Shown: in pieces, positions 1 through 64,000 of the stretch | How the letters are laid out: every line of letters begins with the position of its first letter | How positions within the stretch are numbered: position 1 is the first letter of the stretch | From: Thiohalobacter sp. IOR34 | Lineage (GTDB): Bacteria; Pseudomonadota; Gammaproteobacteria; Thiohalobacterales; Thiohalobacteraceae | DNA: 64,000 nucleotides | Reading direction: 5' to 3' | Assembly: GCF_030406045.1 (NCBI RefSeq) | Contig: NZ_CP128988.1 | Span: forward strand, 2,505,001 to 2,569,000 | Made by a program: the position numbers and the translations under genes | Notes under the pieces: model-generated | Seen by the model: the letters and a program-made list of their open reading frames with translations, nothing else | Databases searched by the model: none | Told to the model about the DNA's origin: nothing

Positions 1-86
1 TCATGCCGCTACAGGCGCTAGACTGGAAGTCTCGCCCACCCCCCTGCGGAGCGCCGGGCAGACAGCGCCAAAATTATGACAACCCG

Positions 87-115
87 TTGACCGCAAACGG
101 CTTTCCGGGTAAGTT
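87..115 (+). promoter_or_regulatory. Candidate sigma-70 promoter for mepM
   Basis: TTGACC at 87-92 and TAAGTT at 110-115 are separated by 17 bases, a good match to a housekeeping promoter. Transcription would begin near 122, giving a leader of roughly 25 bases before the preferred GTG start at 148. Nothing else gene-like is visible in bases 1-126. A divergent gene (tyrS in many relatives) may begin just outside the window. Confidence 0.45.
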
Positions 116-147
116 CCGGCAGAGCCGTGCGACCCCAAGGACCGCAA

Positions 148-1650
148 GTGAACAAGCCGCTGTTCGTGAAGCAGGACTATAAAGTACTTCTGGAGACGCC
201 CCGCGGGACGCGGTCCGGGTTTCGCCCGCTGCACTGGTGGGTGCTGGGCATCGCCGCCGCCGGCGGCATGCTGCTGTTCAGTTCCTCCCCGGAGGAGGCC
301 AGCGCCCGCCGCGCCGACAGCCTCGCCCTGGCCCTGCCAGGAACCGGCGGCGAGGCGCTCGAGACACAGGCCGCCCAGCGACTGACCCGCCTGCCCCTGC
401 CCCCCGCCGAGACCAGCCGCCCCGGCCCGCAGGACCGTCCGGCCACAACGACGGAAACCCCGCCGACCGCAGCAACCGCCGAGCCTGGCGAAGCCGCCCG
501 GCAGCCACTGACGGCAGCCACCCCGAGCAGTCCGCCCCCGGGCCGCTGGCACGAGGCCCGGGTCAAGCCAGGTGACAGCCTGGCCCGCATCTTCGCCCGC
601 CTCGACCTCAGCCCCCGCGAGCTGCATGCCGTCATGAGCCTGGGCAAGAACGTCGCCGCCCTGAAACGCATCCACCCGGGCCAGAAACTGCAGTTCCGGG
701 TCGACGACCAGGGTCGCCTGCTGGAGCTGAAATTCGAGAAGGACCGCCTCCATGCCCTGCAGGTGCTGCGCGACGCCGAGGGGTTCAGCAGCCGTGAGAT
801 CGCGCGCAGCCCCGAACATGTCACCGCCCACGCCTCGGCCACCATCGATTCCTCGCTGTTCCTCGCGGCGCAGAAGGCGGGGCTGTCCGACAACCTGACC
901 ATGGAACTGGCCGGCATCTTCGGCTGGGACATCGATTTCGCCCTCGACATCCGCGCCGGCGACCGCTTCACCGTGCTCTACGAGGAACTCTATCTGGACG
1001 GCGAGAAGATCGGCAACGGCGCCATCCTGGCCGCCGAGTTCGTCAACCAGGGTCGCGTCTACCGGGCCCTGCGCTACACCGATACCCGCGGCCACAGCGA
1101 CTACTACACCCCGCAGGGCAAGAGCATGCGCAAGGCCTTCCTGCGTACTCCGGTCGCCTTCTCGCGGATCAGCTCACGCTTCAGCCTCGGCCGAAAACAC
1201 CCGATCCTGAACCGCATCCGTGCCCACAAGGGCGTGGACTATGCCGCCCCCTACGGCACCCCGGTGAAGGCCACCGGCGACGGCAAGATCGTCTTCCGTG
1301 GCGCCAAGGGCGGCTACGGCAAGACCGTGGTGCTGCAGCACGGCAGCCGCTACAGCACCCTCTATGCCCACCTGTCGCGCTTCGCCCGCTCCCTGAAACC
1401 GGGCAGCCGGGTCCGCCAAGGCCAGGTGATCGGCTATGTCGGCCAGTCCGGTCTGGCCACCGGCCCCCACCTGCACTACGAGTTCCGGGTCAACGGCACC
1501 CACCGCAACCCCCTGACCGTGAAACTGCCGGCCGCAGCTCCTATCGAGAGCCGCTATCGCGCCGATTTCGAGAACCACAGCCGCTCGCTGCTGGCCCAGC
1601 TGGAACTGGTACGGGAACGGGAGACCCAGGTCGCCCTCAATCGCAACTGA
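148..1650 (+). CDS. mepM: M23 family peptidoglycan DD-metalloendopeptidase (MepM-like)
   Basis: Periplasmic, membrane-anchored zinc hydrolase that cuts peptide cross-links in peptidoglycan so that new material can be inserted. From the 148 start: a membrane segment at about residues 31-46, a long Pro/Ala/Thr linker, a LysM/OapA-like domain from about 132, a Csd3-like middle domain, and a C-terminal LytM/M23 domain. Zinc ligands are visible as H360 and D364 (HKGVDYAAP) and H443 in HLH (441-443), so the domain looks active. The GTG at 148 is preferred because AAGGA lies 6 bases upstream; an in-frame GTG at 127 would add 7 residues but is almost leaderless. About 500 aa, the usual size. Followed 79 bases later by anmK, a frequent pairing in gammaproteobacteria. 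Confidence 0.9.
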   Translation: MNKPLFVKQDYKVLLETPRGTRSGFRPLHWWVLGIAAAGGMLLFSSSPEEASARRADSLALALPGTGGEALETQAAQRLTRLPLPPAETSRPGPQDRPATTTETPPTAATAEPGEAARQPLTAATPSSPPPGRWHEARVKPGDSLARIFARLDLSPRELHAVMSLGKNVAALKRIHPGQKLQFRVDDQGRLLELKFEKDRLHALQVLRDAEGFSSREIARSPEHVTAHASATIDSSLFLAAQKAGLSDNLTMELAGIFGWDIDFALDIRAGDRFTVLYEELYLDGEKIGNGAILAAEFVNQGRVYRALRYTDTRGHSDYYTPQGKSMRKAFLRTPVAFSRISSRFSLGRKHPILNRIRAHKGVDYAAPYGTPVKATGDGKIVFRGAKGGYGKTVVLQHGSRYSTLYAHLSRFARSLKPGSRVRQGQVIGYVGQSGLATGPHLHYEFRVNGTHRNPLTVKLPAAAPIESRYRADFENHSRSLLAQLELVRERETQVALNRN

Positions 1651-1729
1651 CGGGCGTCGCCGGACGCCTTCCGACGCATCGACAGGGAAAACCCGAGCCG
1701 ATGCGTCAGTACCTCGCAGAGGCCCCTCG

Positions 1730-2860
1730 ATGTCCGAGCTCTATCTTGGCCTGATGTCCGGCACCAGCCTGGACGCCGTGGACGCCGTGGCCGTTGATCT
1801 GGGGCAGGCGGAGCCCCGCCTGCTGGCCGCCCTCAGCCATCCCCTGCCCGCCGGGCTGCGTGCCGAGATCCTGGCCCTGAGTCATGGCGTGGCCAACGAT
1901 GCCGTCGACCGCCTCGGACAGCTCGACCACAATCTGGGGATCTGCTTCGCCGAGGCCGTGACCGAACTCTGCCGGCGCGCCGGACTGGAGCCGGACCAGA
2001 TCCGGGCCATCGGCAGCCACGGCCAGACCCTGCGCCACCGCCCACAGCCGCCGGCGCCCTTCTCCCTGCAGATCGGAGACCCCAACCTGATCGCGGAACG
2101 CACCGGCATCACCACCGTGGCCGACTTCCGCCGCCGCGACCTGGCGGCCGGCGGCCAGGGCGCCCCGCTGGTACCGGCCTTCCATGCCGCGGTCTTTCGC
2201 AGCCAGGAGGAACAGAGGGTGGTACTCAACATCGGCGGCATGGCCAACATCACCTGCCTGCCCGCCGACCCCGAGCCCCCGGTCACCGGCTTCGACACCG
2301 GACCCGGCAACGTGCTGATCGACATCTGGATCCAGGAACAGCGGGGGCAGCCCTTCGACCGCGACGGCGCCTGGGCGGCCAGCGGGCGAGTCGACGAGGC
2401 ACTGCTGGAACGGATGCTGGAGGAGGACTTCTTCGCACAGCCGCCACCGAAGAGCACCGGCCGGGAACTGTTCAACCGCGCCTGGCTGCAGCGGCAACTG
2501 GCCCAGCGCAGGCTGGCGGCGGAAGACGTGCAGGCCACGCTCACGGCGCTGACCGCAACCAGCATCGCCCAGGCCATCGAGCGTTGGGCAAGGGGGACGG
2601 CGCGCATCCTGCTCTGCGGGGGGGGCGCCCGCAACAACGAGCTGATTCGCCAGCTGCGCGACCTGCTGCCCGCCTGCAGTATCGAATCCACGGGCCGCCA
2701 TGGACTGGAACCGGAGTGGGTGGAGGCGGTGGCCTTCGCCTGGCTGGCGAAACAGACCCTCGAAGGCCGGCCTGGCAACCTGCCCTCCGTCACCGGCGCC
2801 GGCCACCCCGTGGTGCTCGGCGCCATCTACCCGGGGCAATCGGTCTGCCCTTCCAGCTAG
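1730..2860 (+). CDS. anmK: Anhydro-N-acetylmuramic acid kinase
   Basis: Cytoplasmic kinase of cell-wall recycling. It opens the 1,6-anhydro ring of anhMurNAc and phosphorylates it to MurNAc-6-phosphate using ATP. The N-terminal GLMSGTSLD motif (residues 6-14) and the central FDTGPGNVLID segment are diagnostic of the family, and 376 aa is the normal length. It belongs functionally with AmpD encoded at 38.1 kb, which releases the anhydro-sugar substrate. The stop codon (2858-2860) is the TAG of a CTAG target into which a MITE-B type element is inserted, so the coding region ends exactly at the element border. Confidence 0.95.
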   Translation: MSELYLGLMSGTSLDAVDAVAVDLGQAEPRLLAALSHPLPAGLRAEILALSHGVANDAVDRLGQLDHNLGICFAEAVTELCRRAGLEPDQIRAIGSHGQTLRHRPQPPAPFSLQIGDPNLIAERTGITTVADFRRRDLAAGGQGAPLVPAFHAAVFRSQEEQRVVLNIGGMANITCLPADPEPPVTGFDTGPGNVLIDIWIQEQRGQPFDRDGAWAASGRVDEALLERMLEEDFFAQPPPKSTGRELFNRAWLQRQLAQRRLAAEDVQATLTALTATSIAQAIERWARGTARILLCGGGARNNELIRQLRDLLPACSIESTGRHGLEPEWVEAVAFAWLAKQTLEGRPGNLPSVTGAGHPVVLGAIYPGQSVCPSS

Positions 2861-2985
2861 CCCGGATATTGCATCAGGCCCCGGACGATGGCGTGCCTGG
2901 ACCCGCCGGGGATCGCGGCCTGGAGGCCGCTCCTACGGGGCATGGCGGCACCCTGGTAGGAGCGGCCTCCAGGCCGCGATTGGCG
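2861..2985. mobile_element. MITE-B copy 1 (REP-bearing element, right end lost)
   Basis: It starts right after the CTAG at 2857-2860 with CCCGGATATTGCATCAGG and carries an inverted pair of REP sequences (about 2916-2941 and 2957-2982; arms CTGGAGGCC/GGCCTCCAG). The same left arm and REP pair occur in the complete copy at 50275-50413. No matching right terminus (CAATATCCGGG) is visible, so this copy is decayed or truncated. From here to 3146 nothing else is recognised. Confidence 0.7.
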
Positions 2986-3146
2986 TGGTGTTGACAGGCC
3001 CCCAGGAGTCTGTCGGATTCAGGCAATCGTAGCGAACAGGGCGGGAGAGCGGGCACAAATTTTCACGATTACGAGGCGCATCGTGGGCCTACGCAACGAG
3101 AAGTCGGAGGGATTTGGGCCGCCCTCCCATCAGCGCGGTAGATTAG

Positions 3147-3391
3147 CCCGCATATTGCACGAAGGATTCGAGTTTCAGGGCGAATCTGGCCAAGCAGTTT
3201 GTTCGATCGACCGCCGAAGCATAGCCGTCGCTATGGTTCAAGGGCGATCGGGAAAAATGCGACGCCAGATTTGGTCTGAACTCGAATAGGCACAAACTGT
3301 AGCAGGGCACAATTGCTCGCAGAGGGAATTACTGCCTTGATAAATACCGGAAAAATTACGCATGCAAGGCCGCCTTCGTGCAATATGCGGG
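3147..3391 (+). mobile_element. MITE-A copy 1 (245-bp non-autonomous element)
   Basis: The termini CCCGCATATTGCACGAAGG and its exact inverted complement bound 245 bases with no transposase coding capacity. The left neighbour is TTAG and the right neighbour CTAG, compatible with a 4-bp target. The interior carries a hairpin around the CATAGCC/GGCTATG-type sequence and an A+T-rich right part. It is nearly the same sequence as copy 2 at 9033-9277. Short target, terminal C-rich repeats and small size resemble non-autonomous relatives of IS1380/piggyBac-like elements, but that assignment is an inference. Confidence 0.85.
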
Positions 3392-3590
3392 CTAGGAGCT
3401 AGGAGCTAGGAGCTGGGAGCTAGGAGCTAGGAGCTAGGAGCTGGGAGCTGGGAGCTGGGAGCTGGGAGCTGGGAGCTGGGAGCTGGGAGCTGGGAGCTGG
3501 GAGCTGGGAGCTGGGAGCTGGGAGCTGGGAGCTGGGAGCTGGGAGCTGGGAGCTGGAAGGGCGGGCACTGCCCGCCCTTCTGACTTCTGA
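3392..3590. repeat. Heptanucleotide array with flanking palindrome
   Basis: About 23 consecutive 7-base units, first CTAGGAG then mostly CTGGGAG, run from 3392 to about 3557. A GC-rich palindrome follows (GGGCGGGCACTGCCCGCCC, about 3558-3579), then TTCTGAC units that abut the gltA stop. The array begins on the CTAG that is also the right flank of MITE-A copy 1. The palindrome could serve as the end of the gltA transcript. Confidence 0.9.
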
Positions 3591-3596
3591 CGCCCC

Positions 3597-4754
3597 CTAC
3601 CGCTGGCCGATGGGGATGTAGTCGCGCTCCGACTCGCCGGTGTAGACCTGGGTGGGGCGGAAGATGCGATTGTCCTTGAGCTGTTCGCGCCAGTGCGCCA
3701 GCCAGCCGGCACAGCGGGCCACGGCGAAGATCGAGGTGAACTGGTCCTCGGGGATCCCCATGGCGCTGTAGAGGATGCCGGAGTAGAAGTCGACGTTGGG
3801 ATAGACGCCCTTGGGACCGAGCCGCGCCTCACACAGCTCCTCCAGTTTCAGCGCAGTCTCGAACAACGGCCCCATCTCGCCGCCACGTTCACGCATCAGC
3901 TCCAGCATCATGTTCTGGAGGATGGTGGCGCGCGGGTCCTTGACCTTGTACTCGCGGTGCCCCATACCCCAGATCTTGGCCTTCTTGGCCAGCTTGTCCT
4001 CCAGCCAGGCCTCGGCCCGGTCCGGGGAGCCGATCTCGCGCAGCATCTCCACCACCCGCTGGTTGGCCCCGCCATGCAGCGGCCCGGCCAGGGTGCCGAC
4101 TGCGGCGGCGATCACCAGGTAGGGGCTGGCCAGGGTCGAACCGGCGACCAGCGCGGCGAAGGTCGAGGCGTTGATGGTGTGCTCGGCATGCAGGATCAGA
4201 CAGGCGTCCATGATCCGCGCCAGCAGCGGATCGGGATCCCGGCCGTTGAACATGTACAGCAGGTTTTCCGCATAGGTGAGGTCGTCACGCGGCTCGATGG
4301 GATCATAACCGTTGCGGATGTGCTGCCACATGGCCACCAGGGTCGCCATCCGCGCCAGAATCTTCACCGACATGTTGTGCACGTAGTCGAGATCCTCGCA
4401 GACCTCGCTGCCGGTCAGACACTCGTCGCCCGGATAGAACATCGCCAGCGAGGCGATGGAGGCCTGCAGCATCTCCATCGGGTGGCCGGTGGCGGGCAGG
4501 TACTTCATGATCTCGCGGATGTTGTACTTGACCCGCCGGTTGCTGCGGATCTGCCGATCGAACTCGGCCAGCTCCTCGCGCGTCGGCAGGCGGCCGTCGA
4601 GCAGCAGCATGGCGGTTTCCTCGAAACTGCTGTACTCGGCCAGATCCTTGATCCGGTAACCGCGATAGGTGAGGACCCCACGCTTGCCGTCGAGGTCGGA
4701 GATGTTGGACTTGGTCGCCGGAACGCCTTCCAGGCCAGGCAGGTATTCGTTCAT
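3597..4754 (-). CDS. gltA: Citrate synthase
   Basis: Condenses oxaloacetate with acetyl-CoA to citrate, the entry step of the TCA cycle. The catalytic triad is visible: H227 in PLHGGAN, H266 in GMGHREYK and D322 in YPNVDFYSG. The product is 385 aa, shorter than the hexameric allosteric enterobacterial enzyme and closer to the dimeric or 2-methylcitrate-synthase-like group, so some activity with propionyl-CoA cannot be excluded. The ATG at 4754 is chosen over one 18 bases upstream because GAGGAAGGG precedes it. It sits alone between anmK and erpA, which are often close neighbours in relatives, so it looks like an insertion into that order. Confidence 0.93.
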
Positions 4755-4850
4755 TGCCCTTCCTCTGTACAAACCTTGATGCGTGCCGGCTGTCGGCCGA
4801 CGGGATCGACAAGCATAGCAAAAGCCCGGCGGGGCGGCACGAAGCCAACG

Positions 4851-4875
4851 AAAAAGGGACGCCGAGGCGTCCCTT
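4851..4875 (-). terminator. Rho-independent terminator of erpA
   Basis: On the minus strand an AAGGGACGCC / GGCGTCCCTT stem with a two-base loop is followed by TTTTT. It lies 21 bases past the erpA stop and separates the erpA transcript from gltA. Confidence 0.85.
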
Positions 4876-4896
4876 GTCGGATCGTTGATGCGGGTC

Positions 4897-5259
4897 TCAG
4901 CCGGCCGAGAAGGACGAACCGCAGCCGCAGGTGGTGGTGGCGTTGGGGTTGCGGATCACGAACTGCGCCCCCTCCAGGTCTTCCTTGTAGTCGATCTCGG
5001 CACCCACCAGATACTGGAAGCTCATCGGGTCGATGAGCAGGGTCACGCCGCACTTCTCGACCGTGGTGTCGCCTTCCTGGATCTCCTCGTCGAAGGTGAA
5101 TCCGTACTGGAAGCCCGAACAGCCACCGCCGCTGACGAACACGCGCAGCTTCAGGTTGGGATTGCCCTCTTCCTCGATCAGGCCCTTGACCTTGGTGGCA
5201 GCCGCCTCGGTGAAGATCAACGGATCTTCCATGTCGGTGCTCGCAGCAGTCTCAGTCAT
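4897..5259 (-). CDS. erpA: Iron-sulfur cluster insertion protein ErpA
   Basis: A-type carrier that hands Fe-S clusters to apo-proteins, including isoprenoid-pathway and respiratory enzymes. The three cluster-binding cysteines are C47 (GGCSGF), C111 and C113 (CGCG), in the standard spacing. The product is 120 aa, close to the E. coli protein. Its own intrinsic terminator follows. The upstream gene on the same strand is a bactofilin 67 bases away. Confidence 0.95.
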
Positions 5260-5326
5260 AACAGCTCTCCGGAAAAATTCTGCCTCGGGATATGACTGGA
5301 CATTATCCGGCGCCCCCGCATGGGGG

Positions 5327-5773
5327 TCAAGAATCCCCGGAAACCTTCAGGTTGATGGATTCCGCCTCGGCCGTGGCATCCACCAGCTTGGGCGCCGCTT
5401 GCGCCTCCTCCGCCTGACCGCCGTGCACCAGCCTGCCGTTGACCTCGGCGCCCATCGCCATCTCGATCATCTGATAGAAGACGTTGCCGGTGACCCGCGC
5501 CCGGGGCGCCAGCTCGATGCGCTCGGCGGCGTGCACGTCGCCGAGCACCGTGCCGTTGAGAATGATATTCGGCACCCGCACCTCACCCTCGATACGGCCA
5601 TGCTCACTGAGCATCAGCACGGCGTCGTCCCCCTCCGCCGCAACCACGTTGCCCCTGATGGTGCCATCGACGTGCAGGCCGCCGCTGAAACACAGATCCC
5701 CGACCAGCTCGGTCTGCTGGCCGACCAGGGTATCGATGCGTGACGCCTTGCCCTTGCGATGTCTTCCCCACAT
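5327..5773 (-). CDS. Bactofilin (polymer-forming cytoskeletal protein)
   Basis: Small beta-helical protein that self-assembles into filaments. In other bacteria bactofilins localise cell-wall enzymes or set cell shape. The central region (roughly residues 20-120) shows the repeating GxxxVxGxI-type pattern of the family, including [10 protein letters not shown] and [21 protein letters not shown], with charged non-repetitive tails. The ATG at 5773 (MWGRHRKGK) lies 2 bases after the upstream stop codon, so it is translationally coupled to the coiled-coil membrane protein gene. An in-frame start further upstream would overlap that gene. With the coiled-coil protein it probably forms a membrane-linked scaffold; this is an inference. 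Confidence 0.85.
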
Positions 5774-5775
5774 GG

Positions 5776-6516
5776 CTAGTCCTCCCTGGGCCGGCTTCCG
5801 CCATCGGCCGGCCATTCGAATGTCCATTCTAGCGGTGTCCTGGATGGCGGCACCGCCAACGCCTTCACATTAACGCGCTCCGGCACGAAATCCGCCGGCA
5901 AGCGCCATTCCCCTTCCATGGGCTGGAAATAGCGGAAGCGATACTTGATCTCCTTGCGCCCGGTGGTGGAGATGGCCTGCAGCGGCAACTGCTTCAACTC
6001 GCCCGCCTGGCGGCCCTCGACCGTGAGGCGGACCACACCGCGTGCCACCCGGTCGTTCTTCTTCACCTGCACCATCACCATGCGGAAACGGTAACGGTTG
6101 TCGGCGCCGGTCGGCTCCACCATGAAGCCCTGGGCCCGGAGCCCGGCGCGGGCCGTCTCCGGCGACATGATGCCACGGAAGAAGCCCAACTCCTCGCGCA
6201 GCGACTGGATCTCCGCCTCCAGCGCGGCCCGGTCCTGCCGCAGGGCGGCATGGGCCTGCCGGTCGACCTGCTGCGAGCGTTCCAGCACCGCCAGCCGGCG
6301 GACCAGCTCGCCGTTCTCCGCATCCATCTCCGCCAGCCGCGCCTCGAGACGCTGGCGCTCGGCACGCAGCCGCTGCAGCTCAGCGGCCGCATCGCGCTGG
6401 CCGAGGCCATACAGTTGCCAGCCACCGAGCAGACCGACCAGAGCGAACAGCAGCAGGGCGGCACGCAGCTTCCAGGCCTGATAGACGAAGAGTTCGCTCT
6501 TGGGTTTCACAGGCAA
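5776..6516 (-). CDS. DUF6776-type coiled-coil inner-membrane protein
   Basis: Bitopic protein of 246 aa with a short cytoplasmic tail, one membrane segment at about residues 17-38, a strongly charged coiled coil at about 45-115 (dense E/R/L heptads) and a C-terminal beta-rich domain (about 120-230). The biochemical role is unknown. It is encoded between argC and the bactofilin gene, with which it is tightly coupled, so a role in positioning the bactofilin at the membrane is plausible but unproven. Confidence 0.75.
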   Translation of the reverse strand: MPVKPKSELFVYQAWKLRAALLLFALVGLLGGWQLYGLGQRDAAAELQRLRAERQRLEARLAEMDAENGELVRRLAVLERSQQVDRQAHAALRQDRAALEAEIQSLREELGFFRGIMSPETARAGLRAQGFMVEPTGADNRYRFRMVMVQVKKNDRVARGVVRLTVEGRQAGELKQLPLQAISTTGRKEIKYRFRYFQPMEGEWRLPADFVPERVNVKALAVPPSRTPLEWTFEWPADGGSRPRED

Positions 6517-6538
6517 ATCCCGCGCCAGGGCCAGGCGC

Positions 6539-7570
6539 TCAGGGTAACAGGGCGATGCCGTCCAGCCCCTCGGTCTCGCCGAAACCGCTCATCAGGTTCA
6601 TGTTCTGCACGGCCTGCCCGGCCGCCCCCTTGACCAGATTGTCGATCACCGAGAGGACCACGATCTGCGCGCCGTCCTGCGGACGGTGCACGGCGATGCG
6701 ACAGTGATTGGCACCGCGCACGCTGCGCGTCTCCGGGTGAGAGCCGGCCGGCAGCACGTCGACGAAGGGCTCGTCCGCGTAGCGTCCTTCGAACAACGCC
6801 TGCAGGTCACCGGCGTCGCCGCCGGCCGGAGCATAGAGGGTGGCATGGATACCACGGATCATCGGCGTCAGGTGGGGAACGAAGGTCAGACCGACCGCGC
6901 CGCCGGCGACCCGTTCCAGCCCCTGACGGATCTCCGGCAGGTGGCGGTGCCCAGGCACGGCATAGGCCTTGAGGCTCTCGCTGGCCTCCGCCAGCAGGGT
7001 GCCGACGCTGGCGCCGCGGCCGGCACCGCTGACCCCGGACTTGCAGTCCGCGATCAGCCGGCCGCTGTCGATCCAGCCGGCCTCGATCAGCGGCAGGAAG
7101 CCGAGCTGCACGGCGGTCGGATAGCAGCCGGGGTTGGCCACCACCCGCGCCTGTCGGATCGCATCCCGATTGACCTCGGGCAGGCCGTAGACGGCCTCGG
7201 CCAGGATCTCGGTGCAGGCATGCGGCATGCCGTACCACTGCTCCCAGAGGGCCGGATCGGCGAGCCGGAAGTCGGCGGCCAGGTCGATCACCTTCACCCC
7301 GGCCTCGACCAGCGCCGGCACCATCTGCATGGCGGTGCCGTTGGGGGTGGCAAAAAACACCAGATCGCAGGCCGACAGCCGGTCCACGTCCGGGGCGCTG
7401 AAGCAGATGTCCAGGGCGCCGCGCAGGTTGGGGAACAGCTCGGCCACCGGCTTGCCGGCCTCGGCCCGCGAGGTGACGACCTCCAGCGCCACCCGCGGAT
7501 GCCGCGCCAGCAACCGCAGCAGTTCGACCCCCGTGTAGCCCGTCCCGCCGACGACACCAACCTTGAGCAT
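6539..7570 (-). CDS. argC: N-acetyl-gamma-glutamyl-phosphate reductase
   Basis: NADPH-dependent third step of arginine synthesis, producing N-acetylglutamate semialdehyde. The N-terminal GGTGYTG nucleotide-binding loop and the catalytic C149 in NPGCYPTA are present; 343 aa is standard. The ATG at 7570 (MLKVGVVGG) is preferred; a GTG 12 bases upstream is the alternative. Transcribed divergently from the ClC gene, with 148 bases between the two starts. The other arginine genes in the window, argE and argA, lie 35 kb away. Confidence 0.95.
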
Positions 7571-7718
7571 GATGCAATTCACCCGAGCAGAAGAAAACAG
7601 CCGTCAATGATAAACGCTCGGCCGGCAAAAAGAACCTGCGCCAGAGAAGGCCTCATTTGCGCGACAGCAAGCATCTGATTACCATTCGCTTTCACACGTC
7701 ATCGAGCATCCCCTCGCA

Positions 7719-9032
7719 ATGCTGCACCGAATCCGCAAGTCCGGCCGGGAACTGCTGTCGCCCGAGGCCTGGAAGACGCGCATCGTGTTCTGGAGCGGAG
7801 CGGTGGTGGTCGGCCTGCTGGCGGCCCTGTTCGCCTACGGCACCGAATACGCCAACGAGATCTTCGCCGAGGGCGCCTCGGCCTATGCCTGGCTGCCGTT
7901 CCTGCTCAGTCCGCTCGGCCTGGGACTGATCGCCTGGCTGACCCGGCGCTACGTGCCGGGGGCCAGTGGCAGCGGCATCCCCCAGGCCATCGCCGCCCTC
8001 GGCCTGACCGAGCACGCCAGTCGCACTCATCTGCTGTCGTTCCGCATCGCCTTCAGCAAGATCGGCCTGTGCCTGCTGGGCATGCTCTCCGGCGCCTCCA
8101 TCGGCCGCGAGGGACCGACGGTACACGTCGGCGCGGCGGTGATGTTCTCGCTCGGCCGCTTCGCCCGCTTCCCCCACCATTACATGGACCGCGGCCTGAT
8201 CCTGGCCGGCGGCGCGGCCGGCATCGCCGCCGCCTTCAACACGCCGCTGGCCGGGATCCTGTTCGCCATCGAGGAGATGGGACGCTCCTTCGAGGAGCGC
8301 ACCAGCGGCACCCTGCTGACCGCGGTCTTCCTGGCCGGCATCACCGCGGTGGCCATCCAGGGCAACTACATCTATTTCGGCACCAGTGCCGCCCAGCTGC
8401 AACCCGGCGAGATGCTGCTGCCGATCCTGATCTGCGGCGTAGTCGGCGGCGGCCTCGGCGGCCTGTTCGCGCACGGCCTGGTATGGAGCACCCGGCGCAT
8501 CGCCGCGCTGGCCGGCCACCGGCCAGTGCTGCTGGCGATGGCCTGTGGCCTGGCCATCGCCAGCATCGGCTACCTCTCCGGCGGCCTGACCTTCGGCACC
8601 GGCTACCAAGAGGCACGGCAACTGGTCACCGGCCAGGGTGAGCTGCCCGGCGAATACGCCTTCCTGAAGATGGCCGCCACCTGGTTCTCCTACCTGAGCG
8701 GTATCCCCGGTGGCATCTTCGCCCCCTCGCTGGCCGCCGGCGCCGGCGTCGGCGCCATCATCGCCGACTGGCTGCCGGGCCTGCCGCTCGGCGCCATCGT
8801 CATCCTCGGCATGGTCGGCTACTTCACGGGGGTGGTGCAGACGCCGATCACCGCCTTCGTGATCGTCATGGAGATGACCGACAACAACGCCCTGCTGCTG
8901 CCGCTGATGGCCACCGCCTTCCTCGCCTATGCCACCTCCCGGGTGATCTGCCCGGAACCGATCTACCGAGCCCTGGCCCAGAACTTCCTGCCGCAACAGC
9001 CATCCAAGGCAAAAGGGGGCACACAGCCCTAG
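7719..9032 (+). CDS. ClC family chloride/proton antiporter
   Basis: Polytopic inner-membrane protein of 437 aa. The signature motifs are GSGIP (residues 84-88), GREGPTV with the gating glutamate E131, GIFAP near the second repeat, and the chloride-coordinating tyrosine Y416. The pair E185/E186 in the IEEM segment corresponds to the internal proton glutamate region of E. coli ClcA. Having both glutamates argues for an H+/Cl- exchanger rather than a channel. No CBS domains follow. The stop codon TAG (9030-9032) lies within the CTAG target of MITE-A copy 2, so the element starts at the base after the gene. Confidence 0.9.
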   Translation: MLHRIRKSGRELLSPEAWKTRIVFWSGAVVVGLLAALFAYGTEYANEIFAEGASAYAWLPFLLSPLGLGLIAWLTRRYVPGASGSGIPQAIAALGLTEHASRTHLLSFRIAFSKIGLCLLGMLSGASIGREGPTVHVGAAVMFSLGRFARFPHHYMDRGLILAGGAAGIAAAFNTPLAGILFAIEEMGRSFEERTSGTLLTAVFLAGITAVAIQGNYIYFGTSAAQLQPGEMLLPILICGVVGGGLGGLFAHGLVWSTRRIAALAGHRPVLLAMACGLAIASIGYLSGGLTFGTGYQEARQLVTGQGELPGEYAFLKMAATWFSYLSGIPGGIFAPSLAAGAGVGAIIADWLPGLPLGAIVILGMVGYFTGVVQTPITAFVIVMEMTDNNALLLPLMATAFLAYATSRVICPEPIYRALAQNFLPQQPSKAKGGTQP

Positions 9033-9277
9033 CCCGCATATTGCACGAAGGATTCGAGTTTCAGGGCGAATCTGGCCAAGCAGTTTGTTCGATCGCCCGC
9101 CGAAGCATAGCCGTAGCCAGGGTTCAAGGGCGATCGGGCAAAATGCGACGCCAGATTTGGTCTGAACTCGAACAGGCACAAACCGTAACAGGGCACGATT
9201 GCTCGCATAGGTGATCACTGCCTTGATAAATACCGGGAAAATTACGCTTTCAAGGCCGCCTTCGTGCAATATGCGGG
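9033..9277 (+). mobile_element. MITE-A copy 2
   Basis: 245 bases bounded by CCCGCATATTGCACGAAGG and its inverted complement, flanked on both sides by CTAG (9029-9032 and 9278-9281), a perfect 4-bp target duplication. It is the same length and orientation as copy 1 and differs from it at a limited number of positions. The left CTAG supplies the stop codon of the ClC gene. Confidence 0.9.
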
Positions 9278-9428
9278 CTAGCATCAGGACCCCGGAGGAT
9301 GACGTGCCTGGACCCGCCGGGGATCGCGGCCTGGAGGCCGCTCCTACGGGGCATGGCGGCACCATGTGTAGGAGCGGCCTCCAGGCCGCGATTGGCGTGA
9401 TGTTATTACCCGACAACCAGATATGCCG
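9278..9428. mobile_element. MITE-B copy 2 (decayed) plus a solo MITE-C end
   Basis: From 9282 the sequence matches the interior of MITE-B (CATCAGGACCCCGG onward) with a REP pair at about 9324-9394, but the CCCGGATATTG end is missing. At 9403-9428 a degenerate copy of the MITE-C terminus is seen (compare TTAACCCGGCAACCAAATAT). The piece is therefore a nest of partial elements between two MITE-A copies. Confidence 0.6.
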
Positions 9429-9432
9429 CTAG

Positions 9433-9677
9433 CCCGGATATTGCACCAAGGCGGCCCGCATGATCGGAGTGCAGGCTGGTATACAAGGCCAGGAGGCTCG
9501 CAAATAGGCCCTCGTGGCGGGATACACTTTGTGCCTATTCGATCTCAGGACGCATCTGGCTGCGCATCCTGGCCGATCGCCCTTGAACCATAGCTACGGC
9601 TATGCTTCTGCGGGCGATCGACCAACCTGCTTTGCCAGCTCCGCCCTGAGCATCGAATCCTTGGTGCAATATCCGGG
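9433..9677 (-). mobile_element. MITE-A copy 3
   Basis: 245 bases with termini CCCGGATATTGCACCAAGG, inverted relative to copies 1 and 2. Left flank CTAG (9429-9432); right flank CTAC (9678-9681), one mismatch from a perfect duplication. The interior has diverged substantially from copies 1 and 2, suggesting an older insertion. It lies 91 bases before the DUF4126 start. Confidence 0.85.
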
Positions 9678-9768
9678 CTACCGGCAAGAAGTGCGGACGG
9701 GGGTTACACCGTCCCCTGCCCCGGGTTACCATCGACCGCATCCCGTTCACACGGCCCCTACTCCCGTC

Positions 9769-10458
9769 ATGGAACAGATCGTCCAAACCATCGCCCTCAG
9801 CATGGGCGTCGCCTGGGCCAGCGGCATCAACCTCTATGCCGCCATCTTCATGCTCGGCTACATGGGCATGACCGGCCACATCGACCTGCCACCCGACCTG
9901 CAGGTACTGAGCGACCCCCTGGTGTTGTTCGCGGCGGGCTTCATGTACTGCGTGGAATTCTTCGCCGACAAGACACCGGGTGTGGACACCGCCTGGGACG
10001 GTATCCACAGCTTCATCCGCATCCCGGCCGGCGCCATGCTCGCCGCCGGCGCCATTGGCGACGTCAGCCAGGCTGCAGAGATCGCCGCCGCCCTGCTCGG
10101 CGGCAGCCTGGCCGCCGGCTCGCACCTGACCAAGGCTGGCAGCCGGGTGCTGATCAACACCTCGCCGGAACCCTTCAGCAACTGGACCGCATCCATCACC
10201 GAGGACCTGATGGTGATCGGCGGCCTGTGGACGGCCCTCAACCATCCCTGGCTGTTCCTTGGCCTGCTGCTGCTGTTCATCGCCCTGATGATCTGGCTGC
10301 TGCCGAAACTGTGGCGCGGCATCAAGGGGCTGTTTGCCTTCCTCGGCCAACTGTTCGGTGGCGGCTCGGCCGCACGCGCACCGCCAGCCGCTGGGGACAG
10401 CGGTCCCGCCCCCGGCGTCCCGCCGCCCCCGAAAAAGGACAGGCCCGCCGATCCCTGA
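9769..10458 (+). CDS. DUF4126 domain membrane protein
   Basis: Integral membrane protein of 229 aa with about five hydrophobic segments and a Pro/Ala-rich cytoplasmic tail. The segments ASGINLYAA, EFFADKTPGVDTAWDGIHSFIRIPAG and ITEDLMVIGG are characteristic of DUF4126. Function is unknown. The ATG at 9769 is chosen because the family begins here; the open frame upstream is only MITE-A sequence. hemJ follows 61 bases downstream. Confidence 0.8.
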   Translation: MEQIVQTIALSMGVAWASGINLYAAIFMLGYMGMTGHIDLPPDLQVLSDPLVLFAAGFMYCVEFFADKTPGVDTAWDGIHSFIRIPAGAMLAAGAIGDVSQAAEIAAALLGGSLAAGSHLTKAGSRVLINTSPEPFSNWTASITEDLMVIGGLWTALNHPWLFLGLLLLFIALMIWLLPKLWRGIKGLFAFLGQLFGGGSAARAPPAAGDSGPAPGVPPPPKKDRPADP

Positions 10459-10519
10459 CATCCCCCAACCCCGGCCGGGCAGCGCCTGAACGGTTTTTCC
10501 CGCCAACCGAGGAGAATTC

Positions 10520-10963
10520 ATGCACGTCGCCTACACCACCCTGCCCTGGGTGCTCGCCTTCCACGTCATCGCCATGGTCACCTGGTTCGCCGGCCTCTTC
10601 TATCTGCCACGGCTGTTCGTCTACCACGCCATGAGCGAGGACACCCCGAGCCGGGAACGCTTCAAGATCATGGAGCGCAAGCTCTACTACGGGATCATGG
10701 CCCCCGCCGCCCTGACTACCATCGGCCTCGGCCTCTGGCTGCTGGCCGCCAACTGGCCAGCCTATGCCCAGGCCGGCTGGATGCATGCCAAGCTGACCCT
10801 GGTCGGCGCACTGATCCTCTACCACCTGCAGTGTGGCCGCTGGCTCGCCGCCTTCCGCAACGACCGCAACAAGCGCAGTCACCGTTACTTCCGCTGGATG
10901 AACGAACTGCCCGTTCTGGCCCTGGTCGGCATCATCATCCTGGTCATCGTCAAACCCTTCTGA
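10520..10963 (+). CDS. hemJ: Protoporphyrinogen oxidase HemJ
   Basis: Four-helix inner-membrane enzyme (UPF0093 family, 147 aa) that oxidises protoporphyrinogen IX to protoporphyrin IX in haem synthesis, replacing HemG/HemY. The conserved WFAGLFYLPRLFVYH segment near the N-terminus, the WMHAKL segment and RWMNELP near the C-terminus support the call. A GAGGAG ribosome site stands 8 bases before the ATG. No other haem synthesis gene is adjacent; a Fur-controlled iron block follows downstream with its own promoter. Confidence 0.88.
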   Translation: MHVAYTTLPWVLAFHVIAMVTWFAGLFYLPRLFVYHAMSEDTPSRERFKIMERKLYYGIMAPAALTTIGLGLWLLAANWPAYAQAGWMHAKLTLVGALILYHLQCGRWLAAFRNDRNKRSHRYFRWMNELPVLALVGIIILVIVKPF

Positions 10964-11013
10964 GACGAGTTGCCGGCGAACGCGCCGCCTGGCCCTTCCC
11001 GGCTCAATATTCT

Positions 11014-11054
11014 AAATGAGAATCGTTTGCATTTATCTTCTCATCCTGTATACT
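11014..11054 (+). promoter_or_regulatory. Fur-box promoter of the porin/FMN/PepSY block
   Basis: AATGAGAATCGTTTGCATT (11015-11033) matches the inverted-repeat form of a ferric uptake regulator site. It overlaps a -35 hexamer TTGCAT (11027-11032), followed after 16 bases by TATACT (11049-11054) as -10. Repressor binding would cover the promoter, so expression is predicted to rise when iron is scarce. Confidence 0.75.
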
Positions 11055-11118
11055 GCCACGCACTGACATCCAGCAACCCCTGCGGCCGCGGGCCGCAGTC
11101 ACGACAGGAGAACGACAG

Positions 11119-12363
11119 ATGAAGCGCACCCCGATCGCCCTCGCCCTGCTTGGTCTTATCGGCCTGCCCGCCGCCCAGGCGGCAACCCTGCCCAGCGCCG
11201 AGGAGATGTGGCAGGTCATTCAGCAGCAGCAAAAGGAGATCGCCGCCCTCAAGGCACGGCTGCAGGACACGGACGAGAAGATCGAGGCCACCGGCGAGAT
11301 GATCGACAGCCTGCAGACCGGCGGCGAGGCCGGGGATGAAGATCGCCAGGCCCTGGGCGCTGCGCACTCGCCCTTCGAACACGGCAAGGCCGGGCGTACC
11401 GTGGTCGGCGGTTACGGCGAGCTGCACTACAACAACCTGGACGGCTCGGGCGGGGCCAGCGACAAGAACGAGATCGATTTCCACCGCGCCATCCTCTTCC
11501 TCGGCCATCAGTTCAACGAGCGGCTCCGCTTCTTCTCCGAGGTCGAATACGAACATGCCGCCACCGATGCCAACGGCGCCGTGGAGCTGGAACAGGCCTA
11601 TCTCGAGTTCGACCTCAGCGACACCCAGCGGGTCCGCGCCGGCCTGTTCCTGACCCCGGTCGGCATCCTCAACGAGACCCATGAGCCGCCGGCCTTCTAT
11701 GGCGTGGAACGCAACCCGGTGGAAACGAACATCATCCCCACCACCTGGTGGGTGGGCGGCGTCTCGCTGAACGGCGAAATCGGCAGCGGCTGGAGCTACA
11801 CTGCGGCGCTGCACGAGGGCATGAATACCGCCGCCGGCAGCAACTACGCGGTGCGCAGCGGCCGCCAGAAGACCAGTGCCGCCGTCGCCAACGACCTGGC
11901 CTTCACCGGCCGCCTGAAATGGACCGGCCTGCCCGGCGTGGAGCTGGCCGCCAGCCTCCAGTACCAGGGTGACGTCACCCAGGGCAGCGACCCCGCTGCC
12001 GGCAGCGCCTGGCTGTACGAGGCCCATGCCATCCTCAACCGCGGCCCCTTCGGCCTCAAGGCCCTCTATGCCCAGTGGGATCTGGACGGCAGCGGACCCG
12101 CCTCGGTCGGCGCCGACGAACAGAGCGGCTGGTTCCTCGAACCCGCCTACCGCATCAACGACCGGCTGGGCCTGTTCGTCCGCTACAACCAGTGGGACAA
12201 TCGTGCCGGCGACAGCAGCGCCAGCGAGAAGAAGCAGTGGAACCTGGGCGTCAACTGGTGGCCCCACCCGGATGTGGTGGTCAAGGCCGACCTCCAGAAC
12301 CAGGACAATGCCGATGGCGCCGACCAGGACGGCTTCAACCTCGGCGTCGGCTACCAGTTCTAA
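11119..12363 (+). CDS. Outer-membrane porin with N-terminal coiled coil
   Basis: Signal peptide (about 1-21, ending AAQA), a coiled coil at about 28-65 rich in Q/K/E, then alternating beta-strand sequence typical of phosphate-selective or OprO/P-like porins, ending in an aromatic residue (GYQF) as outer-membrane barrels do. 414 aa. The substrate is not readable. The coiled coil suggests trimer stabilisation or peptidoglycan contact. It is first in a Fur-box-controlled block, so iron-related transport is more likely than phosphate; this is inferred from context. An intrinsic terminator follows the gene. Confidence 0.8.
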   Translation: MKRTPIALALLGLIGLPAAQAATLPSAEEMWQVIQQQQKEIAALKARLQDTDEKIEATGEMIDSLQTGGEAGDEDRQALGAAHSPFEHGKAGRTVVGGYGELHYNNLDGSGGASDKNEIDFHRAILFLGHQFNERLRFFSEVEYEHAATDANGAVELEQAYLEFDLSDTQRVRAGLFLTPVGILNETHEPPAFYGVERNPVETNIIPTTWWVGGVSLNGEIGSGWSYTAALHEGMNTAAGSNYAVRSGRQKTSAAVANDLAFTGRLKWTGLPGVELAASLQYQGDVTQGSDPAAGSAWLYEAHAILNRGPFGLKALYAQWDLDGSGPASVGADEQSGWFLEPAYRINDRLGLFVRYNQWDNRAGDSSASEKKQWNLGVNWWPHPDVVVKADLQNQDNADGADQDGFNLGVGYQF

Positions 12364-12382
12364 CACCGGCAGTTGCGGGAAC

Positions 12383-12410
12383 GGCGCCCCCTCCAGGGGG
12401 GCGCCTTTTT
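12383..12410 (+). terminator. Intrinsic terminator between porin and FMN-binding gene
   Basis: A GGCGCCCC / GGGGCGCC stem followed by TTTTT lies 20 bases after the porin stop. It probably lets the porin be made in excess over the two downstream genes by partial termination. Confidence 0.85.
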
Positions 12411-12435
12411 CCTTTCCACGAACAGGAAACACAGC

Positions 12436-12963
12436 ATGCAACGACTGATCATCCTGCCGCTGCTCTGGCTGCTGCTGACCGGCCTCGCCCTGGCTCGCGG
12501 CACCTACCAGACCCCTGGCGACTTCATCGATCAGGCCTTCGACGGTGATCCGCCCAGGGCGCGGGTCCTCTGGCTGAAGGGGGCGCTGCGCAAAGAGGTC
12601 GAGGACCTCCTCGGCCACCGTTATCCCAGCCTGCGCATCCGCTACTGGGCACGGGGGGCGCGCAGCGCCTGGATCCTCGACGAGATCGGCAAGGACGAAC
12701 CCATCACCGTCGGCGTGGTGGTCGACACCGGCCGCATCGACCGGCTGCGGGTACTGGTGTTCCGCGAGTCGCGAGGCGACGAGGTCCGCCATCCCTTCTT
12801 CACCCGCCAGTTCGAGGGCGCGGCGCTCGACGGGCGGCAACGGCTGGACCGCGGCATCGACAACATCTCCGGCGCCACCCTCTCGGTGCGTGCCCTGAAG
12901 AAACTCGCCCGGCTGGCCCTGCTGCTCGACCGCTGGCGCAACCGCCAGGCGCCCGAGGAATGA
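12436..12963 (+). CDS. Periplasmic FMN-binding domain protein with flavinylation motif
   Basis: 175 aa with a signal peptide (about 1-21) and an FMN-binding domain ending in DNISGATLS. SGAT at 145-148 matches the D-x-x-S-G-A-T target of the ApbE flavin transferase, which would attach FMN covalently to T148. The protein is therefore expected to be an exported one-electron carrier, as in NqrC/RnfG-like and extracytosolic flavin systems. It starts 25 bases after the terminator, and the PepSY membrane protein gene follows 25 bases later. No apbE is in the window. Confidence 0.8.
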   Translation: MQRLIILPLLWLLLTGLALARGTYQTPGDFIDQAFDGDPPRARVLWLKGALRKEVEDLLGHRYPSLRIRYWARGARSAWILDEIGKDEPITVGVVVDTGRIDRLRVLVFRESRGDEVRHPFFTRQFEGAALDGRQRLDRGIDNISGATLSVRALKKLARLALLLDRWRNRQAPEE

Positions 12964-12988
12964 ACCCCGCCCACGGAGAAGAGCCGGC

Positions 12989-13807
12989 ATGACCCGCCAC
13001 AAACGCCGGCGCCTTCCGCTGCGCTCGCTCTATGTCTGGCACCGCTATCTCGGCGTCGCCGTGGCCCTGCTGGTGACGCTGCTCGCCATCAGCGGCCTGC
13101 TGCTCAACCACACCGAGGCGCTGCAACTCGACAGCCGCCCGGTGCGCAGCGCCTGGCTGCTCGACTGGTACGGCATCGAGGCCCCCGAGCTGCAGCAGCA
13201 CTTCAGCGCCGCGGGCCATGACTTCAGCCAGCTCGACCGACAGCTGTATCTCGACCGGCAGCCGATCGAGGGCGAATATCACCGGCTGTTCGGCGTCGTC
13301 TCGCTCGACGACCTCTATGTGGTGGGGGTGGGCGATGGCCTGCTGCTGCTCAGCCCGGAAGGCGAGCGTATCGAGCTGCTGGAGCGCAGCGCGGGACTGC
13401 CGGCCGGGCTGCGCGCCCTGGGGGTGGATGGCGAAGGCCGGCTGCTGCTTCGTGCTGCCGGCGGTCTCTTCCGCCCGGACGCCGACTTCCTGAGCTGGCA
13501 TCCACTGGCCGGGGAAGACGAGGCGGCCCACTGGTCGAAGGCGAGCCCGCCGCCGCCCCGCCTGGCCAGGCAACTGCGACAGGCCTACCGCGCCGGCATC
13601 CTGCCCCTGGAGCGAGTGGTTCTGGACCTGCACAGCGGGCGTATTCTCGGTCCCTGGGGCGTCTGGCTGATGGACGCCGCGGCGCTCGGCCTGCTGCTGC
13701 TCGCCGCCAGCGGCAGCCTCCTCTGGTGGCAACAGCAGCGCAAGCGCCGCGCCCACCGCCGCGAACGATCGAAGCGCGGAGCGCACAGGGGACCAACGAG
13801 GCAATAG
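12989..13807 (+). CDS. PepSY-associated transmembrane protein
   Basis: 272 aa with two membrane segments (about 17-38 and 227-247) around a periplasmic domain. The N-terminal LYVWHRYLGVAVALL and C-terminal LDLHSGRILGPWGVWLMD segments are the hallmarks of PepSY-associated TM proteins, some of which work as siderophore or ferric reductases. Histidines in the HRYLG and DLHSG segments could be haem ligands. Encoded after the flavinylated protein in a Fur-box-led block, it probably passes electrons across the membrane to the flavin or to ferric substrate; this role is inferred. Confidence 0.78.
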   Translation: MTRHKRRRLPLRSLYVWHRYLGVAVALLVTLLAISGLLLNHTEALQLDSRPVRSAWLLDWYGIEAPELQQHFSAAGHDFSQLDRQLYLDRQPIEGEYHRLFGVVSLDDLYVVGVGDGLLLLSPEGERIELLERSAGLPAGLRALGVDGEGRLLLRAAGGLFRPDADFLSWHPLAGEDEAAHWSKASPPPPRLARQLRQAYRAGILPLERVVLDLHSGRILGPWGVWLMDAAALGLLLLAASGSLLWWQQQRKRRAHRRERSKRGAHRGPTRQ

Positions 13808-13876
13808 ACAACACCGGCCTCTGGCCACCCCGTGGCCTCTGATCGCGGTCTGGCCCTGCTCCTACATGCGGGCCAA

Positions 13877-16147
13877 TTACTTGCCGGCGCGGATCAGCCC
13901 GCCGAGCCCGGCCTCGTCCAGGGCATTGTGCAGCAGGGCGCGGATGGCGCCCGCCTTCTCCAGGCCGAGCGCGGCCTCGACCAGTTCCCGCGCCCGCTGG
14001 CGGGAGATGGTGCGCAGCACCCACTTGACGCGCGGCAGGCTGCCGGCGCTCATGCTCAGGCTGTCGACGCCCAGCCCCAGCAGCAGGATGGCCGCCGCGG
14101 GATCGCCGGCCATCTCGCCGCAGACGCTGACCGGCCGCCCCTGACCGTGGGCCCCGTCGACGATCTGCTGCAGGGCACGCAGCACCGCCGGGTGCAGGCT
14201 GTCGTAGAGTTCCGCCACCCGCGGGTTGTTGCGGTCCACGGCCAGCAGATACTGGGTCAGGTCGTTGGTGCCGACGGAGAAGAAATCGACCCGCTGCGCC
14301 AGGGCATCGATCTGATAGAGCACCGAGGGCACCTCGATCATCACCCCCAGCGGCGGCAGACGCACCGGGATACCGTCCTCCTGCAGCTCGCGGTGGGCAC
14401 GACGCAGCAGGTCCATCGCCTCGTCCACCTCCGCCACGTCGCTGACCATGGGCAGCATCAGGCGCAGGTTGGACAGCCCCTGGCTGGCGCGCAGGATGGC
14501 GCGCAGCTGGGTCAGGAAGAGTTCCGGATGATCCAGCATCAGGCGCACGCCGCGCCAGCCGAGGAAGGGATTGTCCTCGACCACGGGAAAATAGGGCAGC
14601 GCCTTGTCACCGCCGACATCCAGGGTGCGCAGGGTCACCGGCGAGGGGGAGAAGCCCTCCAGCACCTGGCGGTAGATGCGAGTCTGCTCGTCCTCCGAGG
14701 GGAAGCCGTCGCGGATCATGAAGGGCACCTCGGTGCGATACAGACCGACGCCATCGGCGCCACTGCGCAGCGAGGGCGAGATGTCGGACAGCAGGCCGGT
14801 GTTGACGTACAGCGGCATGCGCAGCCCGTCCGGGGTCTCGGCCGGCAGCGCGGCCAGTTGCTCCAGCCCCGCCTTGAGTTCGTCCTCCTCGCGCACCAGG
14901 CGCTGGAACTCCTCCAGCATGGCCGGTGTCGGCTTGACGAAGACCCGGCCGCGGTAGCCGTCGACCACCAGCGGCTGCCCTTCCAGGCGCCCCGCCGGCA
15001 GCTCGTCCACACCCATCACCGCCGGGATGCCGAGGGCATGAGCGAGGATGGCCACGTGCGAGGAGCCGGAGCCACGCGCCGAGACTACCCCCACCAGCCG
15101 CTGCGGCGGGATCTCGGCCAGCTGGGCGGCACTGATCTCCTCGCCGACCAGCACCGTCGGACCGTCCACCTCGGCATGGGCCGGTGTGTCCTGCTCGAGA
15201 TGGGCGAGGATGCGGCGCCCCAGATCGCGGATGTCGGCGGCCCGCTCGCGCAGATAGGGGTCGTCCATGTCCTCGAAGATGGTGACGTGCTCGGCAATGG
15301 TCTCGCGCAGCGCCCCCGGGGCCCAGTTGCCGGCCCGGATGCGTTCGATCCCGCCGTCCACCAGGGTGTCGCTGGAGAGCATCAGGGCGAAGGCCTCGAA
15401 CAGCGCCAGGTCCTCGGCCGGCAGGGCACTGCCCAGCCGTTCCCCGAGGGTACGGAACTCGGCCTCCACCCCGGCCAGGGCCTTGCGGTAGCGCGCCACC
15501 TCACGCTCGATCGCCTCGCCCTCGATGCGGTGATCGGGGATCGCCTCCAGCTTGGCCGGCGGATAGACCACCAGGGCATTGCCGATCGCCAGTCCCGGCG
15601 ACCCCGGCAGGCCGCGCAGGGTGAAGGCCTTGCCAGCCACCTCCTGCAGCAGCTGGGCGACCCCGCCCGAGGCCTCGGCGTGGCTGATGGCCCCGGCCAG
15701 CTGCGCCGCCAGGGTCAGCAGGAAGGTCTCGTCCTGCTCGCCGAAACGGCGCCGTGCCCGCTGCCGCACCACCAGTACGCCGAGCACCGTGCGGTGCTGG
15801 ATGATGGGCACGCCGAGAAAGCCGTGGTAGGCCTGTTCGCCGGTGTCATGGATGTGCTTGTAGCGGCGGTGGCTGGGCCCGCTCTCGAGATTGACCGTCT
15901 CGGCCCGCTCCACCACCAGGCCCACCAGCCCCTCCCCGGGGCGCAGCCGGACCCGGCCGATGGAGGCCGGATTGAGGCCCTCGGTGGCCATCAGCACCAG
16001 GCGGTCGTCGCTGAAGTCGCGGAAATAGACCGAGGCCGCATCCACCCCCATGGCCGCCTTGACCCGGCGGACGATGATGTTCAACGCCTCCTGGAGATCG
16101 GTGGCCTCGCTGACCTCCTGGATGATTCGGCGCAACCTGTGCAGCAT
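13877..16147 (-). CDS. ptsP: Phosphoenolpyruvate-protein phosphotransferase PtsP (EI-Ntr)
   Basis: First enzyme of the nitrogen phosphotransferase relay. It takes phosphate from PEP and passes it to NPr and EIIA-Ntr, a regulatory rather than sugar-transport pathway. An N-terminal GAF domain (about 1-160) is followed by the EI N-terminal domain with phospho-histidine H364 in SSHVAILAHALG, and the PEP-binding barrel including the GTNDLTQY segment. 756 aa is the normal size. The ATG at 16147 with AGGGA 7 bases upstream is preferred over a TTG 6 bases earlier. It lies downstream of rppH, as in many gammaproteobacteria. Confidence 0.95.
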   Translation of the reverse strand: MLHRLRRIIQEVSEATDLQEALNIIVRRVKAAMGVDAASVYFRDFSDDRLVLMATEGLNPASIGRVRLRPGEGLVGLVVERAETVNLESGPSHRRYKHIHDTGEQAYHGFLGVPIIQHRTVLGVLVVRQRARRRFGEQDETFLLTLAAQLAGAISHAEASGGVAQLLQEVAGKAFTLRGLPGSPGLAIGNALVVYPPAKLEAIPDHRIEGEAIEREVARYRKALAGVEAEFRTLGERLGSALPAEDLALFEAFALMLSSDTLVDGGIERIRAGNWAPGALRETIAEHVTIFEDMDDPYLRERAADIRDLGRRILAHLEQDTPAHAEVDGPTVLVGEEISAAQLAEIPPQRLVGVVSARGSGSSHVAILAHALGIPAVMGVDELPAGRLEGQPLVVDGYRGRVFVKPTPAMLEEFQRLVREEDELKAGLEQLAALPAETPDGLRMPLYVNTGLLSDISPSLRSGADGVGLYRTEVPFMIRDGFPSEDEQTRIYRQVLEGFSPSPVTLRTLDVGGDKALPYFPVVEDNPFLGWRGVRLMLDHPELFLTQLRAILRASQGLSNLRLMLPMVSDVAEVDEAMDLLRRAHRELQEDGIPVRLPPLGVMIEVPSVLYQIDALAQRVDFFSVGTNDLTQYLLAVDRNNPRVAELYDSLHPAVLRALQQIVDGAHGQGRPVSVCGEMAGDPAAAILLLGLGVDSLSMSAGSLPRVKWVLRTISRQRARELVEAALGLEKAGAIRALLHNALDEAGLGGLIRAGK

Positions 16148-16324
16148 CGACAATCCCTGAAACTAATCGAACGGTGAATGGTTTCGGCCCTGGTGGCCGG
16201 GCAACATCGAGACGAGGGGTGGATGCCGGCGACCCCGGCGGCCGGCGGTGCGACCCGGGGTGGACCAGGAACCTGTCCAAGTCACATGCGGCTACTGCAA
16301 CGCGCAGATGACTCGGACAGGCTC

Positions 16325-16855
16325 CTAGCGGCGGTGGTGGCGGACCTGCGCCTGACCCGAATGCGGGATGGGCGGCACGCCGTCCGGGAACAACAGGGGC
16401 GCCAGCTCACGCAGGGCGCGCTTGTAGACGCCACGCTTGAAGGACACCACCTCGTGCAGCGGATGCCAGTAGCTGACCCAGCGCCAGCGGTCGAACTCGG
16501 GATGATCGGTCCGGTCCAGCCGCACGCGGGACTCGTTGCCGATCAGCTGGAGCAGGAACCAGACCTGCTTCTGGCCGATGCACACCGGCCGGCAGTGTCG
16601 GCGGATGAAACGGTCGGGCAGGCGATAACGCAGCCAGCCGCGGGTGGCGCCCATGATGCGCACGTCCTCCGGGGCCAGGCCCACCTCCTCGCCCAGCTCC
16701 CGGTACAGGGCCTCCTCCGGCGTCTCGTCCGTGCGGATCCCGCCCTGGGGGAACTGCCAGGCCTCCTGACCGATGCGCCGGGCCCACAGCAGGCGCCCGT
16801 CCCGATTGCTCAGGATGATGCCCACGTTCGGCCGATACCCATCGATATCAATCAC
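16325..16855 (-). CDS. rppH: RNA pyrophosphohydrolase RppH
   Basis: Nudix hydrolase that removes pyrophosphate from 5'-triphosphate mRNA and so starts RNase E-dependent decay. The protein starts [12 protein letters not shown] after a GTG codon at 16855, as in the family, and the Nudix box lies at about residues 38-60 (GGIRTDE...RELGEEVGL). 176 aa. A GGGGA sequence upstream of the GTG supports this start. The gap of 177 bases to ptsP contains no recognisable gene. Confidence 0.93.
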
Positions 16856-17011
16856 TTGCCATCCCCATGCGGAAAACCGGAGGTTCCTCGACGATTCTCC
16901 CACAAACCGGCTGTGGCGGGCAAACCACAGCTGGGGACGGCTGGTGATTGTCCTTGCCCCCGGGTACCACTATCCTGAGCGACCCGACCCCTGCCCCGGA
17001 GGAAGACCGTC

Positions 17012-17668
17012 TTGACCCTGGCACTGTTCGATCTCGACAACACCCTGCTGGCGGGTGACAGCGACTATCTCTGGGGACACTTCCTGGTCGAACAGGGGAT
17101 CGTCGACGGCGACGAATACGAACGTGAGAATCAGCGCTTTTACGATCAGTACAAGGCAGGAACCCTGGATATCGACGAATTTCTCGCCTTTTCCCTGCAG
17201 CCACTGGCGGCCCACGAGCCCCGCCAGCTGCATGCCTGGCGGGAGACCTTCCTGCACACCCTGATCGACCCCATCATCCTGCCGGCGGGGCGCGAGCTGC
17301 TGGAGCGCCACCGCCAGGCTGGCGATACCCCGGTGATCATCACCGCCACCAACCGCTTCGTCACCGCCCCCATCGCCGAGCGCCTGGGGGTGGAGCACTT
17401 GCTCGCCACCGAGGTGGAGATGCGCGACGGCCGCTACACCGGCCGCAGCTGCGGCATCCCCTGCTTCCAGGAGGGCAAGGTACGGCGCCTGGAGGCCTGG
17501 CTGGCCGAGCAGGGCGAAACCCTGGACGGCAGCTGGTTCTACAGCGACTCCCACAACGACCTGCCCCTGCTGGAACGGGTCAGCCGGCCGGTTGCGGTGG
17601 ACCCGGACGAGTCGCTGCGGCATACCGCCCTGGAACGCGGCTGGCCAGTGATCAGCCTGCGTGACTGA
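17012..17668 (+). CDS. HAD-IB family hydrolase (SerB-like phosphatase)
   Basis: Cytoplasmic phosphatase of 218 aa. The catalytic DxDxT loop is D7-L-D9-N-T, and the C-terminal [12 protein letters not shown] segment supplies the Mg-binding aspartates. Sequences of this subgroup dephosphorylate phosphoserine-like or other small phosphomonoesters; the real substrate is not readable. The start is a TTG at 17012 preceded by a strong GGAGGAAG ribosome site. The 3' end overlaps the start of btuC by 8 bases, so it may be co-transcribed with the B12 import genes. Confidence 0.8.
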
Positions 17669-18652
17669 AGGCATGCCGCGTACCCTGCCCCTGCTGCTCG
17701 GCCTGGCCATGCTCGGCCTGGCCAGCCTGGCGCTGGCACTGATGGCCGGCAGCATCCCGCTCAGGACCAGCCAGGTCTGGGCGGCCCTGCTCGGCGACGG
17801 CGCCGGCGAGGCCGGCCGCATTGTCCTCGAGCTGCGCCTGCCGCGGGCCCTGACCGCCTTCGCGGTCGGCGGCCTGCTGGCCCTGGCCGGCAGCCTGCTG
17901 CAGGTGCTGCTGCGCAACCCGCTGGCCGATCCCTATGTGCTCGGCACCTCGGGCGGGGCGGCGGTCGGCGCGCTCGGCGCCCTGCTGCTGGGGCTCGGCA
18001 GCCTCGGCCTCGGCGCCGGCGCCTTCCTCGGCGCCCTGGCCTCCACCCTGCTGGTGTTCGGCCTGGCGCGCGGCCTCTACGACTGGTCCTCGACCCGGCT
18101 GCTGCTGACCGGCATCGTGGTCGCGGCCGGCTGGGGGGCGCTGATCGCCTTCCTCCTCACCATCAGCCCGGAGCGCTACCTGCGCGGCATGCTGTTCTGG
18201 CTGATGGGCGACATCGGCGACCCCAGCCTGCCGCTGGCCGGCCTCTGGGCCCTGCCCCTGACCCTGACCGCGGCCTGGCTGCTGGCCCGGCCACTCGACC
18301 TGCTGGCCCGTGGCGAGCTGACCGCCGCCAGCCTCGGCGTGGCCGTCAGCGGCGTGCGCCTGGCCGTCTACGCCCTGACCGCGCTGGCCACCGCGGTCAG
18401 CGTCAGCTACGCCGGCAGCGTCGGCTTCGTGGGCCTGATCGTGCCGCACATGCTGCGCCTGGCCGGGGCGCGCAGTCATCGCAGCCTGCTGCCCGGGGCT
18501 GCCCTGGCCGGCGGCAGCCTGCTGGTTCTGGCCGACACCGCGGCACGCAGCCTGTTCGCCCCGCTGCAGCTCCCGGTCGGCATCCTCACCGCGCTGATCG
18601 GCGTACCGGCCTTCCTGTTCCTGCTGCTGCGCCAGGCGCCACGGGAGGTCAC

Positions 18653-18656
<4 letters not shown>
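17661..18656 (+). CDS. btuC: ABC transporter permease of FecCD/BtuC family (probable corrinoid import)
   Basis: Inner-membrane permease of 331 aa with about ten hydrophobic helices. The conserved [20 protein letters not shown] and [15 protein letters not shown] segments define the family. The GTG at 17661 overlaps the HAD gene; an ATG at 17673 is the alternative start. BtuC, FecCD and haem permeases are hard to separate by sequence alone. The B12 assignment rests on the nearby btuF and btuB genes. It overlaps btuD by 4 bases (ATGA). Confidence 0.8.
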
Positions 18657-19417
<761 letters not shown>

Positions 19418-19734
19418 CCCGGATATTGCACCAAGGATTCGATTCTCAGGGCGGAGCCGGCAAAGCAGGTTGGTCGATCGCCCGCAGAAGCATAGCTGTA
19501 GCTATGGTTCAAGGGCGATCGGCCAGGATGCGCAGCCAGATGCGTCCTGACAAAATCGCCGGGAGCGATTTTGAACAGCCGCAAGGCTGGCCCGTAGGGC
19601 GGAGGGCAGGATGCCCGGAGTCAATCGAATAGGCGCAAACCTTCACCCGCCCAGCCGGGCCTGTCATTGCCTAGCAGCCCCTGGATCATGGCTCGAACCT
19701 CTCTCGTGCGGGCCGCCTTGGTGCAATATCCGGG
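19418..19734 (+). mobile_element. MITE-A copy 4 (enlarged variant)
   Basis: Termini CCCGGATATTGCACCAAGG and the inverted complement enclose 317 bases. The extra length lies in the middle (about 19550-19625), where a GC-rich segment replaces part of the usual interior. Flanks are TTAG on the left and TTTG on the right, so the duplication is imperfect. The right end stops 4 bases before the stop codon of the convergent tetR gene, so the element fills the whole gap between the two genes. Confidence 0.8.
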
Positions 19735-19738
19735 TTTG

Positions 19739-20353
19739 TCAGGTCCCTCGATCCTCCACCCCGAGCGCGGCGAGGAACAGGTCGATGAGGCTGTCGACCA
19801 GGGTCGGCAGCGGCATGTCGGCGAGGCGCCCCGGGGCATGCAGGCAGGTACTGTATAGCGCCTCGCGGACCATGCCCTGGAACATCAGCGCCGCCACCCG
19901 TCCGTTGGCCCCCGCCAGTCGCCCCTCGCGCTTCATTTCGGCCACGGAGAACTCGATGAAGTCGGCAAAGGGTCGCCAGCGGTTCTCGAAGAAGGCCCGC
20001 ACCGCGTCACTGCCCTCCAGGACGCTGTGCAGCTCCATGCGCAGATAGTCCGGATCGGCGGCAACGCTTTCCACGTACAGCCGGGTCATGCGCCGCAACA
20101 CGCTGCCGAAATCGTCAGGGCCGGCGACGATGGTTTCGACATAGCTCTCGCGCCGGCAGGCGATCTCGTTCAGCACCGCCTCGTACAGGGCCTGCTTGGA
20201 GGGAAAGTGGCGATAGAGCACCGCCGGACTGACCGCGACCCGGGCTGCGATCTCGTCCACCGACACCCCGTGATAGCCGCGATCGGCGAACAGCACCTTG
20301 GCCACGGCCAGGATGGCGGCACGGCGCTCCGCCGCCTTCATCCGCTGCACCAT
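19739..20353 (-). CDS. TetR/AcrR family transcriptional regulator
   Basis: 204-aa dimeric repressor. A helix-turn-helix DNA-binding domain occupies about residues 8-55 (ILAVAKVLFADRGYHGVSVD then VAVSPAVLYRHFPSKQALY), followed by a helical ligand domain. A strong GAGGGGAGA ribosome site precedes the ATG. It is last in a three-gene minus-strand operon, tusA, nitroreductase, tetR. A 20-base palindrome upstream of tusA is the likely operator, which would make the operon autoregulated. The inducer is unknown. Confidence 0.88.
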   Translation of the reverse strand: MVQRMKAAERRAAILAVAKVLFADRGYHGVSVDEIAARVAVSPAVLYRHFPSKQALYEAVLNEIACRRESYVETIVAGPDDFGSVLRRMTRLYVESVAADPDYLRMELHSVLEGSDAVRAFFENRWRPFADFIEFSVAEMKREGRLAGANGRVAALMFQGMVREALYSTCLHAPGRLADMPLPTLVDSLIDLFLAALGVEDRGT

Positions 20354-20364
20354 GATCTCTCCCC

Positions 20365-21255
20365 TCAGCCGAAGCGGTCCTGAATCACCACTTCGGCAAG
20401 TGGCAGCTGGCCAGGCCGCGGCCAGGGCTCGGCGGTACGTCGGCCGATGGCCAACGCCAGGGCGATGACGTGATCCTCCGGCAGGGCGATCAGCTCGGCC
20501 ACCCGCTGGAAGTCAAAGCCGTCCATCGGGCAGCTGTCGTAGCCCATGTCCCGCGCCGCCAGCATCAGCGTCTGCGCGGCGATGCCGCAGGAACGCAGCG
20601 CCTCGTCACGCTGCACCTGGGGCTTGTCGCGGTAATAGGCGTCCAGCGCCGGCAGCACGAAATCGCGTACCTCGGCAGGGGCATTGGCCCAGTAGCGCTC
20701 CGGACGCTTCTGCCAGGCCTGCAGGTCGGCGCAGAGCACCAGGAACAGCGAGGCATCGGTGACCTGCGGCTGGTCCCAGGCGGCGACGCGGATCTGGCGC
20801 CGCAATTCGGGGTCGCTCACCCGGACGAAACGCCAGTGCTGGATGTTGAAGGCAGTGGGCGAGAGCAGCGCCAGTGACAGCAGGGCCTCGACCTCCGCCT
20901 CGCTCATCTGGTGCTCGGGGTCGAACTGCTTGATCGCCCGGCGGCAGCTATTAACCCGGCAACCAAATATGCCGTGTTCAGCCGCCGTGTGCCTGCCTGC
21001 GGCAAGGCATCGAAACGCCGCCGTAGCATGCCTACGGCAAGGTTCGATAACGCCGTCCGCAGGCAGGCACACGACGGCCGAACCCATTGAATCATATAAT
21101 GATCGGGGCTTCAGGCCTGCCCCGGTCCGGCGTTCCGGCCCTTGACAAGGAGACCGACCCTTGCCGGCGGGCCGCGCCTTGTCCCGGAACAGGCCTGAAG
21201 CACTGAACACGGCATATTTGGCTGCCGGGTTAATAATGGCATCACGTGTTTCCAT
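20365..21255 (-). CDS. Nitroreductase family protein carrying an in-frame MITE insertion
   Basis: FMN-dependent NAD(P)H oxidoreductase fold. The typical start METRDAI is separated from the typical RRAIKQFDPEH by about 93-95 codons that come entirely from a MITE-C element (20951-21233), so the reading frame is 296 codons instead of about 200. The C-terminal part (residues about 105-296) is a normal nitroreductase. The element has no stop in this frame. Either a chimaeric protein is made, or translation restarts at an internal codon such as the Met of MSEAEVEAL, losing the FMN phosphate-binding RR motif. It is unlike BluB (no RRDMRHF motif). Encoded 11 bases upstream of tetR. Confidence 0.75.
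   Translation of the reverse strand: METRDAIINPAAKYAVFSASGLFRDKARPAGKGRSPCQGPERRTGAGLKPRSLYDSMGSAVVCLPADGVIEPCRRHATAAFRCLAAGRHTAAEHGIFGCRVNSCRRAIKQFDPEHQMSEAEVEALLSLALLSPTAFNIQHWRFVRVSDPELRRQIRVAAWDQPQVTDASLFLVLCADLQAWQKRPERYWANAPAEVRDFVLPALDAYYRDKPQVQRDEALRSCGIAAQTLMLAARDMGYDSCPMDGFDFQRVAELIALPEDHVIALALAIGRRTAEPWPRPGQLPLAEVVIQDRFG
20951..21233 (-). mobile_element. MITE-C inside the nitroreductase gene
   Basis: The termini TTAACCCGGCAACCAAATAT... and its inverted complement match over about 30 bases with two mismatches and bound 283 bases. Flanking TA on each side, or alternatively TTAA as a target (element 20955-21229), can be read as the duplication. Both possibilities add a multiple of three bases (285 or 279). 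The interior contains a long imperfect hairpin around the GCCTGCCTGCGG/CCGCAGGCAGGC arms and no transposase. A degenerate single end occurs at 9403-9428. Confidence 0.85.
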
Positions 21256-21310
21256 GGCATCCCCCTGATGGGGCCACCCGCGGCAGCGCTGCGCGCGGGT
21301 GGCCTGTCTC

Positions 21311-21541
21311 TCATCCCTTGCGAATCAGGAATTCGTACTCGCCGCCAGCATCGTTGGAGACGATCAGCTCGTTGCCCGTCTGCTTGCAGAAAGCCTCGAA
21401 ATCCTTCACCGAGCCGGGATCGGTGGCGACGATTCGCAGCACCTGGCCGCTGCTCAGGGCGTTGATGCTCTTCTTGGCACGCAGGATCGGCAGCGGACAG
21501 TTCAGCCCGCGGGCGTCCAGTTCCTGGTCGAATGCACTCAT
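21311..21541 (-). CDS. tusA: TusA-family sulfur carrier protein
   Basis: 76-aa protein with the family CPxP motif (C15 in GLNCPLPILRAK). TusA proteins carry persulfide sulfur for tRNA thiolation, or in sulfur oxidisers shuttle sulfane sulfur in the cytoplasm. The ATG at 21541 has GAGGAG 7 bases upstream. It is first in the tusA, nitroreductase, tetR operon and lies just downstream of a palindromic operator. Co-regulation with a TetR regulator suggests a stress or sulfur-species response rather than constitutive tRNA modification. Confidence 0.85.
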   Translation of the reverse strand: MSAFDQELDARGLNCPLPILRAKKSINALSSGQVLRIVATDPGSVKDFEAFCKQTGNELIVSNDAGGEYEFLIRKG

Positions 21542-21622
21542 GGTCGTTCTCCTCGTCGTTCCCCTGTTCCGCCCCGCTCCGGCATGGCGCATGACCGCCG
21601 GGCCGGGCACCTCGCCCACAAT

Positions 21623-21642
21623 GTTAGTGAACGTTTACTTAC
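21623..21642 (-). promoter_or_regulatory. Palindromic operator upstream of tusA
   Basis: GTTAGTGAACGTTTACTTAC is a near-perfect inverted repeat centred on ACGT (16 of 20 positions symmetric). It lies 82 bases before the tusA start, in otherwise A+T-richer DNA. Size and symmetry fit a TetR-family site; the TetR gene at the end of the same operon is the likely binder. Confidence 0.65.
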
Positions 21643-21732
21643 AATAGCCGGGGAAACGCGCTTGTCAAGTAATGGCCGCCAAATCAGCAAACGATCCAAT
21701 GGCCACGGAATCCACGGAAAACATCGTAGGAG

Positions 21733-21841
21733 CGGCCTCCTGGCCGCGATGGGGGTTCCGCCGGGTCGCGGCGTGGACGCCGCTCCTACAAGGGCATGGC
21801 GGAACTCCTTGTAGGAGCGGCCTTCTGGCCGCGATCGGGGT
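21733..21841. repeat. REP palindromes, three copies
   Basis: Three REP-type sequences occur: GTAGGAGCGGCCTCCTGGCC, then the inverse form with GGCGTGGACGCC arms, then GTAGGAGCGGCCTTCTGGCC. They lie in the gap between the tusA operator and the hypothetical gene on the same strand. The rest of 21643-22013 shows no gene. Confidence 0.85.
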
Positions 21842-22013
21842 GGACATAACCCGCCGGGTATCGGCCACGGTACAACCCGCGGACAGGGCGCCAGGTCGGG
21901 GTTGCGCTTCGCGCAATGTCCCGGTCAACGTCCGGGGGTGCCGTGTTTTCCGTGGCCATCGGTCCTCTGGCGGATTTCATGGCCCTCAAGCGGGAGAGGC
22001 AGAGACAGGCGAT

Positions 22014-22466
22014 TCAGCCGCCCAGCAGCCGCTGCCACCAGCGGCGGCGGTTGCCCGGCAGCGGCGTATCGGCCTGCAGGTCGGCCGGCTTCATCTTCGA
22101 CAGCACCCAGCCGGGCAGGGGCGGGTTGTCGGAGAATCCACAGGAGACCCCCAGGTTGTTGGGGTCGAAGATCTTGATGAAGGTCGGTGTCTCGAAGGCG
22201 TCGGTGTAGACGATGCCGCAGTAGTCCTCCTCGTGCTCGCGGCGCAGCAGGGCGTCGATCTCCTCGATGAAGCGCAGCAGGCGCTCGGCATCGGCCGGCC
22301 TCTCCGGCGGCGGCTCGCCCACCGCATAGATGTACCAACCCTCGGCATCGCTGCGCAGGCTGTCCCAGAGGGCGTCGAGCTGGGGCCAGCGCAGCACGCC
22401 GTAGAAGCTGCCGCGGAAGGCGCTGAGATAGGGGTCCCCCCCGCTGCCGTCTGTCGCCCTGTTCAT
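22014..22466 (-). CDS. Conserved-looking hypothetical protein
   Basis: 150 aa, soluble, no signal peptide. The N-terminus reads FRGSFYGVLRWPQLDALWDSL, the middle has GWYIYAVGEPPP and an acidic helix, and the end is basic with tryptophans (RRRWWQRLLGG). I do not recognise a family. Codon use is like its neighbours. It lies between the tusA operon and the B12 riboswitch and has no obvious partner. The ATG at 22466 follows directly on a normal intergenic region. Confidence 0.6.
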   Translation of the reverse strand: MNRATDGSGGDPYLSAFRGSFYGVLRWPQLDALWDSLRSDAEGWYIYAVGEPPPERPADAERLLRFIEEIDALLRREHEEDYCGIVYTDAFETPTFIKIFDPNNLGVSCGFSDNPPLPGWVLSKMKPADLQADTPLPGNRRRWWQRLLGG

Positions 22467-22606
22467 GCCGGATTCCTCCGTGATCGAAGCGCCGGATACG
22501 TTACCGGATCACCCGCGGCATTGCCATACTCTGCGGTATGTTGCTCCCTCGGGGACGGCGCGTTGACAGCCTGCCCCGCTGTCCCTACCCTGTGCCACCC
22601 CTGCGA

Positions 22607-22815
22607 CAGGTTTTCCGCGGATTGGCATCCGTGGAATGAAACGGGAAGTCCGGTGCGGTCTCCGGCATTCATTGCCAGAAGACCCAGTCCGGCGCTGCCC
22701 CCGCAACGGTAGGCGAGTCGAGGTGAATCATCAGGCCACTGCGCTCAGGCGTGGGAAGGCGATTCACCGGAGGACGCAGAGATCCTCGCTCGCGAGCCCG
22801 GAGACCGGCCTGACG
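22607..22815 (+). promoter_or_regulatory. Cobalamin (adenosylcobalamin) riboswitch
   Basis: All core blocks are present in order: GGAATGAAACGGGAAGTCCGG, GCTGCCCCCGCAACGGTA, GCCACTG at 22735-22741, GGGAAGGCG, and the B12 box AGCCCGGAGACCGGCCTG ending near 22812. It precedes btuB by about 160 bases. No T-run terminator is evident downstream, so control of translation is more likely. When cobalamin is plentiful, expression of btuB and the coupled genes should fall. Confidence 0.93.
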
Positions 22816-22976
22816 CACCGGCCCTGCCTTCCCCTGAAGGCAGCGCCGACTTGGTCCGAGTCGCGGAGGGCGACACCGGGACAGCGTCTGCTCCTGTCCG
22901 CTTCACGTTCGATGTCCTCCCGGCACGGTGATGTACCTGTCTTTGCGCGGGTGTGCGCAAGAGGAGAGACCCCATC

Positions 22977-24812
22977 ATGTCCGGAAACCGTTTCACCCCC
23001 CTGATCACCGCCCTGGCCTCGGTCATGGCAGCCCCCCTGCAGGCCGCCGAGCCGGCCGACCCCATCATCGTCACCGCGACCCGCACGGCGCAGACCGTGG
23101 ATGCCAGCCTGGCATCGGTCACCGTCATCGGGCGTGCCGACATCGAACGCCTCCAGGCGCAGTCGGTGGAGGAACTGCTGGCGGGTGTCGCTGGCATCGA
23201 TATCGCCAACAACGGCGGCCGTGGCAAGAACACCTCGCTGTTCCTGCGCGGCACCGAGTCCGACCACGTGCTGGTACTGATCGACGGCTTGCGGGTCGGC
23301 TCCGCCACCACCGGCCAGGCCGCCTTCCAGGACTTCCCGGTCGATCAGATCGAGCGCATCGAGATCGTGCGCGGCCCGCGCTCCGCGCTCTACGGCTCGG
23401 AGGCGATCGGTGGCGTGATCCAGATCTTCACTCGCAAGGGTGACGCCACCCGGCGCCCCGAGCTCGGCCTTTCCGCCGGCAGTCACCAGACCTACAAGCT
23501 GGGCGCCGCAATCAGCGGCGGCGACCAGGACCGCTGGTACAGCCTCAGCCTGTCCGGCGAGGACACCGAAGGTTTCAATGCCTGCACCGGCAGTTCCACC
23601 GCCTTCGCCGGCTGCTACACCGAGGAGCCGGACGACGATGGCTACCGCAACCTGTCCCTCAACCTGCGCGGCGGCCTGCGCTTCGGCAAGGGGGCCAGCC
23701 TCGACCTGCATCTGCTGCGCGTCAACAGCGATGTCGAATTCGACGGCAGCTTCCAGAACGAAGCCGAGGGTGTGCAGCAGGTGCTGGGCGCCGGTCTCGA
23801 ACTGCCACTCGGCGAGATCGGCAGCCTGCGCCTCAAGGCCGGCCAGAGTCGCGACGAGTCCGACAACTTCAAGGACGGCAGTTACGCCTCGACCTTCGAC
23901 ACCCGCCGCAACAGCCTGTCGCTGCAGGCCGACTTCGGCATCGGCGACAGCGGCCTGCTGAGCCTGGGGGCGGACTACTACGACGACAAGGTGACCAGCA
24001 GCGCCAGCTATGCGGTCGACTCGCGGGACAACAAGGGCCTGTTCCTGCAGTACCAGGGCCGCCTCGGCAATCACGACCTGCAGGTCGCCCTGCGCCGCGA
24101 CGACGACCAGCAGTTCGGCAACCACACCACCGGCAGCATCGCGGTCGGCCATGACTTCGCGGACAGCTTGCGCCTCACCGCCAGCTATGGCACCGCCTTC
24201 AAGGCCCCGACCTTCAACGAGCTCTACTATCCCGGCTACGGCAACGCCAACCTCAGGCCCGAGGAATCGCGCAGCATCGAACTCGGCCTGTCCGGCCGCA
24301 GCGAGCGCCTGCGCTGGTCGGCCAGCCTCTACCAGACCCGGATCGACGATCTGATCGCCTATGACAGCAGCCTGCTCGCGCCCAACAACATCAGCGAGGC
24401 GCGGATCCGCGGTCTGGAGGTCGATATCGACGGCCAGTGGTTCGGCTGGCAGACGCGCACTTCGCTGACCCTGGCCGACCCGGAGCACCGCGGCAACGAC
24501 AGCAACCGCGGCAACCAGCTGCCGAGGCGCGCCAAGCGTTCCCTGCGGCTGGACCTCGACCGCGACTTCGGCCGGCTCAGAGCAGGGGCCACCCTGCGCG
24601 CCGTGGGCAAGCGCTACGACAACCTGGCCAACAGCCGCGAGCTGGGCGGCTACGCCACCCTCGACCTGCGCCTGCGCTACGGCCTGGCGCGCGACTGGAC
24701 CCTGGGCGCCCGGCTCGGCAACCTCTTCGACCGGGACTACCAGCTGGCCAGCTACTACCCGCAGGACGGCCGCAACCTGCTGCTCACCCTGGCCTACCGT
24801 CCGCAGCGCTGA
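22977..24812 (+). CDS. btuB: TonB-dependent vitamin B12 receptor BtuB
   Basis: Outer-membrane 22-strand receptor for cobalamin, 611 aa. Signal peptide about 1-23, TonB box around DPIIVTATR, plug domain with LIDGLRVGSATTG and IEIVRGPRSALYGSEAIGGVIQI, then barrel ending in a TonB-receptor style C-terminus (NLLLTLAYRPQR). The ATG at 22977 with GAGGAGAG 7 bases upstream is clear. The upstream B12 riboswitch fixes the substrate better than sequence similarity would. It overlaps tonB by one base. Confidence 0.93.
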   Translation: MSGNRFTPLITALASVMAAPLQAAEPADPIIVTATRTAQTVDASLASVTVIGRADIERLQAQSVEELLAGVAGIDIANNGGRGKNTSLFLRGTESDHVLVLIDGLRVGSATTGQAAFQDFPVDQIERIEIVRGPRSALYGSEAIGGVIQIFTRKGDATRRPELGLSAGSHQTYKLGAAISGGDQDRWYSLSLSGEDTEGFNACTGSSTAFAGCYTEEPDDDGYRNLSLNLRGGLRFGKGASLDLHLLRVNSDVEFDGSFQNEAEGVQQVLGAGLELPLGEIGSLRLKAGQSRDESDNFKDGSYASTFDTRRNSLSLQADFGIGDSGLLSLGADYYDDKVTSSASYAVDSRDNKGLFLQYQGRLGNHDLQVALRRDDDQQFGNHTTGSIAVGHDFADSLRLTASYGTAFKAPTFNELYYPGYGNANLRPEESRSIELGLSGRSERLRWSASLYQTRIDDLIAYDSSLLAPNNISEARIRGLEVDIDGQWFGWQTRTSLTLADPEHRGNDSNRGNQLPRRAKRSLRLDLDRDFGRLRAGATLRAVGKRYDNLANSRELGGYATLDLRLRYGLARDWTLGARLGNLFDRDYQLASYYPQDGRNLLLTLAYRPQR

Positions 24813-25501
24813 TGCACCCGGCGGCCCGGCGACGGCACCCTGCACCCGGCCCGCTGGGCTGGATGCTGGTGCTGTCGCTGGGCATCCACGGCCTGCTGCT
24901 CGCGCACTGGCCACCGCCGGCGCCCACGCTCGCCCCCCAGGCCCCGGTGCTGAACCTGCAGCTCGCCGGTTCAAGCCGCCGCCCGGCGGAGGCGGTCGGG
25001 GTCCAGGCGGACAGCGCCCCGGTGCCCCCGGCGGCCAGCCCCGGCCGCGAACCGCCCCGGCGGACGGCAACCCGGCCGCCCCTGGTCCGGCCCCCTCTCC
25101 AGCCACGGCAGCAGAAGCCACCGGCGCCCCCTGCGGCAACGGCACGGCCACCCGCCCCGGCACCCCGGATCCGCCCAGCCACGACCGCTGCGCCCCGGCC
25201 CGCAGCACCCTCCAGTGCCCGGCTGCTGGCCGAGGTACGGCTGGCACTGGCCCGCCATTTCCGCTATCCGCCGCTGGCCCGCCGCCGCGGCTGGGAGGGG
25301 GAGGTACGGCTCGGCTTCACCCTGAACCCCGACGGCCGCATCGAAGACGTGCGCGTCACCCGCAGTTCCGGCTATCGGCTGCTGGACCGTTCGGCCCGCG
25401 AGGCCCTGTCCCGGGTCGGCCGGGTTTCGCTTGCCGCCTGGCGGCTGGGCGCAGCGCGTGAACTGGAACTGCCGGTGCAGTATCGTCTCACCGGCAGCTG
25501 A
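24812..25501 (+). CDS. tonB: Energy transducer TonB
   Basis: 229-aa periplasm-spanning protein that transmits proton-motive force from ExbB/ExbD to outer-membrane receptors. One membrane anchor (about residues 13-33), a long Pro/Ala/Arg-rich spacer (about 40-145), and a C-terminal TonB fold with YPPLARRRGWEGEVRLGF. The start ATG overlaps the btuB stop (TGATG), so it is coupled to btuB and probably dedicated to this receptor. exbBD are not in the window. Confidence 0.88.
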   Translation: MHPAARRRHPAPGPLGWMLVLSLGIHGLLLAHWPPPAPTLAPQAPVLNLQLAGSSRRPAEAVGVQADSAPVPPAASPGREPPRRTATRPPLVRPPLQPRQQKPPAPPAATARPPAPAPRIRPATTAAPRPAAPSSARLLAEVRLALARHFRYPPLARRRGWEGEVRLGFTLNPDGRIEDVRVTRSSGYRLLDRSAREALSRVGRVSLAAWRLGAARELELPVQYRLTGS

Positions 25502-25580
25502 GAACGGAGCGGAAAAACGGCCGCGCCCCCAGCCGCTCGCGGACACACTACCCCTGCAGCACAGCGACGAGGAACACACC

Positions 25581-26132
25581 ATGGGTCACCGACTCTCCAA
25601 GATCTACACCCGGACCGGCGACAGCGGCAGCACCGGGCTCGGCGACGGCTCGCGGGTCGACAAGGACGATGCCCGCATCGAGGCCTTCGGCAGCGTGGAC
25701 GAATTGAACAGCGTGGTCGGCCTGCTGCTGACGGAGGATCTGCCGCCCGAGGTGCACGAAAGGCTGACGGAGATCCAGCACGACCTGTTCGACATCGGCA
25801 GTGAACTCTGCATGCCCGGCCGACAGGTGCTGGACGCGGCCCGTATCGAAGGCCTGGAGGCCTGGCTGGACGCGATGAACGCCGGCCTCGGTTACCTCAA
25901 GGAATTCATCCTCCCCGGCGGCAGCCGTGCGGCGGCACTGGCGCACCTGGCGCGCACCGTCTGCCGTCGTGCCGAGCGGCGGGTGGTGAGCCTGAACCGC
26001 AAGGAACCGGTCAACGCCGCCAGCCTGCGCTACCTCAACCGCCTCTCCGATCTGCTGTTCGTGCTCGCCCGCCACCTGAACCGGGCCGCCGGGGTGCCGG
26101 ACGTGCTCTGGCAGCGCGGCCGCGACGCGTGA
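25581..26132 (+). CDS. pduO: Cob(I)yrinic acid a,c-diamide adenosyltransferase, PduO type
   Basis: Transfers the adenosyl group of ATP to cob(I)alamin or cobinamide, making the coenzyme form. The N-terminal TRTGDSGSTGLGDG segment (about 10-23) binds ATP, and RTVCRRAERRVV plus NRLSDLLFVLAR are the other family blocks. 183 aa. A GAGGA site lies 7 bases before the ATG. It is the third gene behind the B12 riboswitch, and its stop overlaps the bluB start by 4 bases. Confidence 0.93.
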   Translation: MGHRLSKIYTRTGDSGSTGLGDGSRVDKDDARIEAFGSVDELNSVVGLLLTEDLPPEVHERLTEIQHDLFDIGSELCMPGRQVLDAARIEGLEAWLDAMNAGLGYLKEFILPGGSRAAALAHLARTVCRRAERRVVSLNRKEPVNAASLRYLNRLSDLLFVLARHLNRAAGVPDVLWQRGRDA

Positions 26133-26660
26133 GTCAGGCCCACCCGCCAGAGGTCATCGAGACGGTCTACCGGGTGATCCGCGAGCGGCGCGACATGCGC
26201 CACTTCCGTACCGACCCCATCGAGCCCGGGCTGTTGCAGCGCCTGCTGCAGGCGGCACACCAGGCGCCCAGCCCGGATATTGCACCAAGGCGGCCGGCAT
26301 GAATGGGGTTCGAAGGACGCCATGGCCATGAAAAGCCCTCCGGGCGGGTTACAGTTTGCGCCTATTCGATGTCAGGCCGACTCTGGCTGCGCATCCTGGG
26401 TAATCCTCCTCAAGCCATAGCGACGGCTATGGTTTTTCGGACGATTACCCAACCTGCTTTGCCAGCCGGGGATCGCGGCCTGGAGGCCGCTCCTACGTGG
26501 CATGGCGGCACCATGGTAGGAGCGGCCTCCAGGCCGCGATTGGCGTTAACCGGTCGCCATCCTCTGCATCGGCCATGTCGGGGCCTTCTACTGAAGGTCC
26601 CGACCGCTCGAGTCCCTGCTCTACGAGGACAGCTGGGGGCGGCCCATGGAAGCGGACTGA
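26129..26660 (+). pseudogene. bluB: bluB (5,6-dimethylbenzimidazole synthase), disrupted
   Basis: The intact family makes the lower ligand DMB from FMNH2. Here a GTG start overlapping pduO opens a BluB-like N-terminus (VIRERRDMRHFRTDP, then LLQAAHQAPS). At codon 48 the frame runs into MITE-A copy 5 and stops at 26300-26302 after 57 residues. A REP-bearing MITE-B fragment follows. From 26553 a BluB-like C-terminus resumes (VAILCIGHVGAFY, in-frame TGA at 26592, then LESLLYEDSWGRPMEAD) and ends at 26660. The central catalytic core of roughly 130 codons is missing, so the gene cannot work. Confidence 0.85.
26272..26547 (-). mobile_element. MITE-A copy 5 (truncated) joined to a MITE-B fragment
   Basis: The left end CCCGGATATTGCACCAAGG begins at 26272. 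The interior matches copy 3 as far as CCTGCTTTGCCAG near 26465, where the element is cut off. The next bases (26466-26547) are the central REP pair of MITE-B. The join lies inside bluB, so insertion plus later rearrangement removed the bluB core. Confidence 0.8.
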
Positions 26661-26669
26661 ACGTCCCCT

Positions 26670-27557
26670 TCAGCGGCCTGCCCGCACCCGCTCCAGCAGT
26701 TCGCACATCCGCTCCGCCCCCTGCAGCAGCCGCGGCCCCGGGCGCTGGATGATATCCGGGTCGATCACGTACAGATGCCCGCCGCGCACGGCGGACAGCT
26801 CCGGCCAGCGGCGCCAGGCATCCAGCCATTCCGGCCGCTGCGCGCCCATGCCCGAGGCGATGATCACCTGCGGGTCCGCCGCCAGCACCGCCTCGATATC
26901 GACCCGCGGCGCTGCGGCCGTCAGGTCGGCGAAGACGTTGTGCCCAGCGCACAGACGGATCAGGTCAGAGACCGGCTGCTCGCCATTGAGCGTGATCAGC
27001 GGCCGATCCCAGACCTGGTAGAACACCCGCACCGGGGAGCTCCCCGCGTAGCGCCGGCGCAGTTCCTCCAACCGCCGGCGGAAATCCTCCGCCAGTCGGC
27101 CTGCCGCGGCCTCCTGTCCCAGCAGCCGGCCCAGCCGCAAGAACTGGTCCGGCATGTCCTCCAGCCGCTGCGGCTCGCTGAGGAACAGGGTCAGTCCCAG
27201 GCGCCGCAGCATGGCCAGGCTGTCGGCGTCGTTGCCGCCGGCCCAGCCGACCACCAGATCCGGTTGCAGGGCCAGGATGCGCTCGGTGTCGAGCCGGGAA
27301 TAACCACCCACCCGGGGCAACCGCTTTGCCGCTGGCGGATAATCGCTGAAGTCCACCGCCCCCACCAGCCGGTCGCCGGCGCCGATGGCGAACAGGGTTT
27401 CGGTGACGTGCGGCGCCAGACTGATCACCCGCCGGGCCGGCGCCGGCAGGACCACTGTCTGCCCGGTATCGTCCAGGACGCGGATCTCGGCCAGCGCCGG
27501 CAACGCCAGCGCCAACAGCCAGAGCACGCCCAGCCAGCGCCATCGGCGTTCAGCCAT
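26670..27557 (-). CDS. btuF: Cobalamin-binding periplasmic protein BtuF
   Basis: Substrate-binding subunit delivering corrinoid to BtuCD. Signal peptide at about 1-23 (ending ALA), then a type III periplasmic fold with ISLAPHVTETLFAIGAGDRLVG, LQPDLVVGW and ADPQVIIASGMG. 295 aa. Minus strand, last of the cbiB-cobD-btuF series, overlapping cobD by 8 bases. It converges on the bluB remnant only 9 bases away. The permease and ATPase partners lie 8 kb away on the plus strand. Confidence 0.9.
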   Translation of the reverse strand: MAERRWRWLGVLWLLALALPALAEIRVLDDTGQTVVLPAPARRVISLAPHVTETLFAIGAGDRLVGAVDFSDYPPAAKRLPRVGGYSRLDTERILALQPDLVVGWAGGNDADSLAMLRRLGLTLFLSEPQRLEDMPDQFLRLGRLLGQEAAAGRLAEDFRRRLEELRRRYAGSSPVRVFYQVWDRPLITLNGEQPVSDLIRLCAGHNVFADLTAAAPRVDIEAVLAADPQVIIASGMGAQRPEWLDAWRRWPELSAVRGGHLYVIDPDIIQRPGPRLLQGAERMCELLERVRAGR

Positions 27558-28551
27558 GGGCCGCCGCCTCGCCCGTCACCCGTTCCAGCACCGTCTCCAG
27601 CCGCGCCCAGTCCGCTGCCGTCCCCGGCAGCCCGAAGCGCAGCGAGGCAGGGGCCTCGAAGTGGCGCACCAGCACCGCCTGGCGGGCGAAGGCCTCGGCC
27701 AGCTCCGCAGCCCGGGGGTGGGGCAGCCACTGGAAGAGGGCGGTGCCACCGGCGGGAGGCAGGCCATGGGCCCGCAGCAGGGCGGCGAGCCGCAGCGCGT
27801 CCCGGCCGAGCCGCTGGCGGGTCCGGGCCTGCCAGTCGCCATCTGCCAGCGCCCGGCGGGCCACCTCACGGGCCGGGGCGGCCACCGCCCAGGGGCCGAG
27901 TCGCGCCGCCAGGGCGCGCTGCAGTGCCGCTTCGGCAAACAGGAAACCGACCCGCGCCCCGGCCAGACCGAAGAACTTGCCCAACGAGCGCAGCACCACC
28001 AGGCCGGGACGGCCGGCGGCCGCCACCAGGCTGTCGCCGGGCTCGGCATCCATGAAGGCCTCGTCGACCACCAGCCAGCCACCGCGCGCCGCCAGCCGCT
28101 GGTGCCAGGCCAGCAGCTGGTCCGCGGCAAAGCGCGTCCCCGTAGGATTGTTGGGATTGATCAGCACCAGCACCTTGATCCGCTCCAGCAGCGCGGCGAT
28201 TCCCTCGGCCGGCACCTCGATCACGGCATGGCCGGCGACCCGCCAGGCCGCGGCATGTTCGGCATAGCCGGGGCTCAGCACCGCCACCCGCCCCGCGGGA
28301 CGCAGCCGCGGCAGGATCTGGATGGCCGCCTGGCTGCCGGCCACCGCCAGCGGCGGCCCGCCGCCGTAATAAGCCGCCGCGGCCGCTGCCAGCCCATCGT
28401 CGTCCTCCGGCAGGCGCTGCCAGACCGCGGCCGGCAGCTCGGGCACCGGCCAGCCGCAGGGATTGATGCCGGTGGACAGGTCCAGCCAGGCCTCGCGCGG
28501 AATGCCATAGCGCCGTGCCGCGACGTTCAGGCGGCCACCGTGCTCAAGCAA
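27550..28551 (-). CDS. cobD: Threonine-phosphate decarboxylase CobD
   Basis: PLP enzyme that forms (R)-1-amino-2-propanol phosphate, the linker between corrin ring and nucleotide loop. Starting at a TTG (28551) gives the family N-terminus [15 protein letters not shown] follows at 24-31, NPNNPTG at 132-138, and the PLP lysine is K192 in RSLGKFFG. 333 aa. It overlaps cbiB upstream and btuF downstream by 8 bases each, so the three genes form one transcript with coupled translation. In alphaproteobacterial naming this protein is CobC. Confidence 0.9.
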
Positions 28552-29449
28552 GGATCCACCCCCCGGCCGCCGCCAGCCCCAGCCACAGCCAAGCCCCCTG
28601 CCGCACCAGGCCCAGAGCCCGGCCGATGTCCGCGGCATGCGGGGCATGGCCCGCGCCCAGCGGCGGGCGCGGCTGCCAGTCGCCATGATAGCGGGCCGGG
28701 CCGCCGAGCCGCACGCCCAGGGCACCGGCGCCGGCCGCCATCACCGGCCCGGCATTGGGGCTCTTCCAGGCCGGAGCCTGGGCCCGCCAACAGCGCCAGG
28801 CCCGGCGGCCATCGCCGAGCAGCGCGTAGCCGAGGGCAGTGAGCCGCGCCGGCAGCCAGTTCAGCAGGTCGTCGAGGCGTGCCGCGGCCCGGCCGAAGCG
28901 GAGGAAACGCGGCGTGCGGTAACCCCACATGGCATCCAGGGTGTTGACCAGGCGGTAGAGCACGACGCCGGGGGCGCCCGCCACCAGGAACCAGAACAGG
29001 GCGCCGAACAGGGCATCGTTGCCGTTTTCGAGCACCGACTCGACGGTGGCCCCGGCCACCCCGTCGGCATCGAGCTGCGCGGTATCACGGCTGACCAGCC
29101 GGCCGACGGCCAGCCGCGCCGCCGCGAGATCGCCGGCATCCAGGGCCGCGGCCACGGTCCGGGCATGTTCCTCCAGGCTGCGCTGTCCAATGGCGAGATA
29201 GAGCAGCAGCACCCCCACGGGCCAGGCCGCGGCGCCGGCCTGCAGAACCGCGGCCAACGCCACCGGTGGCAGCACCAGCAGCAGCAGCGCGGCCAGACCG
29301 GGCAGCACCCCGCCAGGCGGCGGCCGGTTCCAGCGCCTCTCCAGCGCCCCGGCCAGGCGACCGAAGCCGACCAGCGGATGCCAGCGGCGGGGCTCGCCGA
29401 ACAGGCGATCGAGCAACAGGGCAGCGGCAATGGCAAGTGCAGTCGACAC
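28544..29449 (-). CDS. cbiB: Adenosylcobinamide-phosphate synthase CbiB
   Basis: Polytopic membrane enzyme joining aminopropanol (phosphate) to adenosylcobyric acid. The family segments [53 protein letters not shown] and [11 protein letters not shown]-type C-terminal sequence are present. About 301 aa. The GTG at 29449 gives the expected N-terminus; the open frame extends another 59 codons upstream, but that part is heptamer repeat and cobQ-side DNA. It heads a minus-strand operon and is divergent from cobQ. Confidence 0.9.
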
Positions 29450-29518
29450 GCATCCGGACTCGGGGTTTGCAAAACGCGCAGTGTACCCCAAGCCGCTACG
29501 CCGACCGAGCCCCCTCCC

Positions 29519-29576
29519 AGCTCCTGACTCCTGGATTCTGACTCCTGGATTCTGAATTCTGGCTTCTGAATTCCAC
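29519..29576. repeat. Short heptanucleotide array between cbiB and cobQ
   Basis: Units such as TCCTGAC, TCCTGGA, TTCTGAC, TTCTGAA and TTCTGGC follow one another in 7-base register for about 58 bases in the divergent gap. They are the same unit class as the arrays at 43.9 and 55.2 kb, and they occupy the region where both promoters would be expected. Confidence 0.85.
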
Positions 29577-29616
29577 CTCCTCCCCCCTCCCCCGTTCATG
29601 CGACAATCGCCGCCCG

Positions 29617-31074
29617 ATGGGCACACTCATGATCCAGGGCACCACCTCCGACGCCGGCAAGAGCACGCTGGTCGCCGGCCTGTGCCGGGTCTATGCCCGC
29701 CGCGGCCTGCGCGTCGCCCCCTTCAAACCCCAGAACATGGCCCTGAACAGCGCAGTAACCGCCGATGGCGGCGAAATCGGCCGCGCCCAGGCGGTCCAGG
29801 CGCAGGCCGCGGGACTGGAACCGACGGTGGACATGAACCCTGTGCTGCTGAAACCCAACAGCGACACCGGGGCCCAGGTCATCGTCCACGGCCGGGCACG
29901 GCAGGAGCTGGATGCCCGCGCCTATCACGCGCACAAGCCACAGCTGCTGGCGGCGGTGATGGAATCCTACCGGCGGCTGCAGGCGGCACACGATCTGGTG
30001 CTGGTGGAAGGGGCCGGCAGCCCGGCCGAGGTCAACCTGCGCGCGCACGACATCGCCAACATGGGCTTCGCGGAGGCGGCCGACTGCCCGGTGCTGCTGG
30101 TCGCCGACATCGACCGCGGCGGGGTCTTCGCCCATCTGATCGGCACCCTGGAACTGCTCTCCTCTCCGGAACGCGCCCGAACCCGCGGCTTCGTCATCAA
30201 CCGCTTTCGCGGCGACATCGGCTTGCTGCAACCCGGCCTGGACTGGCTCGAGGCGAACAGCGGGAAACGCGTGGCAGGCGTGCTGCCCTGGCTGCACGGC
30301 CTGCACCTGGAGGCGGAGGATGCCATCGCCGCCGGACAGCGGCTGGAGGCAGACCGCCCGCTGCGGGTCCTGGTGCCGGTGCTGCCGCGGATCAGCAACC
30401 ACACCGACTTCGACCCGCTGCGCCTGCATCCCCAGGTCGATCTCCGCTTCGTTCCCCTGGAGGCGCGACCGCCAGCCGCCGACCTCATCGTCCTGCCCGG
30501 CAGCAAGAGCGTGCGTGCCGACCTCGCCGCGCTGCGCCATCACGGCTGGGAGACCCACATCCACCGCCACCTGCGTTATGGCGGCCGGCTGCTCGGCATC
30601 TGCGGCGGCCTGCAGATGCTGGGCCGCCGGCTGCACGACCCGCAGGGCATCGAGGGACCGGCCGGGAGCAGCGAGGGGCTCGGCCTGCTCGATCTGGAGA
30701 CCCGGCTGGAAACCGACAAGCAGCTGCGCCGGGTACGTGGTCGGCTGGGCCTGGAGAGCGCGGAGGTGGAGGGTTACGAGATCCACGCCGGGCGCAGCGA
30801 GGGCGCGGCGCTGGAACGTCCCGCGGTCCACCTCGACGACGGCCGCTGCGACGGCGCCCTGTCGGAGGACGGCCAGATCCTCGCCACCTACCTGCACGGG
30901 CTGTTCGAGCAGCCGGCGGCCTGCAGCGCCCTGCTCCGCTGGGCCGGGCTGGAGGAGGCGCAGCCGCTGGACTACCACGGCCTGCGCGAGGCCGCCATCG
31001 AGCGGCTGGCCGACACCCTGGAGGAACACCTCGACATGGACTTCGTGGACGGGCTGCTGGGGATCGGGCTTTAG
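29617..31074 (+). CDS. cobQ: Cobyric acid synthase
   Basis: ATP-dependent amidotransferase that adds four amide groups (b, d, e, g) to adenosylcobyrinic acid a,c-diamide. A P-loop-like [10 protein letters not shown] lies near the N-terminus. The C-terminal glutaminase domain has the nucleophile C329 in [10 protein letters not shown] and H427 in YLHGLFE. 485 aa, normal size. The ATG at 29617 has a poor ribosome site, and an ATG 12 bases later is possible. Its stop is immediately followed by the 31-32 kb repeat array, so it appears monocistronic. Confidence 0.95.
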
Positions 31075-32050
31075 CCCTCCCCTTTGCGGGATCGCGGCCT
31101 GGAGGCCGCTCCTACAAAACCTTCCGTGGATTCCGTGGCTATTGATCTTTTCGTGGGTTTCGTGGCCATCGTCGGTTCCGCCTGACGACGGCGGCAACCC
31201 CATCGCGGCCTGGAGGCCGCTCCTACAATGTTTTCCGTGGGTTCCGTGGCCATCGATTTTTCGTGGGATTCGCGGGTTTCGTGGCCATCGTCGGTTCCGC
31301 CTGACGACGGCGGCAACCCCATCGCGGCCTGGAGGCCGCTCCTACAATGTTTTCCGTGGGTTCCGTGGCTATCGATCTTTTCGTGGGTTTGGTGGATTTC
31401 GTGGCCATCCCAGGTTCCGCCTGACGACGGCGGGTGATGCCACCTCGATCGCGGCCTGGAGGCCGCTCCTACAATGCCTTCCGTGGGTTCCGTGGCCATT
31501 GATCTTTTCGTGGGTTTCGTAGCCATCGTCGGTTCCGCCTGACGACGGCGGCAACCCCATCGCGGCCTGGAGGCCGCTCCTACAATGTTTTCCGTGGATT
31601 CCGTGGCCATCGGTCGTTTCGTGGGTTTCGCGGATTTCGTGGCCATTGTAGGTTCCGCCTGACGACGGCGGGTGATGCCACCTCGATCGCGGCCTGGAGG
31701 CCGCTCCTACAATGTTTTCCGTGGGTTCCGTGGCCATCGATTTTTCGTGGGTTTCGCGGGTTTCGTGGCCATCGTCGGTTTCGCCTGACGATGGCGGGTG
31801 ATGCCACCCCAGATCGCGGCCTGGAGGCCGCTCCTACAATGTTTTCCGTGGATTCCGTGGCCATCGATCTTTTCGTGGGTTTGGTGGGTTTCGTGGCCAT
31901 CCCAGGTTCCGCCTGACGACGGCGGGTGATGCCACCTCGATCGCGGCCTGGAGGCCGCTCCTACAATGTGTTCCGTGGGTTCCGTGGCCATCGATCTTTT
32001 CGTGGGTTTGGTGGATTTCGCGGCCATCGTCGGTTCCGCCTGACGACGGG
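31075..32050. repeat. Compound tandem array, eight REP-containing units
   Basis: REP cores (ATCGCGGCCTGGAGGCCGCT) occur near 31090, 31202, 31321, 31448, 31559, 31686, 31813 and 31940, spaced 111-127 bases. Between them lie repeated TTCGTGGGTTTCGTGGCCAT blocks (9-base sub-periodicity) and a GACGACGG hairpin. Two unit types alternate, one with GCAACCCC and one with GGTGATGCCACC. Open frames cross the array because the unit lacks stops in some frames, but the repeated low-complexity peptides do not look like proteins. The same unit recurs inverted at 46.8-47.5 kb. Confidence 0.9.
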
Positions 32051-32116
32051 GGAATGCCCAACCCCGGCTTCCGACGCGGTACAATCCGCCACCCGACTCC
32101 GCCGGAACGCTGCCTC

Positions 32117-32782
32117 ATGAAAAAATTTCGCCCCCTGCTGGTGATCCTGCTGCTGGCCGTGCTGGCCGTGTTGCTCAGCCTGCGCGACGGCGGCTCGCCG
32201 CCGCAGCCGCCCCGCGACCTGCCCTGGCAGATCGAGGTGCTGGCCGACGGCAGCTCGCGGGTGTTCGGTCTGCATCTGGGCCGTGACCGCCTCGGCGACG
32301 CCCTGGCCCGGATCGGCCGCGATGCGGAACTCGCCGTGATCGCGGAACGCGGCGAGCCGGGCAGCCTGGAGCTGTACTACAGCCGCTTCACCGCCGGCCT
32401 GTTCTCGGGCAAGCTGATCCTCGCCGCCGAACTGCCGGCTGAGACCCTGGCCGGGCTGCGCGAGCGCGCCGCGCGGGTCGAGCGGCTGGAAAGCGGTGCC
32501 CTGAAGTTCCATATCCGTCACGAGGACCGGCCGCTGGTACTGGACGCCCCGCTGATCGGCATCACCTTCATCCCCACCGTCAACCTCGACGAGGACATCG
32601 CCGAGCGCCGTTTCGGCATCCCCGCGGAGACCCTCTCCGACGACAGCGGCGCCCGTCACCTGCTCTACCCCGACCGCGGGCTGGACCTGATCATCCACAC
32701 CAAGGGCAAGGACGTGCTGCAATACGTCGCGCCGCGCGACTTCGAGCGCCTGCGTGGGCCGTTGTTAGAAGATGGAAGCTAG
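32117..32782 (+). CDS. Membrane-anchored hypothetical protein in the cobalamin locus
   Basis: 221 aa with an N-terminal membrane anchor (about 6-24) and a periplasmic mixed alpha/beta domain. Visible segments are RVFGLHLGRDRLGDALARIG, LELYYSRFTAGLFSGKLILAAEL, FGIPAETLSDDSGARHLLYPDRGLDLIIHTKGKDVLQYV. I recognise no named family. The ATG at 32117 (MKKFRPLL) directly follows the repeat array, and a heptamer array starts inside its last codons. Position between cobQ and cobS is suggestive but may be chance, because a repeat array separates it from cobQ and the next gene is on the other strand. Confidence 0.7.
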   Translation: MKKFRPLLVILLLAVLAVLLSLRDGGSPPQPPRDLPWQIEVLADGSSRVFGLHLGRDRLGDALARIGRDAELAVIAERGEPGSLELYYSRFTAGLFSGKLILAAELPAETLAGLRERAARVERLESGALKFHIRHEDRPLVLDAPLIGITFIPTVNLDEDIAERRFGIPAETLSDDSGARHLLYPDRGLDLIIHTKGKDVLQYVAPRDFERLRGPLLEDGS

Positions 32783-32922
32783 GAGCTAGGAGCTAGAAGC
32801 TGGGAGACGGAAGCTGTGAGATGGGAGAGCGATCCGGAAAACGGCGGGCAGTGCCCACTCTGCTGCCTTCTGAATTCTGACTCCTGTCTTCTAGCTCCTA
32901 GCTCCTAGCTTCCAGCTTCTAT
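32775..32922. repeat. Inverted heptamer arrays around a palindrome
   Basis: AGGAGCT-type heptamers (about 32775-32825) and their complementary AGCTCCT-type units (about 32868-32916) face each other across a CGGCGGGCAGTGCCCACTCTGCTGCC-like centre, described here by its GGGCAGTGCCC core. The transcript of either strand could fold into a long hairpin. The array lies between two convergent genes and reaches the cobS stop codon. Confidence 0.8.
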
Positions 32923-33650
32923 ATCAACATCCCCAACAACACCGCGGCCTCGCTGATCTCGACGGCCGCACCGAGGACGTCGCCGGTCACCCCGCCGATG
33001 CGCCGCAGGGCGAGGTGACGCACGGCGGCCACGGCCAGGGCGGCGCAGACGAGCCACAGCAGGCCGGAACCGCCGCCGAGCAGGAGCACGCCGCCTGCCG
33101 TCGCCAACAGGGCGATGACGCCGCCTTCCGCCGCCGCTTCGCTCAATGGCTCGCCCAACCCGCCGGGCCGAACATAGGGCGCGGTGCGCAACAGGCCAAT
33201 CACAGCGGCCCGTCCCAGCACGGGCACCAGCAGCAACACCCACAGTGGCGTGCCGGCCAACAAGGTGGCGAGGGCAGCGAACTTGAACAGCAGCAGCAGG
33301 ACGATGGCGATCACTGCCGCCGGCCCGGCGTGGGGATCCTTCATGATCGCCAGGCTGCGCTCGGCATCACCGTGGCCACCCAGCCAGGCGTCAGCACAGT
33401 CGCCGAGGCCATCGAGATGCAGGCCGCCGGTCAGCGCCGTCCAGACCAGCAACAGCAGCGCCGCAGCCGGCAAGGGCCCGAGCCCGGCGGTGGCCGCCGC
33501 CAGTCCCCAGAGGATCAGGCCCAGCAGCAGGCCGACCAGCGGGTAGCACACCAGGGAACGGGCGATGTCCTCCCGCCCGAGTTGGCCGAGTGCCGGCACC
33601 GGCAGGCGGGTCAGGAACTGCAGGGCGATCCAGAAACCGCGCACGCTCAT
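32919..33650 (-). CDS. cobS: Adenosylcobinamide-GDP ribazoletransferase CobS
   Basis: Membrane enzyme that joins GDP-cobinamide and alpha-ribazole (phosphate) to give cobalamin (phosphate). The family segment GGLHLDGLGDCADAWLGG, followed by IMKDPHAGPAAV, is intact; about six hydrophobic helices follow. 243 aa. The ATG at 33650 overlaps the cobC stop by 4 bases (ATGA). It is last in the cobU-cobT-cobC-cobS operon. The last codons are next to a heptamer array. Confidence 0.93.
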   Translation of the reverse strand: MSVRGFWIALQFLTRLPVPALGQLGREDIARSLVCYPLVGLLLGLILWGLAAATAGLGPLPAAALLLLVWTALTGGLHLDGLGDCADAWLGGHGDAERSLAIMKDPHAGPAAVIAIVLLLLFKFAALATLLAGTPLWVLLLVPVLGRAAVIGLLRTAPYVRPGGLGEPLSEAAAEGGVIALLATAGGVLLLGGGSGLLWLVCAALAVAAVRHLALRRIGGVTGDVLGAAVEISEAAVLLGMLI

Positions 33651-34264
33651 TCCTCCGCGCATTGCTCGATACGGCCGTTGAGGAAACACAGCTCGGCCTG
33701 CCCCGGCGCAAGACCCTGCAGCCGCAGGCGGCTCAGGCCGGCATGGGGCACCCGCCAGCAGAACAACCGTTCCAGGGGCACACCAAGCTGCTGGCAGAGC
33801 AGCACGCGAATCACGCCGCCATGGCTGACCAGCAGCGCATGGCGGCCGGCGGCGGCGGCGAGCAGGAGCCGCCAGCCGCGCGCCACCCGCTCCGCGAAAC
33901 CGGCCAGGGTCTCGCCGCCGGGTGGAGCGCGGTGCAGCGGATCGGCCCAGAAGGTCTCCAGGGCATTGGGGTCCTCGGCCTGGATCTGCTGCGCACTGCG
34001 CCCGTCCCAGTCGCCGAAATCCATCTCCTGCAGTTCGGGCAGCAGCCGGCACTCCACCCCGGCCTGCTGCGCCAGTTCGCCGGCGAAATCCGCACAGCGC
34101 TGCAGCGGCGAGCTGAAGACGATCTGCCAGGACGGCCGTTCCGGCAGGGCGGCCTGCATCGCCGCCCTGCCGGCCGCAGTCAGCGGCGCATCGCTGCGGC
34201 CGAGAAAAACCGCACCCAGCACGGTCTCGCCGTGACGCAGCAGATCGACGGTGGTGGGGTTCAT
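33647..34264 (-). CDS. cobC: Histidine phosphatase, probable alpha-ribazole phosphatase
   Basis: 205 aa, phosphoglycerate-mutase-like fold. Catalytic RHGE motif at residues 10-13 (H11 is the phospho-accepting histidine) and the second histidine in [10 protein letters not shown]. The sequence alone does not separate CobC from other small histidine phosphatases. Placement between cobT and cobS, with 4-base overlaps on both sides, argues for removal of phosphate from alpha-ribazole phosphate or adenosylcobalamin phosphate. Confidence 0.85.
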
Positions 34265-35313
34265 GCCTCCTTGCCGGAGACGCCGGCCTCGGCGAAGGTC
34301 GCCATGCCGTTGTGCAGGGCCAGGGCCTGGCGCAGCAGACAGACGGCGACCGCCGCCCCGCTGCCCTCGCCGAGGCGCAGGCCGAGATCGAGCAACGGCT
34401 CGGCCTCCAGACCGGCCAGAATCCGCCGGTGGCCGGGTTCGGCCGAGGCATGGGCATAGAGCGGCCAGGCCGCGGCGGCCGGGTTGAGCCGTGCCGCGGC
34501 GAGGGCCGCCGCGCTGGCGATGAAGCCGTCGACCAGGACCGGCAGGCCGAGCTGGGCGGCGCGCAGAAATGCACCGGCCAGGGCCGCGATCTCGAACCCC
34601 CCGAGCCGGCGCAGGGCCTCCCTCGGCTCGGCCAGCGCCGTGCCGTGGAAGTCGAGCGCCCGCTGCAGGATGGCCGCCTTGTGCAGCACCCCGGCGGCAT
34701 CCAGACCGGTGCCGGGGCCGGTGAGTTCGACCGCCGGCAGACCCAGCAGGGCCGCGGCCAGCGCCGCGGCGGCGCTGGTGTTGCCGATACCCATCTCCCC
34801 GCCGATGAACAGGCCGGCACCGGCCGCGCGAGCCCGTTCCACCGCGCCCCGCCCCTCGGCCAGGGCCGCCTCGAACTGCGCCTCGCTCATCGCCGGCCCG
34901 GCGGTGAAATCGCTGCTACCCGGCCCCAGGCGGGCCGCGCGCACCCCCTCCATCGGCCCTGGATCGTCGACGGTGCCGAGGTTGATCACCTCCAGCTCGG
35001 CGCCCAGCTCACGGGCCAGGACGCTGATCGCCGCCCCGCCGCGGACGAAGTTGCGCACCATCTCCAGCGTCACCGCCTGGGGAAAGGCCGAGACACCGGC
35101 GCGGGCCACGCCGTGGTCGGCGGCGAAGACGCTGATCCACACGGCATCCAGGGACGGCCGTTCCCGCCCCTGGCGGGCGGCGAAGGCCACGGCCAGGTCC
35201 TCCAACCGGCCGAGCGACCCCGGTGGCTTGGTGAGCTGGGCCTGGCGCGCCTGCGCCGCCTCGCGGACGGTGGCATCCGGAGTACAGACCGGCTCAAGGA
35301 TCCAGTCAGTCAA
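34261..35313 (-). CDS. cobT: Nicotinate-nucleotide:dimethylbenzimidazole phosphoribosyltransferase
   Basis: Activates the lower-ligand base by moving ribose phosphate from nicotinate mononucleotide to DMB or a related base. The [10 protein letters not shown] start region, [30 protein letters not shown] and the catalytic glutamate E316 in [10 protein letters not shown] are all present; 350 aa. It overlaps cobU by 8 bases and cobC by 4. With bluB destroyed nearby, the base it uses must come from outside or from another pathway. Confidence 0.95.
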
Positions 35314-35851
35314 GGGGATCTCCTTTCAGGTAGAGAGGCAGACCGGCGACCACCAGTGTCACCCGGTCGCAGCAAGTGGCCAGCGCCTGATGCAGGCGAC
35401 CGGCCTCGTCACGGAAACGGCGGCTGGCGGCATCGGCCGGGACCAGCCCCTGGCCAACCTCGTTGCTGACCAGGATGACCCGCCCCGGCAGGGTCGGCAG
35501 CAGACTCAGCAGCCGCTGGCTCTCGCGCGCCAGACAGGCCTCGGGGTCGTCCACCGCCAGAGCCGGGTCGTGACCGAGCAGGTTGGACAACCAGAGGGTC
35601 AGGCAGTCGACCAGCAGGCAGCGATCCGCGGCGGCCTCGCGCGCCAGCGTCTCGGCCAGCGCCAGCGGCGCCTCGACCGTGCGCCAGGTGGCCGGCCGTT
35701 CGGCACGGTGGCGTGCGATGCGCGCCGCCATCTCGGCATCCCCGGCCCCGGCCGTGGCGACATAGCAGACCGTCCGGCCGTCGGCCGCGGCGCACTGCTC
35801 CGCCCAGCGGCTCTTGCCGGAACGGGCGCCGCCCAGAATCAGTTCCTTCAT
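35306..35851 (-). CDS. cobU: Adenosylcobinamide kinase / guanylyltransferase
   Basis: Bifunctional enzyme of 181 aa that phosphorylates adenosylcobinamide and then adds GMP. The P-loop GGARSGKS lies at residues 7-14, H48 in the RHRAERP segment is the guanylylated histidine, and EVGQGLVP follows. The ATG at 35851 is preferred; the open frame continues 21 codons upstream into MITE-A copy 6, which lies only 33 bases before the start. The operon promoter must therefore be in the short gap or within the element. No second B12 riboswitch is visible here. Confidence 0.92.
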
Positions 35852-35884
35852 CGTCTCGGGTCCGCGGGGGAAGTCGCCATTTAA

Positions 35885-36058
35885 CCCGGATATTGCACCA
35901 AGGCGGCCTTGCATGCGTAATTTTTTCCGGTATATATCAAGGCAGTGATTCCCTCTGCGAGCAATTGTACCCTGTTACAGTTTGTGCCTGTTCGAGTTCA
36001 GACCAAATCTGGCGTCGCATTTTGCCCTGAAACTCGAATCCTTGGTGCAATATCCGGG
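35885..36058 (-). mobile_element. MITE-A copy 6 (internally deleted, 174 bp)
   Basis: Termini CCCGGATATTGCACCAAGG and the inverted complement are flanked by a perfect TTAA duplication (35881-35884 and 36059-36062). Compared with the 245-base copies, about 70 bases of the interior hairpin region are missing. It stands directly upstream of cobU, so it may affect transcription of cobUTCS. The remainder up to 36262 shows no gene. Confidence 0.88.
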
Positions 36059-36262
36059 TTAACCGCTTCGCCCGCAAGGGGGCAAGGCCGGGCCGCCGGG
36101 TTTCTTGCCCCCCAGAGCTCCCGATGATTTTTGTTGCCTCGGCGACACCCTGCCCTTCTGCCCCGGGAATCGAATCCTTGGTAGGATTCCCCCGCCCTTG
36201 CGGCGGCCCCCGGTCGGCCGGCAAGGCGGATTCCTTCAGCAGACGACAGTCGGGAGCCCCTC

Positions 36263-37039
36263 ATGAAACAACCCGTGGTGATCATCGGCATCGGCGAACT
36301 GGGCGCGGTCTTCGCCCGCGGCCTGCTGCGACTCGGGCATCCCGTCTTCCCCATCACCCGCGACATGGACATGGCGCTGGAATCGGCCAGCATCCCGGAA
36401 CCGGCCCTGGTGCTGCTGGCGGTGGCGGAGGACGATCTGCAGCCGACCCTGAGCGCCATCCCCACGCCCTGGCGCGCCCGCCTGGCGCTGCTGCAGAACG
36501 AACTGCTGCCCCGCGACTGGGAGGCGCAGGGACTGCGGGCGCCGACGGTGATCTCGGTCTGGTTCGAGAAGAAGCAGGGCATGGACACCAAGGTGCTGCT
36601 GCCATCACCGGTCTGGGGCCCCGGGGCCGCCCTGCTGCAGACCGCGCTGGAGGGGATCGACATCCCCGCGCGGGTGCTGGACAGTGCCGATGAGCTGCTC
36701 CACGAGCTGGTGCGCAAGAACCTGTACATCCTCACCAGCAACATCGCCGGCCTGGTGACCGGTGGCACGGTGGGCGAGCTGTGGGGCCATCATCAGCAAC
36801 TGGCCCGCGAGGTGGCGACCGAGGTGCTGCAGATCCAGGCCTGGCTGAGCGGCCAGCCGCTGGACGATGCGGCCCTGATCGCCGGCATGGTGGAGGCCTT
36901 CGAGGCCGACCCCGACCACGGCTGTACCGGGCGCAGCGCGCCGGCACGGCTGCAGCGCGCCCTGACCCACGCCGAGGCGGCCGGCCTCGCCGTGCCACGG
37001 CTGCGCGCCATCGCGGCGGACAAGCTGCAGAGCGGATAG
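36263..37039 (+). CDS. Rossmann-fold protein resembling ketopantoate reductases
   Basis: 258 aa with an N-terminal NAD(P)-binding GIGELG loop (residues 9-14) and a helical C-terminal half containing HELVRKNLYILTSNIAGLVTGGTVGELW, which resembles the second domain of 6-phosphogluconate-dehydrogenase/ApbA-type proteins. The standard catalytic lysine and glutamate of PanE could not be placed with confidence, so the substrate is unknown. GGGAG lies 6 bases before the ATG. No operon partner: the neighbours are a MITE upstream and the convergent ampE. Confidence 0.6.
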   Translation: MKQPVVIIGIGELGAVFARGLLRLGHPVFPITRDMDMALESASIPEPALVLLAVAEDDLQPTLSAIPTPWRARLALLQNELLPRDWEAQGLRAPTVISVWFEKKQGMDTKVLLPSPVWGPGAALLQTALEGIDIPARVLDSADELLHELVRKNLYILTSNIAGLVTGGTVGELWGHHQQLAREVATEVLQIQAWLSGQPLDDAALIAGMVEAFEADPDHGCTGRSAPARLQRALTHAEAAGLAVPRLRAIAADKLQSG

Positions 37040-37163
37040 CCATGGAGGATCCGTCCCGTTACACCATGTCCTTGAGGTAATGCAAATTCATGCGGCCCCG
37101 CTGCAGGCAGGCACGTTACTTCTTCGTGGGTTTCGTGGCTATAGGCCCTATCCCTGGAAAGCC

Positions 37164-38033
37164 TCAACCGAACCAGCCCGCCAGGGTCAGCAGGGCGATC
37201 ACGAACACCCAGATCACCAGGGTGCGCCAGATCAGGCGCGAGGCGGCGTGCAGCCGCTCCGGCCAATCGTCCACCGGCTGATCCGCATCCAGGTCCAGCG
37301 CCCCCAGCCCCACCGCCGCCAGCAGGGCATCCGAGGCCAGCGGATTGTGCGCAGCCCCACTCTCGGCATAGAGCCGCCAGCCCTGCCGGGCACCATCGAA
37401 ATGCCCGGACAGGGCATAGCCCGCCGCCGCCAGCCGCGCCGGCACCCAGTCGAGCACGGCATTCAGGTCGTCGACCGCGGCGTTGAAGGCCTGGTCGCCG
37501 TCCAGCCGCTCGCTGCACATCTCCCGCGCCGCACGGTAGGCGACAGCCCCCAGGGGACCGAGCAGGGCGAACCAGAACAGCACACCGAAGATGCGCACAT
37601 TGGCCTCGATCATCGACCGCTCGACGACGGCGGCGGCCTCCGCCTGCAGATCGTCCGGAGGGGTCTCACCCAGCAGTTCGCCGGCCAGCGCCCGCGCCCG
37701 CTCGCGGTCCCCCTCCGCCAGCGCCTGACGATAGCGTTCGATATCGCTGAACAGATCCTGCGGACCGAGGCAGAACAGCAGCACCAGGACACCGAAGGCC
37801 AGCGACAGCAACCCCCAGAGCAGGCCGTGCAGCGCGCCCTGCACCAGCAGCACCGCGAACAGCAGCGGCAGCAACAGGGTCGCCAGCTGCACCCAGCCGC
37901 CGAAGGGCGGCACCGGCAGGCGGGCGCGCATCCAGGCGATATAGCGATGAAAGTGATCGTAGCGACGCAGCCGGTGCAGCTGATCGTAGACATGCTCCAG
38001 CAGCAGGCCGATGAGGATGGAGAGCAGGGTCAT
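37164..38033 (-). CDS. ampE: AmpE-like regulatory membrane protein
   Basis: 289-aa inner-membrane protein with about four hydrophobic segments and the family sequences NVRIFGVLFWFALLGPLGAVAYR and LDWVPARLAAAGYALSGHF. AmpE belongs to the same superfamily as CbiB, so automated tools may call it a second CbiB. Encoding next to ampD supports AmpE, a putative sensor of cell-wall or beta-lactam stress. Its biochemical activity is unknown in general. Confidence 0.85.
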   Translation of the reverse strand: MTLLSILIGLLLEHVYDQLHRLRRYDHFHRYIAWMRARLPVPPFGGWVQLATLLLPLLFAVLLVQGALHGLLWGLLSLAFGVLVLLFCLGPQDLFSDIERYRQALAEGDRERARALAGELLGETPPDDLQAEAAAVVERSMIEANVRIFGVLFWFALLGPLGAVAYRAAREMCSERLDGDQAFNAAVDDLNAVLDWVPARLAAAGYALSGHFDGARQGWRLYAESGAAHNPLASDALLAAVGLGALDLDADQPVDDWPERLHAASRLIWRTLVIWVFVIALLTLAGWFG

Positions 38034-38107
38034 GGAAGGGCGACCCGGGCTGACCTGTGGGGCATGTCGGACATGCCGGCCACGCTACCCGCGCGGCGCG
38101 CACACTG

Positions 38108-38656
38108 TCAAGCATCGAGCAGGCGATGCAGCCGCCCCCAGTCGAAGGCCGGTCCGGGGTCCGTCTTGCGTCCCGGCGCAATCTCGCTGTGGCCGACGAT
38201 GTGCGTCCGCTCGATGCCCGGATAGCGGGCCTGCAGCAGGGGGATCACTGCCGCCAGCGCCCGGTACTGCGGGTCGCTGTAGGGTGTGTCGTCCGTCCCC
38301 TCCAGCTCGATACCGATGGAAAAGTCGTTGCAGGCGGCGCGTCCCTGGAAACGGCTCTCCCCCGCATGCCAGGCCCGTTCACCGAAGGGCACGAACTGCA
38401 GCAACGCACCGTCGCGCCGGATCAGCAAGTGGCTGGAAACACGCAGGCCGGCGATATCCCGGAAATAGGGGTGCCCCTGGGGATCGAGGCAGTTGGTGAA
38501 CAGCTGCTCGATGGCCGGACCACCGAACTCCCCCGGCGGCAGACTGATGCCGTGGATGACCAGCAGCGAGACGTCCTCCGGGTCGGGACGGGGATCGCAG
38601 TTCGGCGAGGGGCAACGCTGCACCTCCGTCAGCCAGCCGTCGGCAGCGACCCTCAA
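38108..38656 (-). CDS. ampD: 1,6-anhydro-N-acetylmuramyl-L-alanine amidase AmpD
   Basis: Cytoplasmic zinc amidase that removes the peptide from anhydro-muropeptides during wall recycling, providing the substrate for AnmK. Zinc ligands H35 (VIHGIS), H156 (VGHSEIAP) and D166 (KTDPGP) match the E. coli enzyme positions closely. 182 aa. The start is a TTG overlapping the preceding stop by 4 bases (TTGA), with GAGGAGG just upstream. Co-transcribed with the thioredoxin-like gene. Confidence 0.92.
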   Translation of the reverse strand: MRVAADGWLTEVQRCPSPNCDPRPDPEDVSLLVIHGISLPPGEFGGPAIEQLFTNCLDPQGHPYFRDIAGLRVSSHLLIRRDGALLQFVPFGERAWHAGESRFQGRAACNDFSIGIELEGTDDTPYSDPQYRALAAVIPLLQARYPGIERTHIVGHSEIAPGRKTDPGPAFDWGRLHRLLDA

Positions 38657-38991
38657 GGTGCCTCCTCGCCCGGCCCGGCCAGGGCGGCATCGATGGCGGC
38701 CTCCAGCGCGGCGGGCTGCGCCTCGCACTGCAGGGCGCTGTGGAACTCGCCATCGAGATAGAGAAACAGCGCCGGCAAGTGATAGACATCGAACTCGCGG
38801 GCCAGGGCCTGGTCCTCGGCGGCATCCACCTCGAACAGGCGCAGCGCCGGATGATCCCGGTGATAGCTTTCCAGCAGGCGCCGCCACTGGCGGCAGGCGC
38901 CGCAGGAGGGGGCCGTGAAAATCACCAGCGACGCCCCGGGCAGATCGCCCAGCCGGGCGTGGAAATCGAATTGATCGAGCCGTGCCAGCAT
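38653..38991 (-). CDS. Thioredoxin-fold protein with CGAC motif
   Basis: 112 aa, cytoplasmic. The redox pair is C30-G-A-C33 in TAPSCGACRQW, unlike the CGPC of true thioredoxin encoded at 57.8 kb. The remaining fold is typical (LFEVDAAEDQALAREFDVYHLPALFLYLDG, with the cis-proline loop LPAL). Probably a disulfide reductase or thiol carrier of unknown partner. Translation is coupled to ampD by a 4-base overlap, an unusual pairing that hints at redox control of wall recycling but proves nothing. Confidence 0.8.
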   Translation of the reverse strand: MLARLDQFDFHARLGDLPGASLVIFTAPSCGACRQWRRLLESYHRDHPALRLFEVDAAEDQALAREFDVYHLPALFLYLDGEFHSALQCEAQPAALEAAIDAALAGPGEEAP

Positions 38992-39162
38992 CTCGTCAGG
39001 CTTGATTTAACGCCGCCAATCGCGAATCATCCCGCAAGGATAGCACCGATACGCCGGGCAGCCGACGGCGGCCGGTCCGGCCTGTGAAGGGGTTCACCTT
39101 CCGCCTTCGCCCGCCTCGCGTAGAATCTGCCCACTGTGTGACACATGTCGTTAGGAGTCCCC

Positions 39163-39828
39163 GTGAAACGTCTACTGGTTTTTGCCCTGCTGCTGGGACT
39201 GGCCCTGCCCGCCTTCAGTGAAACCCGCTTCGTCAGCGACCGCCTGGAGATCCCCATGCGCACCGGCAAGAGCATGCAGCACCGCATCAGCCGCATGCTG
39301 CCGAGCGGCACGCCGGTGGAGGTGCTGGAGGTCGACAAGGCGAGCGGCTGGAGCCTGGTACGCGCACCGAGCGGGGCCGAGGGCTGGGTACTGAGCCGTT
39401 ACCTGATGAAGGTGCCGGCCGCCCGCGACCGCCTGGTCCAGGCGGAAAAGAAGCTCGCCCAGCTGGAGATGCAGGACAAGACACGCGGCAGCCGCCTCGC
39501 CGAACTGGAAGAGGCCAAGGCCGCCGTGGAAGCCGAGCTGGCCAAACTCAAGGCAGAGAACAGCCGGCTCGCCCAGCAGCTGGCGGAAGTGCGCCGCACG
39601 GCATCCAGCACCCTGGCCATCGACAGCGAGAATCGCGAGCTGAAGAACAAGCTGATCGCCATGGAACGCGAGCAGCAGACCCTGGTGCAGGAGAACGAAT
39701 CCCTGCGCGACCGCACCGCCCGCGACTGGTTCATGGTCGGCGCCGGGGTGATCATCGTCGGCATCATCCTCGGCCTGATCCTGCCGCGCATCCGCTTCCG
39801 CAAGCGGTCCTCCTGGGACACGCTGTAG
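39163..39828 (+). CDS. SH3-domain coiled-coil membrane protein (TIGR04211/YgiM type)
   Basis: 221 aa. Signal peptide (about 1-20), a bacterial SH3 domain (about 22-85: SDRLEIPMRTGKS...GWSLVRAPSGAEGWVLSRYLM), a long coiled coil (about 90-175), and a C-terminal membrane anchor (about 188-208) followed by a basic tail. The GTG at 39163 has AGGAG 7 bases upstream. The family is widespread in gammaproteobacteria and probably contacts the cell wall; the function is not settled. Confidence 0.88.
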   Translation: MKRLLVFALLLGLALPAFSETRFVSDRLEIPMRTGKSMQHRISRMLPSGTPVEVLEVDKASGWSLVRAPSGAEGWVLSRYLMKVPAARDRLVQAEKKLAQLEMQDKTRGSRLAELEEAKAAVEAELAKLKAENSRLAQQLAEVRRTASSTLAIDSENRELKNKLIAMEREQQTLVQENESLRDRTARDWFMVGAGVIIVGIILGLILPRIRFRKRSSWDTL

Positions 39829-39941
39829 AAATCATATAAGGCCACGAAACCCCCGAAAGAAATATTGGTTTCACGGCGCCGCGCGAAGCGCGTGCGCCGC
39901 AATAATCCTTTTCGTGGATTTGGTAGGTTTCGTGGCTATAC

Positions 39942-41624
39942 CTACTCGTCGGTGACGCAGCCGAAGGAGGCGTTCTTCACGCACTTGATGTACTTGTACA
40001 GGGTGCCGCGGGTCGCCTTGTAGGGTGGCGGCGTCCAGCCCTCGCGGCGGCGCGCCATCTCCTCGTCGCTGACATCCACGCTGAGGGTGTTCTTCTCGGC
40101 GTCGATGGTGATCAGGTCGCCGTTGCGGATCAGCCCCAGCGGGCCGCCCTCCTGGGCCTCGGGCACGATGTGGCCAATGATGAAGCCGTGCGAGCCGCCG
40201 GAGAAACGGCCGTCGGTGAGCAGCGCCACGTCCTTGCCCAGCCCCGCGCCCATGATGGCCGAGGTGGGGGTCAGCATCTCCGGCATGCCGGGGCCGCCCT
40301 TGGGGCCCTCGAAGCGGATCACCACCACGTCGCCCTTGTCGATCTCGTTGCGCTCCAGCGCCGCCAGCATGTCCTCCTCGCAGTCGTAGACCTTGGCCGG
40401 ACCGGAGAAGTGCAGGCCCTCCTTGCCGGTGATCTTGGCCACCGAACCGCCGGGCGCCAGGTTGCCCTTGAGGATGCGGATGTGGCCGCTTTCCTTGATC
40501 GGGTCGTCGAGGCGGCGGAACACGTCCTGACCCTCCGCCAGGTCGTCGACCTCGGCCAGGTTCTCGGCCAGGGTCCGCCCGGTCACGGTCAGGCAGTCAC
40601 CGTTCAGCAGGCCCTCCGCCAACAGGTATTTCATCACCGCCGGGATGCCGCCGACGTTGTGCAGGTCCTCCATGACGTAGCGGCCCGAAGGCTTGAGATC
40701 GGCCAGGAAGGGGATGCGGTCGGACACGGCCTGGAAGTCGTCCAGGGTCAGCGGCACATCGACCGCCCGCGCCATGGCGATCAGGTGCAGCACGGCGTTG
40801 GTGGAACCGCCGGTGGCCATCACCATGACCATGGCGTTCTCGAAGGCCTCTCGGGTCATGATGTCACGCGGCTTGATGTCGCGCTCCAGCAGCACGCGCA
40901 TGGCGGCGCCGGCGCGGTGGCACTCGCGCAGCTTGGCGGCATCGTCGGCCGGCGTCGAGGAACTGTAGGGCAGGCTCATGCCCAGGGCCTCGATGGCGGT
41001 GGCCATGGTGTTGGCGGTGTACATGCCGCCGCAGGCGCCGGGCCCCGGGCAGGCGTGCTCGACGATGTCCTGGCGCTCCTCGTCGTCGATCTTCTCGGCC
41101 AGGAACTCGCCGTAGCTCTGGAAGGCGGAGACGATGTCCAGCGGCTTGCCGTGGCTATGGCCGGCACGGATGGTGCCGCCATAGACCATGATCGCCGGCC
41201 GGTTGAGCCGCCCCATGGCGATCAGCGTGCCCGGCATGTTCTTGTCGCAGCCGGGCAGCGCGATCAGGCCGTCGTACCACTGCGCCGCGACCACCGTCTC
41301 GATGGAGTCGGCGATGATGTCGCGCGACTGCAGCGAATAGCTCATGCCCTCGGTGCCCATGGAGATGCCGTCGGAGACGCCGATGGTGTTGAAGCGCATG
41401 CCGACCAGCCCGGCCTCGGCCACCCCTTCCTTCACATAGGCCGCCAGGTCGTTCAGGTGCATGTTGCAGGTGTTGCCCTCCCACCAGACGCTGGCGATGC
41501 CGATCTGCGCCTTGTCCATGTCCTCGGCGGTCAGCCCGGTACCGTAGAGCATGGCCTGGGACGCGCCCTGGGACTTGGGCTGGGTGATGCGGGAACTGTA
41601 GCGGTTGAGTTTCTTCTCGGTCAT
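39942..41624 (-). CDS. ilvD: Dihydroxy-acid dehydratase
   Basis: Fe-S dehydratase giving 2-oxo acids in valine, leucine and isoleucine synthesis. The cluster cysteines are C53 (GNTCNMH), C126 ([10 protein letters not shown]) and C198 ([14 protein letters not shown]); three cysteines in this spacing suit the family. 560 aa. The ATG at 41624 ([10 protein letters not shown]) follows GGAGA. The 114 bases between the previous gene and its end hold a dispersed TTCGTGG-type repeat. Confidence 0.95.
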
Positions 41625-41755
41625 GGGGGTCTCCGGGGAGTGCGCGACTGGCGCGGGCCGTAAAGCCTCAAAAACGGTTATTGTAACGGCTTGGGGGGCG
41701 AGGTTCATCCGGCAATACAGGGCTGGAGATGTGCGCGCAAGGTGCCTGCCCGCCT

Positions 41756-42493
41756 TCAACCTTCGGGCAATTTCACGATTTCCAGATAACCGCCATCCCG
41801 CAGCCGCCGGGCTTCCTCAAGCCCATGGCGGGCGGTTTCGGTGTCGCCGCCGAAGAGGGTGCCGGCGATCTCGTCCAGGCTGACACCTGCCGCTTCGGCA
41901 TCCAGCAGACGCAGGGCAAGACGCCAGTCCTCCCGCAGCTTGGCGACGGTGCGCATCTGCAGCCGGCCCTCACGACGCAGGCGTTGCTGGCGGGCCAGCA
42001 GATAGCGCTTGGCCTGCTCCAGCTGGTCGCGCAACGGCAGATCGAGGTCGAAGCCCAGCGCGATCCGGGCCGGGTCGTCGCCCAGATAGCCACTGTCAGA
42101 ACCGGTCAGCCGCCGCACCCTTGACGGCTGTTCCCGCCAGGCGAGGCGCTCCGGCGGCAGGGGATTGTCGGTATCGGGCGACAGCGGAAACTTGTAGAAC
42201 CCCCAGCGGGCGCCCAGGGCACATTCGATCAGCACCCTGTCCTGGTCGATGCGGCAACCGTCGCCGGCCTCGTCCTCGGCGACCACCACATAGGCGCGCG
42301 GGTCGCGTTTCCAGGCATGAAAATCGCGGTTCGGCGCCCGGCCGTAGTCGGCCTCCAGCGCCCGCCAGAGGGCATCGAAGCGCGCCCACTCGCGTTGGTA
42401 GTCCGGATTGCGGCGCAGGAATTCCCAACCCCACTGGTCGCGGGTCAGGCCGTCGGTAAAGCGGTAGTCGTCTGCATCCCGCCAGTCGGGCAT
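41756..42493 (-). CDS. DUF6499-DUF2285 regulator-like protein
   Basis: 245 aa. The N-terminal domain [30 protein letters not shown] matches DUF6499, and the C-terminal third, with [22 protein letters not shown] and [30 protein letters not shown], matches DUF2285, a helix-rich DNA-binding domain. Such proteins are usually found on integrative conjugative elements. Here it is chromosomal, between ilvD and argE, with no conjugation genes visible. GGGGAG precedes the ATG at 42493. It is a probable transcription factor or a relic of a mobile element. Confidence 0.7.
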
Positions 42494-42618
42494 GGGCTGT
42501 CTCCCCTTTGCTGTCCGACGCAGATTGAAACACAGCCCCGGACCACAGGCACGGGGCAGCACGCCGGGCGCTGCGGTTGTATGCTTGTATCCCCCTTGAA
42601 CCGGCCCGAGCAACCGCC

Positions 42619-43779
42619 ATGACCGCACCCGGCCTGCTGCAGATGATCGCCGACCTGATTGCCGCCCCCTCGGTGAGCAGCGTCAACCCTGCCTTCGACC
42701 AGGGCAATCTGGCCGTGGTGGAACGCCTGGAATCCTGGCTGCAGGCGCTCGGCTTCCGCACCGAGCGGATGCCGCTGCCCGGGCGGCCGGACAAGGCCAA
42801 TCTGATCGCCACCCTGGGCACAGGGCCGGGCGGCCTGGTACTGGCCGGGCATACCGACACCGTGCCCTTCGATGCCGGCCGCTGGCAACAGGATCCCTTC
42901 CGCCTCACTGAGGCGGACGGCCGGCTGTACGGCCTCGGCACCGCGGACATGAAGGCCTTCCTGGCGCTGGCCATCGAGGCGGCGCGGGACCTCGAAGCCG
43001 GGCAGCTCAAGGCGCCGCTGATCATCCTCGCCACCGCCGACGAGGAGAGCAGCATGGCTGGCGCCCGGGCCCTGGTCGAGGCGGGCCGGCCGCGTGCCCG
43101 CCACGCCCTGATCGGCGAACCCACCGGCCTGCGCCCGGTACGCCTGCACAAGGGCATCATGATGGAGGCCATCCGCCTGCGCGGCCGCGCCGGCCACTCA
43201 TCCGACCCGGCGCTGGGCAACAGTGCGCTGGAAGGCATGCACCGGGTCATGGGCGCGCTGCTGGCCTGGCGGGACGAACTCCAGGCCAGCCACCGCAACC
43301 CGCTGTTCGCCGTCCCTTCGCCGACCCTCAACCTCGGCCACATCCACGGCGGCGACAACCCCAACCGCATCTGCGCCGAGTGCGAGCTGCACATCGACCT
43401 CAGACCACTACCCGGGATGGCTCTGGAGGCACTGCGCGGCGAGCTGCGCCAGCGGCTGGAGGCGGCGCTCGCCGGCAGCGGCCTCATCCTGGAGATCACG
43501 CCCCTGTTCGAGGGCACACCGGCCATGGAGACCGCGGCCACCGCCGACATCGTGCGCACTGCCGAGACGCTCAGCGGTCATGCCGCCGAAGCGGTTGCCT
43601 TCGGCACCGAAGGGCCCTATCTCAACCAGCTCGGCATGGACACCGTGATCCTCGGCCCGGGCGACATCGACCAGGCCCACCAGGCTGATGAATACCTGGC
43701 ACTGGAACGCATTCCGCCGACGCTGGACCTGCTGCGGGCGCTGATCCGGCGGTATTGCCTGGGAGAAGCTGGAAGCTAG
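42619..43779 (+). CDS. argE: Acetylornithine deacetylase
   Basis: Zinc-dependent M20 hydrolase that releases ornithine from N-acetylornithine. Metal and catalytic residues are visible: H78 and D80 (AGHTDTVP), D110 (GTADMKAF), the E142/E143 pair (ADEESSMAG), and the late histidine in HQADEYL. 386 aa, typical. The ATG at 42619 is chosen because the family begins here. It stands 308 bases before argA, from which it is separated by a heptamer array. Having argE, the organism uses the linear arginine pathway. Confidence 0.93.
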   Translation: MTAPGLLQMIADLIAAPSVSSVNPAFDQGNLAVVERLESWLQALGFRTERMPLPGRPDKANLIATLGTGPGGLVLAGHTDTVPFDAGRWQQDPFRLTEADGRLYGLGTADMKAFLALAIEAARDLEAGQLKAPLIILATADEESSMAGARALVEAGRPRARHALIGEPTGLRPVRLHKGIMMEAIRLRGRAGHSSDPALGNSALEGMHRVMGALLAWRDELQASHRNPLFAVPSPTLNLGHIHGGDNPNRICAECELHIDLRPLPGMALEALRGELRQRLEAALAGSGLILEITPLFEGTPAMETAATADIVRTAETLSGHAAEAVAFGTEGPYLNQLGMDTVILGPGDIDQAHQADEYLALERIPPTLDLLRALIRRYCLGEAGS

Positions 43780-44087
<308 letters not shown>

Positions 44088-45413
44088 ATGCCGAAGAAGA
44101 AAAACCCGAGCTGCTCCTTCGTCGACGCAATCCGCCATGCCGCGCCCTATATCCACGCGCACCGCGGCCGCACCTTCGTCATCGGTTTCAGCGGCGAGGC
44201 GGTGGAAGATCCGGGCTTTGCCACCCTGGTGCACGACATCGGTCTGCTGCACAGCCTCGGCGTGCGGCTGGTGCTGGTGCATGGCGCGCGACCGCAGATC
44301 GAGCGGCGCCTCAAGGAGAGCGGCACCGAACTGAAATACGCCCAGGGCCTGCGCATCACCGACGACCGGGCCCTGGCCGGCGTCAAGCAGGCGGTCGGCA
44401 GCGTGCGGGTGGAGGTCGAGGCCCAGCTATCGATGGGACTGGCGGCGACGCCCATGGCCGGCGCCCAGCTCGGCGTCGCCTCCGGCAATTTCGTCACCGC
44501 CCGCCCGCTCGGGGTGCGCGACGGCATCGACTACCAGCACACCGGCGAGGTGCGGCGCATCGACGCCCCCGCCATCCGCGAGCAGCTCGGCATCGGCCGG
44601 GTGGTCTTGCTCTCTCCCCTCGGCTACTCGCCCACCGGCGAGGTGTTCAACCTGCACGCCGAGGAGGTCGCCACCGCCGCCGCCATCGAACTCAAGGCCG
44701 ACAAGCTGATCCTGCTGGTCGAGGGCCGCGGCCTGACCGACGGCCGGCGGCGGCTGATCCGCCAGCTCACGCCGCCGGGGGCGCAGGCCATCCTGCGCGG
44801 CCGGCGCGTCCTGTCCGAGGACATGCGGCGCCACCTGGAAAGCGCCGTGCTGGCCTCCAGGCGCGGCGTGCGCCGCTGCCATCTGATCGGCCGCCAGAGC
44901 GACGGCGCACTGCTCAGCGAGCTGTTCACCCGCGACGGCGTCGGCACCCTGATCACCGCCGAGACCTACGAGGGCCTGCGCCAGGCCGGCATCGACGACG
45001 TCGGCGGCATCCTGGAACTGATCGAGCCGCTGGAACAGGAGGGCGTGCTGGTGCGCCGCTCGCGGGAGCGGCTGGAGATGGAGATCGACCGCTTCTTCGT
45101 GGTCGAGCGCGATGGCCTGATCATCGCCTGCGCCGCCCTCTACCCGGACGGCCACGGCTTCGGCGAACTGGCCTGTCTGGCCGTGCACCCCGACTACCGC
45201 GGCCAGGGCCGTGGCGACCAGCTGCTGGAGGCCATCGAACGCCATGCACGGCAGCAGGGCATCGACCGGCTGTTCGTGCTCACCACCCGTACCTCGCACT
45301 GGTTCCAGGAACGCGGCTTCCGCCGGGCGGACGTGCGCGAGCTGCCGGTGAAACGGCGCAGCCTGTACAATTACCAGCGAAATTCACGGGTCCTGATCAA
45401 GCCGCTGCAGTAA
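44088..45413 (+). CDS. argA: N-acetylglutamate synthase
   Basis: First step of arginine synthesis, acetyl-CoA plus glutamate. An amino-acid-kinase-like N-terminal domain (about 20-290), which carries feedback regulation by arginine, is joined to a C-terminal GNAT acetyltransferase domain (about 300-441) with VHPDYRGQGRGDQLL as the acetyl-CoA loop. 441 aa, normal for gammaproteobacteria. The ATG follows a TCCTTCCCCC sequence and lacks an obvious ribosome site, so translation may be modest. The upstream heptamer array could affect its level. Confidence 0.93.
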   Translation: MPKKKNPSCSFVDAIRHAAPYIHAHRGRTFVIGFSGEAVEDPGFATLVHDIGLLHSLGVRLVLVHGARPQIERRLKESGTELKYAQGLRITDDRALAGVKQAVGSVRVEVEAQLSMGLAATPMAGAQLGVASGNFVTARPLGVRDGIDYQHTGEVRRIDAPAIREQLGIGRVVLLSPLGYSPTGEVFNLHAEEVATAAAIELKADKLILLVEGRGLTDGRRRLIRQLTPPGAQAILRGRRVLSEDMRRHLESAVLASRRGVRRCHLIGRQSDGALLSELFTRDGVGTLITAETYEGLRQAGIDDVGGILELIEPLEQEGVLVRRSRERLEMEIDRFFVVERDGLIIACAALYPDGHGFGELACLAVHPDYRGQGRGDQLLEAIERHARQQGIDRLFVLTTRTSHWFQERGFRRADVRELPVKRRSLYNYQRNSRVLIKPLQ

Positions 45414-45457
45414 ACGAGCGGCCGACAGGGCCCTCATCCCTTGCAAAGGAGCATCCC

Positions 45458-45967
45458 ATGTTGCGATTCCGTCTGCTGCCCTGGGCAGCCATCCTGCTTG
45501 GCCTCGGCACCGCGGCACCGGCCGCCGCGACCGGGGTCGCGCCCGCACCCAACGGCATCGAACTCCCCGCCGGCTACCGCGATTGGCAGCTGATCGGCAG
45601 CTCGCACCGCACCGACAACAACAGCCTGCGGGTCATCCTCGGCAATCCGGTGGCGGTGGCCGCCGCCCGCAAGGGTCGCATCCGGCCCTGGCCCGACGGC
45701 ACCATCCTTGCCAAGCTGGTCTGGAAGGACGCCAGACACCCCGAATGGCCAGCCGCCACGATACCTGGGCGCTTCGTCCATGCCGAGTTCATGATCAAGG
45801 ACAGCGCCAAGTACCAGGCCACCGGCGGCTGGGGCTTCGCCCGCTGGCTTGGACAGGAGCAGCGGCCCTACGGCAAGGACTCGGGCTTCGAACAGGAATG
45901 CTTCGGCTGCCACCAGCCGGTCAAGGACCAGGACTACGTCTTCACCCGGCCAGTGACCCTGCCCTGA
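45458..45967 (+). CDS. Cytochrome P460 family protein
   Basis: 169-aa periplasmic c-type cytochrome with signal peptide (about 1-24). One haem site, C148-F-G-C151-H152, lies near the C-terminus, and the beta-sheet-rich body with KLVWKDARHPEWPAATIPGRFVHAEFMIKD is typical of P460/cytochrome c'-beta proteins. Some members oxidise hydroxylamine or NO using a haem crosslinked to lysine; others only bind NO. Which applies cannot be read here. AAAGGAG lies upstream. cpdA follows after 13 bases, so they may be co-transcribed. Confidence 0.85.
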   Translation: MLRFRLLPWAAILLGLGTAAPAAATGVAPAPNGIELPAGYRDWQLIGSSHRTDNNSLRVILGNPVAVAAARKGRIRPWPDGTILAKLVWKDARHPEWPAATIPGRFVHAEFMIKDSAKYQATGGWGFARWLGQEQRPYGKDSGFEQECFGCHQPVKDQDYVFTRPVTLP

Positions 45968-45980
45968 GGTCGGTCCAGCC

Positions 45981-46778
45981 ATGGCCGCCCGCCCTGTCGA
46001 ACTGGCGCAGATCACCGACTGTCACCTGTTCGCCGATCCCGAGGGCCGCCTGAAGGGCGTGCAGACCGAGGCCACCCTGGCCGCGGTGATCGCCCTGGTG
46101 CGGCAGCGCCACGAGCACCTCGATGCGGTGCTGGCCAGCGGCGATCTGGTGCACGACGGTTCGGAGGCAGGCTACCGACGGCTGCATGCCCTCTTCGGGG
46201 GCCTGCGTGCCCCCGTCTACTGTGTGCCCGGCAATCATGACGAGACCGGAGCGATGCGCCGCAGCCTGGACGGCCGGCGACTGCAGTGGGTACGACAGGC
46301 CGACCTCGGCCCCTGGCGGATCGTCTTTCTCGATTCCAGCCTGCCGGACAGCGAGGGTGGCCACCTCGATGAAGCGGAGTTCGCGGCCCTGGAGGCAAGC
46401 CTCGCCGGGGCCGGCGCCCGGCACGTCCTGGTCTGCCTGCACCACCCGCCGCTGCGCGTCGGCAGCCACTGGCTGGACACCATGGTCATCGACAACGGCG
46501 ACCACCTGCTGGAACGGCTGGCCGCCGAGCCACGCGTCCGCGGCCTGGTCTGCGGGCACATCCACCAGAACCTCGATCTGAGCCTGGGCCAGCTGCGCCT
46601 GCTCGGCAGTCCCTCCACCTGCATCCAGTTCCTGCCGGACAGCGAGACATTCACCCTGGAGGCCATCCCCCCCGGCTACCGCTGGCTGCGCCTTCTGGCG
46701 GACGGCCGTATCGAGACCGGCATCGAACGCATTGCAGACCTGCCAGCGGGGCTGGAACTGACCCCGGAAGAGTACTGA
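45981..46778 (+). CDS. cpdA: 3',5'-cyclic AMP phosphodiesterase CpdA
   Basis: Calcineurin-like metallophosphoesterase of 265 aa that hydrolyses cAMP and thereby tunes CRP signalling. The full metal motif set is visible: D13 and H15 (ITDCHLF), SGDLVHDG, GNHDE, LHHPP and GHIHQ. It is the usual Icc/CpdA length. The ATG lies 13 bases after the P460 stop. Downstream comes a repeat array. No crp or cyaA gene is in this window. Confidence 0.9.
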   Translation: MAARPVELAQITDCHLFADPEGRLKGVQTEATLAAVIALVRQRHEHLDAVLASGDLVHDGSEAGYRRLHALFGGLRAPVYCVPGNHDETGAMRRSLDGRRLQWVRQADLGPWRIVFLDSSLPDSEGGHLDEAEFAALEASLAGAGARHVLVCLHHPPLRVGSHWLDTMVIDNGDHLLERLAAEPRVRGLVCGHIHQNLDLSLGQLRLLGSPSTCIQFLPDSETFTLEAIPPGYRWLRLLADGRIETGIERIADLPAGLELTPEEY

Positions 46779-47497
46779 CCAGAAAAGCCGCAGGCCGCGG
46801 GACCGTGGCGGAGGACGCCCCATCGCGGCGTGGACGCCGCTCCTACAGGGCATGGCAGCTCGATTTTGCGTAGGAGCGGCCTCCAGGCCGCGATCGAGGA
46901 TCGCATCACCCGCCGTCGTCAGGCGGAACCGAGGATGGCCACGAAACCCACCAAACCCACGAAAAGATCGATGGCCACGGAAGGCATTGCAGGAGCGGCC
47001 TCCAGGCCGCGATCGGGGATAGCATCACCCGCCGTCGCCAGGCGGAACCGGCGATGGCCACGAAACCCGCGAAACCCACGGAAAACGTTGTAGGAGCGGC
47101 CTCCAGGCCGCGATCGGGGGTGGCATCACCCGCCATCGTCAGGCGAAACCTACGATGGCCACGAAACCCGCGAAACCCACGAAAAGATCGATGGCCACGG
47201 CATCCACGGAAAACAGTGCAGGAGCGGCCTCCAGGCCGCGATCAAGGTGGCATCACCCGCCGTCGTCAGGCGAAACCTACGATGGCCATGAAACCCGCGA
47301 AAAGGTCGATGGCCACGGAACCCACGGAAAACGTTGAAGGAGCGGCCTCCAGGCCGCGATCAAGGGGGTATCACACGCCGTCGTCAGGCGAAACCTACGA
47401 TGGCCACGAAACCCGCGAAACCCACGAAAAGATCGATAGCCACGGAACCCACGGAACACATTGTAGGAGCGGCCTCCAGGCCGCGATCGGGGGGCGA
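46779..47497. repeat. Compound tandem array, inverted relative to the 31-32 kb array
   Basis: REP cores in the orientation AGCGGCCTCCAGGCCGCGAT occur near 46872, 46991, 47095, 47222, 47340 and 47465. A variant REP pair sits at about 46820-46845. Between them lie GGCCACGAAACCCACGAAAA blocks and CGTCGTCAGGCG-type hairpins. These are the complement of the unit at 31.1-32.0 kb. No gene is supported in this interval. Confidence 0.9.
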
Positions 47498-48706
47498 TCA
47501 GGATGCGCGGCGCACCCGCGCGCGATGACAGCCATATGCAAACAGCGCCGCCCCGAGCAGCACGACAGCGCCCATCAGCAGTACCGCCGCCTGTACCCCC
47601 AACCGCTCGGCCAGGGCGCCGGCCAGCAGGTTGCCGAGTGGCGTGAAGCCGATGAAGATCACCGAGAACAGCGCCATCACCCGGCCACGCAGCGCATCCG
47701 GGATGGAGAGCTGCAGGAAGGTGTTGCTGGCTGCGGCCACCGAGGTCAGTGAGAAACCGACCAGCAACAGCACCGTCAGCGCCAAAGGGAAGAGCGTGAT
47801 GCGGGAAAAGAGCAGCAGGCCGAGACCGAGCAGCAACCCGGCGAGGGCGATCAGCCGTGTCAGCCCGGCCGCCTTGTGCCGTAGCGCCAGGTGCAGGGCC
47901 CCGGCCAGGGCACCGGCGCCAGCGGCACCGACCAGCAGCCCAAGCTGCTCGGCACCGCCGCCGAACACTTCGCGGGCGAATACCGGCATCAGCACCAGAT
48001 AGGGATTGGCGAACAGGCTGACGACACCCACCAGCAGCAGGGTCATGCGCAGCGCCCGCTCGTGCCAGGCGAAGCGCAGTCCCTCGACGATACCCCGCCC
48101 CCGGCTGCCACCGCCGGGCGGGCTGTCGGTCAGACGCATGACCAGCAGGGCAACGATCACCGCCAGATAGGACAGGGCATTGAGCAGGAACACGCCCCCC
48201 TCCCCCAGCCAGCCGATCAGCCAGCCGGCCGTGACCGGGCCCAGCGTCCGCGCCAGGTTGAAGGTACTGGAATTGAGGCCGATGGCGTTGTGCAGATCCT
48301 GGCGCGGCACCAGCTCCGCCACCAGGGTGTGGCGGGCCGGCATCTCGAAGGCATGGACGAAGCCCAGCAGGGTGGCCAGCAGCATGACGTGCTCCACCCT
48401 GATCACATCGGTGAGGGTCAGCCCGGCCAGTACCAGCGCCTGAAGCATGGCCAGGGCCTGGGCCCCCAGGAACAGCCGGCGGCGGGGCAGGCGATCGGCC
48501 ACCAGGCCGCCGAACAGCCCCAGCAGCAGCACGGGGGCCATGCCGAGAAAGCTGACCAGGCCGAGCATGAAGCTGGATTCCGTCAGCCGGTACACCAGCC
48601 AGGCCTGGGCGACATTCTGCATCCAGGTGCCGTGCAGGGACAGGATCTGGCCGAAGAAATACAACCGGTAGTTGCGGTGACGAAGGGAACGGAACAGGCG
48701 TGGCAT
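47498..48706 (-). CDS. MFS transporter (EntS-like exporter family)
   Basis: 402 aa with about twelve membrane helices. The start RSLRHRNYRLYFFGQILSLHGTWMQNVAQAWLVYRLT and the loop GLFGGLVADRLPRRR (motif A) place it in the MFS_3 group that contains the enterobactin exporter EntS and related drug or siderophore exporters. No siderophore genes are nearby, so the substrate is unknown. The ATG at 48706 is chosen at the conserved N-terminus. The gene ends 3 bases after the array border. Confidence 0.82.
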   Translation of the reverse strand: MPRLFRSLRHRNYRLYFFGQILSLHGTWMQNVAQAWLVYRLTESSFMLGLVSFLGMAPVLLLGLFGGLVADRLPRRRLFLGAQALAMLQALVLAGLTLTDVIRVEHVMLLATLLGFVHAFEMPARHTLVAELVPRQDLHNAIGLNSSTFNLARTLGPVTAGWLIGWLGEGGVFLLNALSYLAVIVALLVMRLTDSPPGGGSRGRGIVEGLRFAWHERALRMTLLLVGVVSLFANPYLVLMPVFAREVFGGGAEQLGLLVGAAGAGALAGALHLALRHKAAGLTRLIALAGLLLGLGLLLFSRITLFPLALTVLLLVGFSLTSVAAASNTFLQLSIPDALRGRVMALFSVIFIGFTPLGNLLAGALAERLGVQAAVLLMGAVVLLGAALFAYGCHRARVRRAS

Positions 48707-48845
48707 GGCCGCGAGCCTACCGCAAAAGCCGGCACCCGGCACGCCGGCACGCCCCCGCAGAGCAGCACACCGACGACGGACTTGCCGCAGGCGGGCCCAC
48801 GCACTAAGCTGCAGCGATGAGTTCAGGGAGGACGTGACAACACCC

Positions 48846-49463
48846 ATGGCACAGAACAACCACCAGAGGCCGGCCTTCGTGATCGCCGCAACACTCGCCG
48901 GCCATCTCTACCGGGTGATGCACATCGCCAAGCTGATGTCGCTCAGCGCCAGCAACGCCAAGGGCGTGGCCGCCCGGGCCGGGGAGAAGGCCATGGGCTT
49001 CCGCCCCATCACCGACTTCATCGCCGAGATGGCGAACGACACCATCCACCACGCCACCCGGATCAACCAGCACGCGCTCTCCGTCTCCCGCACCTCGGTC
49101 GCCTCGCAGCGCAGCCATATCGCCAAGGGCCACCTGGAGCAGACCCGGCGCAAGCTGGAAGGCCAGCGCCGCAAAGCCTACCTCGACGAACTGATCGGCG
49201 CCGCCGAGGCCAAGCACGACGCCCTGGAAGAGGACATCCGCGAGACCATCCACATCCTCAGCCTGGAGCTGGAGGAGATCCGCCAGGGCATGCGCGGCGC
49301 CAACATCATCGTCACCAACTCACGCACCGAGGCGGCGCGGGCCGGCGAGTTCCGCCCCTACCTGGAATCCATCGCCAGCAGCGTGGAAGAGGCGGCCAAC
49401 GACATCCAGAAGGAGATCGGCGCCTGCCGCTCCCTGATCGAACAGCTCAAGCATGCATCCTGA
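48846..49463 (+). CDS. Soluble coiled-coil protein with chemoreceptor-tip-like segment
   Basis: 205 aa, mostly helical, no clear membrane segment. Residues about 27-70 (LSASNAKGVAARAGEKAMGF then FIAEMANDTIHHA) resemble the signalling hairpin of methyl-accepting chemotaxis proteins, where LNAxIEAARAGExGxGF and an EVRxLAxxT helix follow. The glutamine/asparagine signature of the CheA/CheW-binding tip is changed, so classical kinase coupling is doubtful. The rest is long amphipathic helix ending EIGACRSLIEQLKHAS. Next comes, 18 bases later, an oxygen-sensor-type diiron protein, so the two probably function as a sensor pair. Confidence 0.6.
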   Translation: MAQNNHQRPAFVIAATLAGHLYRVMHIAKLMSLSASNAKGVAARAGEKAMGFRPITDFIAEMANDTIHHATRINQHALSVSRTSVASQRSHIAKGHLEQTRRKLEGQRRKAYLDELIGAAEAKHDALEEDIRETIHILSLELEEIRQGMRGANIIVTNSRTEAARAGEFRPYLESIASSVEEAANDIQKEIGACRSLIEQLKHAS

Positions 49464-49481
49464 CCCCATGGGTGACCCAAG

Positions 49482-50213
49482 ATGAAAACCACGACCCTCT
49501 ACGACGGCCGCCACCGCTGGATCGCCTTCGGGCGCGACCCCGACAAGCCGGAGAAGATCATCGACACCAACCAGTATCTGATCGTCGACGGCAAGCGGGC
49601 CCTGCTGATGGACCCCGGCGGCATCGAGATCTTTTCCGCCATGCTGGCCTCGGTGCTGCGCTTCACCGACATCGATGCCATCACCGACCTGTTCGCCTCG
49701 CATCAGGACCCGGACATCATCTCCTCGCTCGGACTCTGGGACCAGGCCCTGCCCCATGCACGGCTCCATGCCCCCTGGCTGTGGGAGGGCTTCCTGCGCC
49801 ACTTCGGGCTGAACCACATCGAATACGTGGCCATCCCCGACGAGGGCAGCACCCTGTCGCTGGAGACGGCGCAGATCCAGTTCATCCCGGCCCACTACCT
49901 GCACGCCTCGGGCAACTTCCACGTCTACGACCCGGCCGCGCGGATCCTGATGAGCGGCGACGTGGGCGCGGCGCTGGAACCCGAGGGTGCGCCCATGTTC
50001 GTGGAGGACTTCGAGGAACACATCCCGAAGATGAAGATGTTCCACCAGCGCTGGATGCCCTCCAACAAGGCGAAACAGGACTGGATCCGGCGGGTGCGCG
50101 CCCTCGACATCGACATGCTCGCCCCCCAGCACGGCCGCATCTTCCGCGGTGACGACGTCAAGCGTTTCCTGGACTGGTTCGAGGCGCTGGAGGTCGGCAC
50201 GGCAGTCGGCTGA
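49482..50213 (+). CDS. Metallo-beta-lactamase-fold diiron protein, oxygen-sensor (ODP) type
   Basis: 243 aa. The metal motif is H74-Q-D76-P-D78 (SHQDPDII), the H-x-E/D-x-D pattern of flavodiiron and ODP-type diiron proteins rather than the HxHxDH of hydrolases. Later ligands are visible in AHYLHASGNFHVY, SGDVGAA and APQHGRIF. No flavodoxin domain is attached. In spirochaetes and others ODP binds O2 and speaks to chemotaxis kinases. Here it is paired with a chemoreceptor-tip-like protein, which supports a sensory role. Confidence 0.75.
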   Translation: MKTTTLYDGRHRWIAFGRDPDKPEKIIDTNQYLIVDGKRALLMDPGGIEIFSAMLASVLRFTDIDAITDLFASHQDPDIISSLGLWDQALPHARLHAPWLWEGFLRHFGLNHIEYVAIPDEGSTLSLETAQIQFIPAHYLHASGNFHVYDPAARILMSGDVGAALEPEGAPMFVEDFEEHIPKMKMFHQRWMPSNKAKQDWIRRVRALDIDMLAPQHGRIFRGDDVKRFLDWFEALEVGTAVG

Positions 50214-50274
50214 AGGGCCGGCCTGGGAAACCCTCGATCGCGGCCGGGAGGCCGCTCTGACTTCTAGCTTCTAG

Positions 50275-50413
50275 CCCGAATATTGCGTCAGGTCCCCCGA
50301 TGATGGCATGGCTGGACCCGCGGGTATCGCGGCCTGGAGGCCGCTCCTACAACATATTGTGCCGCCACACCCCGTAGGAGCGGCCTCCAGGCCGCGATTG
50401 GGCAATATCCGGG
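50275..50413. mobile_element. MITE-B complete copy (139 bp) within a heptamer array
   Basis: Ends CCCGAATATTG and CAATATCCGGG enclose a REP pair (about 50327-50350 and 50374-50398). A perfect CTAG duplication flanks it (50271-50274 and 50414-50417). Removing the element and one CTAG leaves five heptamers in exact register (CTGACTT, three CTAGCTT, CTGACTT), so the target was an intact array. The remaining sequence from 50214 to 50433 is a degenerate REP and array remnants, with no gene. Confidence 0.9.
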
Positions 50414-50433
50414 CTAGCTTCTAGCTTCTGACT

Positions 50434-51651
50434 TCACCTCACCAACTGGTTGAGATCGAAGATCGGCAACAGGATGGCGAGCACGATGACCAGCACCATG
50501 CCGCCCATGCCGACGATGAGCAGCGGTTCGAGCAGCCCCAGGAGGGTGGCGACCAGGGTCTCGATCTCGCGTTCCTGACTGATGGCGGCGCGTTCCAGCA
50601 TCGCCTCCAGGCGGCCGCTGGCCTCGCCGCTGGCGATCAGGTGCAGGGTCAGCGGCGGGAAGTAGCCGCTCTTCTCCAGGGCCGAGTGGATGCTCGCCCC
50701 CTCGCGCACCTTGCGTGCCGCCGCCTCCACCGCTTCGCGCATGGGCAGATTGGCCATCACCCCCGCCGAGATGCGCAGCGCATCCAGCACCGGCACACCG
50801 CTGGCGGCGAGGATGCTGAAGGTGCGGGCGAAGCGCGCCGTGTTGACGCCGCGCACCAGACGCGACACCAGCGGCACCTGCAGCAACAACCGATGCCAGC
50901 GGCGACGCATCGCCGGGTTGCGCAGCAACAGCGCCGACGCCACCCCCGCCAGCAACACCTGCAACAGCAGCAGCCAGCCGTAGTCCTGCACGAAACCGCT
51001 CACCGCGATCAGGCCTCGGGTCAGCAGCGGCAACTGCTGCCCGATGTTCTCGAACACCTGCACCACCTGGGGCACCACATAGGCCAGCAGCAGGGTGACG
51101 ATGCCGATCGCCAGCAGGGTGAGGATGGCGGGATAGACCAGCGCCAGCTGGATCTTCTGCTTCAGCTGCTGATGGCTCTCGGTGTAGTCGGCGAGGCGTT
51201 CCAGCACCAGGTCCAGGTGGCCGGACTGCTCGCCGGCAGCGACCGTGGCCCGGTACAGCTCGGGGAAGGCCTGGGGGAAGTCGGCCAGGCCGCGGGCCAG
51301 CGTATGGCCCTCCATGACCCGCGCCCGCACAGCCAGCAGCATGCGCTGCAGGCGCGGCTTGTCGGTCTGCTGGGAGACGGTGCGCAGCGCCTCCTCCAGG
51401 GGCAGGGCGGAACGCACCAGGGTTGCCAGCTGGCGGGTGATCAGCGCCAGCTCGGCGGCACTGATGCCGCGTGACAGGCCGAAGCGGATGCGGCGCTGCT
51501 CGCCAGCCTTCTCCACCACCGGCTCGACGCTGAGCGGGGTAAGCCGCTTCTCGCGCAGCTGCTGGCGGATCTGGCGCGCGGTATCGCCCTCCAGCACGCC
51601 GCTGCACTCACGGCCGCTCTCGTCCAGTGCAGTGTATTCGAAGGCACCCAT
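50434..51651 (-). CDS. gspF: Type II secretion inner-membrane platform protein GspF
   Basis: 405-aa polytopic protein of the secretion platform that couples the GspE ATPase to pseudopilus growth. It has two repeated cytoplasmic domains (with ITRQLATLVRSALPLEEALR and FARTFSILAASGVPVLDALR, each followed by a GExSGxLxxxLExLA-type helix) and three membrane helices. The ATG at 51651 lies 8 bases past the GspE stop. It is last in the gspC-D-E-F series; gspG-M must be elsewhere. Confidence 0.93.
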   Translation of the reverse strand: MGAFEYTALDESGRECSGVLEGDTARQIRQQLREKRLTPLSVEPVVEKAGEQRRIRFGLSRGISAAELALITRQLATLVRSALPLEEALRTVSQQTDKPRLQRMLLAVRARVMEGHTLARGLADFPQAFPELYRATVAAGEQSGHLDLVLERLADYTESHQQLKQKIQLALVYPAILTLLAIGIVTLLLAYVVPQVVQVFENIGQQLPLLTRGLIAVSGFVQDYGWLLLLQVLLAGVASALLLRNPAMRRRWHRLLLQVPLVSRLVRGVNTARFARTFSILAASGVPVLDALRISAGVMANLPMREAVEAAARKVREGASIHSALEKSGYFPPLTLHLIASGEASGRLEAMLERAAISQEREIETLVATLLGLLEPLLIVGMGGMVLVIVLAILLPIFDLNQLVR

Positions 51652-51659
51652 GCCCGGGA

Positions 51660-53159
51660 TCAATCCTCGCGGGTAACGCGCAGCACCTCTTCGATGCTGG
51701 TCTCGCCGGCCAGCACGCGGCGCATGCCGTCGTCGCGCAGGCTGGGCGAGCGCTGCCGTGCATGGCGTTCCATCTCCGCCTCGCCGGCGCCGTCGTGGAT
51801 CATCTGCGCCAGCGGCTCGTCGACCTCGACCAGCTCGTAGATGCCGGTCCGGCCGTGATAGCCGAGCTGGCTGCAAGCCGGACAGCCGACCGGGCGGTAG
51901 AGGGTCGGGGTTGCCGAGGGCTCCAGCCCGAGCAGCTCGCAGTCGCGGGCGTTGGCCTGGTAGGGCTGCTTGCACTCGGGGCAGAGCACCCGCACCAGGC
52001 GCTGCGCCAGGACACCGATCAGGCTGGAGGACACCAGGAAGGGCTCGACGCCCATGTCGCGCAGCCGGGTCACGGCGCCGACCGCGGAATTGGTGTGCAG
52101 GGTGGAGAGCACCAGGTGACCGGTGAGCGAGGCCTGGACGGCGATCTCCGCGGTCTCCAGGTCGCGGATCTCGCCGACCATCACCACGTCCGGATCCTGG
52201 CGGAGGATGGCGCGCAGGCCGCGGGCGAAGCTCATGTCGACCTTGGGATTGACCTGGGTCTGGCCGATGCCGTCGAGGTAGTACTCGATGGGATCCTCCA
52301 CGGTGAGGATGTTGCGGCTGCGGTCGTTGAGCCGCGAGAGCATGGCGTAGAGGGTGGTGGTCTTGCCGGAACCGGTGGGGCCGGTGACCAGAATGATGCC
52401 GTGCGGTCGGGTGATGAGGCGGTCCATGACGCTGCGCGCCTCGCTCGACATGCCGAGGTGTTCCAGATCCAGCCGCCCGGCCTGCTTGTCGAGCAGGCGC
52501 AGCACCACCCGTTCGCCATGCCCCGAGGGCAGGGTGGAGACGCGCACGTCGACCGCCCGCCCGGCCACCTTGAGCGAGATGCGGCCGTCCTGTGGCAGGC
52601 GCTTCTCGGCGATGTCCAGCCGGGCCATGACCTTGATGCGGGAGACGATCAGCGGCGCCAGCACCCGCTGCGGCTGCAGCACCTCGCGCAGCACGCCGTC
52701 CACCCGGAAACGCACCACCAGGCGGTTCTCGAAGGTCTCGATGTGGATGTCCGAGGCATTCTCCTTGATCGCCTCGGTGAGCAGCGCGTTGATCAGGCGG
52801 ATGATCGGCGCATCGTCCTCGGACTCCAGCAGGTCCTCCGGCTCGGGCAGGGCCTCGGCGACATGCAGCAGATCGGTATCCTCGCCAAGGTCCTCCATCA
52901 TCTGCATCGCCTGGCCGCTATCCTGCTCGTAGGCGACCGCCAGCAGGGCCTCGAACTGCTCCGCATCCACCGGTTCCAGCGCCAGTGGCCGGCCCAGCAC
53001 CCGGCGCAGCTCGGCGATCGCCGCCGGCGTGGCGTCCTGGCGGTAACGGACCCGCACCGCGCCATCGCGTTCGCCATCGACCAGCAGACCGTGACGCCGG
53101 GCGAAGGCGAAGCTCGGCTGCAGCACGCTGTCCTCGGCCGTGCGGGAGGGATCGCTCAT
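51660..53159 (-). CDS. gspE: Type II secretion ATPase GspE
   Basis: Cytoplasmic hexameric ATPase powering secretion. Walker [11 protein letters not shown] lies near residues 259-268, with Asp and His boxes downstream and a tetracysteine zinc site (CPECKQPY ... CPACSQLGY) typical of GspE/PilB. 499 aa. The start ATG overlaps the gspD stop by 4 bases, so the proteins are made in step. Confidence 0.95.
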
Positions 53160-55117
53160 TGTTCGCCGTCATCCTCCGTGGACAGCAGGCTGCCGGAACC
53201 GTACTCGGGCAGCACCGGCACCTCGCTGCTCGGCATCAGGTTGACCCCCGCCTCGCGCTTCTGCAGCTGGCGGGCACGCATGAAATTGTACTTGCCGGCG
53301 CTGACGTCGGTCTCGGTAACGGCATCACGCAGGATCACCGGCCGCAGGAAGACCATCAGGTTGCGCTTCACCTTGGAGGTGCGCTGCGACTTGAACAGGT
53401 AGCCGAGCACCGGGATGTCGCCGAGCAGCGGCACCTTCTGCACGTTCTCGGTCAGCTTGTCATCGATCAGCCCGCCGAGCACCACCACCTGGCGGTCCGC
53501 CACCATGACGCTGGTCTTGATGGAACGCTTGTTGGTGATGATGTCCGCCGCACCGGTGATCGCGGTCTGGCTGACGCTGGAGCTCTCCTGCTCGATGTCC
53601 AGGCGGATGGAGTCGCCTTCGTTGATCTGCGGCTTGACCTTGAGGGTCAGGCCGACGTCCTGCCGCTGGATGGTCTGGAAGGGGTTGGTGGCCCCCGAGG
53701 CGGCACCGGTGTTGGTGAACTGGCCGGTGATGAAGGGCACGTTCTGGGCCACCACGATCTCGGCCTCCTCGTTGTCCAGGGTGACCAGGGTCGGGGTGGA
53801 GAGGATGTTGGAACCGCTGTCGCTGGCCAGCACCTTGACCAGGGCACCGAGGTTGAGGATGTCGTTGCCGAGGATGCTGGTGGTGCCCTCGAAGTAGCCC
53901 AGGCTGAGGCCGTTGCCGGTGGCCAGCGGATTCTGGGTCACGGTGTTGATCGAGGTGGTGACGTCGAAGTTGGTGCCGCCGATGCCACCGCTGCCGCTGG
54001 TGTCCTCGGTGGCGCGCCACTGCACGCCGAGCTCGGCCGCCTTGTCGGCGGTGACCTCGGCGATCACCGCCTCGACCAGCACCTGGGCCCGGCGCACGTC
54101 GAGCTGGCGGATCACCGACTGCAGGGAGCGGAACACGTCCGGCGGGGCGGTGATGACCAGGGCGTTGGCGGCGGCGTCGGCCTGGATGTTCACCCCGCCC
54201 TTGGTCGGCGGCACCTTGCCCTTCTGGCCCTTCTCGATGCTGCTGCTGACCCCGGTCAGCACCTTGAGCAGATCCTCGGCCTTGGCGTATTTGAGATACA
54301 GCACATGGGTGTTGCCACCCCGCTCCAGCGGGGTGTCCAGGTGGGTGATCACTGCCCGCAGCCGCAGCCGCTCGGCGCGGTCGCCGCCCAGCATCACGCT
54401 GTTGGTGCGCTCGTCGGCGATCAGCACCGCGCCACCGGCCGCGGCCGGCTGCTTGCCCGGCTGGCCGCGCTTCAGGGCATTGAGGATGCGCACCACCTCG
54501 GTGGCCGAGGCGTGCTGCAGCGGGATCACCTCGATCTCGCTGTCGCTCTGCTGGTCGATGCGATGGATGATGGTCACCAGGCGCTCGACGTTGTCGGCCC
54601 GGTCGGAGATGATCAGCACGTTGGTCGCCGGATAGGCGGCCAGATGGCCCTGCTGCGGCACCAGCGGCCGCAGGATGGGCACCAGCTGGGCGGCGGCCAC
54701 GTTGTCGATCTGCACCACCCGGGTGACCATCTGGTCACCGCGGACCTGGCGGGCCCTCTGCACCGTGGGGATGGCATCCTGCTTGGCGCTGACGTCGGGC
54801 ACGATCTTCACCACCTGGCCGGCCGGCACTGCGGCGAAGCCATGCACCTTGAGAATCGACAGGAACACCTGATAGACCTCCTCGGCATCCATCGGCCGCG
54901 AGGAGATCACCGTGGCCTTGCCCTTGACCCGCGGATCGACGATGAAGTTGCGCCCGCTGATCTCGGCCACGGTCTCGATCAGGACATTGATGTCCACATC
55001 CTTGAGATTGAGGGTCACGCTCTCGGCCCGGAGCGAGGCCTGGCTGCCCAGACCCAACAGCAGCACCAGCCCGGCCAGCCAGCCCCGCCACGGAAAGCTT
55101 CGATTCGTGTTGTTCAT
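53156..55117 (-). CDS. gspD: Type II secretion secretin GspD
   Basis: Outer-membrane channel of 653 aa. Signal peptide about 1-31, N0-N3 domains (ITVLI-like [27 protein letters not shown] at the N-terminus, then repeated KVVRI/ATNALVI-type modules), and the C-terminal secretin domain with [16 protein letters not shown] and [21 protein letters not shown]. No C-terminal extension for a pilotin is apparent. It is separated from gspC by a 94-base heptamer array, which is unusual within such an operon. Confidence 0.95.
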
Positions 55118-55172
55118 GTCAAAGACGCCTCTCGCCAGGCCCTGCTCACCATTGCCTCACCATCCCCTGTTC

Positions 55173-55266
55173 TTCTGACTTCTGACTTCTGACTTCTGAC
55201 TTCTGACTTCTGACTTCTGACTTCTGACTTCTGACTTCTGACTTCTGGATTCTGGATTCTGACTTC
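55173..55266. repeat. Heptanucleotide array between gspC and gspD
   Basis: About 13 units, mostly TTCTGAC with a few TTCTGGA at the distal end, fill most of the 157-base gap between the gspC stop and the gspD start. The transcript would carry the complementary purine-rich repeat. Copy-number change could alter spacing or expression of the secretin gene. Confidence 0.92.
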
Positions 55267-55274
55267 TCCGCTTT

Positions 55275-56123
55275 TCACGACAACCTGAAACTCAGATCCA
55301 TCTCCCGTCGCCCACGGCGGATGTGCAGCTGCAGCTGGTCGCTCTCGCGCAGCCCCTTGAGCACCTCCATGGCCCGCGCCGCGCTGTCCAGCGGGATACC
55401 GTTGACCTCGGTGACCAGGTCACCGGGCCTGAGCCCCAGCTGGCGGAACAGCTCGGGGCGGCTCCCCGGATAGAGCCGGTAGCCGCCGAACCTGTCGTTC
55501 TCGCGGTACGGCACCGGTCGCAGCAACTCCCCCAGGGAGCGGGGGTTGCTCAGCATGCGGCTGCGATACTCGCGCAGCAGCTCGCTGGCGCGGTCGACGG
55601 CCGGCGTGGGCGCAGCCACGGCGCCCCCCCTGCGCTCGCGCGGCAGGCGCAGGGTCTCGTAGCGACCGCCACGCTGCAGGATCACCCGGTCGGGGTGGAT
55701 CTCGCTCAGCTCGGCTCCGCCCGGCAGGGTATCGCCGACCCGGTAGATCTTGCTGCTGCCGTTGGGCGCGGCGATGATCGCCCGCGCCTGTGCCGGGTCC
55801 GTCGAGGCGAACACGCCGTGCAGCACCAGCTTGAGCCGGGTCTCGGGGGCATCGATGGGCGCAGCCCTGACCGGCGCCGGGCGCTCGGCGGCGCCGAACA
55901 GGTGCCAGTCGGCGATGCGCTCCAGCGGCGCCGGGGCCGCGGCCACGGGCGGCGGCGCCTCCGACGGCAGGGCGGCCGGCTCTGTCGCCGGGGCCGGCAC
56001 CAGCAGCCAGGTCAGCCGCGCCAGCTGATAGAGCAGCAACGCCGCCAGCAGCAGGGTCAGGCCGCGGGGCAGCCGTGCGGCGCGCGGCCCGCTCAGCCAG
56101 TGGGTGATGCCTCGTGCGTGCAT
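55275..56123 (-). CDS. gspC: Type II secretion protein GspC
   Basis: Bitopic inner-membrane protein linking the platform to the secretin. One membrane helix (about 21-43), a Pro/Ala linker, an HR domain (about 95-165: LKLVLHGVFASTDPAQARAIIAAPNG ... YRVGDTLPGGAELSEIHPDRVIL) that contacts GspD, and a C-terminal PDZ domain (about 200-280). 282 aa. It is first in the minus-strand gspCDEF series. rhlB lies upstream on the same strand. Confidence 0.9.
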   Translation of the reverse strand: MHARGITHWLSGPRAARLPRGLTLLLAALLLYQLARLTWLLVPAPATEPAALPSEAPPPVAAAPAPLERIADWHLFGAAERPAPVRAAPIDAPETRLKLVLHGVFASTDPAQARAIIAAPNGSSKIYRVGDTLPGGAELSEIHPDRVILQRGGRYETLRLPRERRGGAVAAPTPAVDRASELLREYRSRMLSNPRSLGELLRPVPYRENDRFGGYRLYPGSRPELFRQLGLRPGDLVTEVNGIPLDSAARAMEVLKGLRESDQLQLHIRRGRREMDLSFRLS

Positions 56124-56218
56124 GATTATGTTTCAGTCGGCACCGGGCGCCGGAATCAGGCGCCCGGGCACTCCTCGCGCCCCTCGTTCACATCAATTAT
56201 TGTCTTCGTGGCGGCTTC

Positions 56219-57517
56219 TCAGCGTCCACCCTCGCGACGCCGGGCCCGCTGCGGCCGGCCGCCGCCCTTGCCGCCACGCCCCCCTTGCCGGCGTCCGCCC
56301 TCGCCCCGCCGGGGCCGGCGCTCCACCCGCACCGGCGGCTTGAGCTCGGCGAGGCAGTCCTCGGGCACGGCCTCGACGGGAATCTTGTGGCCGATGTATT
56401 CCTCGATCTCCGGCAGGGAATAGACATAGGTCTCGCAGGCGAAGCTGACCGCATCGCCCTCGGCTCCGGCACGCGCGGTGCGGCCGATGCGATGCACGTA
56501 GTCCTCCGCATCCTGCGGCAGATCGTAGTTGAACACGTGGCTGACATCGGGGATGTGCAGGCCACGGGCGGCGACGTCGGTGGCCACCAGCACCGGCAAC
56601 TCGCCGGCCTGGAAGCGGGCCAGCAACTGCTGGCGCTTCTTCTGCGGCACGTCGCCGGAGAGGATGGCGGCCTTGAAGCCGTTGCCCTCCAGGTAGCCCC
56701 AGATACGATCCACGGCGCGCTTGGTGTTGGCGAAGACGATGGTGCGCCGCGGGTCCATGTGCTGCAGCAGACCGATCAGCAGCGGGATCTTCTCCTCGTT
56801 GGCGACGTGATAGAGCACCTCGCGCACCCGCTCGGCAGTGACCTGTTCCGGCTCGATGCGCACCGTGTGCGGGTTGTTCATGTGCTCGTAGGCCAGCTCG
56901 TTGACCCGGTGCGAGAGAGTGGCCGAGAACAGCAGACCGAGGCGCTGCTCCGGCGGCGGGCAGCGGCGCAGCAGGTAGCGCACGTCCTTGATGAAGCCGA
57001 GGTCGAACATGCGGTCCGCCTCGTCCAGCACCACCACCTGCGCCTGGCGCAGATCGAACACGCGCTGCTTGAAGTAGTCGATGATCCGCCCCGGGGTGCC
57101 GATCAGGATGTCGACGCCCTCCTCCAGGGTCTTGCGCTGCTGTTCGTAGCCGGTACCCCCGTAGGCCAGCCCCAGGCTGAGGCCGGTGTGCTTGCCGAGG
57201 ACCAGGGCGTCGCGGTGGATCTGGATGGCCAGCTCCCGGGTCGGGGCGAGGATCAGCGCCCGCACCTGGTTGGGCTTGCGGTCCGCGGCCGGGGGATGGC
57301 TGAGCAGGCGCTGGAAGGTGGCGAGCAGGAAGGCGGCGGTCTTGCCGGTGCCGGTCTGCGCCTGGCCGGCCACGTCGCGGCCTTCGAGCGCCGGCGGCAG
57401 GGCCTCGGCCTGGATCGGGGTGCAGCGGGTGAAGCCGGCCTCCTCGATGCCCTGCATGATCTCCGGCCTGAAATCGAAATCGGAAAAACGGGTCTCGGTC
57501 AGATGTTGGTCACTCAT
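56219..57517 (-). CDS. rhlB: ATP-dependent RNA helicase RhlB
   Basis: DEAD-box helicase of 432 aa, a degradosome partner in many gammaproteobacteria. The motifs are visible in order: AQTGTGKT (I), PTRELA (Ia), TPGR (Ib), DEAD (II), SAT (III), and HRIGRTAR (VI). The tail is rich in Arg and Gly (last 40 residues), typical of RNA-binding extensions. It is divergent from trxA and rho, the usual RhlB/TrxA/Rho neighbourhood, which supports RhlB rather than RhlE. Confidence 0.92.
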
Positions 57518-57782
57518 GGCCGCTTAGCATACCCAATTAATGTCAAGCTGTCGCTCGCAGGCGGGGTTTCACGGCGCCGGACTTGCATTGGCGGAGGGAT
57601 TCGGCTGAAATGGGCTCAGCTCGTCCCGGCCGCGGGGCGCAGAACCAGAAGCCAGACGATCCGCCATCCACCGCCAACAGCCGGTCCCGGCCGGGGCCGT
57701 ACCACCCCAGACTCCCGAACGAACAAGCGTGCTGTTGACCCGTGAGACGCTGGATTGCAGACAGACAGGAGGTTACGACAAC

Positions 57783-58109
57783 GTGAGCGACCCGATTATT
57801 CATGTCACCGATGATTCCTTCGAGGCAGAGGTCCTGAAATCGCCGCTGCCGGTGCTGGTGGACTACTGGGCGGACTGGTGCGGCCCCTGCAAGATGATCG
57901 CCCCTATCCTGGACGAGATCGCCAGCGAGTATGCCGGCAAGATCCGGATCGCCAAGCTCAACATCGACGACAACCCGCAGACGCCGCCGAAATACGGCAT
58001 CCGCGGCATCCCGACCCTGATGCTGTTCAAGGACGGCAACGTCGAGGCCACCAAGGTCGGCGCGGTGTCCAAGTCCCAGCTGACGGCCTTCATCGACAGC
58101 AATCTCTGA
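57783..58109 (+). CDS. trxA: Thioredoxin 1
   Basis: 108-aa general disulfide reductase. The active site C33-G-P-C36 in [10 protein letters not shown], the cis-proline loop IPTLMLF and the buried aspartate region are canonical. The start is a GTG at 57783 with AGGAGG about 10 bases upstream. It is followed 204 bases later by rho, a classic gene pair. The 265 bases before it (57518-57782) are the divergent rhlB/trxA control region; I see no further gene there. Confidence 0.95.
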
Positions 58110-58313
58110 GCCGGCCCTGACCGCGGGCGGGCCTCCGGCACGGCGGCTGGACGGCCCGCCCCGGGCGTGCTAACCTTCGCCCACTCGCATAAGAAAACTC
58201 CTGTTTTTCCGCCGTCAGCGGCATCTCTCCCAAACCCGAAGCAGCGTGAAACACCCCTTTCGGGACGCCGCAGGCGCGCTTCCACAGCCCTTACCCTTCG
58301 ACTTCCAAATATC

Positions 58314-59570
<1,257 letters not shown>

Positions 59571-59578
59571 GACCAGCC

Positions 59579-60427
59579 CCGATCGCGGCCTGGAGGCCGC
59601 TCCTACAAATACATTGGACCGCCAGGCCCTGTAGGAGCGGCGTCCACGCCGCGATTGGGGCGGTCAATCCCATCGCGGCCGGGAGGCCGCTCCTACGAAC
59701 ACATTGGACCGCCTGGCCCCTGTAGGAGCGGCGTCCACGCCGCGATTCGGCGGTCAAACCCATCGCGGCCGGGAGGCCGCTCCTACAGACACATTGGACC
59801 GCCTGGCCCTGTAGGAGCGGCGTCCACGCCGCGATTCGGCGGTCAATCCCATCGCGGCCGGGAGGCCGCTCCTACGAATACATTGGACCGCCAAGCCCTG
59901 TAGGAGCGGCGTCCACGCCGCGATTCGGCGGTCAATCCCATCGCGGCCAGAAGGCCGCTCCTACGAACACATTGGACCGCCCGCCCCCCGTAGGAGCGGC
60001 GTCCACGCCGCGATTGGGGCGGTCAATCCCGATCGCGGCCGGGAGGCCGCTCCTACGAACACATTGGACCGCCAGCCCCCTGTAGGAGCGGCGTCCACGC
60101 CGCGATTGGGGCGGTCAATCCCGATCGCGGCCGGGAGGCCGCTCCTACGAACACATTGGACCGCCAGGCCCTGTAGGAGCGGCGTCCACGCCGCGATTCG
60201 GCGGTCAATCCCATCGCGGCCAGAAGGCCGCTCCTACGAATACGTTGGACCGCCCGCCCCCGTAGGAGCGGCGTCCACGCCGCGATTGCCGCCGTGGCGG
60301 CGCGTGGATTCCGTGGCCATCGATCTTTTCGTGGGTTTCGCGGGTTTCGTGGCTATCCTCGGTACCGCCTCGACGAGGCCACAACGGTTGATGCCTCTCG
60401 ATCGCGGCCGGGAGGCCGCTCCTACAC
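59579..60427. repeat. REP array of eight paired units downstream of rho
   Basis: Each unit of about 90 bases has one REP with GG(G/C)AGGCC or GGAGGCC arms, an ACATTGGACCGCC spacer, a second inverted REP of the form GTAGGAGCGGCGTCCACGCC, and a GGCGGTCAAT end complementary to the spacer. Spacer copies lie near 59611, 59701, 59790, 59880, 59969, 60061, 60154 and 60241. A TTCGTGGGTTTCG-type block and a last REP finish the array at the glgP stop. The same unit recurs in the same orientation at 62.98-63.87 kb. Confidence 0.92.
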
Positions 60428-62902
60428 TCAGGCGTGCGCCTCCGGGCTCACTCCCCAGATCTTCTCCGCATACTCGGCGATGCTGCGATCACTGGAGAAA
60501 TAGCCCAGCCGGGCGACGTTGAGGATCGCCCGCCGCGTCCATTCCTCTTCATCCAGATACAAGGCCTCGACCCGCCGCTGCGCCGCGCAGTAGTCGGCGA
60601 AGTCGGCCAGCAGCAGGTAGTGATCCCCGCCCGCCAGCAGGGCATCGACGACCGGCCGGAAGCGGCTCGGCTCCTCGACCGAGAAATAGCCGCCGCCGAT
60701 CATCTCCATCACCCGACGCAGGCCGGCATCCTCCCGGTAATAGCGCCAGGGGTCATGCCCCTCGCGGCGGATCGCCGCGACCCCGTCACGATCCAGGCCG
60801 AAGATGAAGATGTTGTCCTCGCCTACCGCCTGCTGCATCTCCACGTTGGCCCCGTCCAGGGTGCCGATGGTCAGGGCCCCGTTCAGGCCGAGCTTCATGT
60901 TGCCGGTGCCCGAGGCCTCCATGCCGGCGGTGGAGATCTGCTCCGACAGATCGGCAGCAGGGATGATGTCCTGCGCCGTGGTGACGTCGTAGTTGGGGAT
61001 GAACACCACCTTCAGGCGGCCACCGACCAGCGGATCGTTGTTGACGATGTCCGCCACATCGTGGATCAGCTTGATGATCAGCTTGGCCATGGCATAGCCC
61101 GGCGCCGCCTTGCCGGCGAAGATCACGGTGCGCGGCACTCCGTCCTCCACCTCGCCATCACGGATACGGTTGTACAGGTGCACCACGTGCAACAGGTTGA
61201 GCAACTGGCGCTTGTACTCGTGGATACGCTTGATCTGCACGTCGAACAGGGAATGCGGATCGACCTCGATGCCCAGCCGGCTGGCGATCTTCTCCGCCAG
61301 CTCACGCTTGTTGTCGAGCTTCACCTCGCGGAAGGCGGCGCGGAAGGCGGCATCCTCGGCGGCGGGTTCCAGGGCGCGCAACCGCTCCAGATCCTGCACC
61401 CAGCCGCGGCCAATCTGCCCGGAGATCAGCCGGCTCAGGCGTGGGTTGCTGAGCTGCAGCCAGCGCCTGGGGGTGACGCCGTTGGTGATGTTGATGATGC
61501 GCTCCGGATAGAAAGCATCGAAGTCGCGGAAGATGGTGTCGCGCATCAGCTCGGTGTGCAGCCGAGACACCCCGTTGACCCGGTGGCTACCGACCATGGC
61601 CAGGTGGGCCATGCGCACCTGCCGCGGTGGCGTCTCGTCGATCAGCGACATGCGTCGCAGCCGCTCGACATCACCCGGCCAGCGGTGCCGCACCTCGTCC
61701 AGGAAGCGGTGGTTGATCTCGTAGATGATCTGCATGTGGCGCGGCAGCAGCCGCTCCATGAGCGCCACCGGCCAGGTCTCCAGCGCCTCCGGCAGCAGGG
61801 TGTGGTTGGTGTAGGCGAAGGTGCGCCGGGTCAGCGACCAGGCCTGCTCCCAGTCCAGGTGATGCACGTCCAGCAGCAGGCGCATCAGCTCGGGGATGGC
61901 GATCGAGGGATGGGTGTCGTTGAGCTGGATGGCAACCTTGTCCGGCAGGGCGTCGAGACTGTCGTGATGACGCAGGTAACGGCCGAGGATGTCCTGCACC
62001 GAGGCGCTGACGAACAGATACTGCTGCTTCAGCCGCAAGGTCCGTCCCATCTGCGTGGTATCGTCCGGATACAGCACCCGGGACAGGTTCTCGGAGGCGT
62101 TCTTCTCCTCCACCGCCTTGATGTAGTTGCCCTCGTTGAAGTAGCGGAAATCGAATTCGCGCGTCGACTTGGCCGACCACAGGCGCATGTTGTTGACGGT
62201 GTTGGTCTGGTAGCCGGGGATCGGCGTGTCGTAGGCCATGGCCATCACCTCCTCGGTCTCGGTCCATTCGTGGCACAGGCGGCCATGCTCGTCGTGATAG
62301 CTGATCACCCGGCCATAGAAGTGCACCGGATAGAGCACCTCGGGACGGCCGAACTCCCAGGGATTGCCATAGCGCAGCCAGTTCTCCGGGGTCTCCACCT
62401 GGTGGCCGTCGACGATGCGCTGGTTGAACATCCCGTACTCGTAGCGGATGCCATAGCCGTAGCCCGGCAGACGCAGGGTGGCCATGGAATCGAGGAAGCA
62501 GGCGGCGAGACGGCCGAGTCCGCCATTGCCGAGCGCCGCGTCCGGTTCCATCTCCCGCAGCGCCTCCAGTTCCAGGCCGATGCTCTCCAGCGCCGCGGCC
62601 ACCTCCTCGTCGATGTCCATGTTGAGCAGGCTGTTCATCAGCGTGCGGCCGATGAGGAACTCCAGGGACAGGTAGTAGACCCGCTTGCTGTCGCGCCGGT
62701 AATAGGTGCGCATGGTCTCCATCCAGCGCTCGATCAGCCGGTCGCGCACGGCATAGGCCACGCTGTGGTACCAGTCGCGCGGTTTGGCGGTGTAGGGGTC
62801 CTTGCCGACCGAATAGATCAGGCGGTTGGCGATGGAGCGTTTGAGGGAGGCCTCGTCGAGACCGAGGTAGTCGTACTTGAAGGCACCGGGCTTGGTCGGC
62901 AT
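60428..62902 (-). CDS. glgP: Glycogen/alpha-glucan phosphorylase
   Basis: PLP enzyme that releases glucose-1-phosphate from glycogen or maltodextrin. The PLP lysine is about K670 in EASGTGNMKLGLNGAL, followed by TIGTLDGANVEM; the N-terminal region has GNGGLGRLAACFLDSMATL. 824 aa, full length. No other glycogen gene is adjacent. It is enclosed on both sides by long REP arrays of the same type and orientation, which is exceptional. It is convergent with rho across the first array. Confidence 0.95.
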   Translation of the reverse strand: MPTKPGAFKYDYLGLDEASLKRSIANRLIYSVGKDPYTAKPRDWYHSVAYAVRDRLIERWMETMRTYYRRDSKRVYYLSLEFLIGRTLMNSLLNMDIDEEVAAALESIGLELEALREMEPDAALGNGGLGRLAACFLDSMATLRLPGYGYGIRYEYGMFNQRIVDGHQVETPENWLRYGNPWEFGRPEVLYPVHFYGRVISYHDEHGRLCHEWTETEEVMAMAYDTPIPGYQTNTVNNMRLWSAKSTREFDFRYFNEGNYIKAVEEKNASENLSRVLYPDDTTQMGRTLRLKQQYLFVSASVQDILGRYLRHHDSLDALPDKVAIQLNDTHPSIAIPELMRLLLDVHHLDWEQAWSLTRRTFAYTNHTLLPEALETWPVALMERLLPRHMQIIYEINHRFLDEVRHRWPGDVERLRRMSLIDETPPRQVRMAHLAMVGSHRVNGVSRLHTELMRDTIFRDFDAFYPERIINITNGVTPRRWLQLSNPRLSRLISGQIGRGWVQDLERLRALEPAAEDAAFRAAFREVKLDNKRELAEKIASRLGIEVDPHSLFDVQIKRIHEYKRQLLNLLHVVHLYNRIRDGEVEDGVPRTVIFAGKAAPGYAMAKLIIKLIHDVADIVNNDPLVGGRLKVVFIPNYDVTTAQDIIPAADLSEQISTAGMEASGTGNMKLGLNGALTIGTLDGANVEMQQAVGEDNIFIFGLDRDGVAAIRREGHDPWRYYREDAGLRRVMEMIGGGYFSVEEPSRFRPVVDALLAGGDHYLLLADFADYCAAQRRVEALYLDEEEWTRRAILNVARLGYFSSDRSIAEYAEKIWGVSPEAHA

Positions 62903-62978
62903 GGGCGTTCCCTGTTGCGTGGCGGGACCAGGGACAAGTGTAGCCCAAAGGGAGCCGGCGCGGCGGTCAGGAGGGATC

Positions 62979-63870
62979 CTGATCGCGGCCTAGAGGCCGC
63001 TCCTACAAATACATTGGACCGCCAGCCCCCCGTAGGAGCGGCGTCCACGCCGCGATTCGGCGGTCAATCCCATCGCGGCCGGGAGGCCGCTCCTACAAAT
63101 ACATTGGACCGCCTGGCCCCTGTAGGAGCGGCGTCCACGCCGCGATTGGGGTGGTCAATCCCATCGCGGCCTGGAGGCCGCTCCTACAGACACATTGGAC
63201 CGCCTGGCCCCTGTAGGAGCGGCGTCTACGCCGCGATTCGGCGGTCAATTCCATCGCGGCCGGGAGGCCGCTCCTACAGACACATTGGGCCGCCTGGCCC
63301 CTGTAGGAGCGGCGGCCACGCCGCGATTGTGGCGGTCAATCCCATCGCGGCCTGGAGGCCGTTCCTACAAATACATTGGACCGCCTGGCCCTGTAGGAGC
63401 GGCGGCCACGCCGCGATTCGGTGGTCAATCCCATCGCGGCCGGGAGGCCGCTCCTACGAACACATTGGACCGCCCGGCCTGTAGGAGCGGCGTCTACGCC
63501 GCGATTCGGCGGTCAATTCCATCGCGGCCGGGAGGCCGCTCCTACAGACACATTGGACCGCCTGGCCTGTAGGAGCGGCGTCCACGCCGCGATTTGGCGG
63601 TCAAACCCATCGCGGCCTGGAGGCCGCTCCTACAGCACATTGGACCGCCTGGCCCCTGTAGGAGCGGCGGCCACGCCGCGATTCGGTGGTCAATTCCATC
63701 GCGGCCGGGAGGCCGCTCCTACGAACACATTGGACCGCCCGGCCTGTAGGAGCGGCGTCCACGCCGCGATTTGGCGGTCAAACCCATCGCGGCCTGGAGG
63801 CCGCTCCTACAGCACATTGGACCGCCTGGCCCTGTAGGAGCGGCGTCTACGCCGCGATTCGGCAGCAATC
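62979..63870. repeat. REP array of ten paired units upstream of glgP
   Basis: Same unit as at 59.6-60.4 kb, with ATTGGACCGCC spacers near 63011, 63101, 63191, 63281, 63372, 63461, 63550, 63637, 63727 and 63813 (period 86-91 bases). Three loop forms of the second REP (GTCCAC, GTCTAC and GGCCAC) alternate, and some adjoining units are nearly identical, which points to recent duplication within the array. It lies 77 bases upstream of glgP and 17 bases downstream of the purD stop. Confidence 0.92.
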
Positions 63871-63886
63871 CCGTCGCGGCATGGTG

Positions 63887-64000
63887 CTAGCCGCGGCCGA
63901 TGGCGCGGTGGCCGATGTCGGTGCGGTATTGGACGCCTTCCCAGTTGATCTGCCGCACCCGTTCGTAGGCACGGCGCTGGGCCTCGGCCACGTCCTCGCC
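63887..64000 (-). CDS. purD: Phosphoribosylamine-glycine ligase, C-terminal end (partial)
   Basis: The last 37 residues are in the window: AYERVRQINWEGVQYRTDIG followed by HRAIGRG and a TAG stop. The EGxQYRxDIGHRA ending is distinctive for PurD, which joins glycine to phosphoribosylamine in purine synthesis. The gene continues past the right edge of the window. Confidence 0.85.
   Translation of the reverse strand, partial: GEDVAEAQRRAYERVRQINWEGVQYRTDIGHRAIGRG

Follow-up and report, generated by a model that had tools for sequence, protein, structure and literature searches.

IS1380-family transposases serve as the prokaryotic outgroup to piggyBac, whose insertions duplicate TTAA and, rarely, TTAG or CTAA (PMC10813416). 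Elements of this family (NF033539, PF13701) share with the MITEs described here a terminal inverted repeat (TIR) that starts with CCCG(G/C)ATAT and a 4-bp YTAR duplication, CTAG in most copies inspected, but unlike the MITEs they encode a transposase, and none was found in the MITE-bearing genome. IS1247, a published member of the family, produces a 5-bp duplication (PMC3281130), in contrast to the 4 bp of the MITEs. MITEPye1 of Paracoccus yeei, of IS1182 type, is small and intergenic, contains a strong stem-loop, and is thought to be moved in trans (PMC11578231); the present MITEs are alike in all of these respects, trans mobilisation being presumed here as well, but MITEPye1 is found at 1–3 copies per chromosome and has IS1182-type ends and an IS1182-type partner family. 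GTAG REPs, which belong to the REP/RAYT systems, are palindromes present in many copies near 3′ ends, and their termini frequently supply TAG stops (PMC3733652). They span 20–40 bp, whereas the MITEs here measure ~245 bp, with a TIR of at least 13 bp and a YTAR duplication, and the same genome holds separate REP-like arrays. In ISPsp10 (IS5 family, IS427 group), the insertion target also supplies a stop codon (PMC4133298), but it completes the gene of the transposase itself, whereas in the MITE case the stop is that of a host gene.

A small non-coding element is present in well over a hundred copies in the genome of Thiohalobacter sp. IOR34, and roughly one in three of those mapped lies exactly on a stop codon. 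These MITEs were probably moved in trans by an IS1380-type transposase that is now absent, with insertion restricted to YTAR, and their accumulation at gene ends is best ascribed to the rarity of that word in genes together with selection. An IS1380-family (DDE_Tnp_1_4) enzyme, since lost from the genome, would have cut at YTAR, favouring CTAG, and duplicated 4 bp. Because YTAR is scarce in G+C-rich coding DNA yet occurs between genes and at TAG and TAA stops, and because insertions in genes or promoters would be selected against, ~30% of surviving copies would come to lie right on a stop codon. That stop is retained in the target copy on the gene side, as a sequence-only reading of the locus had proposed, so the gene would presumably be left unharmed. 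The family thus provides a quantified case in which a 4-base target word that is scarce within genes would allow a transposon to multiply to many copies while apparently doing little harm.

The window, the whole 64-kb stretch of DNA that was analysed, contains eight members of the family, six with two ends and two that are one-ended remnants. The 245-bp copy at 9033–9277 has perfect TIRs (CCCGCATATTGCA) at both ends, forms a single long hairpin, and has no gene called inside it. CTAG lies on either side, and the left target copy (9029–9032, + strand), which CCCGCATATTGCA follows directly, holds the TAG stop (9030–9032) of a ClC channel gene; the right copy occupies 9278–9281 (+). At 2857–2860, CTAG includes the TAG stop of anmK (2858–2860, +) and is followed by CCCGGATATTGCA, the left end (2861–2873, +) of a one-ended element with a REP pair. 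At 19414–19417, TTAG includes the TAG stop (19415–19417, +) of an ABC-transporter ATPase gene, called btuD in the sequence-only reading, and adjoins a 317-bp element (19418–19734; flanks TTAG/TTTG) that also starts with CCCGGATATTGCA. An independent set of gene calls places the gene ends at 2860, 9032, and 19417, and the products match the Pfam families AnmK, Voltage_CLC, and ABC_tran. The sequence reads, gene calls, and Pfam matches together bear out the earlier claim that each of these three stops lies within a 4-base target adjoining an element end; no right TIR was recognised in the element at 2861, so two of the three cases are two-ended copies. The ClC orthologues of relatives have other C-termini, with TGA or TAA stops, and these relatives are too distant to show the pre-insertion stop.

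Two further 245-bp MITEs are intergenic, one at 3147–3391 (flanks TTAG at 3143–3146 and CTAG at 3392–3395) and one at 9433–9677 (CTAG/CTAC). A 174-bp element at 35885–36058, not at a stop, is bounded by TTAA (35881–35884 and 36059–36062), and this duplication and the CTAG duplication around the 9033 copy, both reported earlier, are real. The remaining members are a 139-bp element at 50275–50413 with a CTAG/CTAG duplication and one mismatch per TIR, and a degenerate copy represented by a single left end (26272–26284, +; flank CCAG). An Rfam search of window positions 2800–20000 gave no match. From 9282, after the right CTAG, the sequence (CATCAGGACCCCGG...) matches the element at 2861 minus its first 11 bases (CCCGGATATTG); comparison of 9278–9300 with 2857–2900 indicates that a second, REP-bearing element type appears to be trimmed where the 9033 copy meets it. 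Other repeats are present as well. REP-like palindrome arrays (GTAGGAGCGGCCTCCAGGCCGCGAT and variants) occur in both orientations with 88–127-bp periods at window positions 31090–32125, 46822–47507, 59537–60350, and 62937–63900, and heptad tandem repeats of the CTAGGAG, CTCCTGA, and CTTCTGG types lie at 3399–3560, 32779–32910, 43850–44060, and 55170–55260. The CTAG-bearing heptad arrays are the source of many CTAG sites, and one of them adjoins the element whose right flank begins at 3392. CTAG itself is depleted in the window, with 29 occurrences against 94 expected from shuffles.

Genome-wide, the single contig of 2,961,281 bp contains 333 exact element ends (CCCGNATATTGCA), mostly bounding ~245-bp MITEs. 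AGCCCGNATATTGCA accounts for 247 of them, as against no occurrence of the reversed-pattern control, and variants with H or BG before CCCG contribute 78 and 8, respectively (247 + 78 + 8 = 333). The TIR reads CCCG(G/C)ATATTGCA; paired ends are inverted and mostly 243–246 bp apart, with a modal length of 245 bp. Flanks were tabulated in stretches around most ends plus 20 evenly spaced 20-kb stretches that served as unbiased background, which together span 28% of the genome and contain 285 of its 333 exact ends. CTAG flanks 158 of these ends, TTAG 36, CTAA 26, TTAA 12, and other words 53. Among 75 elements with two exact ends, 47 have identical flanking 4-mers, compared with a permutation mean of 23 and maximum of 35. 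From these identical flanks and flank counts, the insertion target is YTAR, (C/T)TA(A/G), with a true 4-bp duplication and CTAG favoured. The earlier proposal of a CTAG/TTAA target named two words that are indeed used, but the set was too narrow, given the TTAG and CTAA flanks. The elements are MITEs by structure, being short, free of a transposase gene, bounded by paired TIRs and a target duplication, and dispersed at high copy number. Measured against a consensus of 65 copies in which subfamilies are pooled, full-length copies are ~83% identical at the median, a value that, given the pooling, is no guide to age. Elsewhere in the genome (2173177–2173817), four element left ends lie ~206–210 bp apart, apparently as a tandem array of copies, and the ends CACTAGTGTCCGGAA bound four almost identical IS copies of 1.33 kb (at 56225, 1071230, 1621586, and 2439922), which are unrelated to the MITEs.

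Insertion "at stop codons" needs to be judged against the positions that the target word already occupies. Elements were excised in silico to restore the empty site, and every insertion and every empty YTAR was then classed, element-adjacent and tandem-repeat sites being left out of the background. Gene calls came from an in-house 3-periodic Markov caller (84% coding; sample stops TGA 287, TAG 80, TAA 32), and gene starts and short genes are uncertain in them. The insertion and background sets are different samplings; p values are nominal and per test. Of 107 mapped two-ended insertions, 33 coincide exactly with a called gene's stop, and for 28 of these the adjoining gene scores 30 or more for coding; another 66 fall between genes and 8 inside them. 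Empty sites are distributed over stops, intergenic, and intragenic positions as 20/48/27 for CTAG, 12/94/22 for TTAG plus CTAA, and 6/59/10 for TTAA. CTAG insertions match the empty sites in their stop:intergenic ratio, 18:43 versus 20:48 (OR 1.00; 1.00–1.15), and CTAG occupancy scaled to the genome, a rough measure because the scaling uses recovered ends for insertions but length for empty sites, is 14.1% at stops, 14.1% between genes, and 4.5% within genes. For TTAA, none of four insertions is on a stop. For the two words that the sequence-only reading had singled out, tabulation against background thus yields no stop excess.

The word itself is unevenly distributed. CTAG density is 0.16/kb within called genes and 1.43/kb outside them, a ~9-fold coding deficit that agrees with the earlier statement on its rarity in coding DNA, and any codon ending in C that precedes a TAG stop creates the word. 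Fewer insertions than expected lie inside genes (8/107 vs 59/298, p=0.002) or in divergent (promoter) regions (p=0.04), and both deficits fit selection against harmful insertions. Given the equal occupancy of CTAG at stops and between genes, its scarcity in coding DNA, and the shortage of intragenic copies, the gene-end bias is mostly passive: it arises chiefly because YTAR is infrequent within genes and frequent where they end, rather than from a seeking of stops by the element. The idea that target preference steers insertion to gene ends thus survives insofar as the word is rare in coding DNA and copies gather between genes and on TAG/TAA stops, but not as a preference beyond the word's own positions. 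One stop copy, at genome position 511551, has CTGA on the stop side and CTAG at its other end, a configuration that a later change from TAG to TGA, preserving the stop, would explain.

TTAG and CTAA behave differently from CTAG, and they lend some weight to active targeting, in which the transposase or a host factor, such as the termination or translation machinery, directs insertion to stops or 3′ ends beyond YTAR. Stop insertions total 33 where word frequencies predict 21.5, and the TTAG/CTAA stop:intergenic ratio is 15:19 for insertions versus 12:94 for empty sites (p about 1e-4, OR about 6), or 7:7 versus 12:94 with identical duplications only (OR 7.8), with occupancies of 18.6% at stops and 3.6% between genes. 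Flank G+C is higher at insertions than at other non-coding YTAR, and the TTAG/CTAA excess persists after control for it (p=0.005), so that a stop excess over background sites exists for these two words and not for CTAG or TTAA. Pooling weakens the signal: in a logistic model of all four words, the stop effect has p=0.015 when word is the sole covariate and p=0.44 when flank G+C joins it, the word-by-stop interaction having p=0.009. Moreover, the main target, CTAG, has no excess, and when the comparison is confined to sites in the 60 bp that follow a stop, the preference for the stop itself falls short of significance (OR 1.7, p=0.14). In two relatives (G006 and G002), 22 classed elements comprise 2 at stops, 12 intergenic, and 8 called intragenic, several of these 8 within 30 bp of a called gene edge; the stop:intergenic ratio of 2:12 against a background of 6:41 gives no stop excess, although a sample of 22 is too small to reveal any departure from the home genome (p=0.22). 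Active targeting is therefore unlikely. The TTAG/CTAA excess, which emerged after splitting the data, is probably real but is without explanation; it counts against the passive account in that some factor beyond word density may act at these words. A slightly slimmer chance still attaches to a transposase that reads beyond YTAR and favours TAA/TAG stops at TTAG/CTAA, such that part of insertion is truly aimed at gene ends.

It is just as doubtful as active targeting that copies at stops were retained for a function, as 3′-end hairpins that end transcription or protect mRNA in the manner of REPs, which likewise adjoin 3′ ends and supply TAG stops (PMC3733652). Folded as RNA, the 245-bp copy at 9033 is far more stable than its shuffles (−125.7 kcal/mol, z −10.5), and this single long hairpin makes a predicted effect on transcript 3′ ends possible. 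Retention for such a role is disfavoured by the orientation of copies at stops, which is unbiased (18:15; a near-palindrome may work either way), by their conservation, which is no greater than that of other copies (0.805 vs 0.815 to the consensus), and by the lack of excess at CTAG stops.

The probable mover is read from ends and target. Among IS1380 elements drawn from a class-wide sample of other Gammaproteobacteria, a 1,637-bp element (L293) carries CCCGCATATTGCA at both ends around a 453-aa IS1380 transposase (NF033539 match, 424 bits); its flanks, TTAG/CTGA, form an imperfect duplication. Four more (L294, L296, L308, and L321) have CCCG/CCCA-type ends between CTAG/CTAG flanks, and the left end of L321, whose gene is broken, reads CCCGGATATTGCCCGAAGG and continues CCCGAAGG, close to the CACGAAGG of the MITE. 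TIR, target, and duplication length are thus common to the MITEs and autonomous IS1380 elements (imperfectly so for L293), and because the TIRs of the latter are identical or similar and CTAG is duplicated around them, an IS1380-family transposase is the likely mover. No full-length IS1380 with the whole MITE subterminal sequence was found. A search of the home genome with PF13701 returned only sub-threshold matches, to a 398-aa transposase with unrelated ends, and a search of the family with the L293 transposase gave no match. With no cognate transposase in the same genome, which a MITE does not require, the MITEs look like an orphaned IS1380-type family, its partner indicated by ends and target alone. 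IS701-type elements also have a 4-bp YTAR target; this partner was rejected, as 11 genomes of the family have no PF13546 (DDE_5) match. That resident IS5-group elements, which duplicate YTAR too, move the MITEs is very improbable: the IS copies L194–L196 have CTAG/CTAA flanks and DDE_Tnp_1 transposases, but their ends (GGAACCTCTGATCAA) are unlike CCCGNATATTGCA, and none of the retrieved DDE_Tnp_1 elements in the home genome is bounded by the MITE TIR.

Beyond this genome, the TIR letters found no match in the literature, and plasmids searched with a TIR query gave no convincing one. Viral contigs with YTAR plus TIR have mostly single, unpaired ends and are probably chance matches; two Elusimicrobia matches lie inside a thrS-like reading frame and also look like chance. 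A scan of genome contigs recovered no transposase-bearing copy, but it did recover MITE relatives in Gammaproteobacteria and short paired copies in Nitrospinae and Syntrophobacteria. This distribution suggests that related MITEs reach far beyond Thiohalobacteraceae, into other phyla, as an orphan family of several lineages with putative ties to IS1380 (piggyBac-like) transposases. In Syntrophobacteria and Nitrospinaceae MAGs (L211 and L233), the short paired elements have CCCGCATATTGCA ends and YTAR flanks.
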